DNA from: Beijerinckiaceae bacterium
GTDB lineage: Bacteria; Pseudomonadota; Alphaproteobacteria; Rhizobiales; Beijerinckiaceae
Direction: 5' to 3'
NCBI GenBank assembly: GCA_009773635.1
Contig: WSYC01000014.1
Location: 62,001-126,000 of the forward strand
Length of the DNA: 64,000 nucleotides
Positions 1 through 64,000 of the stretch are shown here, one piece after another. Below the pieces are notes generated by a model. That model was given only the letters and a program-made list of their open reading frames with translations. It searched no databases and was not told the DNA's origin. The position numbers and the translations under genes were made by a program. Position 1 is the first letter of the stretch; every line of letters starts with the position of its first letter.

Positions 1-64
1 GAAAGCCCTGATAGCCATTGCGGATGAGCAATTGCGTCGAGACGGTCTTGATCTCGCCCTTCAT
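1..64 (-). CDS. TetR-family regulator, N-terminal fragment
   Basis: Only the first 21 codons are in the window; the gene continues beyond the left edge. Translation from the ATG at 62-64 on minus begins MKGEIKTVSTQLLIRNGYQG, which resembles the first helix and turn of TetR/AcrR DNA-binding domains (basic start, L-L-x-x-x-G-Y-x-G). A purine-rich GAGGGAG lies 6 bases before the ATG. It is divergent from the ABC transporter at 284, so it may share that control region, but a HutC-like operator is also there. Only the fold can be proposed. Confidence 0.5.
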   Translation of the reverse strand, partial: MKGEIKTVSTQLLIRNGYQGF

Positions 65-203
65 CCACGCTCCCTCGTTCTCGCGCCGCCGTTGCGCAAT
101 CCTTGTGCTCTGTTCCGCCTTTCGCGTCCAGATGCCTGACGATGAGGCAGAGCCTAGGCAAGACAAATCCTTGCCTGCATGCCATCATCGATCAATCGCT
201 TTT

Positions 204-232
204 TTGACCCTTAATTTGTCTAGACAATAAAG
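204..232 (+). promoter_or_regulatory. Putative promoter with HutC-type operator (216-227)
   Basis: A perfect 12-base palindrome, TTGTCTAGACAA, lies at 216-227. A good -35 hexamer, TTGACC, is at 204-209, so the palindrome would fall between -35 and -10, as expected for a repressor site. The -10 itself is poor. The hutF/hutI intergenic region has a near copy (TTGTCTATACAT on minus). HutC repressors bind palindromes of this general TGT-N4-ACA form, so I infer that HutC controls the transporter starting at 284. Confidence 0.55.
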
Positions 233-283
233 CATGGCAATGCTTCACTCTCATCCGCTCAATCGCCTCAGGGGAGTAGGGAA

Positions 284-1237
284 ATGAACAAGTCTCTCGT
301 CGCCGTCACCTTCACCGCCGCCATGCTGGCCGCGACCGGCTTTGCCGCGCAGGCCCAGGAAGCTAAGCTCGCGCTTGGTCTTTCCGGCTGGACCGGCTTC
401 GCTCCGCTGACACTGGCCAAGGAAGCCGGCATCTTCAAGAAGCACGGCCTTGACGTCACCTTGAAGAAAATCCCGCAGGCTTCGCGCCATCTCGCACTCC
501 TCTCCGGCGACATCCAGTGCGCGGCGACCACCGTTGAAACCTGGGTTGTCTGGAACGCGAACGGCGTGCCGACCAAGCAGATCTTCCAGCTCGACAAGAG
601 CTACGGCGCCGATGGCATGGTGGTGCGCTCAACAACTGCCAAGATCGCAGACCTGAAGGGCAAGACTGTTGCGGCATCCGCGCCCGGCACCGCCCCCTAT
701 TTCACGCTGGCCTGGTTCCTCAAGAAGAACGGCCTTTCGGTGAAGGATGTCACGGTTGTCAATATGGAGCCCGGCCCGGCCGCGCAGGCCTTCATCGCCG
801 GCCAGAACGATGCCGCGATGACCTACGAACCCTATCTCTCTGCCGTGCGCGCAGCGCCGCAATCGGGCAAGATCATCGCGACCACGCTCGATTACCCGAT
901 GATCATGGATACGGTTGGCTGCACGACCGATTATCTCGCCAAAAACGAGAAGGTCGCCAAGGCGCTTGCGGACAGCTATTTTGAAGCGCTCGAGATGATC
1001 GCGAAGGAGCCGGCCAAGGCCAACGAGATCATGGGCGCGGATGTCAAGCAGTCGGGAGAGGCTTTCGCGAAATCCTCGGCCTATCTGCGCTGGCAGGACA
1101 AGGCGGCGAACAAGAAGTTCTTCTCGGGCGAACATGCCGCCTTCTCGAACGAGGCGGCCGATCTCCTGCTCGAAATCGGGATCATCAAGGCGAAGCCCGA
1201 CATGAACGCCCTCGCTGATCCGCGCTTCGTGCAGTAA
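284..1237 (+). CDS. ABC transporter substrate-binding protein, NMT1/THI5-like
   Basis: 317 residues. It starts with a Sec signal peptide (MNKS, a hydrophobic stretch, then AAQAQ) and is periplasmic. The mature part has the NMT1/THI5 and SsuA/TauA pattern: an early GWTGFAPLTLAKEAGIF segment, a DLKGKTVAAS segment near residue 125, and a hinge with AGQNDAAMTYEPY. The ATG at 284 follows a strong GGGGAGTAGGG ribosome site. Permease and ATPase genes follow. Family members carry thiamine precursors, sulfonates or pyrimidines. Placement beside hut genes and the HutC-like operator suggest histidine, urocanate or a related imidazole, which is inference. Confidence 0.85.
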   Translation: MNKSLVAVTFTAAMLAATGFAAQAQEAKLALGLSGWTGFAPLTLAKEAGIFKKHGLDVTLKKIPQASRHLALLSGDIQCAATTVETWVVWNANGVPTKQIFQLDKSYGADGMVVRSTTAKIADLKGKTVAASAPGTAPYFTLAWFLKKNGLSVKDVTVVNMEPGPAAQAFIAGQNDAAMTYEPYLSAVRAAPQSGKIIATTLDYPMIMDTVGCTTDYLAKNEKVAKALADSYFEALEMIAKEPAKANEIMGADVKQSGEAFAKSSAYLRWQDKAANKKFFSGEHAAFSNEAADLLLEIGIIKAKPDMNALADPRFVQ

Positions 1238-1255
1238 CGGCGCGAAACATCGTCA

Positions 1256-1277
1256 CGGGGCACCGTTCGGTGCCCCG
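1256..1277 (+). other. Intercistronic hairpin after the binding-protein gene
   Basis: CGGGGCACC-GTTC-GGTGCCCCG forms a 9-bp stem with a 4-base loop, 18 bases after the stop codon and 31 before the permease start. No U-tract follows. It probably protects the upstream mRNA from 3' decay or partly terminates, so that binding protein outnumbers permease. It covers the alternative ATG at 1270, which favours the start at 1309. Confidence 0.65.
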
Positions 1278-1308
1278 AATCGCGCCGCCCCATCTCCGGA
1301 TAACCCCC

Positions 1309-2082
1309 ATGCGCCCGCTGGAACCGATCTCGCAGACGGCCCGCCTCTGGCTTGGCCTCAGCTTCTTCCTGCTCTTTTTCGCGGCGTGGGCCTTGGCGAC
1401 GCTCGGCGGCTTCGTGCCAAAAATCTTCCTCGCCGACCCCATCACCATGGTGAAGGACGGCTGGCTGTTGCTGACGAAGTTCGGCTTCGGGCTCGATATC
1501 CTCATCACCATCTGGCGTGTTGTCGGCGGCTTCGTGCTGGCGGTGATCGTCGCGGTGCCGCTCGGCATCCTGATGGGGGCCTACAAGCCGGTCGAGGCTT
1601 TCTTCGAGCCCTTCGTCTCCTTCGCACGTTACCTGCCGGCCTCGGCCTTCGTGCCGCTCTTGATCCTCTGGGCGGGCCTTGGCGAAACGCAGAAGCTGCT
1701 GGTGATTTTCATCGGCTCGGTGTTCCAGATCGTGCTGATGGTGGCCGTCGTCGTCGGCAACACCCGGCGCGATCTCGTGGAAGCAGCCTACACGCTTGGC
1801 TCGGGCGATCGCTCGGTGGTGCGCCGCGTGCTCATCCCCATGAACGCGCCGGAAATCGCCGAAATTCTCCGCCTCGTCCTCGGCTGGGCCTGGACCTATG
1901 TGATCGTCGCCGAACTCATCGGCTCCTCGACCGGCATCGGCCACATGATCATCGATAGCCAGGCCTTGATGGCGACCGGCCAGATCATCTTCGGCATCAT
2001 CGTCATCGGCGTCATCGGGCTTGTTTCGGATTTCCTGTTCAAGCTGGTGAACCGGCGGCTTTTCCCGTGGAGACTGGCATGA
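1309..2082 (+). CDS. ABC transporter permease, SsuC/TauC type
   Basis: 257 residues from the ATG at 1309 (an upstream in-frame ATG at 1270 lies inside the hairpin and is less likely). This is a hydrophobic binding-protein-dependent permease. The inner-membrane coupling (EAA) loop is visible as EAAYTLGSGDRSVVRRVLIP at about residues 165-185, and YLPASAFVPLLILWAGLG is typical of nitrate/sulfonate/taurine permeases. It sits between its binding protein and its ATPase, and presumably acts as a homodimer. Confidence 0.88.
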   Translation: MRPLEPISQTARLWLGLSFFLLFFAAWALATLGGFVPKIFLADPITMVKDGWLLLTKFGFGLDILITIWRVVGGFVLAVIVAVPLGILMGAYKPVEAFFEPFVSFARYLPASAFVPLLILWAGLGETQKLLVIFIGSVFQIVLMVAVVVGNTRRDLVEAAYTLGSGDRSVVRRVLIPMNAPEIAEILRLVLGWAWTYVIVAELIGSSTGIGHMIIDSQALMATGQIIFGIIVIGVIGLVSDFLFKLVNRRLFPWRLA

Positions 2083-2098
2083 TCCTGGGGAGCACACC

Positions 2099-2881
2099 AT
2101 GAGCAAGCTTGTCGTCGAGAGCCTCTCCCGCGTCTTTCCGGGTGTGCATGGCGGCGCGCCGGTGACCGCGCTGCAACCGACCAGTCTCTCGGTTGGTGAC
2201 AATGATTTCGTGACGATCCTCGGCCCGTCCGGCTGCGGAAAATCGACGCTGCTGCGGATGATCGCGGGGCTCGACCGCCCCACGAGCGGCACTATCCTGC
2301 TCGACGGCCGCAAGGTTTCCGGGCCGGGGCCGGATCGCGGCATGGTCTTCCAGAGCTATACGCTGTTTCCCTGGCTCACGATCGCCGAGAACATCGCTTT
2401 CGGTCTCACCGAGAAGGGCATGGCAGCGGCCGAGACCCGCGAGATCGTCGCCGCCTACATCGACAAGGTCGGCCTGCGGGGCTTCGAGAAGCACTATCCG
2501 AAGCAGCTTTCAGGCGGCATGCAGCAGCGCACGGCGATTGCCCGCGCGCTTGCGAATGATCCTGCCGTCCTGCTGCTCGACGAGCCCTTCGGCGCGCTCG
2601 ACAACCAGACCCGCGCGCTGATGCAGGAGCTTCTGCTCGGCATCTGGGAGCGCGAGAAGAAGACCGTGCTGTTCGTGACGCACGATATCGAGGAGGCGAT
2701 CTTCATCGCTTCGCGCTGCCTCGTGATGTCCGCGCGGCCGGGTCGCATCAAGGCCGATATCGCGATCGACCTGCCCTATCCCCGCCACTACACGCTGAAA
2801 ACCTCGCCCGAATTCTCCGATTTCAAGGCGCGGTTGACCGAGGAAATCCGGGCCGAGGCTGTGCTCGCGGCGGCGCATTAA
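2099..2881 (+). CDS. ABC transporter ATP-binding protein, SsuB/TauB type
   Basis: 260 residues. It has Walker A GPSGCGKST, Q-loop VFQSYTLFPWLT, signature LSGGMQQR, Walker B VLLLDEPFGALD and the switch histidine in FVTHDIEEA. The C-terminus has the usual SARPGRI segment of nitrate/sulfonate/taurine ATPases. It starts 17 bases after the permease. This completes a three-gene importer; the reading frame is intact with all nucleotide-binding motifs present. Confidence 0.92.
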   Translation: MSKLVVESLSRVFPGVHGGAPVTALQPTSLSVGDNDFVTILGPSGCGKSTLLRMIAGLDRPTSGTILLDGRKVSGPGPDRGMVFQSYTLFPWLTIAENIAFGLTEKGMAAAETREIVAAYIDKVGLRGFEKHYPKQLSGGMQQRTAIARALANDPAVLLLDEPFGALDNQTRALMQELLLGIWEREKKTVLFVTHDIEEAIFIASRCLVMSARPGRIKADIAIDLPYPRHYTLKTSPEFSDFKARLTEEIRAEAVLAAAH

Positions 2882-2930
2882 GCCTCGCGGCGCACCAATT
2901 TTCGGAACACGCATTCTATCCAATTGTCTT

Positions 2931-2977
2931 TCGCATTTTCTTCACGCGAACCGGTGGCCACTTCGCTTGAAAATGCT
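2931..2977. repeat. REP-like palindromic element, copy A
   Basis: A 47-base element with outer inverted ends GCATTTTC/GAAAATGC around a central CCGGT. It differs from copy B (45994-46040) at 2 positions and from copy C (54607-54658, opposite orientation) at a few more. It lies between the 3' ends of the convergent ABC ATPase and hutC genes. Similar elements are, to my knowledge, common between genes in Rhizobiales. Confidence 0.75.
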
Positions 2978-2982
2978 GCCGG

Positions 2983-3729
2983 CTAAACCCCGACGCTTCC
3001 CCCCGGCCGGAAATGGCTCGTGAGCTGATGCCGCTCGCCAGGGTAGGTGAGCCGCACCCAGGTGATCGTATTTTCGCCCTGCCATGTCCGCCGCTCGATG
3101 ACGAGGCACGCGGCCTTGCGGGCAATGCCCAGCTTCTCCGCAACCAGCGGGCCCGCAAGGTCCGCCTGAATGACATGCTCCGCATTCGTCCAGGGCACGA
3201 CGTTCAGGAGCCATGTGCCCGGCGGCGCCCCCGTGAACGGCTCACTCGCGGCGGAGGGCACCATCGCAAGATTCATGAGCCGCTCCTCGAAAACGAAGGG
3301 GCGCCCATTGGCAAAGTGCAGCACACTCATCGCCAGCACCTTGCCCTTGGCCGGAACCGCAAGGTGGAGCGCATCCTCCGCGCTCATCCGGCGCTCGGTG
3401 CGGGAGAGAATCTCGAAGCGATACGCGCGACCCGAACCGAGAATCTCGGCCTTGATATCCTGGATGGACAGGATCGTTTCCTGCGATTTCGGCATGGCGA
3501 CGAAGGAGCCGGACCGCCGCTTGCGCACCACCAGCCCGGCCTTCGCGAGCGTGGAAAGCGCCTTGTTCACCGTCATCCGCGAGCAGGCATATTGCGCCTG
3601 CAACTCGTGCTCGGATGGCACGCGCGACCCCGGCACCCAAGCGCCGCTCGCGATCTTCGCCTGAAGATCACGCTCGATTTCGAGGTAGCGCGGCAGGGGG
3701 AAGGCGGCGTCCAAAATTCGGGTCCTCAA
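2983..3729 (-). CDS. hutC: Histidine utilisation repressor HutC (GntR/HutC family)
   Basis: 248 residues. The N-terminal winged helix-turn-helix is clear (PLPRYLEIERDL, VPSEHELQAQY, SRMTVNKALSTLAKAGLV, RRSGSFVA), followed by a UTRA ligand domain ending ERRTWQGENTITWVRLTYPG. HutC represses hut genes until urocanate binds. It lies 6 bases after hutF, so the two are co-transcribed from the operator region at 5.17 kb, implying autoregulation. The start is a TTG at 3729. A second TTG at 3714 has a better-placed GAGGA and may be the true start. Confidence 0.93.
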   Translation of the reverse strand: MRTRILDAAFPLPRYLEIERDLQAKIASGAWVPGSRVPSEHELQAQYACSRMTVNKALSTLAKAGLVVRKRRSGSFVAMPKSQETILSIQDIKAEILGSGRAYRFEILSRTERRMSAEDALHLAVPAKGKVLAMSVLHFANGRPFVFEERLMNLAMVPSAASEPFTGAPPGTWLLNVVPWTNAEHVIQADLAGPLVAEKLGIARKAACLVIERRTWQGENTITWVRLTYPGERHQLTSHFRPGGSVGV

Positions 3730-3735
3730 TTCGGG

Positions 3736-5097
3736 CTAGAGCGCAGCCAGACGCGCCATCACTTTTCCATAGCGCGCCGCGATCGCCTCGCGCGCGACAT
3801 GCCGGCCGCCGGTCACCTGCCGGATGCCGCCGACATAGACCGCATCGATCGCCCGCGCGCCGGCGACGAAGATATAGCGATCGAGAATGCCATCGTCCAC
3901 GCCATGCGCGAGATCGCTGTGGGTGGCGTCGAGCACCACAAAATCCGCGCGGTTTCCGGGCGCGATCCCGCCGATCTTGCGGCCGAGCGCCTGCGCACCG
4001 CCTGCGAGCGCGCCGTGATAAAGCGCCGCGCCGGTCGAGTGCCCCTCGTGCTGCGGAAACACGTTGCGCGCACGCAGCCCAAGCCGCTGGCTGTATTCGA
4101 GCTGTTTTAATTCGCCAGCCGCCGTGATCTCGACGTTGGAATCTGTGCCGACACCGAAAGCGCCCCCCGCGGCCAGCATCGTCGGCGCATCAAAAATTCC
4201 GTCACCGAGGTTGGCCTCGGTGATCGGGCAGAGGCCCGCCACCGCACCGCTTGCGGCCACGGAGCGCCCCTCGGCCTCGGTCATATGCGTCGCATGAATC
4301 AGGCACCAGCGCGCGTCGACCTCGGCATGATCGAACAGCCATTCGACCGGCCTGCGCCCGCTCCAGCCAATGCAATCCTCGACCTCACGAAGCTGCTCTG
4401 CGATGTGGATATGGATCGGCCCCCTCTTGTGAGTAGCCAGCAAATCATCAAGCGTTTCCGGCGTCACCGCCCGCAGCGAATGCGGTGCAACGCCGATCGC
4501 GGCATCGGCCAGGCCGGTAATCGCCGCCCTCGCCTTCTCATGCAGGCGTGCGAAGCCATCGAGATCACAGATGAAGCGCCGCTGACCTTCCGTCGGCGGC
4601 AGACCACCAAACCCGCCTTGCGCATAGAACACCGGCAGCAGCGTGAGGCCGATGCCGGTCTCGGCTGCCGCGGCGGCGATCCGCTCGCAATGCTCGGCCG
4701 GGTTGGCATAGGGCGCGCCGCCAATCGCGTGGTGGAGGTAGTGAAACTCGCCGACCGCTGTGAACCCGCCCTCCAGCATTTCCATGAAGGCAAAGGCGGC
4801 GATCGCCTCGACATCATCCGCGCTCAAAGCACCGAGGAAGTGATACATCACCTGCCGCCACGACCAGAAACTGTCGGATGATGGCCCCCGGATTTCGCCG
4901 AGCCCGGCCATGCCGCGCTGGAACGTATGGCTGTGCAGGCTCGCGAGCCCCGGCAATGCGATGCCGCCATCACGGCTCATGCCGACCGGCGAGACACCGG
5001 GCGCCACTTCCGTGATAAACCCGTTTTCGACGCGGAGGGCGACATTGTGCGCCCATCCGCCGGGCAACAGCGCCTTCTCAAAAAACAGGGTCTGCAT
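3736..5097 (-). CDS. hutF: Formimidoylglutamate deiminase HutF
   Basis: 453 residues, amidohydrolase superfamily. It converts N-formimino-L-glutamate to N-formyl-L-glutamate and ammonia. The first metal site is HSH at residues 55-57 (GLASLHSHTFQRGMAG); further ligands appear in HIHIAEQ (with the family's substrate-binding E-Q), HATHMT and GTDSNVEI. The C-terminal composite strand has the usual GNRADFVVLD. With hutG this defines the five-step pathway that releases formate rather than formamide. It is first in the minus-strand hutF-hutC operon, divergent from hutI. Confidence 0.95.
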   Translation of the reverse strand: MQTLFFEKALLPGGWAHNVALRVENGFITEVAPGVSPVGMSRDGGIALPGLASLHSHTFQRGMAGLGEIRGPSSDSFWSWRQVMYHFLGALSADDVEAIAAFAFMEMLEGGFTAVGEFHYLHHAIGGAPYANPAEHCERIAAAAAETGIGLTLLPVFYAQGGFGGLPPTEGQRRFICDLDGFARLHEKARAAITGLADAAIGVAPHSLRAVTPETLDDLLATHKRGPIHIHIAEQLREVEDCIGWSGRRPVEWLFDHAEVDARWCLIHATHMTEAEGRSVAASGAVAGLCPITEANLGDGIFDAPTMLAAGGAFGVGTDSNVEITAAGELKQLEYSQRLGLRARNVFPQHEGHSTGAALYHGALAGGAQALGRKIGGIAPGNRADFVVLDATHSDLAHGVDDGILDRYIFVAGARAIDAVYVGGIRQVTGGRHVAREAIAARYGKVMARLAAL

Positions 5098-5173
5098 TCA
5101 ATTTCCCGCCTTGGTTCGCGCAGCTGTAGCCGCCCTTGAAAATGCCTATGGACAATAGCGCAGTTCTGTCATT

Positions 5174-5185
5174 ATGTATAGACAA
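5174..5185 (-). promoter_or_regulatory. HutC-type operator between hutF and hutI
   Basis: Read on minus, TTGTCTATACAT matches the perfect palindrome at 216-227 (TTGTCTAGACAA) at 10 of 12 positions. It lies 37 bases before the hutI ATG and 77 bases before the hutF ATG, placed to control both divergent operons. Confidence 0.65.
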
Positions 5186-5210
5186 ATAAGGCTTGACCTT
5201 GGAGGCCAGC

Positions 5211-6419
5211 ATGCCCTTCGACCGCCTGTGGCGCAATGCCCGGATCGCGACCCTTGCGCCGGATCGGCCCGGGTTGGGCGTGATCGAGAACGGCGCCCTT
5301 GCCACCACGGGGGAACGGATCACCTTTGTCGGCCCGGAAACGGATCTGCCCTCGGACACGCGCGCCGCCGAGACGATCGACTGCGCGGGTCGCTGGATGA
5401 CACCCGGCCTCGTCGATTGCCACACGCACCTTGTTTTTGGCGGCAACCGCGCCCGCGAATTCGAGCAGCGCCTCGCCGGCGCGAGCTACGAAGAGATCGC
5501 GCGCGCTGGCGGCGGCATTCTCTCGACCGTGCGCGCGACGCGGGCGGCGAGTGAGGATGATCTCGTTCAGGCCGCGCTGCCGCGGCTTGATCATCTGATC
5601 GCCGAGGGTGTGACGACCGTTGAGATCAAGTCCGGTTACGGGCTCGATCAGGAGAGCGAAGCCCGCATGTTGCGCGCCGCGCGGCGCCTTGGTTCCGAGC
5701 GGAAGGTTGGTGTGACCACCACCTTTCTCGGCGCGCATGCGTTGCCGCCGGAGGCGGGCGGTGACAAGGATGCATACATCGACCACCTGTGCACCAAGGT
5801 CCTGCCCGCGCTTGCCGCCGAAGGCCTTGCCGATGCCGTCGACGCCTTCTGCGAGGGTATCGCCTTTTCCATCGATCAGACCGCGCGCGTGTTCAATGCC
5901 GCCAGGGCGCTTGGCCTTCCGGTCAAGCTCCACGCCGACCAGCTCTCGAACCTCGGTGGCGCAGCGCTGGCCGCGCGCTATCGTGCACTCTCGGCCGACC
6001 ATCTCGAATACACGGATGAAGCCGGCGCCCGCGCCATGGCTGAGGCGGGAACGGTTGCCGTGCTGCTGCCGGGGGCGTTCTACTTCATCCGCGAAACGCG
6101 GAAGCCGCCGGTCGATCTTTTCCGGGCCGCCGGAACACACATGGCGCTGGCAACCGATTGCAACCCCGGCTCCTCACCGCTCACCTCGCTGTTGCTGACG
6201 ATGAATATGGGCGCGACATTGTTCCGCCTGACGGTTGAGGAATGCATCGCCGGCGTCACGCGCGAGGCGGCGCGGGCGCTTGGGCGGCTCGATGACATCG
6301 GCACGCTCGAGGTCGGGAAATCCTGCGATCTCGCGATCTGGTCGATCGAGGACTTGGCTGAACTCGTCTACCGCATCGGCTTCAACCCGCTGCATACCCG
6401 CATCTGGAGGGGACAATGA
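5211..6419 (+). CDS. hutI: Imidazolonepropionase HutI
   Basis: 402 residues from the ATG at 5211, which follows GGAGG. A TTG 18 bases upstream is in frame but has no ribosome site. It hydrolyses imidazolone-5-propionate to formiminoglutamate in the cytoplasm. Amidohydrolase motifs: [17 protein letters not shown] (HxH metal ligands plus the substrate-binding GGNR typical of HutI), [20 protein letters not shown] and [10 protein letters not shown]. It is first in the plus-strand hutIHGU operon and overlaps hutH by 4 bases. Confidence 0.96.
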
Positions 6420-7960
6420 CCGACATCACCCTGCGCCCCGGCAACGTCCCGCTCAGCGATTGGCGCGCGATCTACGAGGGCGCAAGCCTCCGGCTGGATC
6501 CCGCCTGCTATCCGGCCATCGAGCGCTCCGCCGCAACGGTGCACGCGATCCTCGCGAAGGGCGAGCCGGTCTATGGCATCAATACCGGCTTCGGAAAGCT
6601 GGCAATGGTCAAGATCGAAACCGATGACCTCGCCACGCTCCAGCGCAACATCGTGCTGAGCCATGCCGCCGGCACGGGCGCACCGATGCCGGTGGCGGTG
6701 ACCCGGCTGATGATGGCGTTGAAGCTTGCGAGCCTCGCGCAAGGTGCCTCGGGGTGCAGCCTCGCGACCATCACCCTGCTGGAAGCCCTCTTGCGCAAGG
6801 GCCTGACTCCGGTCGTTCCCTGCAAGGGCTCGGTCGGCGCATCCGGTGATCTCGCCCCGCTCGCGCACATGAGTGCCGCGATGATCGGCGTCGGCACCTT
6901 TCTCGTCGACGGACGCGCGGTTGAAGCCAGCCGTGCGCTGGCGGATGCCGGGCTCTCCCCCCTCGTGCTCGGCCCGAAGGAAGGATTGGCGCTGCTCAAC
7001 GGCACGCAGTTTTCGACCGCCTACGCGCTGGCCGGGCTCTTCGAGGCCGAAACGCTGCTGCAATCCGCGCTGATCACCGGTGCCTTGTCCACCGATGCCG
7101 CACGCGGCTCCGATACGCCCTTCGATCCGCGCATCCACGCCCTGCGCCGTCACAAGGGTCAGATCGAGGTGGCGAGTTGCCTGCGCGGCCTGATGACAGG
7201 TTCGGCAATCCGCGCCTCGCATCTCGTGGGCGACGAGCGCGTTCAGGACCCCTATTGCCTGCGCTGCCAGCCGCAGGTGATGGGCGCGGCGCTCGATCTT
7301 CTGCGCCAGGCCGCAACAACGCTCGGCACCGAGGCGAACGGCGTTTCGGACAATCCGCTGATCTTTGTCGAGACTGGCGAAGCCCTTTCGGGCGGTAATT
7401 TCCACGCCGAGCCTGTGGCTTTCGCGGCGGATATGATTGCGCTTGCGATCTGCGAGATCGGCTCGATCGCCGAACGCCGCATCGCGATGCTGGTCGATCC
7501 AGCGCTCTCCGGCATGCCGGCATTCCTGACGCCGAAGCCGGGGCTGAATTCCGGGTTCATGATCCCGCAGGTCACGGCGGCCGCGCTCGTCTCGGAGAAC
7601 AAGCAGCGCGCCTACCCCGCCTCGGTTGATTCCATCCCGACCTCCGCCAATCAGGAGGATCACGTCTCGATGGCCGCACATGGCGCGCGCCGCCTCCTCG
7701 AAATGGCCGAAAACGCACGCGCCGTCATTGGCATCGAACTGCTTGCCGCCGCGCAAGGCTGTGATTTTCACCATCCTCTGGCATCAAGCGCGCCGCTGGA
7801 GGCTGTCCGCATCCTGCTGCGCAGCCGCGTCAGCCGGCTTGATAACGACCGCCATTTTCATCCGGACATGGAAGCGGCCAATACCCTCGTCGCCGAACGC
7901 CTGTTGGTGAGAGCCGTCGGCATTGACCGACTGCCCGCTGTAACCGGAGACATCGCATGA
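6416..7960 (+). CDS. hutH: Histidine ammonia-lyase HutH
   Basis: 514 residues. It removes ammonia from L-histidine to give urocanate, the first step and the source of the HutC inducer. The Ala-Ser-Gly triad that cyclises to the MIO group is at residues 142-144 ([14 protein letters not shown]). The active-site tyrosine segment is [10 protein letters not shown], and [15 protein letters not shown] and [10 protein letters not shown] are present. Length is normal for bacterial HutH. The start overlaps hutI (ATGA) and follows GGAGGGG. Confidence 0.97.
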
Positions 7961-8790
7961 CAGACACGACCCGCGACTGGCTGACGGTGCGGCGCGGCAA
8001 TGCCCCGCTGGTCATCAGCCTGCCCCATACCGGCACCATAATCCCCGATGCCTATGCGACCGATCTGGTCTCGCCCTGGCTGGCGAGGAAGGATGCCGAC
8101 TGGTGGATCGAAACGCTCTACGATTTCGCCGCCGGGCTTGATACCACCATCGTCCGCACCGGAATTTCGCGCACGGTGATCGATGTCAACCGCGATCCCT
8201 CCGGCATGTCGCTCTACCCCGGGCAGGCAACAACCGAACTTTGCCCGACAACAACCTTCGACGGGCAACCACTTTATCGAGCCGGCGCACTCTTTTCACC
8301 CCAAGAAATAGACAAGCGCTATCGCGCCTATTTCGCGCCCTACCATGCGGCGCTGAAAGCCGAGCTCAACCGCCTGAGGACAGATCACCGCGCTGTCGTT
8401 CTCTATGACTGCCATTCGATCCGCTCGACTATTCCCAGGTTGTTCGAGGGCGAGCTGCCGAATTTCAATCTCGGCACGAATTCTGGCGCTTCCTGCGCGG
8501 AAGCGCTCACACGGGGTGTCGAGGCCATCTGCGATCGCACGGGGTTCAGCCGCGTCACCAACGGCCGCTTCAAGGGCGGCTATATCACGCGCAGCCTTGG
8601 TGCACCCGAGCGCGGCATCCACGCGCTCCAGATGGAGCTGGCCTGCCGGGGCTATATGCGTGAGCCGGCTGCGATGCCGGATGAATCGAACTGGCCAACG
8701 CCCTATGATCCCGATTTCGCCGCCCCGATGCGGGCTGCGCTGGTGGATATTCTCACCTTCTGCCTCGTCTTTGCCCGTTCCCACGCCTGA
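7957..8790 (+). CDS. hutG: N-formylglutamate deformylase HutG
   Basis: 277 residues, N-formylglutamate amidohydrolase family. It hydrolyses N-formyl-L-glutamate to formate and glutamate, the last step after HutF. Features seen: SLPHTG near the start, the [13 protein letters not shown] segment, YDCHSIRS and [23 protein letters not shown]. This is the amidohydrolase type, not the arginase-like formiminoglutamase also called HutG, which agrees with the presence of hutF. The start overlaps the hutH stop by 4 bases. Confidence 0.94.
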
Positions 8791-8802
8791 CGGAGACACC
8801 CT

Positions 8803-10473
8803 ATGACACGACTGGACAACGCCCGCACCATTCGCGCTCCGCGCGGCAGCGACATCTCTGCCAAGAGCTGGCTCACCGAAGCGCCTTTGCGGATGCTGAT
8901 GAACAACCTCGACGCGGAAGTCGCGGAAAAGCCCGGCGAGCTCGTCGTCTATGGCGGCATCGGTCGCGCCGCCCGCGACTGGGAAAGCTTTGATCGTATT
9001 GTATCGACCCTGCGACGGCTTGAAGCCGACGAAACATTGCTTGTTCAATCGGGTAAACCGGTCGGTGTGTTCAAGACCCACCCCGATGCGCCGCGCGTGT
9101 TGATCGCGAATTCGAACCTGGTGCCGCATTGGGCCACCTGGGACCACTTCAACGAACTCGATAGGAAGGGTCTGATGATGTACGGCCAGATGACGGCCGG
9201 CTCATGGATCTACATCGGCTCCCAGGGCATCGTGCAGGGCACGTATGAAACCTTCGTGGAAATGGGTCGCCAGCATTACGGCGGCGACCTCTCCGGCCGC
9301 TGGATTCTCACCGCCGGCCTCGGGGGCATGGGCGGCGCGCAACCGCTGGCGGCAACCATGGCCGGCGCGTCCTGCCTCGCGGTGGAATGCCGGCCGTCCT
9401 CGATCGAGTTTCGCCTGCGCACCGGTTATGTCGATGTGCAGGCGAAAGACCTCGACGATGCCCTCGCCATCATCGAAAAATCCTGCCGCGAGAAAAAGGC
9501 GGTTTCGGTCGCCCTTCTGGGCAATGCCGCCGATGTTTTCCCCGAACTTGTCCGTCGCGGCGTGCGCCCGGATTGCGTCACCGACCAGACCTCTGCGCAT
9601 GATCCGCTGAACGGCTATCTGCCAAAGGGCTGGACGGTGGCGGAGTGGGAAGCCAAGCGAACCTCGGACCCGACGGGACTTGTGGCAGCAGCAAAGCACT
9701 CGATGGCGACGCATGTTCGCGCGATGCTTGATTTCCACAAGGCGGGAATTCCAACCGTCGATTACGGCAACAATATCCGCCAGATGGCGCTGGAGGACGG
9801 CGTAGCGAACGCCTTCGATTTCCCCGGTTTTGTGCCGGCTTACATTCGCCCGCTTTTTTGCCGGGGTATCGGTCCTTTCCGCTGGGCGGCACTCTCTGGT
9901 GACCCCGAGGACATCTACAAGACCGATGCGAAGGTTAAACAAATTTTGCCGGACAACAAACACCTTCATCGCTGGCTCGACATGGCGCGCGAACGCATCA
10001 AATTTCAGGGTCTTCCGGCGCGAATCTGCTGGGTCGGCCTTGGTGATCGCCATCGCCTCGGCCTTGCTTTCAACGAGATGGTGGCCTCGGGCGAGTTGAA
10101 AGCACCGATCGTTATCGGGCGAGATCATCTTGATTCCGGCTCGGTCGCCTCGCCCAACCGCGAGACGGAGGCGATGAAGGACGGCTCGGACGCCGTGTCC
10201 GATTGGCCGCTGCTCAACGCCCTTCTGAACTGCGCATCCGGTGCGACATGGGTGTCGCTGCATCATGGCGGCGGCGTCGGCATGGGCTTTTCGCAGCATT
10301 CGGGCATGGTGATCTGCGCCGATGGCACGGCGGACGCCGCGCGGCGAATCAGCCGCGTGCTCTGGAACGACCCGGCCACTGGCGTGATGCGCCACGCGGA
10401 TGCGGGCTATGACATCGCCATCGATTGCGCGCGCGCGAACGGTCTTGATCTGCCGAGCCTCCAGGCGCGGTGA
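8803..10473 (+). CDS. hutU: Urocanate hydratase HutU
   Basis: 556 residues, full length for the family. It converts urocanate to imidazolone propionate using tightly bound NAD+ as an electrophile. Diagnostic segments: [40 protein letters not shown], the dinucleotide loop [35 protein letters not shown] and the [17 protein letters not shown] region. It is the last gene of hutIHGU, 12 bases after hutG. A hairpin terminator follows. Confidence 0.97.
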
Positions 10474-10500
10474 GGCCTGAACAAACACTCTGATAACAAA

Positions 10501-10524
10501 AAAGGCGCATGAAAATGCGCCTTT
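10501..10524. terminator. Bidirectional terminator between hutU and the helicase gene
   Basis: AAAGGCGCAT-GAAA-ATGCGCCTTT is a perfect 10-bp stem with a GAAA tetraloop. Read on minus it ends in a run of six T residues, making a strong terminator for the helicase. Read on plus the T-rich tail is looser (CCTGATTTTATT). It sits between two convergent genes and probably serves both. Confidence 0.85.
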
Positions 10525-10549
10525 CCTGATTTTATTAGCCGAACCTCGT

Positions 10550-11869
10550 TCAGGCTGCAAACTGCCCCGATGAGCGCCCCTGCCCCCCACCGCCGGAGCG
10601 GCGGCGACGATTGCGCTGGGGCTGGCCATTGCGCTCGCCTTGGCGTTCCCCGCTGCGGCCCGGCGCGTGATGGCCCCGGTTGCCGTCGTTGCGGTTCTGC
10701 TCGGAAGCCGGCAGGCGCGGCGGCGGCGCAGTCATCACGAAGCCTTCCGGCAGCGCGAGAACCGGCACGGGAAGCCGCGTCAGCTTTTCGATATCGCGCA
10801 GGAACGGCCGCTCCTCGTTCGAACAGAACGACATCGCGATGCCGGAGGCACCCGCGCGGGCGGTGCGCCCGATGCGGTGGACATAGGCTTCCGACACATT
10901 CGGCAGCTCGAAGTTGATGACATGCGTCACGCCGTCGACATCAATGCCGCGCGCGGCGATATCGGTCGCGACAAGCACGCGGCACGCGCCTTCCTTGAAC
11001 GCGGCCAGCGCCTTCTCACGCTGGGCCTGGCTTTTGTTGCCATGGATTGCCATCGCCTGGATACGGGCGTTGACGAGGTGCTTCACCACCTTGTCCGCGC
11101 CATGCTTGGTGCGGGTAAAGACGAGCACGCGCTCGATCGCAGGATCGAGCAGCACCGCATGCAGGAGGTTCTGCTTGGCCGAGACCGGCACGAACATCAC
11201 GCCCTGCGTCACCCGCTCGGCGGTCGTGGCAACGGGGGTCACCGAAACCTTCACGGGGTCCTTGAGGAACTGATCGGCGAGGCCCGAAATTGTCTTCGGC
11301 ATGGTTGCCGAGAAGAAGAGGCTCTGGCGCTGCTTCGGCAGCATCGGAATGATGCGCTTCAGCGGCACGATGAAGCCGAGATCGAGCATCTGGTCGGCCT
11401 CGTCGAGGACAAGGATTTCGAGGTCTTTCAGCGTCAGCGCCTTCTGGTCGATGAGGTCGAGCAGGCGGCCCGGCGTCGCGACGAGAATGTCGGCACCGGT
11501 CGAAAGCCGCTTGATCTGCTTGCCGACCGGCACACCGCCGAACACGACATCGATCGAGAGGTGCATGAACTTGCCATAGGCGCGGAAGCTGTCCGCGATC
11601 TGGCTGGCGAGTTCGCGGGTCGGGCTGAGAATCAACGCCCGGCAGGAGCGCGGCTTGCACGTCACGCCGGATTTGCCGAGCGTATGCAGGATCGGCAGCG
11701 CGAAGGCTGCGGTCTTGCCGGTGCCGGTCTGGGCGATGCCGAGCAGATCCTTGCCGGCGAGCGCATGGGGAATGGCCTGCGACTGGATCGGCGTCGGCTT
11801 GGTGTAGCCCTCGGCGGCGAGTGCTTTTTGCAACGGCGCGAGCAGGGCGAAATCGGAAAACGATGTCAA
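10550..11869 (-). CDS. DEAD-box RNA helicase, RhlE-like
   Basis: About 439 residues from a TTG at 11869 that begins (M)TSFSDFALLAPLQKAL, the usual start of RhlE-type proteins. Upstream in-frame codons back to 12034 have no family resemblance. Motifs in order: Q-motif (KPTPIQSQAIP), I (AQTGTGKTAAF), Ia (PTRELASQ), II (LDEADQMLDLGF), III (SAT), IV (VLVFTRTKHGAD), V (ATDIAARGIDV) and VI (HRIGRTARAG). The tail is rich in Arg, Gly, Asn and Gln, as in cold-associated RNA helicases. Neighbouring S21 and cold-shock genes fit an RNA-metabolism role. Confidence 0.92.
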   Translation of the reverse strand: MTSFSDFALLAPLQKALAAEGYTKPTPIQSQAIPHALAGKDLLGIAQTGTGKTAAFALPILHTLGKSGVTCKPRSCRALILSPTRELASQIADSFRAYGKFMHLSIDVVFGGVPVGKQIKRLSTGADILVATPGRLLDLIDQKALTLKDLEILVLDEADQMLDLGFIVPLKRIIPMLPKQRQSLFFSATMPKTISGLADQFLKDPVKVSVTPVATTAERVTQGVMFVPVSAKQNLLHAVLLDPAIERVLVFTRTKHGADKVVKHLVNARIQAMAIHGNKSQAQREKALAAFKEGACRVLVATDIAARGIDVDGVTHVINFELPNVSEAYVHRIGRTARAGASGIAMSFCSNEERPFLRDIEKLTRLPVPVLALPEGFVMTAPPPRLPASEQNRNDGNRGHHAPGRSGERQGERNGQPQRNRRRRSGGGGQGRSSGQFAA

Positions 11870-12211
11870 AGGATAATCTTTCTGGAACGCTGTCGCGGGA
11901 ACTTTGCCCGACAGACAGCAACGGCCCCGACGCCCGATCGAGCGTTGAGGACCAAAGGACGACCCGCGTGAATGGGGGAAGTCAGGGCAAGGGGAACGAA
12001 TGAAGGGGGAAGCCGGCACCAAGTTCTGGCGCAATCACGCTGCTTCACACACGCGTCATCTTTCGTTTGATCGCGGCTTCCGGTGCAGGACCCGAAGGCC
12101 TTTCTGCAGAAAGCCGCTCAAAGGCGACGCTGTCGTTCTCGGGGTGCAATGCGCTTGTTGCATTGCAATGTCAAGCGGCACGCGATGGTGCCGCCCGAGG
12201 TATCGTCAGAA
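11870..12211. other. Intergenic region upstream of the helicase gene
   Basis: With the adjacent hairpin this leaves about 370 bases without a supported gene. It should hold the helicase promoter on minus, but I could not pick out convincing hexamers. It contains the 14-base palindrome CTTTCTGCAGAAAG at 12100-12113 and a weak inverted repeat TGCAATG...CATTGCA at 12145-12167. Open frames here look like non-coding high-GC frames. Confidence 0.5.
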
Positions 12212-12231
12212 CCGGGCACAGCTGTGCCCGG
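12212..12231 (-). terminator. 20-base perfect palindrome after rpsU
   Basis: CCGGGCACAG followed by its exact reverse complement, 12 bases after the rpsU stop on minus. It can fold into a very stable hairpin, but the loop would have to open part of the centre and no clear U-run follows on minus. It is probably the 3' end or decay barrier of the rpsU transcript. A protein-binding role is possible. Confidence 0.5.
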
Positions 12232-12243
12232 CAAAAATCGTTT

Positions 12244-12513
12244 TCAGCGGGTGCCGGTCATGCCCGGGCGCGGGGGAACGCCATCGCGCGGCTTGGGCTT
12301 CGGCATCGGCAGCAGGCCTTCGCGCTGCATCTTCTTGCGCTGGAGCTTGCGGGCGCGGCGAACGGCTTCGCCCTTCTCGCGGTTCTTCTTCTCGGACGGC
12401 TTTTCATACGCCTTCCGCTGACGCATCTCGCGGAACACGCCCTCGCGCTGCATCTTTTTCTTCAGCACGCGAAGCGCCTGCTCCACATTGTTGTCACGAA
12501 CCAGAACCTGCAA
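12244..12513 (-). CDS. rpsU: 30S ribosomal protein S21
   Basis: 89 residues. The S21 core is clear: [20 protein letters not shown], then [20 protein letters not shown] and a long Arg/Lys helix ([16 protein letters not shown]). The C-terminal extension ([16 protein letters not shown]...) is longer than in E. coli and common in alphaproteobacteria. The start is a TTG at 12511-12513 with GGGGTGACC before it; there is no in-frame ATG that keeps the conserved N-terminus. It lies downstream of the cold-shock gene on minus. Confidence 0.93.
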
Positions 12514-12547
12514 AGGTCACCCCTAGAGAAAACGATCGAAAATGAAA

Positions 12548-12580
12548 AACCCCGGACAGAGCGAAAGCCCCGCCGGGGTT
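12548..12580 (-). terminator. Terminator between the cold-shock gene and rpsU
   Basis: On minus, AACCCCGG pairs with CCGGGGTT across a short internal segment that can itself fold. The right arm runs into TTTTTCATTTT, a good U-tract. It lies 63 bases after the cold-shock stop and 35 before the rpsU start, so rpsU either has its own short promoter or depends on read-through. Confidence 0.75.
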
Positions 12581-12642
12581 GATGTGTCGCGAAAGGCCTT
12601 CACCCCTGCACGAAGCAGTGGATCGGCCGTCCGCAGGGATTG

Positions 12643-12855
12643 TCAGTCAACGAGCTGGAGACGGTCAGCGGCCGACTTGCCCGAACGGCGATCAGCAACG
12701 ATCTCGTACGAGATCTTCTGACCTTCATTCAGACCGTTGAGGCCCGCGCGCTCGACAGCGCTGATGTGAACGAATACGTCGGTGCCGCCGGCGTCGGGCT
12801 GGATGAAGCCGAAGCCCTTCTGAGCGTTGAACCACTTAACGGTTCCGGTTTGCAT
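12643..12855 (-). CDS. Cold-shock domain protein, CspA family
   Basis: 70 residues from the ATG at 12855, preceded by AAAGGTA. Starts further upstream would add a tail unlike the family. The single cold-shock domain has RNP1 KGFGFI and RNP2 VFVHI, beginning [17 protein letters not shown] and ending in basic residues. It binds single-stranded RNA/DNA and acts as an RNA chaperone. It is first in the Csp-S21 pair on minus. Confidence 0.95.
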
Positions 12856-13174
12856 GGGAGTACCTTTGGATAGAGAGTGACAAATCAACGCACGCAACAG
12901 CATCGGCATTTTGCCATCAGCACATGCGCCGTCCATCGATGTTCGTTGGAGAGGTCGTCAGCCAAAGTGGCCCAGAGGTCCACGGGGGCAAAGTCATTCG
13001 GCCGAAACTCGATCTGGGGTTGATAACAGCCTTTTGCTGTTCCGGCAAGGAAGATTGCCGAGAAAGCGCGTCGTCCGGAAAAATCAGGAAAAAATTCCAC
13101 CCCTGGCCCGATTGATGCCTGTAGAGGCACTTTATCGCGCCAAAGCGGAAGTTGGAGAGCTCAAATCGCTGCCT
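12856..13174. other. Intergenic region, leader of the cold-shock gene
   Basis: 319 bases between the cold-shock ATG and the 3' end of the FAA-hydrolase-family gene, both on minus. It should contain the cold-shock promoter and probably a long 5' leader. I saw no strong hairpin terminator for a transcript arriving from upstream. An 81-codon open frame at 12885-13130 on minus has no recognisable features. Confidence 0.5.
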
Positions 13175-14365
13175 TCAGCCCAGAAGTCGCCGCTGCGCGA
13201 GGTTACGCATGAGCGCTCCGACACCGAAGTCCCAGCGCGCGCAGGCATCGCTCGCCTTCATGCGGTTCACGAGCGCGCCGAGCTTCGGCGTCGCGATCGT
13301 CACGATGTCGCCATAGGCATGCGTGAAGCCCTTGCCCGGCGCGCCGCGATCCTGCGAGGGCGCGAACAGCGTGCCGAGGAACAGCACGGCCCCGTCGGGA
13401 TACTGGTGGTGCGGGCCGATCATCTGGCTGGCGATATCGGCGGGGTCGCGGCTGATCTTCGCCATGTTGGATGCGCCGTTGAGCACGAAGCCATCCTCTC
13501 CCGCCACGGTGAGCGTCAGCTCCATGTGCCTGACATCATCGAGGCCGAAGCCCTCGTCGAAGAGGCGGATGAAAGGTCCGAGTGAACAGGAGGCGTTATT
13601 GTCCTTCGCCTTGCCGAGCAGCAGCGCCGAGCGACCCTCGACATCGCGCAGGTTGACATCATTGCCGAGCATCGCGCCGATGATTGTGCCGGAGGATGCC
13701 ACCACCAGCACCACCTCCGGCTCCGGGTTGTTCCAGCTCGACGTCGGATGCAGGCCGGCGTCCGCGCCTGTGCCGACCGCGGACATTGGCTGCGCCTTGG
13801 TGAAGATTTCCGCATCCGGGCCGATACCAACCTCGAGATACTGGCTCCAGGCGCCTTGCGCGATCAGCACGTCCTTGAGCCGCATCGCCTCGGGCGAACC
13901 GGGCCTGAGCTTCGAGAGATCATCTCCCACAAGTCCGGTGATTTCCGTGCGGATCGCTGCCGCAGCGGCCGGGTTGCCGCGCGCCTTCTCCTCGATGACG
14001 CGTTCGAGCATCGAGATCGCGAAGGTCACCCCGGCTGCCTTGATCGCCTGAAGATCGGTCGGCGCGATGAGCCAAGGAAGGCTCGGGTTGCGATGATCGG
14101 GCGCGGCATTGGCCAGAATGGCCGCGATCGACCCGAGATTCTCGCCGGATGCTGCCCTCAGTGCCGCCGCCGGGTTCGCCGCCTCGCAGAGATCACTGAC
14201 CGTCGCGAAGGTTCCGGTGATGTCGATGACCTCGCCCTTGCGCAGGGTCACCACCGAGGGACCACCAACGTCCGGCCGCCAGACGCGCCCGACCAGCGCA
14301 GCCGCGGCGGCATCAACCGGCAGAGTCGTTTCCGGGCGGAGGTGGGAAGCGACGTCGAGGCTCAT
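13175..14365 (-). CDS. Fumarylacetoacetate hydrolase-family protein
   Basis: 396 residues. It matches the FAH-superfamily group of about 390-400 residues by its C-terminal half: SSWNNPEPEVVLVVASSGTIIGAMLGNDVNLRDVEGRS with the metal-binding E-x-E, then GLDDVRHMELTL. Members cleave or dehydrate 2-keto acids, including 2-keto-3-deoxy sugar acids. The ATG at 14365 follows GGAGA. It is third in the minus operon RidA, PLP enzyme, FAH, so it may process a keto acid made by the PLP enzyme. The substrate is unknown. Confidence 0.82.
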   Translation of the reverse strand: MSLDVASHLRPETTLPVDAAAAALVGRVWRPDVGGPSVVTLRKGEVIDITGTFATVSDLCEAANPAAALRAASGENLGSIAAILANAAPDHRNPSLPWLIAPTDLQAIKAAGVTFAISMLERVIEEKARGNPAAAAAIRTEITGLVGDDLSKLRPGSPEAMRLKDVLIAQGAWSQYLEVGIGPDAEIFTKAQPMSAVGTGADAGLHPTSSWNNPEPEVVLVVASSGTIIGAMLGNDVNLRDVEGRSALLLGKAKDNNASCSLGPFIRLFDEGFGLDDVRHMELTLTVAGEDGFVLNGASNMAKISRDPADIASQMIGPHHQYPDGAVLFLGTLFAPSQDRGAPGKGFTHAYGDIVTIATPKLGALVNRMKASDACARWDFGVGALMRNLAQRRLLG

Positions 14366-14463
14366 TGGGGGATCTCCAGGCGTTGTCCGAAATGAAATGC
14401 CGCGTCAGGTCGCTCGAAAGCGTATCTGCGGCCGGGGGATACGGAAGGGCAGCGTCTCGCCCA

Positions 14464-15543
14464 TCACGTCAACCGGCCGCGCGCCTCGACATCGATGCGC
14501 TCGACGATCTCCTCGCCGCGCACCAGCACCAGCGCGCCGACGACATTCACGACCGGGCAGATGTGATTGGGGATGACACGCACGACATCGCCGACCTTCG
14601 GCCGGTCATTGCAGCGTGCGAGATCAAGAAAGCCGTGTTCTTCCGCAAAACGCGCGACCTCGGCTTCCGGGTGTTCGAGAATATGGCCGTAACCCTTGAG
14701 GCCCCAGCCGGTATCCGTGGTGAAAACCTTCGAACCCGCATCGAGAATGCCGCGCTCTGGCCCGCCGCGACTGACGACTGTGGTGTAGATGCGCAGCGCG
14801 CATTCTTCCATGCTGGCAAACCCCGCCGCCATCATCATCCGGTCGTTGAAGATGGAAGTGCCCGCGCGGTGCTCAGTCTGGCCGTCGAGCGAGCCCAGGT
14901 TCAGCAGGTTCGGTGTGCCGCCGCTGGAGATCACGCGGATATCAAGCCCGACTTCGCGCAAGCCCGCGCGTACCTCGGCGATGAAGGCATTGCTGATCGC
15001 CGCGCCATCCTCTGGCGGATACATCATCAGCCCGTCGAACACGAGGCCGGGCGTGGCTGCGATTTTTTTCGCGAGCGTGATCGCCTCCGCCGAGGTCTCG
15101 ACACCCGCACGCTTGCGGCCGGTGTCACATTCGACGAGCACATGGAGATCATGCCCGGCCAGCGCGGCAGCGGTTGCGAGGTGTTCGACCACCAGCGGAT
15201 TGTCGGCGGCGACGCTCATCCGCGCCTTGTTCATCAGGGCCGCGAGACGTGCCATCTTCTCCTCACCGAGGAGATTGTAGGAGATGAAGATGTCATCGAG
15301 CCCACCCTCGGCCATGGCCTCGGCCTCGCCGATCTTCTGGCAGGTGATGCCCTTCGCACCGGCGTCGCGCTGCATTTTGGCCAGCAGCACGCTCTTGTGG
15401 GTCTTGATATGCGGTCGGTTGGCGATGCCCTTGGCATCACACAACGCCTGCACCTTCGCGATATTGCGCTCGACGACATCGAGATCGACGACCAGCGCCG
15501 GTGTTCCGATCTCGCGGGCAATGCGCATCTTCAGCGGTTCCAT
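14464..15543 (-). CDS. D-threonine aldolase / D-serine dehydratase-like PLP enzyme
   Basis: 359 residues, alanine-racemase fold type III with the D-serine-dehydratase-like C-terminus. The Schiff-base lysine is K47 in RPHIKTHKS, and the C-terminal metal pair is in PNHICPVVNV (H-x-C). TPALVVDLDVVERNI at the start is typical. Relatives cleave D-threonine to glycine and acetaldehyde, or dehydrate D-serine or D-3-hydroxyaspartate. RidA next door would help if it dehydrates its substrate, because that produces a reactive enamine/imine. The start follows GGGGAGAG. Confidence 0.87.
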   Translation of the reverse strand: MEPLKMRIAREIGTPALVVDLDVVERNIAKVQALCDAKGIANRPHIKTHKSVLLAKMQRDAGAKGITCQKIGEAEAMAEGGLDDIFISYNLLGEEKMARLAALMNKARMSVAADNPLVVEHLATAAALAGHDLHVLVECDTGRKRAGVETSAEAITLAKKIAATPGLVFDGLMMYPPEDGAAISNAFIAEVRAGLREVGLDIRVISSGGTPNLLNLGSLDGQTEHRAGTSIFNDRMMMAAGFASMEECALRIYTTVVSRGGPERGILDAGSKVFTTDTGWGLKGYGHILEHPEAEVARFAEEHGFLDLARCNDRPKVGDVVRVIPNHICPVVNVVGALVLVRGEEIVERIDVEARGRLT

Positions 15544-15566
15544 CGCGATCTCTCCCCGTTGGCTGA

Positions 15567-16028
15567 TCAGGATCGTATCAGCAGGATGGCTTCGATCTCA
15601 ACCGCCATGCGGTTGGGGAGCGAACCCATCCCCACCGCCGAGCGCGCGTGCCGACCGGCTTCGCCCAGCACGTCCACCAGAAGATCGGAGCAGCCGTTGA
15701 TCACCTTGGGATGATCGGCAAAATCCGGCTCCGCATTCACCATGCCGAGCAGTTTCACCACCGCCTCAATGCGCGAGAGTTCACCCAGCGCCTGCTTGGC
15801 CACCGCCAGCATATTGAGGCCGGTGAGGCGCGCCTCCTGATAAGCGTCCTCGACCGACATGTCCCGTCCGAGGCGGCCATGCAGATAGGTGCCATCGGCG
15901 CGCTTCGGCCCTTGCCCGGAGAGGTAGAGAAGGTTCCCGGCGAAGCGGGCCGGCACATAGTTGGCAACCGGCACCGGCGCGATCGGCAAGGTAAGGCCCA
16001 TGGATTTCAGGCGATCTTCGGGGGTCAT
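15567..16028 (-). CDS. RidA/YjgF-family imine deaminase
   Basis: 153 residues from the ATG at 16028 with AAGGA upstream; earlier in-frame codons are not conserved in the family. Seen: LYLSGQGP, the tail segment ARSAVGMGSLPNRMAVEIEAI with the arginine that binds the substrate carboxylate in RidA, and the trimer-fold length. It is longer than E. coli RidA and fits the extended subgroup. RidA proteins hydrolyse 2-aminoacrylate and similar imines. It is first in a minus operon with a PLP enzyme that may produce such an imine. Confidence 0.86.
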   Translation of the reverse strand: MTPEDRLKSMGLTLPIAPVPVANYVPARFAGNLLYLSGQGPKRADGTYLHGRLGRDMSVEDAYQEARLTGLNMLAVAKQALGELSRIEAVVKLLGMVNAEPDFADHPKVINGCSDLLVDVLGEAGRHARSAVGMGSLPNRMAVEIEAILLIRS

Positions 16029-16370
16029 GGTCACGCATCCTTGGCAGGGTTGTTCGAACAAAAAGGGCGGCCTGAGCCATCCTTGCGGCATCGGCACCGC
16101 GCAACTCTGACCGCCATCCAGCGGCAAGGCAACGCCGGTGATGAATTTGCATGTGCGAGGGCTGGCGCCCCGCCCCTCGATAGCGCTTGACTGCCAGAGA
16201 TCATCACGAAATGTAAACAGGGCAATTCCTTTCGCGCGGATTGATCCAGAACGTGCGGAATGCACACTCCGGCACGGTCGGCAAAGCCAACGCCGGAGGG
16301 CAAGGCAGCGGGCGAACCGCTGCCAGCACAAGATGCCGTACGCCGGCGCGAGGGTTCAGGGAGAAACGAG
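16029..16370. other. Divergent intergenic region
   Basis: 342 bases between the minus-strand RidA operon and the plus-strand ligase cluster. It must contain both promoters. I found no convincing sigma-70 pair, long palindrome or repeat. The ligase frame is open upstream to 16260, but that part lacks any AMP-ligase resemblance. Confidence 0.5.
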
Positions 16371-18038
16371 ATGAGCGCAGCCCCCGGAGGTAGCCAAAAC
16401 CCGGTGGACGGCAACACGCCCGCAGGCGGCGTCGCGCCCAATTCAAGACGCGTGATGAACCTCGCTCATGTCATCCGCCAGAATGCACGCCGCTTTCCTG
16501 ATCTTCCGGGGCTGATCTGGGGCGATCTGCGCTGGAACTGGGCCGAGATCGACCGCGAGGTCAACGCCTTCGCCACGGCGCTTGCCGCGCGCGGCATCAC
16601 CAAGGGTGACCGGGTTCTGGTGCACTCGAAGAACACGGCTCAGATGTTCTTCTCGATGTATGCCTGCTTCAAACTCGGTGCTGTCTGGGTGCCCACCAAT
16701 TTCCGCTTGATGCCGGATGAACTCGTCTATCTCGGCACGTTCTCGGGTGCGAAAGGCTTTCTCTGCCACGGTGATTTTCCCGATCACGCCGCGACAGTGG
16801 CGAAAGAAGTGCCGAACGTCGAATTCATCTGGCGGCTCGACGAGCAGGCTAAACCCACCACTTTCGGCGAAGCCAACATGGGCGACCTCCTCGCCCGCCA
16901 CCGCGGTGAGCGCGTTGCCGATGCTGCGGTCGATCACCATGATCCCTGCTGGTTTTTCTTCACCTCTGGCACCACCGGGCGTTCGAAGGCCTCTGTGCTT
17001 TGCCATGGGCAGATGGCCTTCGTGCTGACAAACCACCTCTGCGATCTCCTGCCCGGCACCACCGAGAAGGACGCGAGCCTCGTGGTCGCGCCGCTCAGCC
17101 ATGGCGCCGGCGTGCACCAGATGAACATCGTGGCGCGCGGCGCGCCGACCATCCTGCTGCCGACCGAGCGCTTCGACATCGAGGAAGCGTTCCGGCTCAT
17201 CGAGCAGTATCGTGTCACCAACATGTTCACGGTGCCGACGATCCTGAAGCTCCTGACCGAACACCCGGCCGTGGATCGCTTCGATCATTCCTCGCTGCGC
17301 CACATCATCTACGCCGGCGCGCCGATGTACCGCGAGGATCAGAAATACGCGCTCAAGAAACTCGGCAAGGTCATCGTTCAGTATTTCGGGCTCGGCGAGG
17401 TCACCGGCAACATCACGGTGTTGCCGCCGGCGCTGCACGATCCCGACGATCACGCCAACACCAAGGTCGGCACCTGCGGCTTCGAGCGCACGGGCATGCA
17501 GGTCGCGATCATGGATGATGCCGGCAACGAGCTTCAACCCTTCGAGACCGGGGAAATCTGCGTCATCGGCCCTGCTGTTTTTGCCGGCTATTATAATAAT
17601 GCGGAAGCCAATGCGAAGGCGTTCCGCGACGGGTGGTTCCGCACCGGCGACCTTGGCCATATGGACGAACAGGGCTTCGTCTATATCACCGGGCGCGCCT
17701 CCGACATGTATATCTCCGGCGGCTCGAACATCTACCCGCGCGAGGTCGAGGAGAAGATCCTCACCCACCCGGCCATTGCTGAGGTCGCGGTGCTCGGCGT
17801 GCCGGACAAGCTCTGGGGCGAGGTCGGCGTCGCCGTCTGCGTCTTGCGTGATGGCATGAGCCTGAGCGAGGATGAAGCGGCGGCGTTTCTGGCGCCGAAA
17901 GTGCCGCGCTACAAGATGCCGAAGCGCTTCTTCTTCTGGGATACGCTGCCGAAATCCGGTTACGGCAAGGTGCCCAAACGCATGGTCAAGGATGTGCTGG
18001 AAGCCCGCGGCCTCCTCGGCCCGGACGGATTGGTGTGA
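16371..18038 (+). CDS. Acyl-CoA synthetase (AMP-forming ligase)
   Basis: About 555 residues from the ATG at 16371 (GGGAG ribosome site); a later ATG at 16456, beginning MNLAHVIRQNARRFPD, is also possible. ANL-superfamily motifs: P-loop FFTSGTTGRSKAS, the FGLGEVTG adenine site, GWFRTGDLGHMDEQGFVYITGR hinge, SGGSNIYPREVEE and the catalytic lysine in PKSGYGKVPKR. It activates a carboxylic acid to its CoA thioester. It heads a CoA-based catabolic cluster and overlaps the next gene by 4 bases; the acid is unknown. Confidence 0.92.
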   Translation: MSAAPGGSQNPVDGNTPAGGVAPNSRRVMNLAHVIRQNARRFPDLPGLIWGDLRWNWAEIDREVNAFATALAARGITKGDRVLVHSKNTAQMFFSMYACFKLGAVWVPTNFRLMPDELVYLGTFSGAKGFLCHGDFPDHAATVAKEVPNVEFIWRLDEQAKPTTFGEANMGDLLARHRGERVADAAVDHHDPCWFFFTSGTTGRSKASVLCHGQMAFVLTNHLCDLLPGTTEKDASLVVAPLSHGAGVHQMNIVARGAPTILLPTERFDIEEAFRLIEQYRVTNMFTVPTILKLLTEHPAVDRFDHSSLRHIIYAGAPMYREDQKYALKKLGKVIVQYFGLGEVTGNITVLPPALHDPDDHANTKVGTCGFERTGMQVAIMDDAGNELQPFETGEICVIGPAVFAGYYNNAEANAKAFRDGWFRTGDLGHMDEQGFVYITGRASDMYISGGSNIYPREVEEKILTHPAIAEVAVLGVPDKLWGEVGVAVCVLRDGMSLSEDEAAAFLAPKVPRYKMPKRFFFWDTLPKSGYGKVPKRMVKDVLEARGLLGPDGLV

Positions 18039-18928
18039 GGATGCCAGGACCGCAGGGCTTCGATGCCCGCTATATCCGGCAGCCCGGCCCATCGCTTGAA
18101 CCCCGCATCGTCGCGGTTGAAGCACAGGGACGCGCGATCGCGTTTGACCTTGAACCGGGAGTGCTCCTGCTCGAAGCGGTCCGGCGCGGCTTTGCTGCGG
18201 AGGGTTTTGCGAGCGGCGTGGTCGAACTCGGCGCAGCTGCGCTCGGCCCCTTCGCCTATGTCATGCCGGCCCTCTCGAAGGATGGTGCGAACGCGGCCTT
18301 CTACTCCGACATCCATCGCCCGCCGGGCATCTCCCGGTTAGAGGCGGGCGCGATGACCTTTGGATCGCGGGATGGACAGCCCTTCTTTCATTGCCACGCG
18401 CTGTGGCAGGAGGCGGATGGCAAGGTCACCGGCGGGGATATCCTGCCCGAGGAAACCATCGTCGCCGAGCGCATCCACGTCACAGCCTACGGGCTTGATG
18501 GTGCGATCTTCGTGGGCAACCCGGATCCCGAAACCAATTTCACGATGTTTGGCCCGGTTTCCGCGCCCCTCGCCGGCGCGCTCGCGAAAAGACGTTCCTT
18601 TGCCATCCGTCTGCGTCCGAATCAGGATTTTGCGACTGCACTGTAAGAATTTTGCCGACTTTATAATATTCACCGCGCCCGTATCCGCGGCGGTGTCGGA
18701 TCGATGATCGGTGCGCGGCTCGCGGGCGGGATCGAAGTCCAGAACTTTGCCACCGAGGTCTTCATCCGCCGCGGCGAGATCGCACCTGACAAGGCCGGCC
18801 AGCTGGTGGCGGCGATTGATATCGGCCTCGTCGACTACACCGGCGGCACGGCGAGCGGACGAATCCTCCGGGGCGACAATCCCGTGCTGATGACGTTCGA
18901 ACTTGTTCTGGAAGAGCTGACAGCGTGA
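18035..18928 (+). pseudogene. DUF296/PPC-domain protein interrupted by an in-frame stop
   Basis: One frame runs from 18035 to 18928 with a single TAA at 18644-18646. Before it: two-thirds of a PCC/DUF296-type protein ending ...RPNQDFATAL. After it, in the same frame: EFCRLYNIHRARIRGGVGSM and then FATEVFIRRGEI, the conserved core of the second domain. The stop falls where a Glu is expected, so one G-to-T change (GAA to TAA) would explain it. Without it the protein would be 297 residues. The role of these CoA-cluster DUF296 proteins is unclear to me. It could be a real nonsense mutation or a sequence error. Confidence 0.75.
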
Positions 18929-18971
18929 CATAGGGCCATCGAAGCGCCATCATGAAGCATTGGGAGGGCCT

Positions 18972-19838
18972 ATGAGCGGATCAGGCGGGGACATCGATAT
19001 CGCGCATCTTGCGACGTGGATCGGCAAATCGGAAGCGCGGCAGGATGTGCTGCATGCCTTTCCCGCCAATGCGCTTGCAGCGACGCTGGACCGTGACGAC
19101 CCCACGTACGCCGAAGGCGTGAACCTGCCGCCGCTCTGGCACTGGCTGCATTTTCTTGCCATTCATCCGATGGCAGAGGTCGGGCCGGACGGGCACGCGG
19201 AGAAGGGCGGTTTCCTGCCGCCGGTTCCCCTCCCGCGCCGGATGTGGGCCGGCAGCCGCCTGTCCTTCCTGCGCCCGCTCCAGATCGGCGAGGCGGCTCA
19301 CCGCACCTCCACCATCAAGAGCGTCGATCACAAATCCGGCCGCTCGGGTGACCTTGTGTTTGTTACCGTGCGCCACGAGATTACCGGCCCTTCCGGCCTC
19401 GCGATCGAGGAGGAGCACGATATCGTCTACCGACCCGCCGCAGCTCCGGGGGAACCGGCTCCACCAGCCGTTCCGGCTCCATCTCCAGCGGAATGGGAAC
19501 GCCCCGTCCATCCCAACCCCGTGTTGCTGTTCCGCTATTCCGCGTTGACCTTCAACTCCCACCGCATCCATTACGATCTCGATCACGTCCGGGATGTCGA
19601 GGGCTACCCCGGCCTGATCGTGCACGGCCCGCTGATCGCGACACTGCTGCTCGATGGCTTGCGACGACAGAAGCCGGAGGCCGTCATCCGGCAATTCACC
19701 TTCCGCGCCCGCGCACCGATCTTCCATATCGATAGCTTCGCCGTGTGCGGAAAATTCGAAGATGCTGGCCAAGCCCGCCTCTGGGCGAAAAAGCCTGATG
19801 GCACGCTGTGCATGGACGCCACCGCCGATTTTGTCTGA
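18972..19838 (+). CDS. Hot-dog fold dehydratase/hydratase (MaoC/HTD2-like)
   Basis: 288 residues from the ATG at 18972, which follows GGGAGGG. The N-terminal half is a FAS1-like dehydratase domain (LPPLWHWLHFLA, PLPRRMWAGSRLSFLRPL). The C-terminal half carries the hydratase segment FRYSALTFNSHRIHYDLDHV followed by GYPGLIVHGPL, with the D/H pair of MaoC-type hydratases. Such two-domain proteins include mesaconyl-C4-CoA and itaconyl-CoA hydratases. With the adjacent dehydrogenase and CoA transferase it probably hydrates an enoyl-CoA dicarboxylate; that part is inference. Confidence 0.87.
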   Translation: MSGSGGDIDIAHLATWIGKSEARQDVLHAFPANALAATLDRDDPTYAEGVNLPPLWHWLHFLAIHPMAEVGPDGHAEKGGFLPPVPLPRRMWAGSRLSFLRPLQIGEAAHRTSTIKSVDHKSGRSGDLVFVTVRHEITGPSGLAIEEEHDIVYRPAAAPGEPAPPAVPAPSPAEWERPVHPNPVLLFRYSALTFNSHRIHYDLDHVRDVEGYPGLIVHGPLIATLLLDGLRRQKPEAVIRQFTFRARAPIFHIDSFAVCGKFEDAGQARLWAKKPDGTLCMDATADFV

Positions 19839-19894
19839 CCCTTATCCGCTTGCCCTTATCCGCCTGCCCGTATCCGCCTGCCCGTATCCGCCTG
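19839..19894. repeat. 14-base tandem repeat, four copies
   Basis: Four units of CCC(T/G)TATCCGC(C/T)TG begin at the base after the hydratase stop codon and end 17 bases before the next ATG. Units 3 and 4 are identical. The unit is not a multiple of three. It looks like slippage expansion and may vary in copy number between strains. Confidence 0.9.
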
Positions 19895-19910
19895 CATCGA
19901 AAGCCCCGTC

Positions 19911-21074
19911 ATGATCGCCAGCACACCCGACCAGCATCAGGAACTCCGCGAGGCGATCCGTGCGCTCTCGGCCACCTTCCCGGCGGAATACCACCGCAAG
20001 GTGGACGAAGCCCGTGGCTATCCCGAAGCTTTCGTCGATGCCCTGACAAAAGCCGGATGGATGGCGGCGCTGATCCCCGAAGAGTATGGCGGCTCCGGCC
20101 TCGGGCTGACGGAAGCCTCCGTCATCATGGAGGAGATCAACCGCGCGGGCGGCAATTCCGGCGCCTGCCACGGCCAGATGTACAACATGGGGACCTTGCT
20201 CCGGCATGGCTCGGCGGCGCAGAAAGCCTACTACCTGCCGAAGATCGCCTCGGGCGACTTGCGCCTGCAATCGATGGGCGTCACAGAGCCAACGACCGGC
20301 ACCGACACCACCAAAATCAAGACCACCGCCGTTAGGAAGGGCGATCGCTACGTCATCAACGGTCAGAAGGTCTGGATCTCCCGCATCCAGCATTCGGATC
20401 TGATGATCCTCCTGGCGCGCACCACCCCGCTCGATCAGGTGAAAAAGAAGTCCGAGGGCATGTCGATCTTCATCGTCGACCTGCGCGAGGCCATTGGCAA
20501 AGGCATGACCGTCCGCCCCATCCTCAACATGGTCAACCACGAGACAAACGAGCTCTTCTTCGACAATCTCGAAATCCCCGCCGAAAATCTCATCGGCGAG
20601 GAGGGGCAGGGCTTCAAGTATATCCTCACTGGTCTGAACGCCGAGCGCGCGCTGATCGCGGCAGAATGCATCGGCGATGGCTACTGGTTCATCGACAAGG
20701 TCACGGCTTACACCAAGGAGCGCATCGTGTTCGGCCGCCCCATCGGCCAGAACCAGGGCGTGCAGTTCCCGATCGCGGAGAGCTACATCGAGGTCGAGGC
20801 CGCGAACCTCATGCGCTTCGAGGCCTGCCGGCTTTTCGATGCCGGCGAACCCTGCGGCGCTCAGGCCAACATGGCAAAATACCTCGCGGCGAAGGCAAGC
20901 TGGGAAGCGGCGAATGCCTGCATCCAGTTCCACGGCGGCTTTGGCTTTGCCTGCGAATACGACGTCGAACGCAAGTTCCGGGAGACGCGGCTCTATCAGG
21001 TCGCGCCGATCTCGACCAACCTCATCCTGTCCTATGTCGCCGAGCATATTCTCGGGCTTCCAAGGAGCTTTTGA
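19911..21074 (+). CDS. Acyl-CoA dehydrogenase with a variant active-site region
   Basis: 387 residues. FAD-binding and fold segments are normal: WMAALIPEEYGGSGLGLTEA, MGVTEPTTGTDTTKIKTTA, NGQKVWISRIQHSDL, FGRPIGQNQGVQFPIAE and QFHGGFGFACEYDVER. The place where most family members have the catalytic glutamate (YEGT) reads LYQVAPISTN, so the usual base is missing; the base may be elsewhere or the activity altered. It lies after the hydratase and overlaps the CoA-transferase start. It probably oxidises an acyl-CoA made in this cluster. Confidence 0.9.
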   Translation: MIASTPDQHQELREAIRALSATFPAEYHRKVDEARGYPEAFVDALTKAGWMAALIPEEYGGSGLGLTEASVIMEEINRAGGNSGACHGQMYNMGTLLRHGSAAQKAYYLPKIASGDLRLQSMGVTEPTTGTDTTKIKTTAVRKGDRYVINGQKVWISRIQHSDLMILLARTTPLDQVKKKSEGMSIFIVDLREAIGKGMTVRPILNMVNHETNELFFDNLEIPAENLIGEEGQGFKYILTGLNAERALIAAECIGDGYWFIDKVTAYTKERIVFGRPIGQNQGVQFPIAESYIEVEAANLMRFEACRLFDAGEPCGAQANMAKYLAAKASWEAANACIQFHGGFGFACEYDVERKFRETRLYQVAPISTNLILSYVAEHILGLPRSF

Positions 21075-22252
21075 TGCGTCCGCTCGATGGCATCACTGTT
21101 GTCACACTCGAACACGCGATCGCCGCGCCGCTCTGCACCCGCCAGCTCGCCGATCTCGGCGCGCGCGTCATCAAGATCGAACGGCCCGGAACCGGCGATT
21201 TCGCCCGCGCCTATGACACGCGCGTCAAGGGGCTCGCATCGCACTTCGTCTGGACCAACCGTTCGAAGGAAAGCCTGACCCTCGACGTGAAGGATGCGGA
21301 TGCGCAGAGCATTCTCCATCAGCTCATCGGCAAGGCCGATGTGCTCGTCCAGAACCTTGCGCCGGGTGCGGCGGCGCGGCTCGGGCTGTCCTTCGAGGCG
21401 CTCAGGGAAACACATCCGCGCCTCATCGTCTGCAACATCTCGGGCTATGGGCCGGATGGGCCCTATCGCGACAAGAAAGCCTATGACCTTCTGATCCAGT
21501 CCGAAGGCGGATTCCTCTCGACCACCGGCACACCGGAGGAGATGGCGAAGGCGGGCTGTTCGATCGCGGATATCGCCGCGGGCATGTATGCCTATTCATC
21601 GATTCTAGCCGCCTTGATCCAGCGCGGCAAAACCGGCGAGGGCGCGAAGATCGAGGTCTCCATGCTGGAGGCCATGGCGGAATGGATGAGCTACCCGCTC
21701 TACTATGCCTATGACGGCGCTCCGCCTCCGCCGCGCGCCGGTGCGGCACATGCCACGATCTATCCTTACGGCCCCTTCCCGGCTGGCGATGGCAAGACCA
21801 TCATGCTCGGGCTGCAAAACGAGCGCGAATGGGCCGTTTTCTGTGACAAGGTTCTGGAGGATAGCGCCCTTGCTGCCGATCCCCGGTTTTCATCAAATGC
21901 GGCACGCAACGCCAACCGGCAGGCGTTGCGCGAGATCATCATCGAAAAACTGGCAACGATGAATGTCGAGGCTGTCGCCGGGCGGCTCGATGCCGCCGGC
22001 ATCGCCAATGCCCGTGTCAACGACATGCAGGATTTGTGGGACCATCCCCAGCTTCACGCGCGAAATCGCTGGCGCGACGTCGCAACCGCCGCTGGCCCGA
22101 TTCCGGCCTTGCTGCCACCAGCGGATTCAAGCGCGTTTGAGGCGCGCATGGCTGCTGTTCCAGCACTCGGCGAGCATACCGATGCCATCCTCACGGAATT
22201 AGGATGGAATAAGGACACCATCACCGAGCTTCGACAGAAAAAGGCGATCTAG
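21074..22252 (+). CDS. CoA transferase family III (CaiB/BaiF)
   Basis: 392 residues from the ATG at 21074, which overlaps the preceding TGA; AAGGAG precedes it. Family III hallmarks: MRPLDGITVVTLE, APLCTRQLADLGARVIKIERP, the catalytic aspartate region NLAPGAA / YGPDGPYRDKKAYDLLIQSEGG, and GAKIEVSMLEAMAEWM. It transfers CoA between carboxylic acids such as succinate and a dicarboxylate. It is the last enzyme before the TRAP transporter; the acid pair is unknown. Confidence 0.92.
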   Translation: MRPLDGITVVTLEHAIAAPLCTRQLADLGARVIKIERPGTGDFARAYDTRVKGLASHFVWTNRSKESLTLDVKDADAQSILHQLIGKADVLVQNLAPGAAARLGLSFEALRETHPRLIVCNISGYGPDGPYRDKKAYDLLIQSEGGFLSTTGTPEEMAKAGCSIADIAAGMYAYSSILAALIQRGKTGEGAKIEVSMLEAMAEWMSYPLYYAYDGAPPPPRAGAAHATIYPYGPFPAGDGKTIMLGLQNEREWAVFCDKVLEDSALAADPRFSSNAARNANRQALREIIIEKLATMNVEAVAGRLDAAGIANARVNDMQDLWDHPQLHARNRWRDVATAAGPIPALLPPADSSAFEARMAAVPALGEHTDAILTELGWNKDTITELRQKKAI

Positions 22253-22428
22253 GGCCTCCCGTGGCTGGTTTTCCACAATTGCGGAGTATGCAACAATCCT
22301 GAATTATCGTCTGGACAGAGAATGCTTCCGCCAGACCGGCGAACGCAGGACTCTTCAGAAAACGACCAATCAAGACAGGGCCAGTCAAGCTGAGACAATG
22401 GCTCTGCGGATCAACAGGGGAGAGAAGC

Positions 22429-23457
22429 ATGACACCGACACGGCGCCAGTTCGTTCAGGCCACCACACTCGCCGCCACGCTCGCCATGAGCGCGGGCGCC
22501 GCGGTCGCGCAGGCCCCGATCCTGATCAAGTTCAGCCACGTCGTGGCGCCGGATACGCCGAAGGGCAAGGGCGCGCAGAAGTTCCAGGAGCTGGCCGAAA
22601 AATACACCGCCGGCAAGGTCAAGGTCGAGGTCTACCCGAACTCCCAGCTCTTCAAGGACAAGGAAGAGCTTGAAGCACTCCAGCTCGGTGCGGTGCAGAT
22701 GCTCGCACCCAGCGTCTCGAAATTTGGCCCGCTCGGCGCGCGCGAATTCGAGGTGTTCGACCTGCCGTTCATTTTCCCGGACAAGGCCGCCTTGCGCAAA
22801 GTGACGGATGGCGAGGTCGGCAAGGGGCTGTTCGCCAAGCTCGAATCCAAAGGCATCACCGGGTTGGCCTACTGGGACAACGGCTTCAAGATCATGTCGG
22901 CCAACCGCGAGATCAGGAAGCCGGATGACATGCTCGGCCTCAAGATCCGCATCCAGTCCTCGAAGGTTCTCGAAGCCCAGATCAAGGCGCTCGGCGCGAT
23001 CCCGCAGGTGATGGCCTTCTCGGAGGTTTATCAGGCGCTGCAGACCGGCGTTGTCGATGGGCAGGAGAACACCCCGTCGAATATGTTCACGCAGAAAATG
23101 CACGAAGTTCAGGCCCACACCGCCATCACGGATCACGGCTACATCGGTTACGCCGTGATCGTGAACAAGAAATTCTGGGACGGGATCCCGGCGGATATCC
23201 GCGGTCAGCTCGACAAGGCGATGGTCGAGGCCTCGGCCTATTCGAACGCGATTTCCCAGAAGGAAAACGACGACGCGCTCGAAGACATGCGCAAGACCGG
23301 CAAGACGAAGATCTACACGCTGGGCGCATCGGCAAGGAGACCGTGGATTCGGTCTACAAGGCTCTCGGCATTCCCACGAACTGATGGCCGGAGGTTCGGA
23401 TGCCCGGCAGATCGCACGATCTGCCGGGTTGATAACGCCGCAACCCAGAAGCGGTGA
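22429..23457 (+). CDS. dctP: TRAP transporter binding protein DctP with frameshifted C-terminus
   Basis: A DctP-family periplasmic protein with signal peptide and the usual LKIRIQSSKVLEAQIKALGA and VVDGQENT segments. The first 300 or so residues are normal. After KTKIYTL the frame reads unrelated Arg/Pro-rich sequence to 23457, but another frame from 23325 encodes RIGKETVDSVYKALGIPTN and stops at 23384, the expected family ending. About 20 residues (normally TPEEK...W...) are absent at the junction, so an out-of-frame deletion near 23323 is likely. The read-through end also covers the intercistronic hairpin, supporting 23384 as the ancestral end. Confidence 0.85.
   Translation: MTPTRRQFVQATTLAATLAMSAGAAVAQAPILIKFSHVVAPDTPKGKGAQKFQELAEKYTAGKVKVEVYPNSQLFKDKEELEALQLGAVQMLAPSVSKFGPLGAREFEVFDLPFIFPDKAALRKVTDGEVGKGLFAKLESKGITGLAYWDNGFKIMSANREIRKPDDMLGLKIRIQSSKVLEAQIKALGAIPQVMAFSEVYQALQTGVVDGQENTPSNMFTQKMHEVQAHTAITDHGYIGYAVIVNKKFWDGIPADIRGQLDKAMVEASAYSNAISQKENDDALEDMRKTGKTKIYTLGASARRPWIRSTRLSAFPRTDGRRFGCPADRTICRVDNAATQKR
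23403..23428 (+). other. Intercistronic hairpin between dctP and dctQ
   Basis: CCCGGCAGATC-GCAC-GATCTGCCGGG is a perfect 11-bp stem with a 4-base loop, 18 bases after the ancestral dctP stop (23384) and 55 before dctQ. No U-run follows. It probably stabilises or partly terminates the dctP message so that binding protein is made in excess. Confidence 0.75.
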
Positions 23458-23483
23458 AGCCGATATGCCGGGGAGGCAACAGG

Positions 23484-24140
23484 ATGGCGCTGAAGCTGCT
23501 CGATCGCCTTGAGGAGGTCCTCATCGCCACGTTGATCGCGATTGCAACGCTGATCATTGTCGTCGCGGTCGTCCACCGCTACGGCACCAGCGCCTCGATC
23601 AACCTCGCACAGTGGGGCAGAAGCATCGGCCAGCAATGGCTGTTTGATGGCGGGCGGGCGGTTTTCTCCTTCCTGCGCTCGATCAATCTCACCTGGGCGC
23701 AGGAACTGTGCATCTATCTCTTCGTGTGGATGGCAAAATTCGGCGCGGCCTACGGCGTGCGCACCGGCATCCATGTCGGGGTCGATGTGGCCGTCGTCCG
23801 GCTGTCCCCGGCGTCGGCGCATATCGTGATCCTCTGCGCCTTGCTGTGCGGCGCGCTGTTCACCTTCATCGTCGGCTCGCTGGGCGCGCGCTTCGTCTGG
23901 CATATTGCGCATACCGAGCAGGTCTCGGCCGATCTCGAGGTGCCGATGTGGCTTGTCTACATCGCAGTGCCGCTGGGCTCCTACCTCATGTGTTTCCGCT
24001 TCCTGCAGGTCGCGCGGCAGTTCTGGCGGACGGGTGAGGTTCCCCAGCACGACCACAGCCATGTCGACGGGCTCGACGATCTCACGCCTTTGCCGGCGCT
24101 TGCTCCCAATCCGCTTCCTGATCACGGAGCTACCCGATGA
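23484..24140 (+). CDS. dctQ: TRAP transporter small permease DctQ
   Basis: 218 residues from the ATG at 23484 (GGGGAGGC site). Four hydrophobic segments are visible (LIATLIAIATLIIVVAVVHR; the LTWAQELCIYLFVWMAKFGAAYG region; SAHIVILCALLCGALFTFIVG; MWLVYIAVPLGSYLMCF), matching DctQ topology. ELCIYLFVWMAKFGAAYGVRTG is the conserved signature. It is larger than many DctQ because of an insert after the first helix and a His/Asp-rich tail. It overlaps dctM by 4 bases. Confidence 0.9.
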   Translation: MALKLLDRLEEVLIATLIAIATLIIVVAVVHRYGTSASINLAQWGRSIGQQWLFDGGRAVFSFLRSINLTWAQELCIYLFVWMAKFGAAYGVRTGIHVGVDVAVVRLSPASAHIVILCALLCGALFTFIVGSLGARFVWHIAHTEQVSADLEVPMWLVYIAVPLGSYLMCFRFLQVARQFWRTGEVPQHDHSHVDGLDDLTPLPALAPNPLPDHGATR

Positions 24141-25606
24141 CCAGATCCGGCATTCCGACAGCGGCAGCATCGGGGACACGCGGGTCTTGCCGCTCCGGGC
24201 TCATCATCATTGCTGCCCCTCTGCTCCTGCTTCTTGGCTGTATCGCCGCGAAGTGGGGCATCGTGCCGATGTCCGGCGGCATGCGCGTCACCATGATCTT
24301 CCTGCTGCTCGTCGCGCTGATGCTGACAGGCATGCCGATCTCGATCGCCCTCGGCCTGACCGTATTGACCTTCCTCTTTACACTCACCGAAGTGCCGATG
24401 GATTCGGTGGCGCTGAAGCTCTTCACCGGCATCGAGAAGTTCGAGATCATGGCGATCCCGTTCTTCATCCTCGCGGGGAATTTCCTGACCTCCGGCGGTG
24501 TCGCCCGGCGGATGATCACCTTCGCAACCGCGATGATCGGCCATTGGCATGGCGGCCTCGGCCTTGCCGGCGTGCTCGCCTGCGCACTCTTCGCCGCCGT
24601 TTCCGGCTCCTCGCCCGCGACGGTGGTGGCCATCGGCTCGATCATCCTGCCGGCGATGGTGAAGCAGGGTTTCCCCAACCGCTTCGGCGCAGGCGTCATT
24701 ACCACTTCCGGTGCGCTCGGCATCCTCATTCCACCCTCCATCGTCATGGTGATGTATGCGGTCGCGACGTCCGGCATGCAGGTCGAGGGGCCGACAGGCG
24801 TGAAGGTTTCATCGGCCTCGGTCGGGCAGCTGTTCATGGCCGGCGTTATCCCCGGCCTGATGCTCGCGACGTTGCTGGGCATCACAACCTGGTATCGCGC
24901 GTGGAAGAACGGCTATCCGCGCATGCCGCGCGCCACATGGGCGGAACGCGGCAAGGCGCTGAAAGACAGCTTCTGGGGCCTGTTGCTGATCGTCATCGTC
25001 ATCGGCGGCATCTACTCCGGCGCGTTCACGCCCACCGAAGCCGCCGCGATGGCCGCCGCCTATGCTTTCATCATCGCGGTGTTCGTCTACAAGGACATGC
25101 GCCTTGCCGATGTGCCGCGCGTGCTGCTGCAATCGGCATCGATGAGCGCGATGCTGCTCTATATCATCACCAATGCGGTGCTGTTCTCCTTCCTGATGAC
25201 GCACGAGAATATCCCGCAGGCGATGGCATCGTGGATCGGCGGTACGGGGCTGAACTGGATCACCTTCCTTCTGCTGGTGAACCTCCTCCTGCTGCTCGCC
25301 GGCAACGTGATGGAGCCGTCCTCCATCGTGCTGATCATGGCGCCGATCCTGTTCCCGATGGCGGTGAAACTCGGGATCGACCCCGTGCATTTCGGCATCC
25401 TGATCGTCGTCAACATGGAAGTCGGCATGTGTCACCCGCCGGTGGGGCTCAATCTCTATGTGGCCTCCGGCATCACCAAGATGGGCATCACCGAACTCAC
25501 CATTGCAGTCTGGCCGTGGCTGCTGACGATGCTCGGCTTCCTTGTGGTGGTGACCTACGTGCCGGAACTCTCGCTCTGGCTGCCGCGCATGCTGGGGATG
25601 CTGTAG
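24137..25606 (+). CDS. dctM: TRAP transporter large permease DctM
   Basis: 489 residues, very hydrophobic, with DctM marker segments FFILAGNFLTSGGVARRM, LACALFAAVSGSSPATVVAIG, TTSGALGILIPPSIVMVMY, SGAFTPTEAAAMAA and EVGMCHPPVGLNLYV. It forms the sodium-coupled channel with DctQ for carboxylates delivered by DctP. An insert near residue 220 (QVEGPTGVKVSSASVGQ) makes it longer than typical. Placement after CoA ligase and transferase genes suggests the substrate feeds that cluster. Confidence 0.94.
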   Translation: MTRSGIPTAAASGTRGSCRSGLIIIAAPLLLLLGCIAAKWGIVPMSGGMRVTMIFLLLVALMLTGMPISIALGLTVLTFLFTLTEVPMDSVALKLFTGIEKFEIMAIPFFILAGNFLTSGGVARRMITFATAMIGHWHGGLGLAGVLACALFAAVSGSSPATVVAIGSIILPAMVKQGFPNRFGAGVITTSGALGILIPPSIVMVMYAVATSGMQVEGPTGVKVSSASVGQLFMAGVIPGLMLATLLGITTWYRAWKNGYPRMPRATWAERGKALKDSFWGLLLIVIVIGGIYSGAFTPTEAAAMAAAYAFIIAVFVYKDMRLADVPRVLLQSASMSAMLLYIITNAVLFSFLMTHENIPQAMASWIGGTGLNWITFLLLVNLLLLLAGNVMEPSSIVLIMAPILFPMAVKLGIDPVHFGILIVVNMEVGMCHPPVGLNLYVASGITKMGITELTIAVWPWLLTMLGFLVVVTYVPELSLWLPRMLGML

Positions 25607-25620
25607 TTTCAGAGTCCTCT

Positions 25621-25709
25621 GCGTCATGCCCGGCCTTGGGCCGGGTATCCACGACTTTTAAGCGTTGATCGGAAGTCGTGGATGGTCGGGCTAAACCCGA
25701 CCATGACGC
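25621..25709. repeat. Cloverleaf-like palindromic element
   Basis: 89 bases bounded by GCGTCATG and CATGACGC. Inside are three hairpins in series: CCCGGCC/GGCCGGG, CCACGACTT/AAGTCGTGG, and GGTCGGG/CCCGACC. It fills the gap between convergent dctM and fumarase genes. This composite resembles repeat elements I recall from Bradyrhizobium- and Bosea-type genomes. It could also act as a bidirectional transcription stop. Confidence 0.75.
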
Positions 25710-25713
25710 GGTG

Positions 25714-27207
25714 TCACCGGCGCCACAATGCGGGCCCGAGCGTATGCACGGACTGTCCGGCCGCATCCACCGCGACCGTCACCGGCATGTCCTCGACGAC
25801 GAACTCGTGGATCGCCTCCATGCCGAGATCGGCAAAGGCCAGCACCTTCGCGGATTTGATCGCTTTGGCGACGAGATAGGCCGCGCCTCCCACCGCGATC
25901 AGGGAGGCGGCCTTGTGCCGCTTGATGGCGTCAATCGCCTCCGGCCCGCGCTCGGCCTTGCCGATCATCACCAGCAATCCGGTCTTGGCCAGAAGCTCAT
26001 CGACGAAGCGATCCATGCGCGTGGCCGTCGTCGGCCCCGCCGGCCCGACAGCCTCGCCCGCCACCGCGTCCACCGGACCGACATAGTAGATCGCACGGTC
26101 CCTCAGATCGACAGGAAGCGCCTTGCCCGCCTTCAGCATCGCCGACATCCGCGCGTGGGCTGCATCGCGCCCGGTCAGCATACGGCCGGAGAGCAGCAGC
26201 GTTTCGCCGGCTTTCCATGTTGCGACCTCCTGACGCGTGAGGTGATCAAGATCGACCTTGCGCACTGCACCGGCAGAGGTGAGCTGAATATCGTCCGGCC
26301 ACGCTGACAACGGCGGCGGTGTAAACACGGCGGGCCCCGAACCATCCAGCACGAAATGAACATGCCGGTCCGCTGCGCATTGCGGCACCAGCGCCACAGG
26401 CTTGGACGCAGCATGTGTCGGATAGGTCGCGATCTTGACGTCGAGCACGGTTGTCAACCCGCCGAGTCCCTGCGCGCCGATGCCGAGAGCGTTGATCTTC
26501 TGATAAAGCTCGATCCGCATCTCCTCGGCTTTCGAGGCAGGGCCGCGCATCAGCAATCCCGGCATGTCGATGGGGTCGAGCAGCGACATCTTGGCGAGCA
26601 GCATCGCCTTTTCCGGCGAGCCGCCGACACCGAGCCCGATCAGCCCCGGCGGACACCAGCCGGCACCGAGCTTCTCGACCGTGCGGAGAACCCAGTCCGT
26701 GACATCATCAGAGGGTTCGAGCGCGGCGAATTTCGCCTTGTTTTCGGACCCCCCGCCCTTCGCGGCGACATGCACATCGATCCTGTCCCCGGCGACCAGT
26801 TCGACGTGCAGCATCGCCGGGGTGTTGTCGCCGGTGTTCTTCCGTGCGAACAGCGGATCGGAGACCACCGAGGCCCGAAGTGGATTGGCTTCGCGTTTCC
26901 AGGCGATACGCACAGCCTCATCGACCAACGCTTGAAGGTCGCGGCTTGTGGCGATGCGTGCACCTACCCCGACCTTCATGAACACCTGCGCGGTGCCGGT
27001 ATCCTGGCACATCGGCCGCCGCCCCAGCGCCGCCATGCGCGAGTTCACGAGAATCTGACCGATCGCGCCCTTCGCGGCAGGGCTTTCCTCGCGGGCATAA
27101 GCAGCGCTCAAATTCTCGATGTAATCCGCCGGGTGATAGCAGGCGATGAACTGCAGCGCGTCCGCAAGGCTCGAGACAAGGTCATCTTCGGTGATCGTCG
27201 CTGGCAT
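25714..27207 (-). CDS. Fumarate hydratase class I (iron-sulfur)
   Basis: 497 residues, FumA/FumB type with the alpha and beta domains in one chain. Candidate [4Fe-4S] cysteines are C67 ([10 protein letters not shown]), C185 ([14 protein letters not shown]) and C277 (VPQCAADRH). The beta domain has [21 protein letters not shown] and [12 protein letters not shown]. It interconverts fumarate and malate in the cytoplasm; some relatives act on mesaconate or tartrate. Proximity to a dicarboxylate-type TRAP and CoA cluster is suggestive. It is convergent with dctM and divergent from the iorA gene. Confidence 0.93.
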
Positions 27208-27345
27208 GTTGCAGTCCCCGGTTCTCGACCTTGCAAGACTGCAAGACGTCGCGACGTTCTTGTGCGTGACAAGCCCGGAAAACAGAATAGCATCCTTTCA
27301 AAAGCGCGGTCACGCGCCCTTTCATGGCATCCCCGGGAGGATCGT

Positions 27346-27795
27346 ATGGCCAAGCTGACCGTCAACGGAAAAACCATCGACGTCGATGCTGCACCCGATA
27401 CGCCCCTGCTTTGGGCAATCCGCGAGCAGATCGGCCTCACCGGAACGAAGTATGGCTGCGGAGTCGGGCAATGCGGTTCCTGCACGGTGCATATCGACGG
27501 CGAAGCCGTGCGCTCCTGCTCGATCACGGTTGGCTCTTTGAAGGCAGACCAGAAGATCGTGACGATCGAGGGGCTGTCCCCGACCCATTCGCACCCGATC
27601 CAGAAAGCCTGGCTCGAGCTGGAGGTGCCGCAGTGCGGCTATTGCCAGTCCGGCATGATTATGGCCGCCGCTGCACTGCTCGCAAAGAAGCCGAAGCCAA
27701 CCGACGCGGATATCGACGAAGCCATGACGAACATCTGCCGCTGCGGCACCTACAACCGTGTGCGGGCGGGCATCAAGCTCGCCGCGAACGCGTAA
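27346..27795 (+). CDS. (2Fe-2S) subunit of a molybdenum hydroxylase, IorA-like
   Basis: 149 residues from the ATG at 27346 (GGGAGG site). Plant-type ferredoxin cluster: C38, C43, C46, C58 ([14 protein letters not shown] ... RSC). Second cluster: C97, C100, C131, C133 ([10 protein letters not shown] ... [12 protein letters not shown]). It passes electrons from the molybdopterin subunit encoded next. There is no signal peptide, so export would be as a complex with the Tat-tagged large subunit. There is no FAD subunit gene nearby, as in isoquinoline 1-oxidoreductase systems, where a cytochrome is the acceptor. Confidence 0.93.
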
Positions 27796-27807
27796 GGGAG
27801 AGAGATC

Positions 27808-29982
27808 ATGACGCACGCTCTCGACGTTTCGCGCCGCACGTTCTTGAAGTCCTCCGCCGTTGCTGCTGGCGGTTTCACGCTCGGCTTCTCTGTTCCCTTC
27901 GGCGAGGCCGCTGCACAAGGGGTACTCCCGCCCGAGGTCAACGCCTGGGTGGTGGTAAAGCCGGACGACACCGTCATCGTCCGCATCGCCCGTTCCGAGA
28001 TGGGTCAGGGCACGCTCACCGGTCTGGCCCAGCTCGTCGCCGAGGAACTGGAGGCCGATTGGTCGAAGGTCACCTGGGAATACCCCACACCGGGCCAGAA
28101 CGTCGCCCGCAACCGCGTCTGGAAGAATTTCTCGACCGGCGGCTCGCGCGGCATCCGCGAGAGCCATCAGTATGTCCGCGAGGGCGGTGCCGCCGCCCGG
28201 ATGATGCTGGTGCAGGCCGCAGCGAATGAATGGGGCGTGCCGGCGGCGGACTGCAAGGCCGCCAGAAGCACCATCACCCACACCGCGTCGGGCCGCTCGA
28301 CGACTTACGGCAAGGTCGCGGCGGCAGCCGCCAAGCTTGAGCCCCCCAAAGAGGTCAAGCTGAAGGACGCCAAGGATTGGGCCATCGCCGGCAAGCCATT
28401 GAAGCGGCTCGATACCGTCGACAAGCTCTCCGGCAAGCAGGTCTACGGCGCGGACCTCAAACTGCCGGGCATGCTCAACGCCGCGATCAAGGATTGCCCG
28501 GTGTTCGGTGGTAAGGTCGCGAGCTTCGACGCCGCGAAAATCGAGAAGATGCCCGGCGTCAGGAAGGTCGTGAAAGTCGGCGAGAGCGCACTCGCCGTCG
28601 TCGCTGACACCTGGTGGCAGGCGAAAACCGCGCTCGATGCGCTCCCCATCGTCTGGGATGAGGGCCCGCATGCCAAGGTCTCCTCGGAGACCATCGCCGC
28701 CATGCTCAAAGAGGGGCTCGATGCCGAGCAGGCCTATATCGGCAACAAGGCCGGGGACGCCAAGGCCGCCATCGCCAGCGCGGCGAAGAAGGTCGAGGCG
28801 ACCTATTCCTACCCCTACCAGAACCACGCCTGCATGGAGCCGATGAACGCCACCGCGCTCTGGACGGCGGAGAAATGCGAGGTCTGGTGCCCGACGCAGA
28901 ACGGAGAGGCGGCCTTCGCGGCAACCGTGGAAGCCTCCGGCCACCCCGCGCCGAAGTGCGAGGTCTACAAGCTTCACCTTGGCGGCGGCTTCGGTCGGCG
29001 CGGCATGACTGACTACGTCCGCCAGGCCGTCGCGATCGCCAAGCAGATGCCCGGCACGCCGGTCAAGCTGCTCTGGAGCCGCGAGGAGGATATGCTCCAC
29101 GGGCGCTATCACCCGATCACCATGGCAAAGATGACCGGCGCGCTCGATGCGCAAGGTAACCTGGTCGGGCTCCACATGCGGATCTCCGGCCAGTCGATCC
29201 TCGCAAGCGTCAACCCGCAGGCGCTGCAGCAGGGCCGCGACCCCGTGACCTTCCAGGGGCTCAACCCCTCCGGCCCGGAGGCGAGCTTCGGTTACACGAT
29301 CCCCAATCTGCTGATCGACCACGCGATGCGCAACCCGCATGTGCCGGCCGGCTTCTGGCGCGGCGTGAATCTCAACCACAATGCGATTTACGTCGAGTGT
29401 TTCATGGATGAACTGGCACAGGCCGCCGGGGTCGACCCGCTGGAATTCCGCCGCCGTCTGATGAAGAGCCATCCCAAGCACCTTGCGGTGCTCGAAGCCG
29501 CCGCGAAGGGCATCGGCTGGGGCACGCCCGCGCCATCAGGCATCCATCGCGGGCTGTGCCAGACGATGGGGTTCGGCTCCTATGTTGCCGCCGGCGCGGA
29601 AGTGTCGGTGGATGCGAAGGGCGCGATCAAGATCCACCGCATCGTCGCGGCCACCAACCCCGGCCATGTCGTCAACCCGGATCAGGTGGCGGCACAGGTC
29701 GAGGGCTCGTTCGTCTACGGCCTCTCGGCGATGCTGTATCAGGAATGCACCGTGAAGAACGGCCGGATCGTCGAGGAAAACTTCGACACCTACCCGCCGC
29801 TGCGGATGGACGAAATGCCGAAGGTCGAAAGCATCCTGATGCCCTCGGGCGATTTCTGGGGCGGGGGGGGCGAGCCCACCATCGCGGTTGCGGCCCCCGC
29901 CGTGCTCAACGCCATCTTCGCGGCGACGGGCAAGCGCGTGCGCTCACTGCCGCTCAAGAACGCGGACCTGCGCCGGGCCTGA
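27808..29982 (+). CDS. Molybdopterin-binding subunit of aldehyde/xanthine oxidase-type hydroxylase, IorB-like
   Basis: 724 residues. The N-terminal Tat signal is SRRTFLKSSAVAAGGFTLGF followed by EAAAQ, so it acts in the periplasm. Moco segments: GQGTLTGLAQLVAEELEADW, YQNHACMEPMNATALW, LGGGFGRRG and the C-terminal GGGGEPTIAVAAPAV with E689, the usual catalytic glutamate. Swapped IorB-type domain order fits. The substrate is unknown: family members hydroxylate N-heterocycles or oxidise aldehydes. Its stop overlaps the soxX start, tying it to the sox genes. A run of 8 G bases just before the E689 codon is a possible slippage site. Confidence 0.92.
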   Translation: MTHALDVSRRTFLKSSAVAAGGFTLGFSVPFGEAAAQGVLPPEVNAWVVVKPDDTVIVRIARSEMGQGTLTGLAQLVAEELEADWSKVTWEYPTPGQNVARNRVWKNFSTGGSRGIRESHQYVREGGAAARMMLVQAAANEWGVPAADCKAARSTITHTASGRSTTYGKVAAAAAKLEPPKEVKLKDAKDWAIAGKPLKRLDTVDKLSGKQVYGADLKLPGMLNAAIKDCPVFGGKVASFDAAKIEKMPGVRKVVKVGESALAVVADTWWQAKTALDALPIVWDEGPHAKVSSETIAAMLKEGLDAEQAYIGNKAGDAKAAIASAAKKVEATYSYPYQNHACMEPMNATALWTAEKCEVWCPTQNGEAAFAATVEASGHPAPKCEVYKLHLGGGFGRRGMTDYVRQAVAIAKQMPGTPVKLLWSREEDMLHGRYHPITMAKMTGALDAQGNLVGLHMRISGQSILASVNPQALQQGRDPVTFQGLNPSGPEASFGYTIPNLLIDHAMRNPHVPAGFWRGVNLNHNAIYVECFMDELAQAAGVDPLEFRRRLMKSHPKHLAVLEAAAKGIGWGTPAPSGIHRGLCQTMGFGSYVAAGAEVSVDAKGAIKIHRIVAATNPGHVVNPDQVAAQVEGSFVYGLSAMLYQECTVKNGRIVEENFDTYPPLRMDEMPKVESILMPSGDFWGGGGEPTIAVAAPAVLNAIFAATGKRVRSLPLKNADLRRA

Positions 29983-30464
29983 TGCGGCGCATCGCCCCGC
30001 TCCGACGGATGCTTTCGGCTTTCGCCGGGCTGATGATGACGTCCATCGGCTTGGGCGCTGCTGGCGCTCTGGCACAGGATCTGCCCGTTGTGCCCTATCG
30101 GATTGAAAGCGGCGGCATTTCCGCCCCTCTCGGCGGCAGGCAGGGCGATGCCGGGCGTGGGCGAAAACTGGTGACGGACCGGCGCAAGGGGCTATGCCTC
30201 CTCTGCCATTCCGGCCCGTTCCCCGAAGAGCGATTTCAGGGCGACCTTGCTCCTTCTCTTGCGGGCATTGCGAGCCGGCTCACTGCTGAAAAGATCAGGT
30301 TGCGGATCGTGGACAGCACCGCAATCAACCCCGCGAGTCTCATGCCGCCCTATCATCGGATCGAGGGGTTGGTGGAGGTGGGCGCGGCCTGGCGCGGCAA
30401 ACCGATCCTCACGGCAGGGGAAATCGAGGATGTCGTGGCTTTCCTCGGAACTTTGCGGGACTAG
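29982..30464 (+). CDS. soxX: Sulfur-oxidation c-type cytochrome SoxX
   Basis: 160 residues, starting in the overlapping TGATG with iorB. Signal peptide, then a single haem site C72-C75-H76 (GLCLLCHSGPFPEERFQG), the SoxX-specific LAPSLAGIASR, and the probable distal methionine M121 in SLMPPYHRIEGL. The end, WRGKPILTAGEIEDVVAFLGTL, is typical. SoxX pairs with SoxA to attach sulfur substrates oxidatively to SoxYZ in the periplasm. Here it follows a molybdenum hydroxylase, so it may also take electrons from that enzyme, which is inference. Confidence 0.93.
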   Translation: MRRIAPLRRMLSAFAGLMMTSIGLGAAGALAQDLPVVPYRIESGGISAPLGGRQGDAGRGRKLVTDRRKGLCLLCHSGPFPEERFQGDLAPSLAGIASRLTAEKIRLRIVDSTAINPASLMPPYHRIEGLVEVGAAWRGKPILTAGEIEDVVAFLGTLRD

Positions 30465-30503
30465 ATCAGGGACGACAGGACAACCATTCCCGGAGCAACG
30501 GAC

Positions 30504-30962
30504 ATGCCTCCTTCAACAAAGCCAACAAGGCGAAAGGTGCTGGTTCAGGGCACGGCGGCACTGGCGTTTCTGACCGCCAGACCTGCTTTCGCGGAACCGG
30601 AGGATATGGAAAAGGCGATCCTTGATTTCACCGGCGGTGTGGCCGTTACGCCCGGAAAGGTGAAGATCGAGGTCGCGCCGCTCGTCGAGAACGGCAATTC
30701 GGTCACCCTCGGCGTGCGTGTCGAAAGCCCGATGACGACAGCTTACCACGTGAAAACCATCGCGCTGTTCAACGAGAAAAACCCGCAACCGCAGATCGCC
30801 CGGTTTCATCTCGGTCCGCGCGCAGGGCGAGCGGCGGTCGAAACCCGCATCCGCCTTGCGACCACGCAGCACCTCACCGCTATCGCGCGGCTGAGTGATG
30901 GCAGTCTGTGGTCGGATACCGTTGAAGTCATCGTCACCATCGCGGCCTGCACGGAGGATTGA
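30504..30962 (+). CDS. soxY: Sulfur carrier SoxY with noncanonical C-terminus
   Basis: 152 residues. Tat signal (TRRKVLVQGTAALAFLTARP...AFA), then the SoxY fold: PLVENGNSVTLGVRVESPM, TAYHVKTIALFNEKNPQP, TRIRLATTQHLTAIARLSDG and VEVIVTIAACTED. Classical SoxY ends in GGCGG, the swinging arm whose cysteine carries the substrate. Here the cysteine (C149) is kept, but the flanking glycines are replaced and three residues (TED) follow it. Other frames do not restore the motif. The carrier may hold a different substrate or meet different partners. It is 3 bases before soxZ. Confidence 0.88.
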   Translation: MPPSTKPTRRKVLVQGTAALAFLTARPAFAEPEDMEKAILDFTGGVAVTPGKVKIEVAPLVENGNSVTLGVRVESPMTTAYHVKTIALFNEKNPQPQIARFHLGPRAGRAAVETRIRLATTQHLTAIARLSDGSLWSDTVEVIVTIAACTED

Positions 30963-30965
30963 GCC

Positions 30966-31289
30966 ATGGCAAGCGCGCTGATCGATGCCCCGAAAACCGC
31001 GAAGCGCGGCGAGATCATCACCTTGCGGGCGCTGGTCTCGCACCAGATGGAAACCGGATATCGGCGCGAAATTTCCGGCGCGGTCATTCCGCGGCTGATC
31101 ATCCATACTTTCACCTGCCACTATGATGGCGAGGAGATTTTCCGCGCCGATCTTTTCCCGGCCATGGCGGCCAATCCGCTGATCGCCTTCACCACCGTTG
31201 CCACGCGGAGTGAGCCGCTGGTGTTTCGCTGGCTCGACGACGCTGGCGTCGCGATCACCGAGACCGTTCAGCTGGTGGTGACGGCATGA
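30966..31289 (+). CDS. soxZ: Sulfur carrier partner SoxZ
   Basis: 107 residues, normal length. Marker segments: AKRGEIITLRALVSHQMETGYRR cut into KRGEIITLRALVSHQME and TGYRREISG, then FTCHYDGEEIFRADLFPAMAANPLIAFTTVA and FRWLDDAG. No signal peptide, as expected: SoxZ is exported with SoxY. It forms the SoxYZ heterodimer. It overlaps soxA by 4 bases. Confidence 0.95.
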   Translation: MASALIDAPKTAKRGEIITLRALVSHQMETGYRREISGAVIPRLIIHTFTCHYDGEEIFRADLFPAMAANPLIAFTTVATRSEPLVFRWLDDAGVAITETVQLVVTA

Positions 31290-32128
31290 TGTTTCCGGAG
31301 AGACATTCTCGGAACAATATCGAGCCTAGTTCAGATTTTTATTTGCCGGCTTTCTTTATTGCTGTCCTTTTTGCGATCAACCTCTCTCCGGTTCCTTTTA
31401 TGGCTGTTCGCGCTGCTGAAATCCCGCTCGCCCAACGCCAGTCCGGCTTCGAACTCATGCAGGCGGAAACGCAAGCCATGCAGCGCAACGACCTCTCCAA
31501 CCCCGCGATGCTCTGGGTGCGCGAGGGCGAAAAGCTCTGGGACGAAAAACCCGGCGAGAATGGACAATCCTGCGTCGCATGCCACGGTGTAGTCACCGGC
31601 ATGGCGGGTGTTGCAGCCAGCTATCCGACGCTCGATACTGCGTCCGGCAGGCCGATCGATCTGACAGGACGTATCCAGCAATGCCGCACGGATCGCCAGC
31701 GCGCGAGTGCATGGCCGCGCGAGAGCCGGGCACTGCTGGCGATGGCAAGCCTTATCGGCCTGCAATCGCGCGGCATGCCGATCATGCCTGCACCGGACCC
31801 GATATCGAAAGCCGGCGCGGCGCGCGGCAAGGCACTGTTCAACCAGCGCGTCGGCCAGCTCAATCTTTCCTGCGCCCAGTGTCATGACGACAATTGGGGC
31901 CGCAAGCTGGGCAGCGCGACAATCCCGCAAGGGCACCCGACCGGCTACCCGATCTACCGGCTCGAATGGCAGGGCGTCGGCTCATTGCAACGCCGGCTAC
32001 GGAACTGCCTCGCCGGCGTTCGCGCCGAGGCGTTTCCCTTCGGCGCGGACGCGTTGATCGATCTCGAACTTTTCCTCATGGAGCGCGCGGCGGGCATGAC
32101 GGTCGAGACGCCCGCCGTGCGACCCTGA
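31286..32128 (+). CDS. soxA: Dihaem cytochrome SoxA
   Basis: 280 residues with an N-terminal hydrophobic export segment (about 19-43). Haem sites: C96-C99-H100 (SCVACHG) and C196-C199-H200 (SCAQCHDDNWG). The cysteine that becomes the persulfide ligand in SoxA is C241 in RRLRNCLAGVRAEAFPFG. SoxA with SoxX joins reduced sulfur to SoxYZ. All catalytic features are present, so this half of the Sox system looks active although soxB and soxCD are not in the window. It is last in the iorAB-soxXYZA operon. Confidence 0.94.
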   Translation: MMFPERHSRNNIEPSSDFYLPAFFIAVLFAINLSPVPFMAVRAAEIPLAQRQSGFELMQAETQAMQRNDLSNPAMLWVREGEKLWDEKPGENGQSCVACHGVVTGMAGVAASYPTLDTASGRPIDLTGRIQQCRTDRQRASAWPRESRALLAMASLIGLQSRGMPIMPAPDPISKAGAARGKALFNQRVGQLNLSCAQCHDDNWGRKLGSATIPQGHPTGYPIYRLEWQGVGSLQRRLRNCLAGVRAEAFPFGADALIDLELFLMERAAGMTVETPAVRP

Positions 32129-32175
32129 CCATCAGGCCCGCCCCTAACCATCAGGCCCGCCCCTAACCATCAGGC
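32129..32175. repeat. 19-base tandem duplication between soxA and the aldehyde dehydrogenase gene
   Basis: CCATCAGGCCCGCCCCTAA occurs at 32129-32147 and 32148-32166, and its first 9 bases recur at 32167-32175. It fills the whole 41-base gap between two convergent stop codons and contributes the dehydrogenase stop. It probably arose by duplication of that gene's 3' end. Confidence 0.9.
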
Positions 32176-33612
32176 CAGCGTGTAGCTGGTCTTCACACTC
32201 GTGTAGAATTCGCGGGCGTAGCTGCCCTGCTCGCGCGGGCCGTAGCTCGATCCCTTCCGGCCGCCGAACGGCACATGGTAATCCACCCCCGCCGTCGCGA
32301 GATTGACCATCACCATCCCGGCTTCCGCATTGCGCTTGAAATGCGTCGCATGCTTGAGGCTGGTCGTGCAGATGCCGGAGGAAAGACCGAATTCGGTATC
32401 ATTCGCCACCGCCAGCGCCTCGTCATAGTTCGCCACGCGAATGACCGCCGCCACCGGCCCGAAAATCTCCTCGCGTGCGATGCGCATCGAGTTCGCAACC
32501 CCGGTGAACAGCGCCGGCTGGAGATAGAATCCGGGGTTCTCGCGGTTGAGCCGCTCGCCGCCCCAGTGCAGCTTCGCGCCTTCGTCGCGGCCGATGGCGA
32601 TGTATTTTTCATCCGTTGCAAGCTGGTTCTCATCGACAACGGGGCCGATATGCGTGCCCGCTTTCAAGGCATCGTCGATCACAAGCCCTTGAAGTCGTTC
32701 GGTGAGCGCGGCGACAAAAGCATCATGGATGCCTGCCGTGACGATCAACCGCGAGGAAGCCGTGCAGCGCTGGCCGGTGGAGAAGAACGCGCCGTTCGCC
32801 GCGCATTCCACCGCGATCTTGAGATCGGCATCATCGAGAACCACCAGCGGGTTCTTGCCGCCCATCTCCAGCTGGACCTTCTTCATCGGCGAGGCTGCGA
32901 CACAGTTCGCCGCGATGCGTCGTCCGGTCTGAACCGATCCGGTAAAGGAAATCCCGGCGACATCCGGGTTGTCGATGATCGCCTGGCCGACAACCGACCC
33001 CTTGCCCATGACGATGTTGAGCACACCCTTCGGCAAGCCGGCGCGGTTGAGGATATCGACGAGCGCCCAAGCCGAATGCGGCACGATTTCTGCCGGCTTG
33101 ATGACGACGCAATTGCCGTAGGCCAGTGCCGGCGCGATCTTCCATGCGGGGATCGCGATCGGAAAATTCCATGGCGTGATCATGCCGATGACACCGAGCG
33201 CCTCCCGCGTCATCTCGACACCGACGCCGGGCCTTACCGATGGCATCGTTTCGCCACCAAAGCGAAGACATTCGCCGGCAAAGAATGCGAGAATCTGCCC
33301 GGCCCGCGCGGCTTCGCCGATGCCCTCCGGCAAGGTCTTGCCTTCCTCGCGGGAGAGGATGCGGCCGAGTTCCTCACGTCGCGCGAGAACCTCGTCGGAG
33401 GCTTTCTTGAGGATGTCATACCGCTCCTGCGGCGTCGTGCGCGACCAGGCCGGGAAGGCTGCCTTTGCTGCAGCGACGGCGCGATCGGCATCCGCCTTCG
33501 TGCCGGAGGCGAATTCACCGATCACATCGCCGGTGTTCGAGGGATTGATGTTGCGGGAGACATTTGCCGCTGCCACGGTTTCGCCACCGATGAAATTCTG
33601 GAATACCGACAT
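32170..33612 (-). CDS. Aldehyde dehydrogenase, NAD(P)+-dependent
   Basis: 480 residues. Motifs: PWNFPIAIPAWKIAPALAYG, FTGSVQTGRRI (cofactor), the general base in QLEMGGKNPLVV, the catalytic cysteine in FFSTGQRCTASSRLI, and EEIFGPVAAVI. Overall pattern and the start (FQNFIGGETV) fit the 2,5-dioxovalerate/alpha-ketoglutarate semialdehyde and succinic semialdehyde group. It is last in a minus-strand run with a PdxA-like dehydrogenase, deacetylase and peptide-type transporter, so it may oxidise an amino-aldehyde or sugar-derived semialdehyde. Confidence 0.92.
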   Translation of the reverse strand: MSVFQNFIGGETVAAANVSRNINPSNTGDVIGEFASGTKADADRAVAAAKAAFPAWSRTTPQERYDILKKASDEVLARREELGRILSREEGKTLPEGIGEAARAGQILAFFAGECLRFGGETMPSVRPGVGVEMTREALGVIGMITPWNFPIAIPAWKIAPALAYGNCVVIKPAEIVPHSAWALVDILNRAGLPKGVLNIVMGKGSVVGQAIIDNPDVAGISFTGSVQTGRRIAANCVAASPMKKVQLEMGGKNPLVVLDDADLKIAVECAANGAFFSTGQRCTASSRLIVTAGIHDAFVAALTERLQGLVIDDALKAGTHIGPVVDENQLATDEKYIAIGRDEGAKLHWGGERLNRENPGFYLQPALFTGVANSMRIAREEIFGPVAAVIRVANYDEALAVANDTEFGLSSGICTTSLKHATHFKRNAEAGMVMVNLATAGVDYHVPFGGRKGSSYGPREQGSYAREFYTSVKTSYTLA

Positions 33613-33725
33613 CCTGCCCTCGTCTTGACTGACAACCGTTCAACGGATCCGGGATACACCGGCTTGCTGCGAGCCTGAACCATCTCGATGAGACCGGCAA
33701 TGGTTCATTCGCCCGGCGGAGCCGC

Positions 33726-34760
33726 TCACCGCAAACGGGCAGCGGCCATCCGTCCGGCGAGGCGCATCGCGTTGAACATGGCACCGGGATTGGCGATGCC
33801 CTTGCCGGCGATATCATAGGCGGAACCATGCGCCGCCGTCAGCAGCGGGAAGGGATAGCCGCCCAGCATCGTTACGCCCTGATCGAAGCCGATCAGCTTC
33901 ATCGCGATCTGCCCCTGATCATGATACATCGTCAAAACCGCATCAAACTCGCCCTTTTTTGCCCGCAGAAACACTGTATCCGAGGGAAAGGGCCCCTCGC
34001 AGGCGATGCCGCGCTGTTTGCCCTCGGCCACGACCGGTTCAAGCACGTCCATGTCCTCGCGGCCGAAGTTTCCGCCGTCGCCCGCGTGCGGGTTGAGCGC
34101 AGCGATCGCAATCCGGGGCCGCGCATAGCCACTCTCACGCATGGCCTGGTCTGTCAGCACGAGGCTGCGCAGGACGTTGTCATGGGTGATCAGCGACGCA
34201 ACCTTCGAAATCGGCACATGCGAGGTCACACGCGCGTTCCAGAGATCGGGAAGAATGTTGAACTCGCTGGCAACGTCCTTGAAATCGAGCTCCTCGGCCA
34301 GAAAACTGATCTCATCCTCGTAGGATGGATGCGCAACGCGCATCGCCGCCTTGTTGAACGGTGAGAAGGCGACCGCATCCGCCCCGCCTGAAGCCGCCAG
34401 CCGGATCGCCCGCCAGAAATTCTCGACGGCGAATTTTCCGGCACCGAGCGACACCTCGCCAACCGGGATCGACGCAGGGTCAAGATGGCGGAGGTCAACA
34501 AGAACCGGCCGGGCCAGGCTCGCGGGGACAGGATCATCCGGCCGGATCATGTCGAGATCAAGCGTCACGCCGGCGACAGCAGCTCCCTTGTCGAGGACGC
34601 GTCTGTCGCCGATGACCACAATGTCCATAGCAGCCGCAATCCCGGCGTCCGCCAGAACGCGGGCGGTCAGCTCGGGCGCGATGCCGGCAGGACACCCCAT
34701 TGCGAGCGCCACCCGTGGACGCTTGCGAGGAGGCGTTGAGGCGCCGGATGGCATTGACAT
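33726..34760 (-). CDS. PdxA-family NAD-dependent dehydrogenase
   Basis: 344 residues, 4-hydroxythreonine-4-phosphate dehydrogenase family. Start segment ALAMGCPAGIAPEL (variant of GDPAGIGPE). Three metal-site histidines lie in LITHDNVLRSL, ALNPHAGDGGNFG and TMYHDQGQIAMKL. Position in a catabolic operon rather than near vitamin B6 genes suggests a PdxA2-type role on a phosphorylated or free hydroxy acid such as 4-phospho-threonate. It has a credible promoter of its own. Confidence 0.87.
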   Translation of the reverse strand: MSMPSGASTPPRKRPRVALAMGCPAGIAPELTARVLADAGIAAAMDIVVIGDRRVLDKGAAVAGVTLDLDMIRPDDPVPASLARPVLVDLRHLDPASIPVGEVSLGAGKFAVENFWRAIRLAASGGADAVAFSPFNKAAMRVAHPSYEDEISFLAEELDFKDVASEFNILPDLWNARVTSHVPISKVASLITHDNVLRSLVLTDQAMRESGYARPRIAIAALNPHAGDGGNFGREDMDVLEPVVAEGKQRGIACEGPFPSDTVFLRAKKGEFDAVLTMYHDQGQIAMKLIGFDQGVTMLGGYPFPLLTAAHGSAYDIAGKGIANPGAMFNAMRLAGRMAAARLR

Positions 34761-34787
34761 GGGCGGACCTCGTAGCCGATTTTCATC

Positions 34788-34816
34788 AGGCTAGTGGGCA
34801 AGGCCAATACTGTCAA
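34788..34816 (-). promoter_or_regulatory. Probable sigma-70 promoter for the PdxA-like gene
   Basis: On minus, TTGACA (34811-34816) and TAGCCT (34788-34793) are separated by 17 bases, 28 bases before the ATG at 34760. Just upstream, CTGTATGCAG (34827-34836 region) is an imperfect palindrome that could bind a regulator. The stretch is AT-rich compared with its surroundings. Confidence 0.5.
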
Positions 34817-34852
34817 TTATTCTGCATACAGCACACAATTTATTGTACCGGG

Positions 34853-35908
34853 CTAGCAGCCGCGCGCGTGCCGGAAGGCCACCATGAACGCGCGGGACGC
34901 CGCGCCGATGGCTTCGAGCGAATAACCACCCTCCTGGATGATGACCGTCGGCAAGGCGAGCCTGCCGTAGAGTTCACCGATCCGCGCATAGGCATCGGTC
35001 GTCACGGCGAGCTTTGAGAGCGGGTCGAGATGATGGGCATCCCAGCCGGCGGAGAGCACCAGCGCTTGCGAACCCCGCGCCAGCGCCGCCGCGATGATCT
35101 GCCGGTTGGCTTCGACGAAGGTGTCGTCATCCGCGCCATAGGGCAGCGGGATGTTGAGGTTTGCGCCCTCCCCCGCGCCGGCACCGGTCTCGTCGGCATA
35201 GCCGATGAAATGCGGGTAATAGGCAGAGGGGTCGGTATGGACCGAGCCGAAAAACACATCCGGGCGGGAGTAGAAAATCGCCTGCGTGCCATCGCCGTGA
35301 TGGGTATCGAAATCGAGGATCGCGACCCGATCCCATGATTTGCGCAGGAGTTCGGCGGCAATCGCCGCGTTGTTGAGGAAACAGAAGCCGGATGCCCGAT
35401 CGACATAGGCATGGTGCCCCGGCGGGCGGCAGAGCGCGAAGGCCGTCGGCGCACCCGCCAAAACGTCCCGCGCGGCTGCAATCGCCGCTTCGGCGGAGGC
35501 AATGACCGAGGTGTAGGTGCCCTCCGCGATCACCGCCGAGAGATCGCCGACATACCAGCCGGCACGCCCGATAATGCCGGTCGTCCGAGGCTTGCCACGC
35601 GGCGTGAACGCGGCATCAGCGGCGCGATAGGGGTGCACATTGGGCAGCACTTCCGGCCCGTGGTTCGGCAGCGCCATGAAATCCGCATGCGCAACCCGCA
35701 GGAACTCGACGAAATGATCGGCGTGCACCGCGAGAACGGGGTCGAGGTCAGAAGCGGGTGGCTCGACCTGCGTCAGCCCCGCGACTGTCATCGTCTCGAT
35801 CAGCACCGCCGCGCGGTTCGCGTTCTCGAAGGCGTGGATGAGCTTGCCATGCACCATGTATTGCGTCGGCTGATGCGCGAGCTGCCTGTCGGAGAAGTAG
35901 AATTTCAT
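34853..35908 (-). CDS. Acetylpolyamine amidohydrolase-like deacetylase (HDAC family)
   Basis: 351 residues, arginase/deacetylase fold. Active site: CRPPGHHAYVDRASGFCFLNNAA (tandem histidines), ILDFDTHHGDGTQAIFY (zinc Asp and His), SAGWDAHHLDPL (second Asp) and EGGYSLEAI. The start, MKFYFSDRQLAHQPTQYMVHGK, is characteristic of bacterial acetylpolyamine amidohydrolases. It removes acyl groups from polyamines or related amines in the cytoplasm. It lies just after a peptide-type importer on the same strand, suggesting import of an acylated amine. Confidence 0.9.
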   Translation of the reverse strand: MKFYFSDRQLAHQPTQYMVHGKLIHAFENANRAAVLIETMTVAGLTQVEPPASDLDPVLAVHADHFVEFLRVAHADFMALPNHGPEVLPNVHPYRAADAAFTPRGKPRTTGIIGRAGWYVGDLSAVIAEGTYTSVIASAEAAIAAARDVLAGAPTAFALCRPPGHHAYVDRASGFCFLNNAAIAAELLRKSWDRVAILDFDTHHGDGTQAIFYSRPDVFFGSVHTDPSAYYPHFIGYADETGAGAGEGANLNIPLPYGADDDTFVEANRQIIAAALARGSQALVLSAGWDAHHLDPLSKLAVTTDAYARIGELYGRLALPTVIIQEGGYSLEAIGAASRAFMVAFRHARGC

Positions 35909-35986
35909 CGTGTTTTCTGCCGGTTTGAAGGGTGGTTAAGGGTGTCAATTGCCGTGATTGAAGCGCATTTGGCGCGTCATTTCGTG

Positions 35987-37618
35987 TCATTTCCGCCAGC
36001 TATCGAAGGCCTTTCCCGGCACTGCTGCAAAAAGCTGCCGGGTATAGGCATGCTGCGGATCGGCGAAAACGCTGGCGGTCGGCCCGTATTCGACAATCCG
36101 CCCGCGCTGCATCACCGCCACCGTATGGCAGAGCTGTGCCGCGACCCTGAGATCATGCGTGATGAACACCATCGCGAGCCGAAGCCGTTGCTGCAATTCG
36201 TTGAAGAGCTCCAGAACCTGCGCCTGAACGGAAACATCGAGCGCCGAAACCGGCTCGTCCGCCACGATCACGTCCGGCTCCATCATCAGTGCGCGGGCGA
36301 TGCCGATGCGCTGGCGCTGCCCACCGGAAAACTCGTGCGGAAACCGTTCGAGCGCCGCTGGTGTAAGCCCGACGAGGCGGATGAGTTCTGCCGCACGCAC
36401 CTCGGCAACCGCACGGCTTTCGCCATGCGCAACCGGCCCATCGGTGAGGATCGCACGGACGCGCTTGCGCGGATTGAGCGAGGACAGGGGATCCTGGAAC
36501 ACCATCTGCAAATGCTTGCGTTCACTGCGAAAAGATCCCGATGAAATCGTCATGAGATCACGCCCGCGAAACAGGATGCGACCCGCATCGGGCTCGATCA
36601 GCCGGACGATGGAACGCCCCAGCGTCGATTTCCCGGAACCGGATTCACCGATGATGCCCAGCGTTTCGCCGCGCCGGACGGTGAAACTTGCCTCCGCCAC
36701 CGCATGGACATGGCGCGCCTTGCGGAACCAGCCGCCCGGCGTACCAAAGCGTTTGTCGACCCCTTCCGCCGCCAGCACGATCTCGTCACCCGGTGGCGGC
36801 AGATCCAGCGGCTCAAGGCGCGGCACCGCGCCGATCAGCTTTTGCGTATAAGAGTGCTGCGGTCGGCGCAGCACATCCTCGACCGCGCCGGCTTCGACGA
36901 GCCGGCCCTTTTCCATCACCAACACGCGGTCGGCGATATCGGCCACCACGCCGAAATCATGCGTCACGAACAGGATGGCGGTGCCGAGGTCCTTGCGCAC
37001 CTTGCGCAGGAGATCGAGCACTTGCGCCTGCGTCGTCACATCGAGCGCGGTCGTCGGCTCGTCCGCGAGAATGAGCTTCGGTTCAAGCGCCAGCGCCATG
37101 GCGATCACGACGCGCTGGCGCTGTCCGCCGGAAAGCTGGAACGGATAGGCCTCGATCAGCCGCTCCGGCTCGGGCAAGCCGACATAGCCGAAGAGATCGA
37201 GGATGCGCTGACGGCCCGCCTTGCCGGGGTAGGCGCCATGCGCGCCGAGCAATTCGGTGATCTGATCGCTGACACGATAGAGCGGGTTCAGCGCCGAGAG
37301 CGGCTCCTGAAAGATCATCGAGACCTCGCGGCCGCGAAGCGCGCGCATCCGCGCGGCCGATGCCTGTGCGAGGTCCTCATCGCCGAGGAGCACGCGCCCG
37401 CTCGAGATTTTAAGCCCCTGCGGCAGGAGCCCCATCAGCGTGTTGGCTGCAACAGATTTGCCGGACCCGGATTCGCCGACGACGCAGACGATCTCGCCCG
37501 GATCAACCGTGAACGAGATGCCCTCGATCGCAAACGGGCGATCCCCGCCAACCGGCAGCCGGATCGAGAGGTTCTCGACCCGGACAAGCGGCGTGCCTCG
37601 TGCGTCAGATCCGCCCAT
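35987..37618 (-). CDS. Peptide-type ABC transporter ATPase, two domains fused (DppD-DppF)
   Basis: 543 residues from the ATG at 37618, 1 base after the permease stop; earlier in-frame codons overlap that gene. Two complete nucleotide-binding domains: first GESGSGKSVAANTLMG, LSGGQRQRVVIAMAL, LILADEPTTALDVTTQ; second GESGSGKSTLGRSIV, FSGGQRQRIGIARAL, VIVADEPVSALDVSVQ, each with the nickel/peptide C-terminal RGR(I/L)VE segment. This fused arrangement is known (GsiA/YejF type). It powers the dppBC-like permease pair next to it. Confidence 0.93.
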   Translation of the reverse strand: MGGSDARGTPLVRVENLSIRLPVGGDRPFAIEGISFTVDPGEIVCVVGESGSGKSVAANTLMGLLPQGLKISSGRVLLGDEDLAQASAARMRALRGREVSMIFQEPLSALNPLYRVSDQITELLGAHGAYPGKAGRQRILDLFGYVGLPEPERLIEAYPFQLSGGQRQRVVIAMALALEPKLILADEPTTALDVTTQAQVLDLLRKVRKDLGTAILFVTHDFGVVADIADRVLVMEKGRLVEAGAVEDVLRRPQHSYTQKLIGAVPRLEPLDLPPPGDEIVLAAEGVDKRFGTPGGWFRKARHVHAVAEASFTVRRGETLGIIGESGSGKSTLGRSIVRLIEPDAGRILFRGRDLMTISSGSFRSERKHLQMVFQDPLSSLNPRKRVRAILTDGPVAHGESRAVAEVRAAELIRLVGLTPAALERFPHEFSGGQRQRIGIARALMMEPDVIVADEPVSALDVSVQAQVLELFNELQQRLRLAMVFITHDLRVAAQLCHTVAVMQRGRIVEYGPTASVFADPQHAYTRQLFAAVPGKAFDSWRK

Positions 37619-37619
37619 G

Positions 37620-38459
37620 CTATTCGCCCCGCTGCCGCAGGCGCGGGTTGAGCGCATCGTTGAGGCCCTCGCCCGCGAGGTTGATCGCGAGCACGGTCAA
37701 CAGGATCGCGACACCCGGCATCACCGACAGCCAGGGTGCCTCGCGCAGCATCGAGCGGGCAGCACCGATCATGAAGCCCCAGGACATGAAATTGCGGTCG
37801 CCAAGCCCGAGGAACGACAGTGCAGCTTCGGTGAGGATGGCGGTGGCGATCATCAGTGTTGCCGTCACGATCACCGGCGGCAGGGCATTGGGCAGGATTT
37901 CGTCAAACAGGATGAGGTGCGTCGGGCGCCCCAGCACCCGCGCAGCCTCCACAAATTCGCGTTCGCGCAGCGAGAGCACTTCCGCGCGCACCAGCCGCGC
38001 CACCGGCGGCCAACTCACCAGCGCGATCGCCGTGACGATGGAGACCAGCGACGGCGTGAAGATCGCGACCAGCACCACCGCCATCGCGAGTTGCGGAATG
38101 GTCTGGAAGAACTCGGTGATCCGCATCAGCACGTCGTCGATCCAGCCGCCGAAATAGCCGGCGAGGCTACCGATTCCGACACCGGCGATCACCGCGCAGA
38201 GGGTCGAGATGGTGCCGACCAGCAGCGAAACGCGCGCGCCATGCACCAGCCCCGCCGCGATATCCCGCCCCAGCATGTCCGTGCCGAGCGGGAAGGCGCT
38301 GTTCTCGAACGGATCGAGCAGCGGCGGCGCGCTCATCTGCCAGGGCGAAACCGGGTAGAGAAGCGGCGCAAACAGCGCGATCAGCAGCACGAACAGAAGG
38401 ATCGCCAGCCCGGCCACGGCGCCCCAATTCCGGCGATAACGCTTCCAGAAGCCACTCAT
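37620..38459 (-). CDS. Peptide-type ABC transporter permease, DppC-like
   Basis: 279 residues. Typical DppC start (SGFWKRYRRNWGAVAGLAIL), then FPLGTDMLGRDIAAGLVHGARVSL and the coupling loop EFVEAARVLGRPTHLILFDEILPN. The end ALNPRLRQRG is the usual ...DPRLR-like tail. Its start overlaps the DppB stop (ATGA) and its stop is 1 base from the ATPase start, a tightly coupled operon. No lesions seen. Confidence 0.93.
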   Translation of the reverse strand: MSGFWKRYRRNWGAVAGLAILLFVLLIALFAPLLYPVSPWQMSAPPLLDPFENSAFPLGTDMLGRDIAAGLVHGARVSLLVGTISTLCAVIAGVGIGSLAGYFGGWIDDVLMRITEFFQTIPQLAMAVVLVAIFTPSLVSIVTAIALVSWPPVARLVRAEVLSLREREFVEAARVLGRPTHLILFDEILPNALPPVIVTATLMIATAILTEAALSFLGLGDRNFMSWGFMIGAARSMLREAPWLSVMPGVAILLTVLAINLAGEGLNDALNPRLRQRGE

Positions 38460-39469
38460 CTCGCGCCGCCTTCAAGCCGGATGCGCGGGTCAACGAAGCG
38501 ATAGGCGATATCGGTCAGAAGGTTGAAGAAGATCACGGTGGCAGAAGTCACGAGAAACACACCGAGCAGCAGCTGGTAATCGCGCTGAAGCAACGCATCG
38601 AACATCAGCCGGCCGATGCCGGGCCAGGCAAACACGGTCTCGATCAGCACCGCACCACCAGCCACCTGCCCGAGTTGGATGCCGGCAAAGGTCACGATCG
38701 GCAGAAGCGCGTTGCGGAACACATGCCGGCGCAGGACCTCGCCGCCCGTCAGCCCTTTCGCAAAGCCGGTCCGCACATGATCCTGCGTCATCACCTCCAT
38801 CATCGCCGCGCGGGCGAGGCGGACGTAGACCGACATGAAAAAGAGGCTGAGCGCCAGCGTCGGCAGCACGAGATGCTGCGCAATATCCACGATTCTCGCC
38901 CAACCCTTGAGGTTGGCCCCGACCGATTCCATGCCGAAAGCCGGCAGCCAATCGAGTTGCACCGAGAACACCAGCACCATCATCAACGCCAACCAGAACA
39001 GCGGCGTTGCGTAAAAGATCAGCGCGATGCTCATGATCGCGCTGTCGAGCCAGCGGGCGCGACCGAAGAACCGCACGCCGGCCGCGGCCATGCCGAGCCC
39101 AAGCCCGAGCACCAGCGACACCACAAAGCTCGACGCCATCAACAGCAGTGTCGCCGGCAGCCTCTCGCCGATCAGTGCGATCACCGGCACCTGATTGCGA
39201 TAGGAAAAGCCGAGATCGAACTGCACGATCTGGCCGAGATAAAGCGCAAGCTGCTTCCAGAGCGGCTGATCGAGCCCGAAGCGTGCGCGCAGCATGTCGA
39301 CGTATTTCGGATCGGTCGCGCCGGCTTCCCCGGCCATGACGGAAGCGGGATCACCCGGCGCGAGCCGGATCAGCAGGAAATTCAGCGCCGCAATTGCGAC
39401 GATGACCAGCAGGGCCTTGAAAATCCGTCCCGCAAGGAACGTCACGAAGGGCAAAGGCAACTCCTGCAC
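38456..39469 (-). CDS. Peptide-type ABC transporter permease, DppB-like
   Basis: 337 residues if the GTG at 39469 is used. The AGGAG directly after it suggests instead a start a few codons downstream. DppB marks: FLLIRLAPGDPASVMAGEAG, RFGLDQPLWKQLALYLGQIVQFDLGFSYR, LPATLLLMASSF, the EAA-type loop HVRTGFAKGLTGGEVLRRHVFRNALLPI and ETVFAWPGIGRLMFDALLQRDY. It pairs with DppC. A hairpin separates it from the binding-protein gene. Confidence 0.92.
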   Translation of the reverse strand: MQELPLPFVTFLAGRIFKALLVIVAIAALNFLLIRLAPGDPASVMAGEAGATDPKYVDMLRARFGLDQPLWKQLALYLGQIVQFDLGFSYRNQVPVIALIGERLPATLLLMASSFVVSLVLGLGLGMAAAGVRFFGRARWLDSAIMSIALIFYATPLFWLALMMVLVFSVQLDWLPAFGMESVGANLKGWARIVDIAQHLVLPTLALSLFFMSVYVRLARAAMMEVMTQDHVRTGFAKGLTGGEVLRRHVFRNALLPIVTFAGIQLGQVAGGAVLIETVFAWPGIGRLMFDALLQRDYQLLLGVFLVTSATVIFFNLLTDIAYRFVDPRIRLEGGAR

Positions 39470-39478
39470 TCAAGGCAA

Positions 39479-39502
39479 GGTGCGGCGACGGGCCGCCGCG
39501 CC
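39479..39502 (-). other. Intercistronic hairpin between binding protein and DppB genes
   Basis: GGTGCGGCG-ACGGGC-CGCCGCGCC folds into a 9-bp stem (one G-T pair) with a 6-base loop. It lies in the 70-base gap after the binding-protein stop on minus. No U-tract. It probably protects or limits the transcript as proposed for the other transporters here. Confidence 0.6.
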
Positions 39503-39539
39503 AAGTGGGTTCAGCGCGGGATCACCTCACGATCCAGCC

Positions 39540-41135
39540 CTATTTTTCGATCCACGCATCATCCAGCGTTTCGTTCAGACCGATGCCGGTCTTGACGAGG
39601 TTCTTGATGTTCGCGCGATAGAGCGTCGCGAACTGGAGTTCGGCGAGATAGCCGTTGGCGACCTCGTCCACCGCGATCTTCTGGAACTCGGTATAGAGCT
39701 TGCCGCGTTCCGCCGGATCGGTGCTGGATGCCGCCTTGACGAGCAGCGCGTCAACTTTCGGGTTATTGTAGCCTTGATTGTTGGCGAAGGGCGAGCCCTT
39801 GACGATGTTGGTCGAGAGGTAATGCCGGGCGACACCGAGCGCGGGATCACCGTATTGGTAGGTGAAGTTGAAAGAGAGGTCGAAATCCCAGTCCGAAACG
39901 CGCTTGGCCCAGCTCCCGGCATCCGCCGGCTCGATGGAGACGGTGAAGCCGACCTGTTCAAGCCCCTGCTTCACGTATTCCGCCAACCGCTCCCACTGCG
40001 CGCCATAGGGGAAGGAGAGGATCTTGACCGGCGATTTCGAGAGGTCGACGCCGCTTTCCTTCACCAGCTCTTTTGCGCGGGCAATATTGAACGGCGCGGC
40101 CTTGAGCGAGGGATCGTTGAACAGCGTCGTCGAGGCCAGTGGGCCATTGGCCGGCTTCGCCAGGCCGAAGAAGATCGTCGAGGAGATGAAATTCTTGTCG
40201 ATGGCGTGCATCACCGCCTGCCGCACCTTCACATTGTCGAAGGGCGCCTTACGGTTGTTCATCATCATGAACGCGAGCGGCGAATAGCTCTCCCAGCCGG
40301 CGGTTGTCGTCGTCACGCCCTTGAGCGCGCGCAGCCGGCGGACATCGACGTTATCAACGTCACCGCCACGCAAGACCTGCACATCGCCCTTCTCGAAGGC
40401 GAGCGCACGCGAGGCGGAATCCGGGATGACGCGGAAGTAGATCTCGTCCAAATAGGGTTTGCCGGGTTTCCAGTAATTCTCGTTTTTCACGAGATGGATA
40501 TGGCTGCCGCGCTTCCATTCCTTGAATTTGAACGGGCCGGTGCCGATCGGCGTCTGGTTCGCGGGGTTGGTGGCGTAATCCGTGCCGTCATAGATGTGTT
40601 TCGGCACCATCGGCAGGGTCGAGACTTCAAACAGCAGCAGGAACGGGCCGAAGGGTTCCTTGAGTTTGAACTCGACCTTCGTTGGCGAGAGCGCGGTTGC
40701 AGAGGCAAGATAGCGGTTGAGCACCACGTTTGCGCGCGGATGCGTCTTGCGCAGGAAGGTGCCGACGGTGAAGGCGACATCCTCCGCCGTGAACGGCTTG
40801 CCGTCATGCCACTTCACGTTGGGCTCAAGCTCGAAGGTGTAGGTGAGGCCATCAGCGGACATCACCCAGCTCTTCGCCAGCTCCGGCTGTGGCTTGAGAT
40901 CAGGCGAATAGGTCATCAGGCTCTGGTAGATCTTGCCGGCGACATAGATCGTCGGGGCCTGCTGGTTCATGCCGAGCATCAGGGTCGGCGGTTCGGGCTG
41001 CACAATGCCGTTCAGCGTGCCACCCTTGGTCTGGGCTGCGGCCCCCATGCTCAGCGCACTCAACGCCAGCCCCGCCAATGCGAGCCGGGTTCTGCTCAAC
41101 CGGGTTTTACTTGTCTTGAAAACTCTGTTCGACAT
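39540..41135 (-). CDS. Peptide/amine ABC transporter substrate-binding protein (SBP family 5)
   Basis: 531 residues from the ATG at 41135 (GAAAGG upstream). Signal peptide (RTRLALAGLALSALSMGAAAQ). Family 5 features: KIYQSLMTYSPDLKPQPELAKSW, the YTFELEPNVKWHDGKPFTAEDV signature, IGTGPFKFKEWKRG and RQAVMHAIDK. It collects oligopeptides or other cationic or amide compounds in the periplasm. It is first in the minus operon, so the promoter should lie in 41136-41380, shared with the divergent hydrolase. Coupling to a polyamine deacetylase hints at an acylated amine substrate. Confidence 0.92.
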   Translation of the reverse strand: MSNRVFKTSKTRLSRTRLALAGLALSALSMGAAAQTKGGTLNGIVQPEPPTLMLGMNQQAPTIYVAGKIYQSLMTYSPDLKPQPELAKSWVMSADGLTYTFELEPNVKWHDGKPFTAEDVAFTVGTFLRKTHPRANVVLNRYLASATALSPTKVEFKLKEPFGPFLLLFEVSTLPMVPKHIYDGTDYATNPANQTPIGTGPFKFKEWKRGSHIHLVKNENYWKPGKPYLDEIYFRVIPDSASRALAFEKGDVQVLRGGDVDNVDVRRLRALKGVTTTTAGWESYSPLAFMMMNNRKAPFDNVKVRQAVMHAIDKNFISSTIFFGLAKPANGPLASTTLFNDPSLKAAPFNIARAKELVKESGVDLSKSPVKILSFPYGAQWERLAEYVKQGLEQVGFTVSIEPADAGSWAKRVSDWDFDLSFNFTYQYGDPALGVARHYLSTNIVKGSPFANNQGYNNPKVDALLVKAASSTDPAERGKLYTEFQKIAVDEVANGYLAELQFATLYRANIKNLVKTGIGLNETLDDAWIEK

Positions 41136-41380
41136 TGCTGCTGCGCCTTTCCCGTTTCCAATTCTTTTCCCGGCCAGTCCTCGGCACGAAGTTCCAAGCA
41201 AAGACCCTGCCAGCTTCAGACGATCACAGCCGCGCATCCCCTGTCAATCAGACCAGTTGCAGACCGGTTACGGGCGAGAGGTCGAAGCGGGCACCTCGCC
41301 CCTTCCGGTTCAGGACTCCCCGTGCAAGGATGGCGCGAAACCCGCCTGCCAGCCGGGCGGGCGCCACTCAGGAGAACCCC

Positions 41381-42622
41381 GTGCAATCGAGCCATAACCT
41401 CAGGATCAACGCCGACAGGCTCTGGGCGAGCCTGATGGAGATGGCAAAAATCGGCGGCACGCCGAAAGGCGGCTGCAACCGGCAGGCGCTGACGGCGGAG
41501 GATGCGGAAGGGCGCGCGCTCTTCACCCGCTGGTGCGCGGCCTCGGGCTGCACGATGCGGGTCGATCGGCTCGGCTCGATGTTTGCGCGGCGCGAGGGCA
41601 CGGAAGACCTGCCACCCATCCTCATCGGCTCGCACCTCGATACCCAGCCGACGGGGGGCAAGTTCGACGGCGTGCTCGGCGTGCTCGCCGGACTGGAGTT
41701 GATCCGGACGCTGAACGAAACCGGCATTCGCACCCGCCGCCCGATCGAGATCGTCAACTGGACCAATGAGGAAGGCTGCCGCTTTGCCCCGGCAATGCTG
41801 GCCTCGGCAGTGCATGCCGGCCTCATCACCGAAGCTGCCGCGCTCGACACACGCGATGCAACAGGCGCAAGGCTCGGTGACGAGCTTGTTCGCCACGGCC
41901 AGAACGGCGAAACCCCGGTCGGCGGCCGCAAGATCGAGGCCTATCTCGAACTCCATATCGAGCAGGGCCCCATTCTCGAAGCCGGCGGGTTCGATATCGG
42001 CTTTGTCACCAGCGGGCAGGGCCTGCGCTGGTATGATGCGATCTTCCGCGGCTTCGAGAGCCATGCCGGCCCGACGCCGATGCCCAATCGCCGAGATGCC
42101 CTGCTCGGGGCTGCGCGCTTCATCCAGCAGATCAACGAGATCGGGCTGGCGTTCGCGCCCGATGCCGTCTCGACCGTCGGCGAGATGACAGTGATGCCGA
42201 ATTCGCGCAATGTCATCCCCGGTGAGGTGAAGCTCTCCGTCGATATCCGCCACCCCGAGGCGGCAACGCTGGCGGCGATGGATGCCCGCGTGCGCGCTGC
42301 GTTCGCCGACACGCTCGCGGCCTCCAGGCTCGACGGCGAATTGATCGATATCTCGCATTCGCCCTCGGTACCGTTCGATCAGGGCCTTCTGGACATCATC
42401 CGCACCGAGAGCGCCGCGCTCGGCTTCAAGGGCCGCAATATCGTCTCCGGCGCCGGGCATGATGCCGTGCATATCGCCAAGGTCGCGCCCGCCGCGATGA
42501 TCTTCACCCCGTGCAAGGACGGCATCAGCCATAACGAGGCGGAAGACATCCTGCCCGAATGGGCCGCGGCCGGGGCAAATGTCCTGTTGCGGACCGCGCT
42601 TGTGCTGGCGGACAGGCCATGA
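41381..42622 (+). CDS. M20-family amidase: N-carbamoyl-L-amino acid hydrolase/allantoate amidohydrolase-like
   Basis: 413 residues from a GTG at 41381 that has AGGAG 6 bases before it; the frame is open further upstream but without family resemblance. Dinuclear-metal motifs: IGSHLDTQPTGGKFDGVLGV, NWTNEEGCRFAPAMLAS, LELHIEQGPILE, the substrate-binding FESHAGPTPMPNRRDAL and GAGHDAVHIA. Such enzymes hydrolyse N-carbamoyl or ureido groups (hydantoin, pyrimidine or purine breakdown). It is divergent from the peptide-type transporter and upstream of another ABC system. Confidence 0.9.
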   Translation: MQSSHNLRINADRLWASLMEMAKIGGTPKGGCNRQALTAEDAEGRALFTRWCAASGCTMRVDRLGSMFARREGTEDLPPILIGSHLDTQPTGGKFDGVLGVLAGLELIRTLNETGIRTRRPIEIVNWTNEEGCRFAPAMLASAVHAGLITEAAALDTRDATGARLGDELVRHGQNGETPVGGRKIEAYLELHIEQGPILEAGGFDIGFVTSGQGLRWYDAIFRGFESHAGPTPMPNRRDALLGAARFIQQINEIGLAFAPDAVSTVGEMTVMPNSRNVIPGEVKLSVDIRHPEAATLAAMDARVRAAFADTLAASRLDGELIDISHSPSVPFDQGLLDIIRTESAALGFKGRNIVSGAGHDAVHIAKVAPAAMIFTPCKDGISHNEAEDILPEWAAAGANVLLRTALVLADRP

Positions 42623-42651
42623 AACGCCGCCTGCCCGAGCTGTTGGGGTCG

Positions 42652-42665
42652 ACTAACATGTTAGT
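42652..42665. promoter_or_regulatory. 14-base perfect palindrome upstream of the sugar-type transporter
   Basis: ACTAACATGTTAGT lies 30 bases after the M20 amidase stop and about 120 before the binding-protein ATG. It is a plausible operator for a dimeric GntR- or LacI-type repressor. No regulator gene is adjacent, and the site differs from the palindromes near 47.6 kb. Confidence 0.5.
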
Positions 42666-42784
42666 ATCAACATAGGGCTGGACGGATGCCCGCTTCTCTG
42701 CTGTAGTCCGGCAGAACCACAGAAAGGGCGGACAAAGATCCGCCCGGCACCGACAACAAATGATCTGACCAGGAGGAAACTACC

Positions 42785-44125
42785 ATGAACGATCGTATTC
42801 TTCGTCCCTCGCGTCGTCACTTTGTCGGCGGGGCCTCTCTGGCCGTGCTCGGCGCTCCGGCGCTCGTACGCAACGCCTTTGCGCAATCGACCTTCAACTG
42901 GAAGCGGTTTGCGGGCGAGACGGTCAATGTTCTCTACGTCAAGAACACCCGCGCCGATCTCATCATGGCAAAATCGAAGGAATTCGAGGATCGCACGGGG
43001 ATCAAGGTTTCCGCCGAAGCCGTTCCGGAGCAGCAGCAGCGCCAGAAGGCGCTGATCGAATTCACCTCGGGCAAGCCGAGCTTCGATGTCGTCGCGCTTT
43101 CGCTCCATGTCCAGAAGCGCATCGCCGCGAAGGGCAAATGGCTGACCGATCTCCGCCCCATGATCGCAGACGGCTCGCTCACGAGCCCGGAGTTTGATTT
43201 CAAGGATTTCAACGCCGCCGGCCTCACCTTCTCGACGCAGAACGACGGCACCCTCGATACGCTGCCGAAGTTCGTCGATTACTGGATCCTTTATTACAAC
43301 AAGGAACTCTTCGCGCAGAAGGGCGTCGCCTACCCCAAGACGATGGATGAAATCCTGACGGCGGCGCAAAAGCTGCATGACCCCGGCAAGGGCATCGCCG
43401 GCTTCGTCTCGCGCGGGCTCAAGAACGCCAATGTCCCGGTCTGGACCTCGTGGCTCCTCGGGCAGGGCATGGAAACCGTCGACAAGGCCGGCAACCTGAC
43501 GACCAATTCGCCCGAAGCGATCTGGGCGGCAGAACTCTACAAGCGCCTCAACAGCGAGGTTGCTCCTCCCGGTGCGATTGGCTTCAACTGGAACGAATGC
43601 CAGTCAACCTTCGCCACCGGCCGCGCAGCGATGTGGCTCGATGGCATCGGCTTTGCCGCGCCGCTCGAAGACGCCACCAAGTCGCGCGTTGCCGGCAAGG
43701 TCGGCTACGGCATCGTGCCAGCGGGCCCGAAGGCGCATCACTCCGCGACCTTCGCGGATGGCATGGGCATTCCGACAAGCTGCACCCGCAAGGGCGCGGC
43801 CTGGCTCTACATCCAGTGGGCCTGCAACAAGGAAAACCAGCTCACCATGCTGAAGAACGGCGCGGGTTCGCCCGCCCGCAATTCGCCGCTCGCCGACACC
43901 GAAACCATCCGCGCCTCGAAGTTTGGCAAGGAATGGTTCGATACCATCCTCGGCTCCGCCAAGATCGGCCGGCCGGGCCTGCCGGTGATCGTGCCGGTGA
44001 CCGAGTTCCGCGACATCTTCGGCGTCGCGCTTACCAACATGATCGGCGGCGCCGATCCGAAGGCCGAACTGGCGAAGGCGACCGAAGCCTTCAAGCCGGT
44101 GCTCGAGAAGAGCGAAAAGGCGTAA
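42785..44125 (+). CDS. ABC transporter substrate-binding protein, family 1 (sugar/glycerol-phosphate type)
   Basis: 446 residues. Tat signal: SRRHFVGGASLAVLGAPALVRNAFA, seen as twin Arg plus short hydrophobic stretch. Mature protein has family 1 features: VNVLYVKNTRADLI, FEDRTGIKVSAEAVPEQQQRQKALIEFTSG, VDYWILYYNKELFAQKGVAYPKTMDEI, and GRAAMWLDG. Strong AGGAGG before the ATG. Substrates in this family are sugars, polyols or their phosphates. Two permeases follow, after a terminator-like hairpin. Confidence 0.9.
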   Translation: MNDRILRPSRRHFVGGASLAVLGAPALVRNAFAQSTFNWKRFAGETVNVLYVKNTRADLIMAKSKEFEDRTGIKVSAEAVPEQQQRQKALIEFTSGKPSFDVVALSLHVQKRIAAKGKWLTDLRPMIADGSLTSPEFDFKDFNAAGLTFSTQNDGTLDTLPKFVDYWILYYNKELFAQKGVAYPKTMDEILTAAQKLHDPGKGIAGFVSRGLKNANVPVWTSWLLGQGMETVDKAGNLTTNSPEAIWAAELYKRLNSEVAPPGAIGFNWNECQSTFATGRAAMWLDGIGFAAPLEDATKSRVAGKVGYGIVPAGPKAHHSATFADGMGIPTSCTRKGAAWLYIQWACNKENQLTMLKNGAGSPARNSPLADTETIRASKFGKEWFDTILGSAKIGRPGLPVIVPVTEFRDIFGVALTNMIGGADPKAELAKATEAFKPVLEKSEKA

Positions 44126-44143
44126 TCACGCCGCGCAAGCATT

Positions 44144-44180
44144 CGGGAGGCCGTCACACCGTGCCTCCCGATTTCTTTTT
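44144..44180 (+). terminator. Attenuator between binding-protein and permease genes
   Basis: CGGGAGGC and GCCTCCCG form an 8-bp stem with an 11-base loop, followed by ATTTCTTTTT. It lies 18 bases after the binding-protein stop. It is expected to terminate part of the transcripts, giving more binding protein than permease. Confidence 0.8.
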
Positions 44181-44225
44181 CAAGCCCGCCGGATACCGGC
44201 GGCGCCAGCCAGAAGCACGGATCTG

Positions 44226-45104
44226 ATGAGCATCGCAGCGCCCGGCGTCGAGCGCAATTACTGGCCCTTTGTCCTGCCCGCGCTCATCGTCGTGCTCGGC
44301 GTCATTGTGTTTCCGTGGGTTTTCACACTGTTCATGTCGGTGCACGACTGGAACGTGTCGGGGGCTGTGACCTTCGTCGGCTTCGAGAATTTCCGCCAGC
44401 TTTTCACCGATGCGCGCTTTTACGAATCCGTGCTGCACACGCTCTATTTTACCGTGCTGGCGGTGGTGCTGCCGGTGGGGATCGGCCTTGCGGCGGCATT
44501 GGTGTTTCACCGGGAGTTCAAGGGCCGTGGCATCCTGCGCGGCATCTTCATCATGCCGATGATGGCGACACCGGTCGCGGTGGCGCTGGTGTGGACGATG
44601 ATGTTTCACCCGCAGCTTGGCGTGCTGAATTACCTGCTTGGCCTTGTCGGCCTGCCGCCGTCGACCTGGGTCTACAATACGAAAACCGTCATTCCGACGC
44701 TGGTCATCGTCGAGGTCTGGCACTGGACACCGCTGGTGATGCTGATCGTGCTCGGCGGGCTCGCGAACCTGCCGACCGAACCCTACGAGGCTGCGGAAAT
44801 TGACGGCGCTTCGTCGTTCCAGAAGTTCCGGCACATCACCTTTCCGCTGATTTTGCCGAACCTGATGATCGCGCTGATCTTGCGCACCATCGACGCGCTC
44901 AAGGCCTTCGATACGATCTACGTCATCACGCAGGGCGGCCCCGGCACCGCCTCGGAGACGATGAACATCTTCCTCTACCTGCAGGCCTTCGCCTATTTCA
45001 AACTTGGCTATGCCTCGGCGGTGGTGGTGATCTTCTTCACGCTGGTGATCGCGCTCTCGCTGCTGCTGCTGCACGTGCGCCAGAAGACGAAGTGGAACGC
45101 CTGA
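44226..45104 (+). CDS. Sugar-type ABC transporter permease 1 (UgpA/MalF-like)
   Basis: 292 residues. PALIVVLGVIVFPWVFTLFMSVHDW is the family's first membrane segment; the coupling loop is YEAAEIDGASSFQKFRHITFPLILPN. SETMNIFLYLQAF is also typical. It pairs with the second permease, whose ATG overlaps its TGA. No ATPase gene follows, so a UgpC/MsmK-type ATPase from elsewhere must serve it. Confidence 0.92.
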   Translation: MSIAAPGVERNYWPFVLPALIVVLGVIVFPWVFTLFMSVHDWNVSGAVTFVGFENFRQLFTDARFYESVLHTLYFTVLAVVLPVGIGLAAALVFHREFKGRGILRGIFIMPMMATPVAVALVWTMMFHPQLGVLNYLLGLVGLPPSTWVYNTKTVIPTLVIVEVWHWTPLVMLIVLGGLANLPTEPYEAAEIDGASSFQKFRHITFPLILPNLMIALILRTIDALKAFDTIYVITQGGPGTASETMNIFLYLQAFAYFKLGYASAVVVIFFTLVIALSLLLLHVRQKTKWNA

Positions 45105-45946
45105 TGAGCGCCGGTTTTCACAAGAGCCTGATGCGGCGTCTGGCGGACAGGGCGGGTCTGTGGTTCTGCATTTTCGTGCTGGTCTCGCCGGCGATTTTCT
45201 TCTTTCTCTGGATGATCTCGCTCTCGCTCAAGACCGAGATCGACAACATCGAGTGGCCGCCGATCTTCATTCCGCCGGCGCCGACGCTCGCGAATTTCGT
45301 GCAGGTGTTCGCCGAGAACAATTTCGGCAAATACCTCCTCAACTCGATCCTTGTCACCGGCGGCGCGACCCTGGCCGGACTGATGCTGGGCATTCCTGCC
45401 GGCTATGGCCTTGCGAAAATGAAGGCGACGAAGCTTGCCGGCGTGATCATGATCGCACGCATGACGCCGGCGCTCTCGTTTCTCATTCCGCTGTTCATCG
45501 CCTTCCAGTGGCTGGGGCTCATCAACTCGATCTGGGCGCTGGTGATCACGCATCTCGTCATCACCGTGCCGATCATCGTCTGGGTGATGATGGGAACTTT
45601 CGAGGGCTTGCCGCAGGATCTTGAGGACGCGGCGCTGATCGACGGCGCGACGCTGTGGCAGAGCTTCCGCCTGATCGCGGTGCCGCTCGCGCGCCCCGGC
45701 ATTGTCGTCGCGACGATCCTGTCGTTCATCTTCTCGTGGAACAACTTCGTCTTCGGCGTCGTGCTCGGCGGCAAGGAAACGCGGACGCTTCCCGTGGCGG
45801 TCTACAACGTGCTGACCTTCGAGCAACTCGCCTGGGGTCCGCTCGCAGCAGCCGCGATGCTGGTCATGGCCCCGGTGCTGATTGTCACGATCATCGCGCA
45901 ACGTCAGATCGTCGTGGGCCTCACAGCCGGTGGCCTGAAGGACTGA
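45104..45946 (+). CDS. Sugar-type ABC transporter permease 2 (UgpE/MalG-like)
   Basis: 280 residues from the ATG in TGATG at 45104; an in-frame ATG at 45092 lies inside the previous gene. Features: SLSLKTEIDN, the LLNSILVTGGATLAG segment, the coupling loop LEDAALIDGATLWQSFRLIAVPLARPG, and FIFSWNNFVFGVVL. The last gene of this plus-strand group; a REP element follows in the convergent gap. Confidence 0.92.
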   Translation: MSAGFHKSLMRRLADRAGLWFCIFVLVSPAIFFFLWMISLSLKTEIDNIEWPPIFIPPAPTLANFVQVFAENNFGKYLLNSILVTGGATLAGLMLGIPAGYGLAKMKATKLAGVIMIARMTPALSFLIPLFIAFQWLGLINSIWALVITHLVITVPIIVWVMMGTFEGLPQDLEDAALIDGATLWQSFRLIAVPLARPGIVVATILSFIFSWNNFVFGVVLGGKETRTLPVAVYNVLTFEQLAWGPLAAAAMLVMAPVLIVTIIAQRQIVVGLTAGGLKD

Positions 45947-45993
45947 AGCGACGGCGCCCTCCTTCGCTTGAAAATGCAAAGCCTCCTGCTTTC

Positions 45994-46040
45994 TCGCATT
46001 TTCTTCACGCGAACCGGTTCCCACTTCGCTTGAAAATGCT
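45994..46040. repeat. REP-like palindromic element, copy B
   Basis: 47 bases nearly identical to copy A (2931-2977). An extra half-element, CTTCGCTTGAAAATGC, precedes it at 45963-45978. It fills the gap between convergent permease and SDR genes, and its last base is the first base of the SDR stop codon on the complementary strand. Confidence 0.8.
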
Positions 46041-46816
46041 CAACTCAACATACGCGTATCGCCGCAGATCGAGACCTCCTGTCCGGAAATCGTTCGCGCG
46101 AACGGCGAGGCCAGGAACACGATCTGCCTTGCGATATCATCCGGGTTGACGAACTCCTTGATCGACACACCCGCAAACATCCGTCCGGTCATCTCCTCGT
46201 GTGACACATTGAGGCTGCGCGCCTTGTTGGCGATCACGGATCGGATGCGGGGACCATCGACAAGGCCGGGCAGGATCGCGTTGACGCGGATGCCGAATTC
46301 GCCAAGCTCCGCCGAAAGCGCCTTGGTAAAGCCGATGACGCCCCATTTTGCGGCGGCATAGGGCGAGCGCAGCGGAAAGCCGTGCTTGCCTGCCTGACTG
46401 GAGAGGTTGATCATCGAGGCATTGCCGGAGTGCTTGAGCATCGGCACCGCCAGCCGGGCGCAATTGAACTGGCCGGTGAGATCGATCGCGATGCAGCGAT
46501 CCCAATCCTCGACGCTGATCTCGTCGACCCGCCCGGTCGGCCCGGCGATGCCAGCGTTGTTGACAAGGCAATCGAGCCCGCCAAGCCGCGCGGTCACATC
46601 ATCGAACAGCCGCGAAACCGCTTCGCGATCCGAGACATCGCAGACGGATTGACTGATGGCGGGATCTGAGGTCGCCATCGCCGCGAGTGCCGCCGTATCG
46701 ACATCGCAGATATGAACCCGCGCGCCTTCTGATGCGAAAGCGCGGGCCGTTGCCCGTCCGATGCCATTGGCGCCGGCGGTCACCAGCACCCGAAGTCCCT
46801 TGATCTGAAGATCCAT
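46040..46816 (-). CDS. Short-chain dehydrogenase/reductase
   Basis: 258 residues from the ATG at 46816, with GGGGAC about 6 bases before it; an ATG two codons earlier lies too close to that site. Motifs: TAGANGIGRATARAFA (cofactor loop), DVDTAAL (aspartate favours NAD), LVNNAGIAGP, INLSSQ and YAAAKWGVIGF (Ser-Tyr-Lys). It oxidises or reduces a hydroxy/keto compound. It lies 45 bases after the GntR gene on minus and likely shares its transcript. Role in the LIV/BKACE cluster is inferred from position. Confidence 0.9.
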   Translation of the reverse strand: MDLQIKGLRVLVTAGANGIGRATARAFASEGARVHICDVDTAALAAMATSDPAISQSVCDVSDREAVSRLFDDVTARLGGLDCLVNNAGIAGPTGRVDEISVEDWDRCIAIDLTGQFNCARLAVPMLKHSGNASMINLSSQAGKHGFPLRSPYAAAKWGVIGFTKALSAELGEFGIRVNAILPGLVDGPRIRSVIANKARSLNVSHEEMTGRMFAGVSIKEFVNPDDIARQIVFLASPFARTISGQEVSICGDTRMLS

Positions 46817-46861
46817 CGTCATGTCCCCGTTTATGCCTGCCGTGCACACACCACCGCAGGG

Positions 46862-47626
46862 CTAGTCTTCTGTGCGTAGCCGTCCTGTGCCTTCGATGTG
46901 GCGGGCGGCCGAGCTGATGTCAGCCCGCAAGGCTTCTGCTGCGGCGAGCGCGTCCCCCGCCCGCAAGGCTGCCAGAAGCGCGGCATGCGCCTGAACCGCG
47001 CTGCCGCCCTTGAGGCGATTGCGTTCGGCCCGCATGTCGAGATTGAGGATTGGCCCGGCCTTGAGCCAAAGCCTTTCGATCATCTCGACCAGCGTTGGCA
47101 TGGCCGAGGCCCGATAGACCGCAAAATGGAAATCCCGGTTGGTCGCGACCGCCCCCGGCGTATCCGGTTCATCCGCGCTTGCAATCGACCGGAACGCCGC
47201 CTCATGCGCCGCGATCCCGGCGATATCGTCCGGTCCGGCCCGGCGCGCGGCTTCCTCCGCCGCGAACCCTTCGACCACCAGCCGGATACGCGTCAACTCC
47301 CGGAATTGCACCAGCGACATCACGGGAACACGCACCGCCCGGCCCGGCAGAACTTCCAGCGCGCCATCCGCCGCCAGCCGGCTGACAGCTTCCCGCACCG
47401 GCATCATCGATACGCCGACAGCCTCGGCGACCTTGCGCAGCGAAAGCTTTTCGCCCGGTGCCAGCCTTCCGGCGACAAGCAGGTTGCGCAGCTCCGCTGT
47501 CACGCGGTCTCCCAGCGTTTCGCGGTTCATCAGGCCAAGCTCACCCAGCCCCGAACCTTCCTGCATCGCGGCAGAGGCGGAAGATGACATCGCGGGCGAC
47601 GAAAGGGACTCGACAACGGCTTTCAT
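46862..47626 (-). CDS. GntR-family regulator, FCD subfamily
   Basis: 254 residues from the ATG at 47626; a GTG at 47650 is in frame but would place the palindrome at 47641-47652 inside the gene. Winged helix: LRNLLVAGRLAPGEKLSLRKVAEAVGVSMMPVREAVSRLAADG, readable as LSLRKVAEAVGVSMMPVREA. The C-terminal FCD domain has the metal-type histidines (DFHFAVYRAS; VQAHAALLAALRAGD). It is divergent from the branched-chain-type binding-protein gene and probably controls it and itself through palindromes between them. Confidence 0.9.
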   Translation of the reverse strand: MKAVVESLSSPAMSSSASAAMQEGSGLGELGLMNRETLGDRVTAELRNLLVAGRLAPGEKLSLRKVAEAVGVSMMPVREAVSRLAADGALEVLPGRAVRVPVMSLVQFRELTRIRLVVEGFAAEEAARRAGPDDIAGIAAHEAAFRSIASADEPDTPGAVATNRDFHFAVYRASAMPTLVEMIERLWLKAGPILNLDMRAERNRLKGGSAVQAHAALLAALRAGDALAAAEALRADISSAARHIEGTGRLRTED

Positions 47627-47640
47627 GTCGGGCAGTCTAA

Positions 47641-47652
47641 CTGTGATCACAG
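47641..47652. promoter_or_regulatory. Palindromic operator candidate next to the GntR gene
   Basis: CTGTGATCACAG is a perfect 12-base palindrome, 15 bases upstream of the GntR ATG. Its position fits autorepression. FCD-type GntR proteins bind short palindromes of this kind. Confidence 0.5.
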
Positions 47653-47691
47653 ATCACGACAAGCGGCATCAAGCCGCGATCGCGCGAGCAA

Positions 47692-47705
47692 ACGTCAATT
47701 GACGT
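47692..47705. promoter_or_regulatory. Second palindrome before the binding-protein gene
   Basis: ACGTCAATTGACGT is a perfect 14-base palindrome, 25 bases before the ATG at 47731. It overlaps the expected leader or promoter of the LIV-type operon. Its sequence differs from the one at 47641, so two regulators may act here. Confidence 0.5.
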
Positions 47706-47730
47706 GGACAATCGCACCCGGGAGGAATGC

Positions 47731-48993
47731 ATGTCGGACTTCAAGCTTTCGAATCCCCGTCTTTCACGCCGGCAGGCGCTCGCCGGTCTCGGCGTGGCGG
47801 GTGCCGGTTTCATCGCCAGCCCCTCCATCATCCTGGCGCAGACGCCGGATGCGATCCGGTTCGGCCATCTCACACCGCGTACCGGCTTTCTCGGCCCACT
47901 CGGCGAATTTGCGGTTCAGGCCGTTGATCTCGCGGTGGAGGAAATCAATGCAGCGGGCGGCATCATGGGCCGCAAGCTCGAGGTGCTGAAGGAAGACTCG
48001 GTCAACCCGCAGACCGCCTCGACCAAGGCCGAGCGCATGGTGGAGCGTGACAAGGTCACCTGCCTTCTCGGCGAGATTTCCTCGGCTTCCTGCCTCACCA
48101 TCGCGCAGGTCGCCCAGCGCACCAAGACGCTGTTCGTCAACACCGGCGGCAATTCGGACGCACTGCGCGGCGAGAGCTGCAACAAATACATGTTCCACAT
48201 CGAGAGCCAGAACTCGATGTATGTGAAGACCTGCGGCCGCTCGCTGATGAGCCAAGGCCTCGTCAAGGGCAAGAAGTGGTTCTCGCTGACCGCCGATTAC
48301 GCCTTCGGGCATGATCTCCTGCGCGTCGCCAAGCGCTTCATGGAAAGCAATGGCGGCCAGTTCGCCGCTGACAAGCTGATCCCGACCGACGCGACGGACT
48401 TCTCCGCCGTGCTGCTCGAAATCCGTGCCGCGAAGCCGGATCTCGTGATCTCGAACCTCGCCGGCAACCAGATCACCAACTTCCTCAAACAATACGCCGA
48501 GTTCGGCCTCACCTTCCCGGTCGCGGGCTTCGGGTTTGATACCGCGCTCGCATGGGCTGCCGGCAAGGGCAATTTTGGTGGCGTGTGGCCGGTCGTCTGG
48601 CACCACCTCATCGACACCCCCGGCACCAAGAAGTTCGTGGCGGACTTTTCGAAGAAATACGGCAAGCCGCCGGAAAATCAGGCCTGGGGCGATTACAACA
48701 TCGTCAAGATCATGGCCCAATCGATGAACGAGCTGAAATCGACCGATACCGCCAAGATCATGGAGCACTGGGAGAAGGGCGCGAAATTCGACGTGCTGAA
48801 AACCCGCCCCGGCTTTTTCCGCGCTTCCGACCACCAGTTCATGCACGAGATGTATACGATCACGGCCCTGCCGCAGGCCGAGGTCAAGAACCAGTATGAC
48901 ATCTTCACATCGTCAGGCCCGGTGCCCGGCCCCGGCGAGGATCTCGAAGTGATCGCCACGACCAAAGAAGAAAACGTCTGCAAGATGGCGTGA
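47731..48993 (+). CDS. Branched-chain-type ABC transporter substrate-binding protein (LivK-like)
   Basis: 420 residues from the ATG at 47731 after GGGAGGAA. Tat signal: SRRQALAGLGVAGAGFIASP...ILAQ. Family features: IRFGHLTPRTGFLGPLG, VDLAVEEINAAGGIMGRKLEVL, KVTCLLGEISSASCLTIAQVA and the ADYAFGHDLLRVAKRFME crossover. These proteins bind amino acids, amides, urea or aromatic acids. Near a carnitine-dehydrogenase-like gene and BKACE, a carnitine-like or beta-hydroxy acid ligand is possible. Confidence 0.9.
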   Translation: MSDFKLSNPRLSRRQALAGLGVAGAGFIASPSIILAQTPDAIRFGHLTPRTGFLGPLGEFAVQAVDLAVEEINAAGGIMGRKLEVLKEDSVNPQTASTKAERMVERDKVTCLLGEISSASCLTIAQVAQRTKTLFVNTGGNSDALRGESCNKYMFHIESQNSMYVKTCGRSLMSQGLVKGKKWFSLTADYAFGHDLLRVAKRFMESNGGQFAADKLIPTDATDFSAVLLEIRAAKPDLVISNLAGNQITNFLKQYAEFGLTFPVAGFGFDTALAWAAGKGNFGGVWPVVWHHLIDTPGTKKFVADFSKKYGKPPENQAWGDYNIVKIMAQSMNELKSTDTAKIMEHWEKGAKFDVLKTRPGFFRASDHQFMHEMYTITALPQAEVKNQYDIFTSSGPVPGPGEDLEVIATTKEENVCKMA

Positions 48994-49042
48994 GCTTCGC
49001 CCCGTGATCTTGCCGCCTCTCGCGGTGCTTGATCTCCCTGCC

Positions 49043-49198
49043 ATGCCCGGCTCCCCTGCCGGGCATGGTTGGGGGCTCCTTCCGCCCGGCTTCCTCGCCG
49101 GGCATGATTGGGGGCTCCTTCCGCCCGGCTTCCTCGCCGGGCATGGTTGGAGGCTCCTTCCGCCCGGCTCCCCTGCCGGGCATGGTTGGGTGTCACCC
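49043..49198. repeat. Four tandem 39-base hairpin repeats between livK- and livH-like genes
   Basis: Units start at 49043, 49082, 49121 and 49160. Each contains GCCCGGC and GCCGGGC around a 6-base loop, then CATG(G/A)TTGG and a GGCTCCTT joint; the outer units differ from the inner ones mainly in the loop. Because 39 is a multiple of three, frames stay open through it, but no protein is suggested. Four strong hairpins in series should strongly affect mRNA ends between binding protein and permease. Confidence 0.92.
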
Positions 49199-49240
49199 CC
49201 ATCATTTCCATGACCTTGCTCCTTCCGGAAGGCCTGTTTT

Positions 49241-50116
49241 GTGTCCACGCTTTTCATCCAGCAAGTACTCAACGGGCTGCTCGACGGCGTCTACTACCTC
49301 CTGATCGCGCTCGGGCTTTCGCTGATCTTCTCGCTCGGCGGCATCGTCAATCTCGCGCATGGCGCATTCTATGCCGTCGGCGCGTATCTCACGGTCACGC
49401 TCGGCCCGCACATCGGTTTTGGCGGCGCGCTGGTGGTCTCGCCGCTGTCGGTCGCACTGCTTGGTATCGCCTTCGAGCGCGGGCTGTTCCAGCGCTTTTA
49501 CCGCTCCGACCCGATCCTCTCGCTGCTCTTGACCTTTGGCCTCGCGATGGTGGCGGAGCAAACCCTGCGGATGATCTACGGCGCGCCGCCGCGCTCGTTC
49601 TCGATCCCCGACGCGCTGCGCGGCCAGATATTTCTCGGCGATTTCATCTATTCGAAATACCGGGCTCTGCTGCTCTTGATCGCCGCGAGTTGCGTCGGCG
49701 GACTGTGGTTTCTCCTGCAGAAAACCGCTTTCGGGCGCGTGGTGCGGGCGGGCGTCCAGAACCCGGATATGGTCGGCGCGCTCGGGATTTCGCTCAAACC
49801 CTACATGATGGCGGTCGCCGGCATCGGCATCGGGCTTGCGGGCCTCGCGGGCGTGCTCCTGGCACCGATCTACTCGATCCACCCGGCGATGGGGCAGGAG
49901 ATCATCACGCCTGCCTTCGTGGTGGTGGTGATCGGCGGGCTCGGCTCGTTCTGGGGCGTGGTGGTGGCAGCGCTGCTGGTGGGCGTTGTCAAGGGCATCA
50001 CCATCGGGCTTGGTTTCACGCAATGGTCGACGGCGGTGATCTACCTGATGATGCTGCTCGTGCTGCTGTTCCGGCCGCGCGGCCTCTTCGGCGAACGCAT
50101 CCAGCGGTTCGAGTGA
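49241..50116 (+). CDS. Branched-chain-type ABC transporter permease (LivH-like)
   Basis: 291 residues from a GTG at 49241; GGAAGG lies upstream. LivH marks: GLLDGVYYLLIALGLSLIFSLGG with IVNLAHGAFYAVGAYL, RAGVQNPDMVGALGI, GLAGVLLAP and FVVVVIGGLGSFWGVVVAALLVG. It pairs with the LivM part of the next protein. Only 4 bases separate its stop from the next ATG. Confidence 0.93.
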   Translation: MSTLFIQQVLNGLLDGVYYLLIALGLSLIFSLGGIVNLAHGAFYAVGAYLTVTLGPHIGFGGALVVSPLSVALLGIAFERGLFQRFYRSDPILSLLLTFGLAMVAEQTLRMIYGAPPRSFSIPDALRGQIFLGDFIYSKYRALLLLIAASCVGGLWFLLQKTAFGRVVRAGVQNPDMVGALGISLKPYMMAVAGIGIGLAGLAGVLLAPIYSIHPAMGQEIITPAFVVVVIGGLGSFWGVVVAALLVGVVKGITIGLGFTQWSTAVIYLMMLLVLLFRPRGLFGERIQRFE

Positions 50117-50120
50117 GGGG

Positions 50121-52649
50121 ATGGTCATGAGACCAGGTTCAGCCCTGTCCCCGCTCGTCATCGCCGCAACCGGCCTGCTCGCCTTGCCGGTGCTGATGAA
50201 CGTGATCGGCCTTGGCACGACCTCGGCCACCGAGATCGTGATTTTCTCGATCGCCTGCATGGCGCTCAACATCATGGTCGGCACCACCGGGCTGGTCTCG
50301 TTCGGGCATGGCGCGTGGTTCGGGCTTGCGGCCTATGCCGCCGGCCTGATGCAGCGCAACTGGTTTCCGGGCGGGTTCGCGCTGCCGATTGTGCTCGCGG
50401 TTGTCATGGTCGCGGCGCTGGCCTTCCTGTTCGGCGCGCTGATCCTGAGGCGGCGCGGCGTCTATTTCTCGCTCCTCACGCTGGCGCTCGCAGCGATGCT
50501 CTATTCGGTCGCCTTCCGCTGGACGGCCGTGACGGGGGGCGAGGACGGGCTCGGCGGCATCAAGCGCCCGCTCATCGCCGGCATCGATTTCGATGTCGCG
50601 CTGCCGTTCTACGCGCTGGTCGCGAGCATCGCTTTCATCGTCGTTTACGCGCTCTCGCGCTTTCATCGCTCGCCGGTGGGCACTGTCCTCGTCGCGATCC
50701 GCGAGAACGAACAGCGCGCGCGTTTCCTCGGTTATTCGACCGACCGCTACAAGTTGCTGGCGTTCACGCTGTCCGCCGCGCTGACCGGCCTTGCCGGTTC
50801 GCTCCTCCTGTTCAACAACCGGATGACCTCGGCGGACCCGATCTCGGTGGCCTTTTCCGGTGAATTGCTGGCCATGGTCGTCATCGGCGGCATGCGCTCG
50901 TTCCTGGGCCCGGCGCTCGGCGCACTTTTCTTCGTGGTGTTCCGCGACTATCTCTCGAGCATCACCGAGAACTGGCTGTTCTGGTTCGGCCTCTTGTTCG
51001 TCGCCTTCATCGTGTTCTCGCCGACCGGGCTTGTCGGCCTTGGCGAGCGGCTGATGCGCCCGTTCCGCAAGACGATCGCGGGCGATGCCGCGATGTCGGC
51101 GCGCGAGGCAGGCGCGGTGACGCTGCCGGATTTCCTCAAGCCGAAGGATGTCACCGAGGGCACAATTCTGGCCGCAACCGGGCTTGCGAAGCGCTTCGGC
51201 GGCCTCAAGGCGGTCGATGATGTCGATATCGCGATGAAGGATCGCGCGCTGCACGCGCTGATCGGCCCGAATGGCGCCGGCAAGACCACCGCCTTCAACC
51301 TGATTTCCGGCCTGTTTCCGCCTGACAAGGGCTCGATCAAACTCGCGGGGCGCGAGATCGCCGGCCTGACACCGGAAGCGATCACGCAAGCCGGCATCGG
51401 CCGCGCGTTCCAGATCACCAACCTCTTCCCGACGCTCTCGGTCGAGGAGAACGTGCGCCTCGCCGTGCAGGCCCGCGCGCCGGAACGCCTCAACCTCTGG
51501 CTCCCGGCAACGGCGCTCGACGATGTCAATGCGCAGACGGCGACCGTCATCCAGACCATGGGCTTGAAGGGCATCGAGAGCGCTGAGGCCGGCTCGCTCT
51601 CCTACGGCGGTCAACGCCTCCTTGATATGAGCCTCGCGCTGGCGACCAGACCGCGCGTGCTGCTGCTCGACGAGCCGCTGGCGGGCCTCGCTGCCGCCGA
51701 GCGCGAGCGTGTCGGCAATCTCATCAAGTCGATCTCGATCGATCTTCCGGTGCTGCTCGTCGAACACGATATCGACCGCGTGTTCCAGATCGCCGACCAT
51801 GTGACGGTGATGAACGAGGGCACGGTGCTGATCGACGGCACGGTCGAGGATGCGCGCTCGTCGCCCCGCGTGCAGGAGGTCTATATCGGCTCCGGCGCGC
51901 ATGCGCTGGCCGAGAAACCGCGCCTCAGCGCCGCGCACGACGAAATCCTGCTGGGCCTTTCCGGCGTCGATACTTTCTATGGCAAGAGCCACATCCTGCG
52001 CGATGTGAACCTCGATATCCGCCAGAATGAAATCGTCGCGCTGCTCGGGCGCAATGGTGCCGGCAAATCGACGCTGCTGAAGACGATCACCGGCATTGCG
52101 CCACCCGCAGCCGGGGATATCCTGCTCGCGGGGAGCAATATCGCACGACAATCCTCCGCTGCCATCGCCCGCGCGGGGGTTGCCTATGTGCCGCAAGGGC
52201 GTGGGCTCTTCGCCGGCATGAGCGTGAAGGACAACATGGAGCTCGGCCGCCTCAAGCGCATCACCGGCAATGGCACGCGCTGGGAGGACGAGAAGATTTT
52301 CGTCTTCTTCCCGCGCATCAAGGAGCGCTGGACTTCTCCTGCCGATTACCTCTCGGGTGGCGAACAGCAGATGGTGGCGGTGGCGCGCGCCCTCTCCGGT
52401 GATACCCGTGTGCTGCTGCTGGACGAACCCTTCGAGGGGCTCGCCCCGGCTGTGGTCGAAGAACTCTTCGAAGCCTTCGACAAGCTCCGGCAGGAGATTT
52501 CCATCCTGATCGTCGATCACCACCTCGATCTCGCGCTGGCGCTGTCGGACCGGACAGTGGTACTCGAACGGGGACAAGTGACGCATACTGGCCCTTCGCG
52601 CGTGCTCAGTCAGGATCTGGCACTGCGGCGACAGGTGCTGTGGCTTTGA
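50121..52649 (+). CDS. Fused LivM-LivG-LivF: permease plus two ATPases in one chain
   Basis: 842 residues with no stop between domains. Residues about 1-320: LivM permease (TTGLVSFGHGAWFGLAAYAA; VAIRENEQRARFLGYST; VIGGMRSFLGPALGA). About 345-595: LivG ATPase, Walker A GPNGAGKTT at 382-390, LLLDEPLAGL, VEHDIDRVF; its signature loop reads LSYGGQRLLDMSLAL, a variant. About 610-842: LivF ATPase, Walker A GRNGAGKST at 643-651, LSGGEQQMVAVARAL, LLLDEPFEGLAP. LivMG fusions are known; all three in one chain is unusual. The start is the ATG at 50121 (or 50127) after GAGGGG. Confidence 0.93.
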   Translation: MVMRPGSALSPLVIAATGLLALPVLMNVIGLGTTSATEIVIFSIACMALNIMVGTTGLVSFGHGAWFGLAAYAAGLMQRNWFPGGFALPIVLAVVMVAALAFLFGALILRRRGVYFSLLTLALAAMLYSVAFRWTAVTGGEDGLGGIKRPLIAGIDFDVALPFYALVASIAFIVVYALSRFHRSPVGTVLVAIRENEQRARFLGYSTDRYKLLAFTLSAALTGLAGSLLLFNNRMTSADPISVAFSGELLAMVVIGGMRSFLGPALGALFFVVFRDYLSSITENWLFWFGLLFVAFIVFSPTGLVGLGERLMRPFRKTIAGDAAMSAREAGAVTLPDFLKPKDVTEGTILAATGLAKRFGGLKAVDDVDIAMKDRALHALIGPNGAGKTTAFNLISGLFPPDKGSIKLAGREIAGLTPEAITQAGIGRAFQITNLFPTLSVEENVRLAVQARAPERLNLWLPATALDDVNAQTATVIQTMGLKGIESAEAGSLSYGGQRLLDMSLALATRPRVLLLDEPLAGLAAAERERVGNLIKSISIDLPVLLVEHDIDRVFQIADHVTVMNEGTVLIDGTVEDARSSPRVQEVYIGSGAHALAEKPRLSAAHDEILLGLSGVDTFYGKSHILRDVNLDIRQNEIVALLGRNGAGKSTLLKTITGIAPPAAGDILLAGSNIARQSSAAIARAGVAYVPQGRGLFAGMSVKDNMELGRLKRITGNGTRWEDEKIFVFFPRIKERWTSPADYLSGGEQQMVAVARALSGDTRVLLLDEPFEGLAPAVVEELFEAFDKLRQEISILIVDHHLDLALALSDRTVVLERGQVTHTGPSRVLSQDLALRRQVLWL

Positions 52650-52674
52650 GAACAAGGTATCCGGGGATTACGGG

Positions 52675-53613
52675 ATGAAGAAAATCGCCATTGTCGGTTC
52701 GGGACTCATCGGCCGGGCCTGGGCCACGATCTTCGCCAGCAGTGGCTTCAAGGTCGCGCTTTATGATGTTGCGCCGGGCGCGGCGAAAGCGGCGCGGGCG
52801 CATATCGGCAAGAACCTCAAGGAACTCGCCGGCCACGGGCTGGTGAAGAACCCCAAGGCGGCGCTGGCCCGTATCCGCGTCGCGGATGATCTCGCCGATG
52901 CCCTGGGTGATGTCGCACTGGTGCAGGAGAACGGCCCCGAAACAATCACGGCCAAGATCGCGCTTTTTGCGGAGATGGACAGGCTTGCGCCGAAGAAGGC
53001 GATCCTCGCCTCCTCCACCTCCTTCATCATCGCCTCCCGGTTTTCGGAAAATCTGCCGGGGCGCGCGCGCTGCCTTGTCGCGCATCCCGTCAATCCACCG
53101 CACCTCGTGCCGATCGTCGAACTGGCCCCCGCGCCCTGGACCGATCCCAAGGTGGTGAAGCGCGCGCGGAAGATCTACGAGAAGGCCGGGCAGGTGCCGA
53201 TCCTGCTCAGGAAGGAGCTGCCCGGCTTCGTGCTCAACCGCCTGCAGGCCGTGCTGCTGGCGGAAGCCTTCCGCATCGTCGGTGCCGGCGTCGCCAGCCC
53301 GCAGGATGTCGACAAGACGATCAGGGACGGACTCGGCCTGCGCTGGAGCTTCATGGGCCCGTTCGAAACCATCGAACTCAATGCACCCGGCGGCATTCCG
53401 GATTATTGCGCGCGCTACGGGCCTTCGCTGCACGAGATGGTGCGCGAGGCCCCATCGGGCAATCCGTTCGGACCGGAAACCGTTGAGGCGGTGATGGCGG
53501 ACTGGGGCGGAGCGAAATCCGCTGAGGAGGTCGCCGCACTCTCCAACTGGCGCGATGCGCGCCTCGCCGCGCTCAAGGCGCACAAGCGCGCCGCCAAAAA
53601 GAAGCCCAGATAG
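52675..53613 (+). CDS. 3-hydroxyacyl-CoA dehydrogenase-family enzyme, carnitine 3-dehydrogenase-like
   Basis: 312 residues. NAD site GSGLIGRAWATIFASSG (residues 8-13 hold GxGxxG), then SSTSFIIASRF, catalytic-histidine segment VAHPVNPPHLVPIVELAP and GFVLNRLQAVLLAEAFRIV. The pattern fits L-carnitine dehydrogenase and L-gulonate 3-dehydrogenase/lambda-crystallin relatives, which act on free hydroxy acids. Length matches the Pseudomonas-type enzyme without a fused thioesterase. The BKACE gene next to it supports carnitine oxidation to 3-dehydrocarnitine followed by cleavage, but this is inference. Confidence 0.85.
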   Translation: MKKIAIVGSGLIGRAWATIFASSGFKVALYDVAPGAAKAARAHIGKNLKELAGHGLVKNPKAALARIRVADDLADALGDVALVQENGPETITAKIALFAEMDRLAPKKAILASSTSFIIASRFSENLPGRARCLVAHPVNPPHLVPIVELAPAPWTDPKVVKRARKIYEKAGQVPILLRKELPGFVLNRLQAVLLAEAFRIVGAGVASPQDVDKTIRDGLGLRWSFMGPFETIELNAPGGIPDYCARYGPSLHEMVREAPSGNPFGPETVEAVMADWGGAKSAEEVAALSNWRDARLAALKAHKRAAKKKPR

Positions 53614-53655
53614 GCAATAGCCGACACAAGCACACACCAGGCGAAGGATATTTTC

Positions 53656-54600
53656 ATGGCCAAGATCCCCAAAGCGAACCGCAAAGTCATCATTACCTGC
53701 GCGGTGACCGGGGCGATCCATACCCCCTCGATGTCGCCCTATTTGCCGGTGACAGCATCGGAAATCGCGGAAGCCGCCATCGGCGCGGCAGAAGCGGGTG
53801 CGGCACTGGTGCATGTCCATGCGCGCGACCCCGTGACCGGCAGGCCGGATCAATCGCCCGAAGCCTTCGAGCCCTTTCTCAAGGTCATCAAGCAGCGCTC
53901 CAACTGCGTTCTCAATATCACCACCGGCGGCGCGCCGACGATGAGCGTGGAAGAGCGCCTTGGCCCCTGCGCGTATTTCAAGCCTGAGGTTGCCTCGCTC
54001 AACATGGGCTCGATGAACTTCGGTCTCTACCCGATGCTGGCCCGCTTCAAGGACTTCCAGCACGACTGGGAACGGCCATACCTCGAAGGCTCGAAGGACC
54101 GCATCTTCAGGAACACCTTTCAGGATATCGAGAACATCCTGACGCGTTGCGCCGAGAACAACACCCGCTTCGAGATCGAGTGCTACGACATCGGCCATCT
54201 CTACACGCTCGCGCATTTCGTCGACAAAGGCCTCGTGAAGCCGCCGTTCTTCGTGCAGAGCGTGTTCGGCATTCTCGGCGGCATCGGCGGGCACCCGGAA
54301 GATGTGATCCACATGAAGCGCACCGCCGACCGATTGTTCGGTGATCATTACCAGTGGAGCGTGCTCGGTGCCGGGCGCAACCAGCTCCCCATCGCCGCGA
54401 TGGCGGTTTCGATGGGCGGCAACCTGCGCGTGGGCCTTGAGGATTCGCTCTGGATCGGCCCGGGGCAGCTCGCGAAGACCAACGCCGAGCAGGTCAAGGC
54501 GGCGCGCCAGATCATCGAAGGGTTGGGGCTTGATATCGCAACGCCTGATGATGCCCGCGAGATGCTTCAGCTCAAGGGTGCCGACAAGGTCAATTTCTGA
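53656..54600 (+). CDS. Beta-keto acid cleavage enzyme (BKACE, DUF849)
   Basis: 314 residues. TIM-barrel family marks: VIITCAVTGAIHTPSMSPYLPVT in part (ITCAVTGAIHTPSMSP), the zinc-site HVH at 53-55 (ALVHVHARDPVTGRP), NITTGGAP, IECYDIGHL, GIGGHPEDV and the ending loop VGLEDSLW. BKACE enzymes condense a beta-keto acid with acetyl-CoA to give acetoacetate and a new CoA ester. Pairing with a carnitine-dehydrogenase-like gene is a known context for dehydrocarnitine cleavage. GAAGGA precedes the ATG. Confidence 0.9.
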   Translation: MAKIPKANRKVIITCAVTGAIHTPSMSPYLPVTASEIAEAAIGAAEAGAALVHVHARDPVTGRPDQSPEAFEPFLKVIKQRSNCVLNITTGGAPTMSVEERLGPCAYFKPEVASLNMGSMNFGLYPMLARFKDFQHDWERPYLEGSKDRIFRNTFQDIENILTRCAENNTRFEIECYDIGHLYTLAHFVDKGLVKPPFFVQSVFGILGGIGGHPEDVIHMKRTADRLFGDHYQWSVLGAGRNQLPIAAMAVSMGGNLRVGLEDSLWIGPGQLAKTNAEQVKAARQIIEGLGLDIATPDDAREMLQLKGADKVNF

Positions 54601-54606
54601 GGGTGG

Positions 54607-54658
54607 TTAGAGCATTTTCAAGCGAAGTGGATACCGGTTCGCGTCAAGAAAATGCGTC
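54607..54658. repeat. REP-like palindromic element, copy C
   Basis: TTAGAGCATTTTCAAGCGAAGTGG followed by ATACCGGTTCGCGTCAAGAAAATGCGTC, here quoted in two parts of the same 52-base element. It is the reverse orientation of copies A and B. It fills the gap between the convergent BKACE and acyltransferase genes. Confidence 0.8.
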
Positions 54659-54710
54659 AAAGCAAAGAGACGGAGCGGATGAGGTCAATGCAAGTTCACA
54701 TAAGAGCGCG

Positions 54711-55931
54711 CTAGCAGTCGCTCTGCTCGCGCGGGCAGGGCACAGCGGCGCGGCCGGTCAACCGGCGCAACAGGGATATGCGCGAAAGCCGCCGCACCGC
54801 GTGCCAAACCAGCGCCGCCGGCCAGCCTTTAAGGCTGAGCGGCACAACAAGATCGACAAGCGGCGTCTCCTCGGCTCCGAAGCGTCGTTTGTATTCGTAA
54901 TTGCCCATCCCGAAATCGAAGACGCGGACACCTGCCGCCTGCGCCTCCCGGATCAGATGCTCGTTCGCGAGCAGGCCCGGAGACATCTTGCCCCACTCGC
55001 CGAACAGGTTGGCAACCCGGAGATAGACGAGTTCAGAGCCGTGCCTGACCGCGAAATTGGCGGCGACCATCAGGTTTTCCGATCGCAGTTCGGACATCAA
55101 GGTCCTGCCATTCGCGATTCCAAGCTCGACGAGCCGTCGATAGAAGGCAGCGTGAAGCGGCGCGTTGAGATGATAGTCGAGCCCCTTGTCCTTGATGCGG
55201 CCCGCCTGCAGCGCATCGAGCGTGGCGAGTGCGGCAAGCGCGGCGTCGACATCCTGGATGAGGGCGATCGAGGTCGCCGGAGCACGCGCGAAGCGCCGGC
55301 CGTTCCTTCCAAGCTTGTCCCGCATCCGGGATGAAAGCCTGTCATAGTATTCCGCCCAGCTCTCGGGAAGCGGCAGCCGCCAGCCGGACATCCGGTTCGG
55401 CTGCGTCCAGTGTTCTGCATAAAGTGGATTCACCATCCCCTGAACCAGCGGGCATAGCCGGTTGAGCCGTAACAGGTCCGCTGCGGGCAACGCGGTTCTG
55501 ATCAGCTTCAGAAGCTCATCACCGACCGGCAGCTGGCTGACCACCGCACGCCGGATGAGCGGTGCGGTGTAATCGGTGACGCCGAAATCAGGGCCTTCAA
55601 GTATGCGCAACCCGGCCTCGTGCCGCCGCACCAGCGGGAGCGCGAGCGCGATAACCCCGTTGGTCGATTCCAGCGTGACGAGAAAACACTCAACCCCGGG
55701 GCAGCCACCGAAAACATCCATCCAGGCGGAGAGCCAGTGCGGGCTCTGGAACGGCGAGGCCTCCAGCCCTTCGAGAAGCGGCAGGATCTCCTCCAGCCGT
55801 GAAAATGGCCGTGCACGCGCAGACCAGCCGTGCGTGACGGGGCAGGCATCGTCGACCCCTGTCACATCCTGCAGCGTCATGCGTGCGAACATCATCCATC
55901 CATTCCCGGGCTTTGCGCCATCAAAGCGCAT
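54711..55931 (-). CDS. BioF2/CelD-like GNAT acyltransferase
   Basis: About 406 residues from the ATG at 55931; ATGs at 55895 and 55880 are alternatives and none has a strong ribosome site. The C-terminal GNAT half is visible: RDKLGRNGRRFARAP, HAAFYRRLVELGIANGRTLMSELRSENLMVAANFAV, SPGLLANEHLIREA and FDFGMGNYEYKRRFGAEE, the hallmark of the CelD/BioF2-like (FemAB-related) family. Such proteins are common in polysaccharide clusters and are thought to acylate surface sugars or peptides. It is divergent from the copolymerase gene. Confidence 0.83.
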   Translation of the reverse strand: MRFDGAKPGNGWMMFARMTLQDVTGVDDACPVTHGWSARARPFSRLEEILPLLEGLEASPFQSPHWLSAWMDVFGGCPGVECFLVTLESTNGVIALALPLVRRHEAGLRILEGPDFGVTDYTAPLIRRAVVSQLPVGDELLKLIRTALPAADLLRLNRLCPLVQGMVNPLYAEHWTQPNRMSGWRLPLPESWAEYYDRLSSRMRDKLGRNGRRFARAPATSIALIQDVDAALAALATLDALQAGRIKDKGLDYHLNAPLHAAFYRRLVELGIANGRTLMSELRSENLMVAANFAVRHGSELVYLRVANLFGEWGKMSPGLLANEHLIREAQAAGVRVFDFGMGNYEYKRRFGAEETPLVDLVVPLSLKGWPAALVWHAVRRLSRISLLRRLTGRAAVPCPREQSDC

Positions 55932-56106
55932 GGACTTTTCAATTTTCCGCAAACGGACCCCGGAATAGGCCAACTGGCTCGCGGTATGGTGAACGCTTCG
56001 TAAAGAATCATCTGCCAGATTGGGCCACGGGTTGCCGCGAGTGTGCGGCAGTTCATCCTTCGCATTCGGTGCGCGAAGGGCAGAAGGCGTGGAAAGCAAG
56101 GGACTT

Positions 56107-58269
56107 ATGCTCCGAAAACAGGCTCCTTCCGCAAAGCTCAAGCAGCTGTCGCGGCCTGTTCCGGCTGGCGCATCCGCGCCGGTCAGGGCGTCTGCGCGCG
56201 CTGATTCGAGCGATAGCCACTGGTCCGCCCCTGCCCGCATGCCTCTCGATACCGGTGATATGCCGGTAGGCATCGGCGAATTTGCCGAGATCCTGCGCCG
56301 GCGCTGGAAAATCATTGTCGCCACAACCGCGCTGGTGACGACGCTGGGCGTTGCCTATGCCCTGATCGCCAAACCGCTCTACACCGCCTCGACCTCGATT
56401 TTCGTCGACCCGCGCAATCGCGCGAGCTTCCAGATCGAGGGTACCGGTACCGGCGCGGGCTATGACCCCAACCTCGTCGACAGCCAGAGCATCCTGATCG
56501 AATCCGTCCCCGTGCTCAAACGCGTCATCGAAGCCGAGAAGCTGCTCGACGATGCCGAATTCACCCGCGGCCCCGGCGATGCCGCCAGCAACGTGCTCGC
56601 GAACCTCAAGGAAGCGATCAAGGTCAAGCGGCCGGAGCGGACCTATGTCGTCGAGATCCAGGTCCGCACGCAGGATGGCGCGAAATCAGCCCGCATCGCC
56701 AATGCAATCGCACGGGCCTATGTCACCGACGGGCGCGATTCAAAATCCGAAACCGCGCAACGCGAGGCAAGCTGGCTCGAAACCCACCTCCAGAACCTGC
56801 AAGGCCGCCTGAAGGAGGCCGAATCCCGCGTGGAAGCCTACAAGGTGGAGAACCGGATTCTCGGCGTTGAAGGCAAGCTCGTCGGCGAGCAGCAGCTCAG
56901 CGAGCTGAACCGCGGCATCATCGAGGCCCAACGCCGTGCGGCGGAAGCGAAAGCAGCGCTCGATCAGGTCGAGACACTCAGGAAAAGCGGTCGCCTGCCG
57001 GATTCAACGGGCGAGGCCCTGCGCTCGCCTTCGATCGACCGGCTGCGTGGCCAGCTCACCGAAATCGCCCGCCTTGAAGCCAATTCGCGCTCGACGCTCG
57101 GACCGCGCCACCCGGCTGCGATCGAGATTCGTGAACAGCTTGTCGAGGTCAAGCGCCTGCTCAACGAGGAGCTGACCCGCGTCGGCGAAGGCGCGAAATC
57201 CGCCTATGCCGTGGCGCAAGGTAATGTCGCGCAGCTCGAACGCCAGCTGGACGGGCTCAAGCGCGAGAAATTCCTGCGCGACAAGGAGCAGATCGCCCGC
57301 CTGAACGTCGATACCCCCGCCGGCCGCGTGATCACCCCGGCGACTGCGCCGCAATACAAGAGTTTCCCGAACCGCCCGCTGATCGCGGCGCTGGCCTTCG
57401 CCGGTGGCCTGTTCGCCGGGGTCGGGCTGGCGCTGGCGCTCGAAACGCTGGGTCGGGCGCGAGCGCCGAGCCATGGACCAGCAAGAGCCCCCGCTCCGGT
57501 TCCGCAGCGCGGCACCTCGAACCTGTTCGCGCGCTGGCGTGGCAGCGAACAGAAGCCGGCTCCGGAAGCGCCACCGTCCACCTTCGCGCCCGAGCCACTC
57601 GCGATCCTGCCCGCACCGACTGCGGGAGCAGGTCTACGCTGGCTCAAGGCCGCGAACCGACCGGGCGGCAGAGCCGAGGCGGCGCTCGACGCCGTGAGCC
57701 GGATGCCGAATTCCGCCTATTCGCACGCGATCCGGCAGTTGGCAGGTCGCATCGACGCCATGGTCGATGACACCGCCTCGACGACGCTGATGGTCTCCGG
57801 TTCGCACGCAGAGACAGGCAGTCCGGCTTTGGCCTCCAACCTCGCGCTGGCACTGGCTACCGGGGGGCGCAGCGTTCTTCTCGTTGACGGCACAACCGGT
57901 CGCGGCGGTCTGACTGCGGCCTTCGGCGCGCAAGGTCCCCTCGTCGAGATCGACATGGCGGGCCAGCGGCTTCTCGCCCGCTGTCTCACGCACTCTCGCG
58001 CGGGCACGGTGTATTTTCTGCCCGCAGGCGGCCTCCGGCCCGCGCGCGGCGAACGGATGAAACGCATCGAAGAGCCCTGCTCGCTGGTGCTGATCGACGG
58101 CCCGCCCCTCGATTCAGCGGAACTCGGCCGCATCGACATCGAACGCCGTATCGATGGTGTGATCGCGATGCTGCCTGCCGGCGCGGACCCTGCCAACCCC
58201 ATGACCACCGCGGCCTTCGACCGCCGCTTCGGATCGGCGCTGATGGGTGTCGTCGGGCAGGCCGCATGA
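56107..58269 (+). CDS. Exopolysaccharide copolymerase (Wzc/GumC-like) with degenerate kinase domain
   Basis: 720 residues from the ATG at 56107 (AAGGGAC). First membrane helix at about 67-87 (WKIIVATTALVTTLGVAYAL), then a Wzz domain (LYTASTSIFVDPRNR), long coiled-coil with a GNVR-like region, and a second helix at about 422-443. The cytoplasmic C-terminus has the BY-kinase fold (ANLALALATGGRSVLLVDG; LVLIDGPPL), but where the Walker A lysine-serine should be it reads SGSHAETGSPA (about 564-574). There is no tyrosine-rich tail. So it probably controls chain length and export without kinase activity. Confidence 0.87.
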   Translation: MLRKQAPSAKLKQLSRPVPAGASAPVRASARADSSDSHWSAPARMPLDTGDMPVGIGEFAEILRRRWKIIVATTALVTTLGVAYALIAKPLYTASTSIFVDPRNRASFQIEGTGTGAGYDPNLVDSQSILIESVPVLKRVIEAEKLLDDAEFTRGPGDAASNVLANLKEAIKVKRPERTYVVEIQVRTQDGAKSARIANAIARAYVTDGRDSKSETAQREASWLETHLQNLQGRLKEAESRVEAYKVENRILGVEGKLVGEQQLSELNRGIIEAQRRAAEAKAALDQVETLRKSGRLPDSTGEALRSPSIDRLRGQLTEIARLEANSRSTLGPRHPAAIEIREQLVEVKRLLNEELTRVGEGAKSAYAVAQGNVAQLERQLDGLKREKFLRDKEQIARLNVDTPAGRVITPATAPQYKSFPNRPLIAALAFAGGLFAGVGLALALETLGRARAPSHGPARAPAPVPQRGTSNLFARWRGSEQKPAPEAPPSTFAPEPLAILPAPTAGAGLRWLKAANRPGGRAEAALDAVSRMPNSAYSHAIRQLAGRIDAMVDDTASTTLMVSGSHAETGSPALASNLALALATGGRSVLLVDGTTGRGGLTAAFGAQGPLVEIDMAGQRLLARCLTHSRAGTVYFLPAGGLRPARGERMKRIEEPCSLVLIDGPPLDSAELGRIDIERRIDGVIAMLPAGADPANPMTTAAFDRRFGSALMGVVGQAA

Positions 58270-59618
58270 CGCCCCCCTCCGGCCCTCAGATTGCCGTGTC
58301 GGCGGTGGAAACACCGGCATCCCGCACCTCCGGCCTCGACCGCCTGATCCATCGCCTGGCGTTGCTGATCACCGTTGTGATGCTCATGATCTCGCCGATG
58401 GCCCTCAACGCGATCGGCTGGAACTATGACGGCACCGGCGGCTCCGGCCCGACGCGCTTTCATCCGGCGACCTACCTGACGGTGCTGCTGTTCCTGGTGA
58501 TGCTGCTGCGCGACGGCAACCCGCTTGCCAGCCTGATCGGGGCATTCGGGCATGATCTCAGGATCACGCTGTTCCTCGTCATCTGGCTGATCGTCTTCGT
58601 ACACGGCACGACGAACCAGCAACTGCCGGCGGCAAGCCTCATCGACACCTTCCTGCTGCCGATGCTGCTGCTGATCATGTTTGCGCGCCTCGAGCCCGCT
58701 ACAAAGAACACAATGGCGCGGCTGATCCACTTCGCCTTCACGGTGAACGCCCTGCTCGGCCTCGGCGAGTTTCTCACCGGGCTGCGCCTCACGCCTTACG
58801 TCGCCGGCGGCGTTGCGATCACCGATGACTGGCGCTCGACCGCGCTGCTCGGCCACCCGCTCGGCAACGCCCTGCTGACCGGGTGCTACGCGACGATCCT
58901 GCTGCTCGGCGGTGGACAGCACCTCAAGGGCTGGGTCCGTCTGGCGATGATCGGCCTGCAGTTCGCGGCGATGGTGGCCTTCGGCGGCCGGGCATCGCTG
59001 GTGCTCCTGGTGCTGTTCGGTGCCATTGCGCTGGCGCGGGCGGGCTTTCTCTTCGTTGCCGGCAAGCGCCTCCTCCTCCGGCAGTTCATGCTGCTGGCGA
59101 TCACGGTCCCGCTCCTGCTCGGTGCGATCGGTGGCCTCTACGAGTTCGGCTTTTTCGACAAGTTCATCCTGCGCTTTATCGAGGACAAGGGCAGCGCGGA
59201 AGCCCGCATCGTGATGTTCGAACTGTTCCGCGGCTTCACGCTGCCGGAACTGCTTTTCGGCCCGCCACAGGCGCAACTCGGTTATTTCGTGCAGGTCTAC
59301 CGCCTTGAATTCGGCATCGAGAGCCTCTGGATCGCGTTCAGCCTCTATTACGGCATCCTGCCGGCGATCCTGTTCTTTACCGGGCTGTTGTTCTTCATTC
59401 TGGCACTGATGGACCGTTGCCTCGCGCGTGGCTGGGTGATCATCGCCTATTTCTTTGTCGTCAATTCCACGTTTCTGGGTATTGCCGGCAAAACGATCAG
59501 TTTCGCCAATCTTTGCCTTGTTCTCCTGTTGTTGCTGCCGAAGCGTGCGCCACGGCTTGCCGCTGCGTCCTCCGGGGCTTATCAGGCAGCGCTTCCGAAA
59601 GGCCAGGTTCCGTGCTGA
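58266..59618 (+). CDS. Polysaccharide polymerase-like membrane protein (VpsF/Wzy type)
   Basis: 450 residues, many hydrophobic helices, and overlap of 4 bases with the copolymerase. O-antigen-ligase/polymerase-like features: the periplasmic-loop region LLGHPLGNALLTGCYATILLL with H-P-L-x-N, and FGGRASLVLLVLFGAIAL with the conserved G-G-R-A-S. This pattern matches VpsF-type proteins. It probably joins repeat units in the periplasm. The end overlaps the flippase start. Confidence 0.78.
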   Translation: MTPPSGPQIAVSAVETPASRTSGLDRLIHRLALLITVVMLMISPMALNAIGWNYDGTGGSGPTRFHPATYLTVLLFLVMLLRDGNPLASLIGAFGHDLRITLFLVIWLIVFVHGTTNQQLPAASLIDTFLLPMLLLIMFARLEPATKNTMARLIHFAFTVNALLGLGEFLTGLRLTPYVAGGVAITDDWRSTALLGHPLGNALLTGCYATILLLGGGQHLKGWVRLAMIGLQFAAMVAFGGRASLVLLVLFGAIALARAGFLFVAGKRLLLRQFMLLAITVPLLLGAIGGLYEFGFFDKFILRFIEDKGSAEARIVMFELFRGFTLPELLFGPPQAQLGYFVQVYRLEFGIESLWIAFSLYYGILPAILFFTGLLFFILALMDRCLARGWVIIAYFFVVNSTFLGIAGKTISFANLCLVLLLLLPKRAPRLAAASSGAYQAALPKGQVPC

Positions 59619-61057
59619 TCCGACAGACCCTCGCCTATCTTCCTGCCCAGCTGCTCGGGCCGCTGATCCAGTTCGCCACCGCGATCGTGCTCACGCATTA
59701 TCTCGGCGCGGCGGACTATGGCCTCACCATGCTGATTTTCGCGAGCCAGGAGCTGGTGTTCCTCGTCTGCGTTTCCTGGTGGACGATCTACATGATGCGC
59801 TACGCCGGCACGATCACCGACGAGGCCCGTTCGGCACGTTATGCCGCAACCGAATCCAGCGTCATGGTCGGGACGGCAGGCCTGCAGGTTCTGGCGACGA
59901 TCGGCGTCATCCTTGCAACCGAACCGGGGGTGTCCTCCGCCTTCTATTTCGGGGCCTGCGTTTTCACGCTCACGCGCAGCTACCTCAATTTCCTCGCCGA
60001 ACGCGCCCGCAACCGCGCCGCCATTCTTGATTATTCGCTGTTGCAGATCGTGGCCCCGCTTGGCGGCCTCGTGCTGACGCTGCTCGTCCTTTCCATTCTC
60101 GGCGCGCGGCCCGGCTGGGTTCTGCTGATGTTCGCGATCATGCAGGCGATCGTCGGCATCGCGGTCGCCTGGCGGCTCGGCCTCATCACCCGCCCCGGCG
60201 CAATCGATCGCGAGATCATCGCGGCGGCGCTCAGGTTCGGCATTCCCGTCGTGCTCTCCGGCGCGTTCGGCTGGCTGGCGAGCAACGGCATCCGCTTCGT
60301 GGTGCAGGGCATGCTGGGCTCGGTCGCCCTCGGGCTCGTCTCGGTGGGCTGGGGGATGGCGACGCGGCTTTCCGTCGTCGCAGCCATGGTGGTGACGGCG
60401 GCAGCCTATCCGCTCGCCGTGCGGGCGATGGCCGCCGGCGACAGAGAGGGCGCGCGCCGGCAGCTTTCCGACAATTCAGCGCTGCTGCTGGCGATCATCG
60501 CGCCAGCAACCTTCGGAGTCATCGCGATCAACGAGCCGTTGACGCAGCTTCTGATTGCGCCGGAATTTCAGGCAACGACCATCGCCATCCTGCCCTGGGC
60601 GCTGGTAGGCGCGGCGATCCGCAATCTGCGCATGCATGGCTGGGACCAGATGTATCTCCTGTTCGAGGCCCCGCGCCCGATGCTCGTGCTCGAGATCACC
60701 GAGGCGGCGATCACGATCGCCGGGGCTTTCATCGGCATTATGATCAACGGCGTTGTCGGCGCAGTCATCGGCACCACACTGGCGGCTGCACTGGTCGCGA
60801 TCTGCGATTTCCTGTTCCTGAAAGCGCGGTTCGGGCTCAACGCCCCGCTCTGGCAGTTCCTGCGTATCCTGCTGGCCTCGGCCATCATGTATGGCGCGCT
60901 CGCCGCACTGCCGCATTTCGGTGCTCATATCCGCCCGCTCTGGTCGAGCGTCGCGGTCGCCATTGTATTCGGCGCGCTGGTCTATGTGCTGGCGGCGATG
61001 ATCCTGTTCCCGGAATACATCCGCAAGGCGCTCGCCGTCATCCGCAAGCGCGCCTGA
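59612..61057 (+). CDS. Polysaccharide repeat-unit flippase (MOP/Wzx superfamily)
   Basis: 481 residues from a GTG at 59612 (GAAAGG upstream), overlapping the polymerase stop. Typical start: LIRQTLAYLPAQLLGPLIQFATAIVLTHYLGAADYG. Around 12-14 hydrophobic segments; the mid-protein IRFVVQGMLGSVALGLVSVGWGMATRL resembles the family's seventh-helix region. It flips lipid-linked repeat units to the periplasmic face. Together with polymerase and copolymerase it makes a Wzx/Wzy-type export pathway. Confidence 0.87.
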   Translation: MLIRQTLAYLPAQLLGPLIQFATAIVLTHYLGAADYGLTMLIFASQELVFLVCVSWWTIYMMRYAGTITDEARSARYAATESSVMVGTAGLQVLATIGVILATEPGVSSAFYFGACVFTLTRSYLNFLAERARNRAAILDYSLLQIVAPLGGLVLTLLVLSILGARPGWVLLMFAIMQAIVGIAVAWRLGLITRPGAIDREIIAAALRFGIPVVLSGAFGWLASNGIRFVVQGMLGSVALGLVSVGWGMATRLSVVAAMVVTAAAYPLAVRAMAAGDREGARRQLSDNSALLLAIIAPATFGVIAINEPLTQLLIAPEFQATTIAILPWALVGAAIRNLRMHGWDQMYLLFEAPRPMLVLEITEAAITIAGAFIGIMINGVVGAVIGTTLAAALVAICDFLFLKARFGLNAPLWQFLRILLASAIMYGALAALPHFGAHIRPLWSSVAVAIVFGALVYVLAAMILFPEYIRKALAVIRKRA

Positions 61058-61059
61058 CA

Positions 61060-61072
61060 GAAAATGCTCTAA
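61060..61072. repeat. Remnant REP half-site
   Basis: GAAAATGCTCTAA is the exact reverse complement of the first 13 bases of copy C. It occupies the 11-base gap between convergent flippase and glycanase genes and overlaps the glycanase stop codon. Confidence 0.55.
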
Positions 61073-62193
61073 CGCCCCGGTGCTGCAAGGAAGGCCTGCC
61101 GCATCGCCGTTGCCATCGGCTTGGCGTGCATGGCGTCATCGAAGGGGAGAGGGCGCGCCTCAAAGTCCCGCTTGCGTCGCCGTGCAACCTCAGGCTCGCG
61201 ATACCAGGTATACTTGTCCGCAAGGTGCCAGGTGATCACGGCCTCGACCGCCGGATTTTTCAACACCGGCGCAAGGAAACGCGTCGTCCACTGCGCGACC
61301 ATCTCGTCGCGTTTGGTGATCTCGCGCGGGAAGTCCTCATCGTCGATATCGAATTCCGTGAGGTAGATTTTCAGCTTTCGCGCCGCGATATCATCGAGAA
61401 AGCGCAGGAACGGCTCGATATCGAACGCCACCTGCGGCTTGATATGCGCCTGCAGGCCGATGGCATCGAGCTTCACGCCCTTGTCGAGCAACCGGTCGAT
61501 GAGCGGGATCATCCGGGTGCGGACAGCGATTCCGAGCCGGTCATTCTGCTCGCAGAAGGCCTCATTGAGCACGAGTTTCGCAGTCGTGTCGATCCGCGCG
61601 ACACGGGCAAAGGCGCGCTCGATGAAGGCTTCGCCCATCGCGTCAAACCATGGCCCGCGCCGGAATCCGCCCGCCGCGCCGTGATCGGGCCAGAAGGGTT
61701 CGTTGACGACATCCCATGAGTGCATTTCACCGGCGTAACGCGTCGCGACCGTCTCGAGGTGATCCTCGAAGATGCGCTCGATCTCGATCGAGGATTTTCC
61801 CTTAAGCCACGGCGGCGGGCTATAATTCCAGACAAGCGTATGCCCGCGGAAGTGCATGCCATTCTCGCGGGCAAAGCGCAGCAACGCATCGGCCTCGGCA
61901 AAATCGTAACTCCCTTCGCGCGGGCGGAGGAAATCGAATTTCATCGCCTTGTCGGTGACCATGAGCCGTGACTGGTGCGCGTGCAGGCTGGCGTAGGCGG
62001 GATCGCGGATCACCTCCCAGGCAGAAGATGCCCCGAAGAGAAGCCCCTTCTGCTGCGCGGCAGCCCAGAGCGGCAGCGCCGCCGGCTGCGCGGATGCGGG
62101 AAGCGCCGCAAGGCCCCCAAGGCCGGCAAGAACGGCACGGCGGCTTGGCATGTCGGAGAGGGCGTTCCGGACGGAAAAACGGTGGTTTGGCAT
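61069..62193 (-). CDS. Glycoside hydrolase family 10 enzyme (endo-xylanase-like)
   Basis: 374 residues. Tat-type signal MPSRRAVLAGLGGLAALPASA within the first 36 residues; the start may also be the ATG at 62151. GH10 motifs: HFRGHTLVWNYSPPPWL, acid/base E165 in SWDVVNEPFWPD, LNEAF, GLQAHI and nucleophile E280 in IYLTEFDIDD. The retaining beta-glycosidase machinery is complete. No carbohydrate-binding module is present. Sitting among exopolysaccharide genes it may trim or release the organism's own polymer rather than degrade plant xylan, which is inference. Confidence 0.9.
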   Translation of the reverse strand: MPNHRFSVRNALSDMPSRRAVLAGLGGLAALPASAQPAALPLWAAAQQKGLLFGASSAWEVIRDPAYASLHAHQSRLMVTDKAMKFDFLRPREGSYDFAEADALLRFARENGMHFRGHTLVWNYSPPPWLKGKSSIEIERIFEDHLETVATRYAGEMHSWDVVNEPFWPDHGAAGGFRRGPWFDAMGEAFIERAFARVARIDTTAKLVLNEAFCEQNDRLGIAVRTRMIPLIDRLLDKGVKLDAIGLQAHIKPQVAFDIEPFLRFLDDIAARKLKIYLTEFDIDDEDFPREITKRDEMVAQWTTRFLAPVLKNPAVEAVITWHLADKYTWYREPEVARRRKRDFEARPLPFDDAMHAKPMATAMRQAFLAAPGR

Positions 62194-62369
62194 CAGGTTC
62201 CATCCGATCGCTAAAATTGTCCGGACTTCGCTAACCGGCTATCAACCGTAATATCTCAAAACTTCTGTAGTTTTCGTATCTTACTCATTTTCTGGCTTGG
62301 ATTAAACCCGCCGGAAACCAACTTCAGCTAGGCCTAATCCAACGCATGGAAAAGACCAAGGGCTGATCG

Positions 62370-63146
62370 ATGAAGATCCCGGACTATCCCGATCTCGCGA
62401 CCATTGACGGGCAGGCGATCACCATTCCGACGCTGGACGCCGGTGTTGCAGCAGCGATTTCCCTCGCCAAAGCCGGGAAAGGCTTCCGCTTCTTCACGCT
62501 CAACCTCGATCACATCGTCAAGCTGCGGCATGATCCCGCCTTCCGCAAGGCCTATGCCGGTGCGGAACTCGTGAGCGCCGACGGCGCGCCGGTGGCTGTC
62601 CTCGCGCGGCGTCAGGCCCCGGGTATCACCCGGACGACGGGCGCCGATCTCGTCCGACCGCTCTGCCGGAAAGCCGCCGAAGCCGGCATTCCCGTCGCGT
62701 TTTTCGGCTCCTCCCCTGAAACGCTCGAGTGCAGTGCCGCCAGGCTGGAGGCGGAATTCCCCGGCCTCAGGATCGTCCATCGCGAAGCTCCACCGTATGG
62801 GTTCGACCCGACATCGGCAGCTGCGACAGAGGCCGTGAAGCGCCTCGCGAAGAGCGGCGCCCGCATTGTTTTCGTTGCGCTTGGCGCGCCGAAACAGGAA
62901 TTTTTCGCAGCCCACGCTGCCGCTCACGCCCCGGACCTCGGCATGCTCTGCATCGGTGCAGCACTGGATTTCGTCGCGGGCACACAGACCCGTGCCCCCA
63001 CCCTGTTCCAGAACAGCGGCCTTGAATGGCTCTGGCGGCTTGGCACCAATCCGGGCCGGCTCGCCAAGCGCTATGCCCTCTGCGCGGGAGTTCTCGTTTC
63101 CCTGCTCGTCAAAGGCCCGATCGACACCGGAAGGCAGAACGCATGA
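62370..63146 (+). CDS. WecG/TagA/CpsF-family glycosyltransferase
   Basis: 258 residues. Family features: FFTLNLDHIVKLRHDPAFRKAY, the SADGAPVAVLARR segment with the conserved aspartate, TTGADLVRPLC, VAFFGSSPETLE and IVFVALGAPKQEFF. These enzymes add N-acetylmannosamine-type or other sugars to lipid-linked precursors on the inner membrane. It is transcribed with the next glycosyltransferase (4-base overlap) and divergent from the GH10 gene. Confidence 0.9.
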   Translation: MKIPDYPDLATIDGQAITIPTLDAGVAAAISLAKAGKGFRFFTLNLDHIVKLRHDPAFRKAYAGAELVSADGAPVAVLARRQAPGITRTTGADLVRPLCRKAAEAGIPVAFFGSSPETLECSAARLEAEFPGLRIVHREAPPYGFDPTSAAATEAVKRLAKSGARIVFVALGAPKQEFFAAHAAAHAPDLGMLCIGAALDFVAGTQTRAPTLFQNSGLEWLWRLGTNPGRLAKRYALCAGVLVSLLVKGPIDTGRQNA

Positions 63147-64000
63147 CGCGCAACGGCGTGAACGCCCGACCGCTTCTGGTGGTTTTTGCGACCCTTGATC
63201 CACGCGGCAACAAGATCGGCGGCATCGAGACGCATATCCGTCATATCCTTCGCAATCACCCGGCGGAGACGGATCTTTTGCTGGTCGGCATCGACGAATT
63301 CGGCGATCTCCCGCTGGGGCAGCCACAGGCCGTGGACTTCGCCGGGCGCGCGATCACCTTCTTGCCGGTGGCGTATGTGCCGGCGGATGAAGCCCGCGTT
63401 TCCGCCTCGCGCCTGATGCGCTCGACCACGCTGCGCTTTGTCGCCGGCGGGTTGCGACACCTGCTGGCACTGCGGCGCCTCGTCGCGGGGCGCGCTGTCA
63501 GCGCCGATTTGCCGCGGGTCGAATTCTCGATTCTTCCCGCCTTGCTGCGCGTTCCCTTCGTGTTGACGGTTCACGCCGATCTCGCGAAAGCCAGCGTGAC
63601 GGATTCGCTTCTCAAGCGCTATGGCGCGGCAAAGCGCTGGAGCGAAGCGCTGGCCTTTGCCACCGCGCGCCATGTCTTCACGGTCAACGAGGGTATTCAG
63701 GCCGCGCTGGTCGCGGCGCATCCGGGGCTGGCGGGTAAATCCGGCGTGTTGCCGGTGCCGGTTGATACCGGGATTTTCACACCCGCACCCTTCCCGGCAA
63801 CCGATACGTTCCGCCTCGTCTATGCCGGCCGCTTCGACGAGGTGAAGGACCCGGCCCTGATGTTCGAGACCGTGGCGGCGCTGGCCCGGAAACTCGACAA
63901 CCGGGTCGAATTCCACGTTATCGGCTCGGCGAGCCCGGACGCCTTTCCGGAGTTTGCCGCAATCCGTCACCTGACGACATTGCATGGCCCGCGCGACGCC
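63143..64000 (+). CDS. GT4-type glycosyltransferase, 3' end outside the window
   Basis: 286 codons are present and the frame is still open at the right edge. N-terminal acceptor domain: RGNKIGGIETHIRHIL, the glycine-rich start of GT-B GT4 enzymes; FVLTVHADLAKASV and FATARHVFTVNEGIQAALV in the middle; then VPVDTGIFTPAP and the donor-domain start FRLVYAGRFDEVKDPALMFE. It transfers a sugar from a nucleotide donor to a growing polysaccharide unit. The E-x7-E motif expected further on is outside the window. Confidence 0.9.
   Translation, partial: MTRNGVNARPLLVVFATLDPRGNKIGGIETHIRHILRNHPAETDLLLVGIDEFGDLPLGQPQAVDFAGRAITFLPVAYVPADEARVSASRLMRSTTLRFVAGGLRHLLALRRLVAGRAVSADLPRVEFSILPALLRVPFVLTVHADLAKASVTDSLLKRYGAAKRWSEALAFATARHVFTVNEGIQAALVAAHPGLAGKSGVLPVPVDTGIFTPAPFPATDTFRLVYAGRFDEVKDPALMFETVAALARKLDNRVEFHVIGSASPDAFPEFAAIRHLTTLHGPRDA

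Follow-up and report, generated by a model that had tools for sequence, protein, structure and literature searches.

A block of six genes in which iorAB, encoding a molybdenum hydroxylase, is joined to soxXYZA is conserved well beyond one genus. It encodes a SoxY with an altered carrier arm, keeps its cofactor motifs intact, occurs in many genomes without SoxB and SoxC and is tied to flavocytochrome c sulfide dehydrogenase (FCSD). This conserved gene set points to an uncharacterised route, located beyond the inner membrane, by which compounds containing sulfur, possibly organic ones, are oxidised. That SoxXYZA and the molybdenum hydroxylase, often together with FCSD, form an oxidation module of their own in the periplasm, self-contained and separate from canonical thiosulfate oxidation, is a serious possibility, to which we give somewhat less than even chances. 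Such a module would be independent of SoxB and SoxCD, and the substrate of its hydroxylase would be a sulfur compound, probably organic, bound to the carrier.

The preliminary description did not know this combination as a described system. It has in fact been reported for one organism, Starkeya novella, whose second sox cluster is given as soxX2Y2Z2A2F2 with a Mo enzyme of the Xanthine Oxidase family (Snov_1982-1975; Front Microbiol 2013;4:304, PMC3797975).

Layout of the block and its proteins

The block occupies positions 27346-32128 of the window, the whole stretch of 64,000 nucleotides that was analysed, and comprises six plus-strand open reading frames arranged head to tail with overlaps or short gaps, as originally described (Table 1). 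The overlap of iorB and soxX was likewise borne out, the final base of the iorB stop codon being also the first of soxX (TGATG); soxZ and soxA overlap by four bases. The interval between iorA and the divergent fumarate hydratase gene is likely to be the promoter region, and a single weak sigma-70-like match lies at 27266-27293. The promoter and terminator scan of 27150-32250 remained near expectation, its 2 sigma-70-like matches (0.7 expected) being no evidence of function, and no RNA feature exceeded the Rfam gathering score.

Table 1. Features of the iorAB-soxXYZA block, in window coordinates
Feature	Position	Strand	Description	Profile
intergenic region	27208..27345	.	between divergent fumarate hydratase gene (-) and iorA	
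iorA	27346..27795	+	[2Fe-2S] subunit, xanthine-oxidase-family molybdenum hydroxylase	Pfam Fer2 + Fer2_2
iorB	27808..29982	+	molybdopterin subunit, Tat-like leader	Pfam MoCoBD_1 + MoCoBD_2
soxX	29982..30464	+	monohaem cytochrome c	TIGR04485
soxY, AACIE-arm type	30504..30962	+		TIGR04487
soxZ	30966..31289	+		Pfam SoxZ
soxA	31286..32128	+	dihaem cytochrome c	TIGR04484

With an eight-cysteine 2Fe-2S subunit and a MoCo-binding subunit containing the GE motif, IorAB has the make-up of the xanthine-oxidase family. The eight-cysteine pattern is present in 131 of the 132 IorA reading frames scoring above 150 bits, and IorB sequences carry the motifs WGGxGEP (113 of 113), whose glutamate is catalytic in this family, EMGQG (111 of 113) and GGGFGRR (110 of 113). 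The Tat signal of IorB falls slightly short of the Pfam cut-off (21.1 versus 22.7 bits). No NCBIfam equivalog for iorA or iorB scored above cut-off, and no multihaem subunit of the isoquinoline 1-oxidoreductase/aldehyde dehydrogenase type was found within the block. The nearest solved structure to IorB, both by sequence (259 bits) and by fold (Foldseek E 1e-55), is 8gy3_C of the membrane-bound aldehyde dehydrogenase of Gluconobacter oxydans, with 26% identity in the fold alignment. Thirty-nine IorB positions are nearly invariant in the block type and rare in 25 relatives.

SoxX (72.9 bits against TIGR04485, cut-off 61) has a CLLCH haem motif and a Met ligand region MPPY, CxxCH being present in all 116 sequences. 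SoxA reaches 209.8 bits (TIGR04484, cut-off 110) and contains, within RNCLAGVRAE, the conserved ligand cysteine, which we take to matter for conjugation rather than electron transfer; the corresponding pattern was found in 117 of 118 sequences, the lone miss being truncated by a contig end. SoxZ scores 80.4 bits with Pfam SoxZ and lies slightly below the cut-off of TIGR04490 (73.3 versus 76). The window's SoxY adopts the SoxY fold (top Foldseek match 2ox5_Y, E 3e-10) and is a full member of TIGR04487, 'SoxY-related AACIE arm protein' (198.1 bits, cut-off 172), with a score below the cut-off for true SoxY, TIGR04488 (97.5 versus 125). Its C-terminus reads IAACTED in place of GGCGG, the cysteine being retained. 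Throughout this family the non-canonical arm is conserved as (A/G/P/S)AC-x at the end, mostly followed by E (here called the AC arm), a distinct type that the preliminary description did not mention. In quick trees, module SoxY (arm columns removed) and SoxX each separated from the canonical proteins on one branch (support 88 and 92), and SoxA and SoxZ did not form clean single groups (2 and 3 changes). Clean separation of all four Sox proteins was therefore rejected; it holds for SoxY and SoxX only.

Conservation and genomic partners

A rare, non-conserved neighbourhood in related genomes, which had been named as grounds against a distinct system, is not what we found: gene order is preserved at 12 of 12 loci of the genus, one of which starts within iorB, and the iorAB-soxXYZA neighbourhood extends far past the genus. 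All 21 genomes with TIGR04487 above cut-off in a scan of 385 genomes of the class, in which kinship was ignored, also carry an IorB of the block-type clade, with identities of at least 64%. When loci of named genomes were picked by IorB only, an AC-arm SoxY stood alongside in 70 of 80; of the remaining ten, eight are truncated by contig ends (one inside soxY, seven upstream of it) and two truly lack it. Conversely, when AC-arm loci were chosen by SoxY alone, 42 of 48 had linked iorAB genes. Distances of IorB and SoxY correlate at 0.80 over 105 loci, and on the IorB tree the sox-link label takes 7 changes compared with 27 when shuffled, distant sox-linked groups being present. The spread is patchy, the SoxY type scoring above cut-off in 21 of 385 genomes of the class and in 15 of 398 of the phylum.

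The flanks differ from locus to locus. Among the 11 other loci of the genus, most of the genes that flank the block in the window recur at L033 only, and five (L036, L039, L040, L042 and L043) have flanks in common with one another. Because the block persists while its surroundings change, we rejected a chance neighbourhood, and likewise the idea that the block works together with the aldehyde dehydrogenase, the TRAP transporter or the fumarate hydratase encoded in the window. Clustering of 42 loci, from whose recurrence listing the eight block families were excluded, gave as most recurrent, under names assigned by eye, ABC-transporter ATPases, a large family (17 loci), and then short-chain dehydrogenases, whose 11 loci include 8 from the genus. 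The neighbourhoods suggested no substrate.

FCSD genes (SoxEF/FccAB-like), a frequent third partner missed in the preliminary description, lie near 70 of 119 AC-arm loci, at several positions within the block. At the genome level FCSD occurs in 29 of 31 carriers compared with 51 of 354 others in the 385-genome scan, again with kinship ignored. The window's own block has no FCSD; the enzyme is encoded elsewhere in the same genome.

The absence of SoxB and SoxCD held at the locus itself, where neither soxB nor soxCD adjoins the block, and not for the genome as a whole, which has a canonical sox cluster on another contig: soxB (G000:C5:160393-162078, 824 bits), soxC (G000:C5:159070-160329, 619 bits) and genes for a GGCGG-type SoxY, SoxZ, SoxA and FCSD. 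SoxB adjoins none of the 119 distinct AC-arm loci, compared with four of the five GGCG-arm loci of that set, all five of which are without iorB. Genome-wide, SoxB is missing in 23 of 39 carriers and SoxC likewise in 23; both are missing in 22, two one-contig genomes among them. The presence of SoxXA and SoxYZ genes is commonly taken as a sign of thiosulfate oxidation. Since many carriers of the block have neither SoxB nor SoxC, such readings may be wrong there.

A possible carrier-bound cycle and its alternatives

It is tempting to speculate on a separate route in the periplasm for organic sulfur compounds, in which an organic thiol is bound to a Sox carrier as a disulfide, its carbon is oxidised by the molybdenum hydroxylase and its sulfur is cleared by flavocytochrome c; in this specific form we regard the proposal as tentative and, on balance, somewhat doubtful. 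The cycle that we infer, in its substrate class, chemistry, order of steps and electron path, would run as follows. In a first step, SoxXA would load the arm cysteine of SoxY (AAC-x-E) with a reduced sulfur compound, an organic thiol being the likeliest. IorAB would then oxidise the carbon part of the bound compound with oxygen from water, as in its enzyme family, and its two [2Fe-2S] clusters would relay the electrons to cytochromes c, either SoxX/SoxA or the small cytochrome. Release of the carbon part as an oxidised product would leave sulfane sulfur on SoxY, to be oxidised or removed by FCSD. SoxB and SoxCD would be dispensable because no sulfonate arises.

Several points count against such a cycle. 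Known enzymes of the xanthine-oxidase family mostly attack aldehyde or aromatic carbon, and a carbon beside a disulfide would be an atypical target. The closed genome G106 (L212) keeps iorAB-soxX-soxA, with SoxY and FCSD not found, and thus IorAB and SoxXA may function without a carrier. Block-type IorB in Reyranella (L179) and Inquilinus (L186) is not followed by any sox genes within 8 kb, FCSD is lacking near 49 of the 119 loci, and the patchy spread and the mixed grouping of SoxA and SoxZ point the same way. G106 also fits an alternative that we consider unlikely, namely that IorAB is an ordinary periplasmic oxidoreductase of aldehydes or N-heterocycles, with SoxXA, with or without a small cytochrome, accepting electrons in place of the multihaem subunit and SoxYZ and FCSD in an accessory thiol or redox role. 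The kinship of IorB to the Gluconobacter enzyme, which we take to be cytochrome-linked, likewise speaks for it. By contrast, conservation of the SoxA ligand cysteine and of the SoxY arm argues against it, as does the nearly constant retention of SoxYZ, even at loci that lack soxX and keep soxA (L214, L216, L218) or lack both (L198). Another proposal, that SoxXYZA and FCSD serve maturation or repair, with sulfane sulfur on SoxYZ restoring the sulfido ligand of the molybdenum enzyme, starts from the fact that xanthine-oxidase-family enzymes require this ligand and can lose it. The SoxYZ link is seen with more distant IorB groups too, and a fused SoxYZ-like protein is described as consistently accompanying PQQ alcohol dehydrogenase systems (PMC12997753). 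We nevertheless find this quite improbable, since most related IorAB loci lack sox genes (none were found in 24 of 25 divergent loci examined, of which L224 is a 4 kb contig only; L233 has them) and G106 has iorAB and SoxXA without SoxY. Moreover, the known sulfuration of such enzymes is cytoplasmic and precedes Tat export.

Within the genus, where SoxB scored above cut-off in the window's genome and 10 of 11 other carriers examined and SoxC is present in all 12, the block could be read as a second, isoenzyme set for thiosulfate that is served in trans by SoxB and SoxCD, with the molybdenum enzyme as an incidental neighbour. This is very unlikely in view of the many carriers missing both proteins and of the linkage of iorAB to loci picked by SoxY. 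It also runs counter to the situation in Bradyrhizobium diazoefficiens, which has two soxY genes, soxY1 alone being essential to thiosulfate oxidation (PMC5748708); soxY2 is presumably of the AACIE type. In S. novella, cultures with thiosulfate, methanol or glucose are reported to contain very little mRNA of the block (PMC3797975), and its scarcity on thiosulfate speaks against the isoenzyme reading and for the carrier-bound cycle. The same low mRNA, together with the SoxAX and SoxYZ proteins of that block going undetected under the conditions tested, fits a non-functional relic, a possibility that its describers entertained (PMC3797975). The apparently broken iorB frames at L073 and L099 agree with loss of function; we hold it to be highly improbable for the block at large, given a mean IorB identity of about 70% over 105 alpha- and betaproteobacterial loci with motifs intact.

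If the module does act on organic sulfur, it would connect carbon and sulfur turnover in a new way, as a carrier-bound route joining the oxidation of both across alpha- and betaproteobacteria, many of them without SoxB.

Relation to known systems

The block shares with the canonical Sox system SoxXA and SoxYZ with their haem, ligand-cysteine and arm-cysteine features, and differs from it by the absence of SoxB and SoxCD, by an arm other than GGCGG and by the additional molybdenum hydroxylase. IorAB, in turn, has the two-gene architecture of a 2Fe-2S and a Mo subunit seen in the Gluconobacter aldehyde dehydrogenase (8gy3) and in isoquinoline 1-oxidoreductase types, from which it is set apart by its partnership with SoxXYZA. 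Close in composition is the second cluster of S. novella, which also combines soxXYZA with xanthine-oxidase-family Mo genes, there as a single operon, in the absence of SoxB and SoxCD, and which includes SoxF-like flavocytochrome genes that the window's block does not have. That description concerns one genome, and the passages of PMC3797975 drawn on here do not mention the SoxY arm, the spread or a proposed function.

A SoxYZ-like carrier paired with a periplasmic dehydrogenase of organic compounds is also found in the quinoprotein dehydrogenase-associated family TIGR04557 of PQQ alcohol dehydrogenase clusters; there, however, SoxY and SoxZ are fused, and the window's proteins stay far below its cut-off of 140 (SoxY 53.2 bits, SoxZ 37.1). 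In a 2024 phylogeny of SoxY, sequences without the GGC motif are stated to have been removed (PMC11237559), a filter that would discard the AACIE-arm family. For this family the NCBIfam entry TIGR04487, to which the window's SoxY belongs, provides a sequence-family name of type 'exception', with no function in its table. What is new relative to that entry is the tie of the AACIE-arm SoxY to IorAB, SoxXA and FCSD.

The block and its SoxY in the window and the genus

The module is real and conserved, and it is built from known parts. All six genes (iorA, iorB, soxX, soxY, soxZ, soxA) proved genuine and positioned as the preliminary description had placed them, with overlaps of one base between iorB and soxX (TGATG) and four bases between soxZ and soxA. 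Family scans identified the iorA product as a [2Fe-2S] subunit and that of iorB as a molybdopterin subunit with a Tat-like leader; the other four matched SoxX, SoxY, SoxZ and SoxA. The informative part is SoxY. In an NCBIfam profile scan the window's protein is a member of TIGR04487, the SoxY-related AACIE arm proteins (198 bits; cut-off 172), and falls below the cut-off of true SoxY, TIGR04488 (97.5 bits; cut-off 125). Its arm ends in IAACTED, whereas that of canonical SoxY ends in GGCGG. The protein is predicted to keep the SoxY fold, as the best structural matches of its AlphaFold model, whose C-terminal end has low confidence, are Paracoccus SoxYZ structures.

The absence of SoxB and SoxCD, as first described, holds for the locus but not for the genome, where soxB (824 bits) and soxC (619 bits) are found on another contig. 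This canonical set also has a GGCGG soxY, soxZ, soxA, a weak soxX match and the genes of a flavocytochrome c sulfide dehydrogenase (FCSD), which the window's block lacks.

TIGR04487 exceeds its cut-off in 12 of 17 genus genomes, the window's own included. Gene order is kept at all 12 loci, the contig of one (L034) starting inside iorB with iorA out of view, and the SoxY arm is AACTED or AACTEE in each. The window's flanking genes are mostly common to only one (L033) of the 11 other loci; five others have flanks in common with one another.

Conservation, divergence and deeper variants of the module

A search across genomes for adjacent iorAB and soxXYZA genes, with soxB recorded, found the linkage conserved from both sides. 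Among 53 loci picked by SoxY (genus, class scan, plasmids and phylum scan), 48 have an (A/G/P/S)AC arm, here termed AC arm, and five a GGCG arm. At the AC-arm loci iorB is present in 42 of 48 and soxB adjoins none; at the GGCG-arm loci the counts are 0/5 for iorB and 4/5 for soxB. As to the six AC-arm loci without iorB, three end at contig edges (L034, L050, L079), one belongs to a genome (G130) whose block is split across two contigs (L093 and L219), one (L099) has iorB in two pieces, and at L103 only about 2 kb of contig remains upstream of soxX. Picking by IorB gave a sample of best matches, the best 80 loci in named genomes among the matches listed, three of which duplicate genus loci. AC-arm SoxY occurs at 70 of these 80, one of them (L198) without soxX and soxA; of the remaining ten, one is cut inside soxY, seven stop before it, and at two (Reyranella L179 and Inquilinus L186) it is truly absent.

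Bradyrhizobium, Bosea, Microvirga, Methylobacterium, Mesorhizobium, Ancylobacter, Belnapia and Skermanella are among the hosts, as are betaproteobacteria such as Massilia, Duganella and Roseateles, and the block also occurs on three plasmids, from Neorhizobium galegae, Methylobacterium and Roseomonas. Its distribution is patchy, with TIGR04487 over cut-off in 21/385 class and 15/398 phylum genomes. Three closed genomes of 1.7-2.0 Mb from another class of the phylum (G599, G549, G762; L225-L227), which may be Polynucleobacter, carry the six-gene block, with no FCSD genes beside it.

Over distinct loci, SoxY arms read AACTE (40), AACIE (24), AACVE (15), SACID (7) or rarer forms, and the detected core genes lie on one strand in 121/121 loci, two with a cut or doubtful SoxY included. 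Motifs are kept almost throughout: WGGxGEP, EMGQG and GGGFGRR in 113, 111 and 110 of 113 long IorB, the eight IorA cysteines in 131/132, CxxCH in 116/116 SoxX, and, for SoxA, two CxxCH in 116/118 and the ligand cysteine in 117/118, the exception being truncated by a contig end. Within 111 members of the block, 39 IorB positions hardly vary; the same residues are rare among 25 divergent relatives, which include one sox-linked locus (L233). IorB sequences average 0.70 identity and the Sox proteins 0.52-0.54. Distances in IorB follow those in SoxY (correlation 0.80 over 105 loci; Mantel p 0.001, uncorrected for host kinship). Module and canonical proteins split on one branch in the SoxY tree (arm columns removed; support 88) and the SoxX tree (support 92), both below the starred level; the same label changes twice on the SoxA and three times on the SoxZ tree.

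More distant IorB are also linked to sox genes. At 50-53% identity (L214, L216, L218) their neighbours are soxY-soxZ-soxA, soxX being absent and the arms of the GAC type. At about 41% (L251 and L255, class scan) one or two iorAB pairs are followed by soxY, soxZ, a cytochrome gene, FCSD, soxX and soxA; the L251 arm is GACVE followed by a tail. At 39% (L256 in G164, L257 in G267; class scan) soxYZ lies upstream of iorAB, with arm ends GACS and SGCI. Mapping sox linkage onto the IorB tree requires seven changes, against 27 when shuffled; therefore, either the link is old and was lost several times or it arose repeatedly. L251 has two extra ORFs between soxZ and the cytochrome gene, one presumably resembling formylglycine-generating-type proteins, judged by eye. 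Genome G352 has three iorAB-type pairs in tandem (L253, contig C61) and, on another contig (L254), a SoxY-SoxZ fusion whose arm reads GGCGA, close to FCSD.

Coordinates of the block, its variants and apparently broken iorB frames
Feature	Locus	Positions	Remarks
Block of the window	window (G000)	27346-32128	plus strand
G106 block	L212 (G106:C1:2347000-2366000)	7759-11913	iorAB-soxX-soxA only; closed genome; no soxYZ in block
Divergent variant	L251 (G402)	1161-9176	
Divergent variant	L255 and L233 (G117)		G117 with two iorAB pairs
Further divergent iorAB pair	L280 (G130:C24:112000-128000)		adjoins soxYZ with GAC arm
iorB, Neorhizobium galegae plasmid pNgVX	L073	3752-5927	frame apparently broken
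iorB, G051	L099	10267-12356	frame apparently broken

SoxB, SoxC and FCSD in genomes with the block

In a class draw of 385 genomes, IorB carriers were defined by at least 64% identity (31 genomes), and all 21 genomes with TIGR04487 over cut-off fall within these (Fisher p 2e-27, kinship ignored). Of the ten others, six have AC-arm SoxY under the cut-off, G167 has a full block (L211), and G106 has only iorAB-soxX-soxA; the IorB of this group has no sox neighbours in G407 and G329, where soxYZA is instead linked to a second IorB (51-53%).

In many hosts the block does without SoxB and SoxC. Each is found in 16 of 39 genomes with the block (SoxB over cut-off) and not in 23, and genome-wide profile searches found neither in 22. 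Seventeen of these belong to the 31 carriers with completeness of 90% or more and contamination of 5% or less; G241 and G385, also without both, are single contigs. A few carriers without SoxB over cut-off have a further soxYZ pair, its arm of the GGC type, that soxB does not adjoin (L274, L276, L278, L282).

A third partner is FCSD, whose flavoprotein gene lies within 9 kb of 70/119 distinct AC-arm loci (picked by SoxY or IorB), often adjoining a small cytochrome c gene. It is placed between iorB and soxX, after soxA, or, in two Bosea and one relative, after soxA on the opposite strand. The protein from Methylobacterium (L074) can be aligned along almost its entire length with FCSD flavoproteins of known structure (E 8e-129 to 5n1t) and has both of their cysteine regions, which we take to be redox-active. 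FCSD occurs in 38/39 carriers; the exception, G166, has a completeness of 74%. The class-draw counts are 29/31 carriers versus 51/354 other genomes (p 5e-20, kinship ignored). The two class-draw carriers without it are G166 and G106, the latter one contig. G106 has no SoxY detectable genome-wide (TIGR04488 at E 0.01; TIGR04487 at 1e-40), and its iorAB and SoxXA have open reading frames and intact motifs. Because SoxY and FCSD are jointly missing there, and because IorAB and SoxXA stay intact without them, this one genome suggests a pairing of IorAB with SoxXA and an action of FCSD on the sulfur held by SoxY. G106 is a natural test of mutual dependence among the block's parts.

Possible function and comparison with known systems

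The simplest account, quite possible though short of probable, is that SoxXA would load a compound with an oxidizable carbon group onto the cysteine carrier SoxY, IorAB would oxidize that group, and FCSD would deal with the remaining sulfur. We propose this because the carrier keeps its reactive cysteine but has an altered arm, the loader SoxXA is intact, IorAB is of a carbon-oxidizing enzyme type, FCSD is a frequent sulfide-oxidizing partner, and the sulfate-releasing and sulfane-dehydrogenating enzymes are missing in many hosts. The main rival, that SoxXA merely takes electrons from an ordinary aldehyde-type enzyme, is favoured by the occurrence of iorAB-soxX-soxA without SoxY in G106; we consider it rather unlikely. 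Less likely readings are that SoxXYZA serves maturation of the molybdenum site, that the block is a thiosulfate isoenzyme set, or that it is a relic.

The combination of iorAB with soxXYZA is already in print for one organism, Starkeya novella, without a function, in a 2013 study reportedly by Kappler and colleagues. That study describes a second cluster, soxX2Y2Z2A2F2 with xanthine-oxidase-family molybdenum enzyme genes and no SoxB or SoxCD. Neither SoxAX nor SoxYZ of this cluster was detected, expression on glucose, methanol and thiosulfate was very low, and the authors suggest that the cluster is either functionally insignificant or important under other conditions (PMC3797975, 2013). Polynucleobacter has three sox gene clusters, one of four genes, with some genes in common with Bradyrhizobium and energy gain unconfirmed (PMC3308952, 2012); of the two soxY genes of Bradyrhizobium diazoefficiens, soxY1 alone is indispensable for oxidizing thiosulfate (Masuda et al. 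2017, PMC5748708); and in SAR324 SoxYZ adjoins flavocytochrome c with no further sox genes (PMC4782131). 'AACIE' together with SoxY was not found in the literature searched, which left most subscription journals outside its scope. The present analysis shows that many alpha- and betaproteobacteria have the module, that a SoxY arm of its own distinguishes it, that it is linked with FCSD, and that in many hosts it is independent of SoxB and SoxC.
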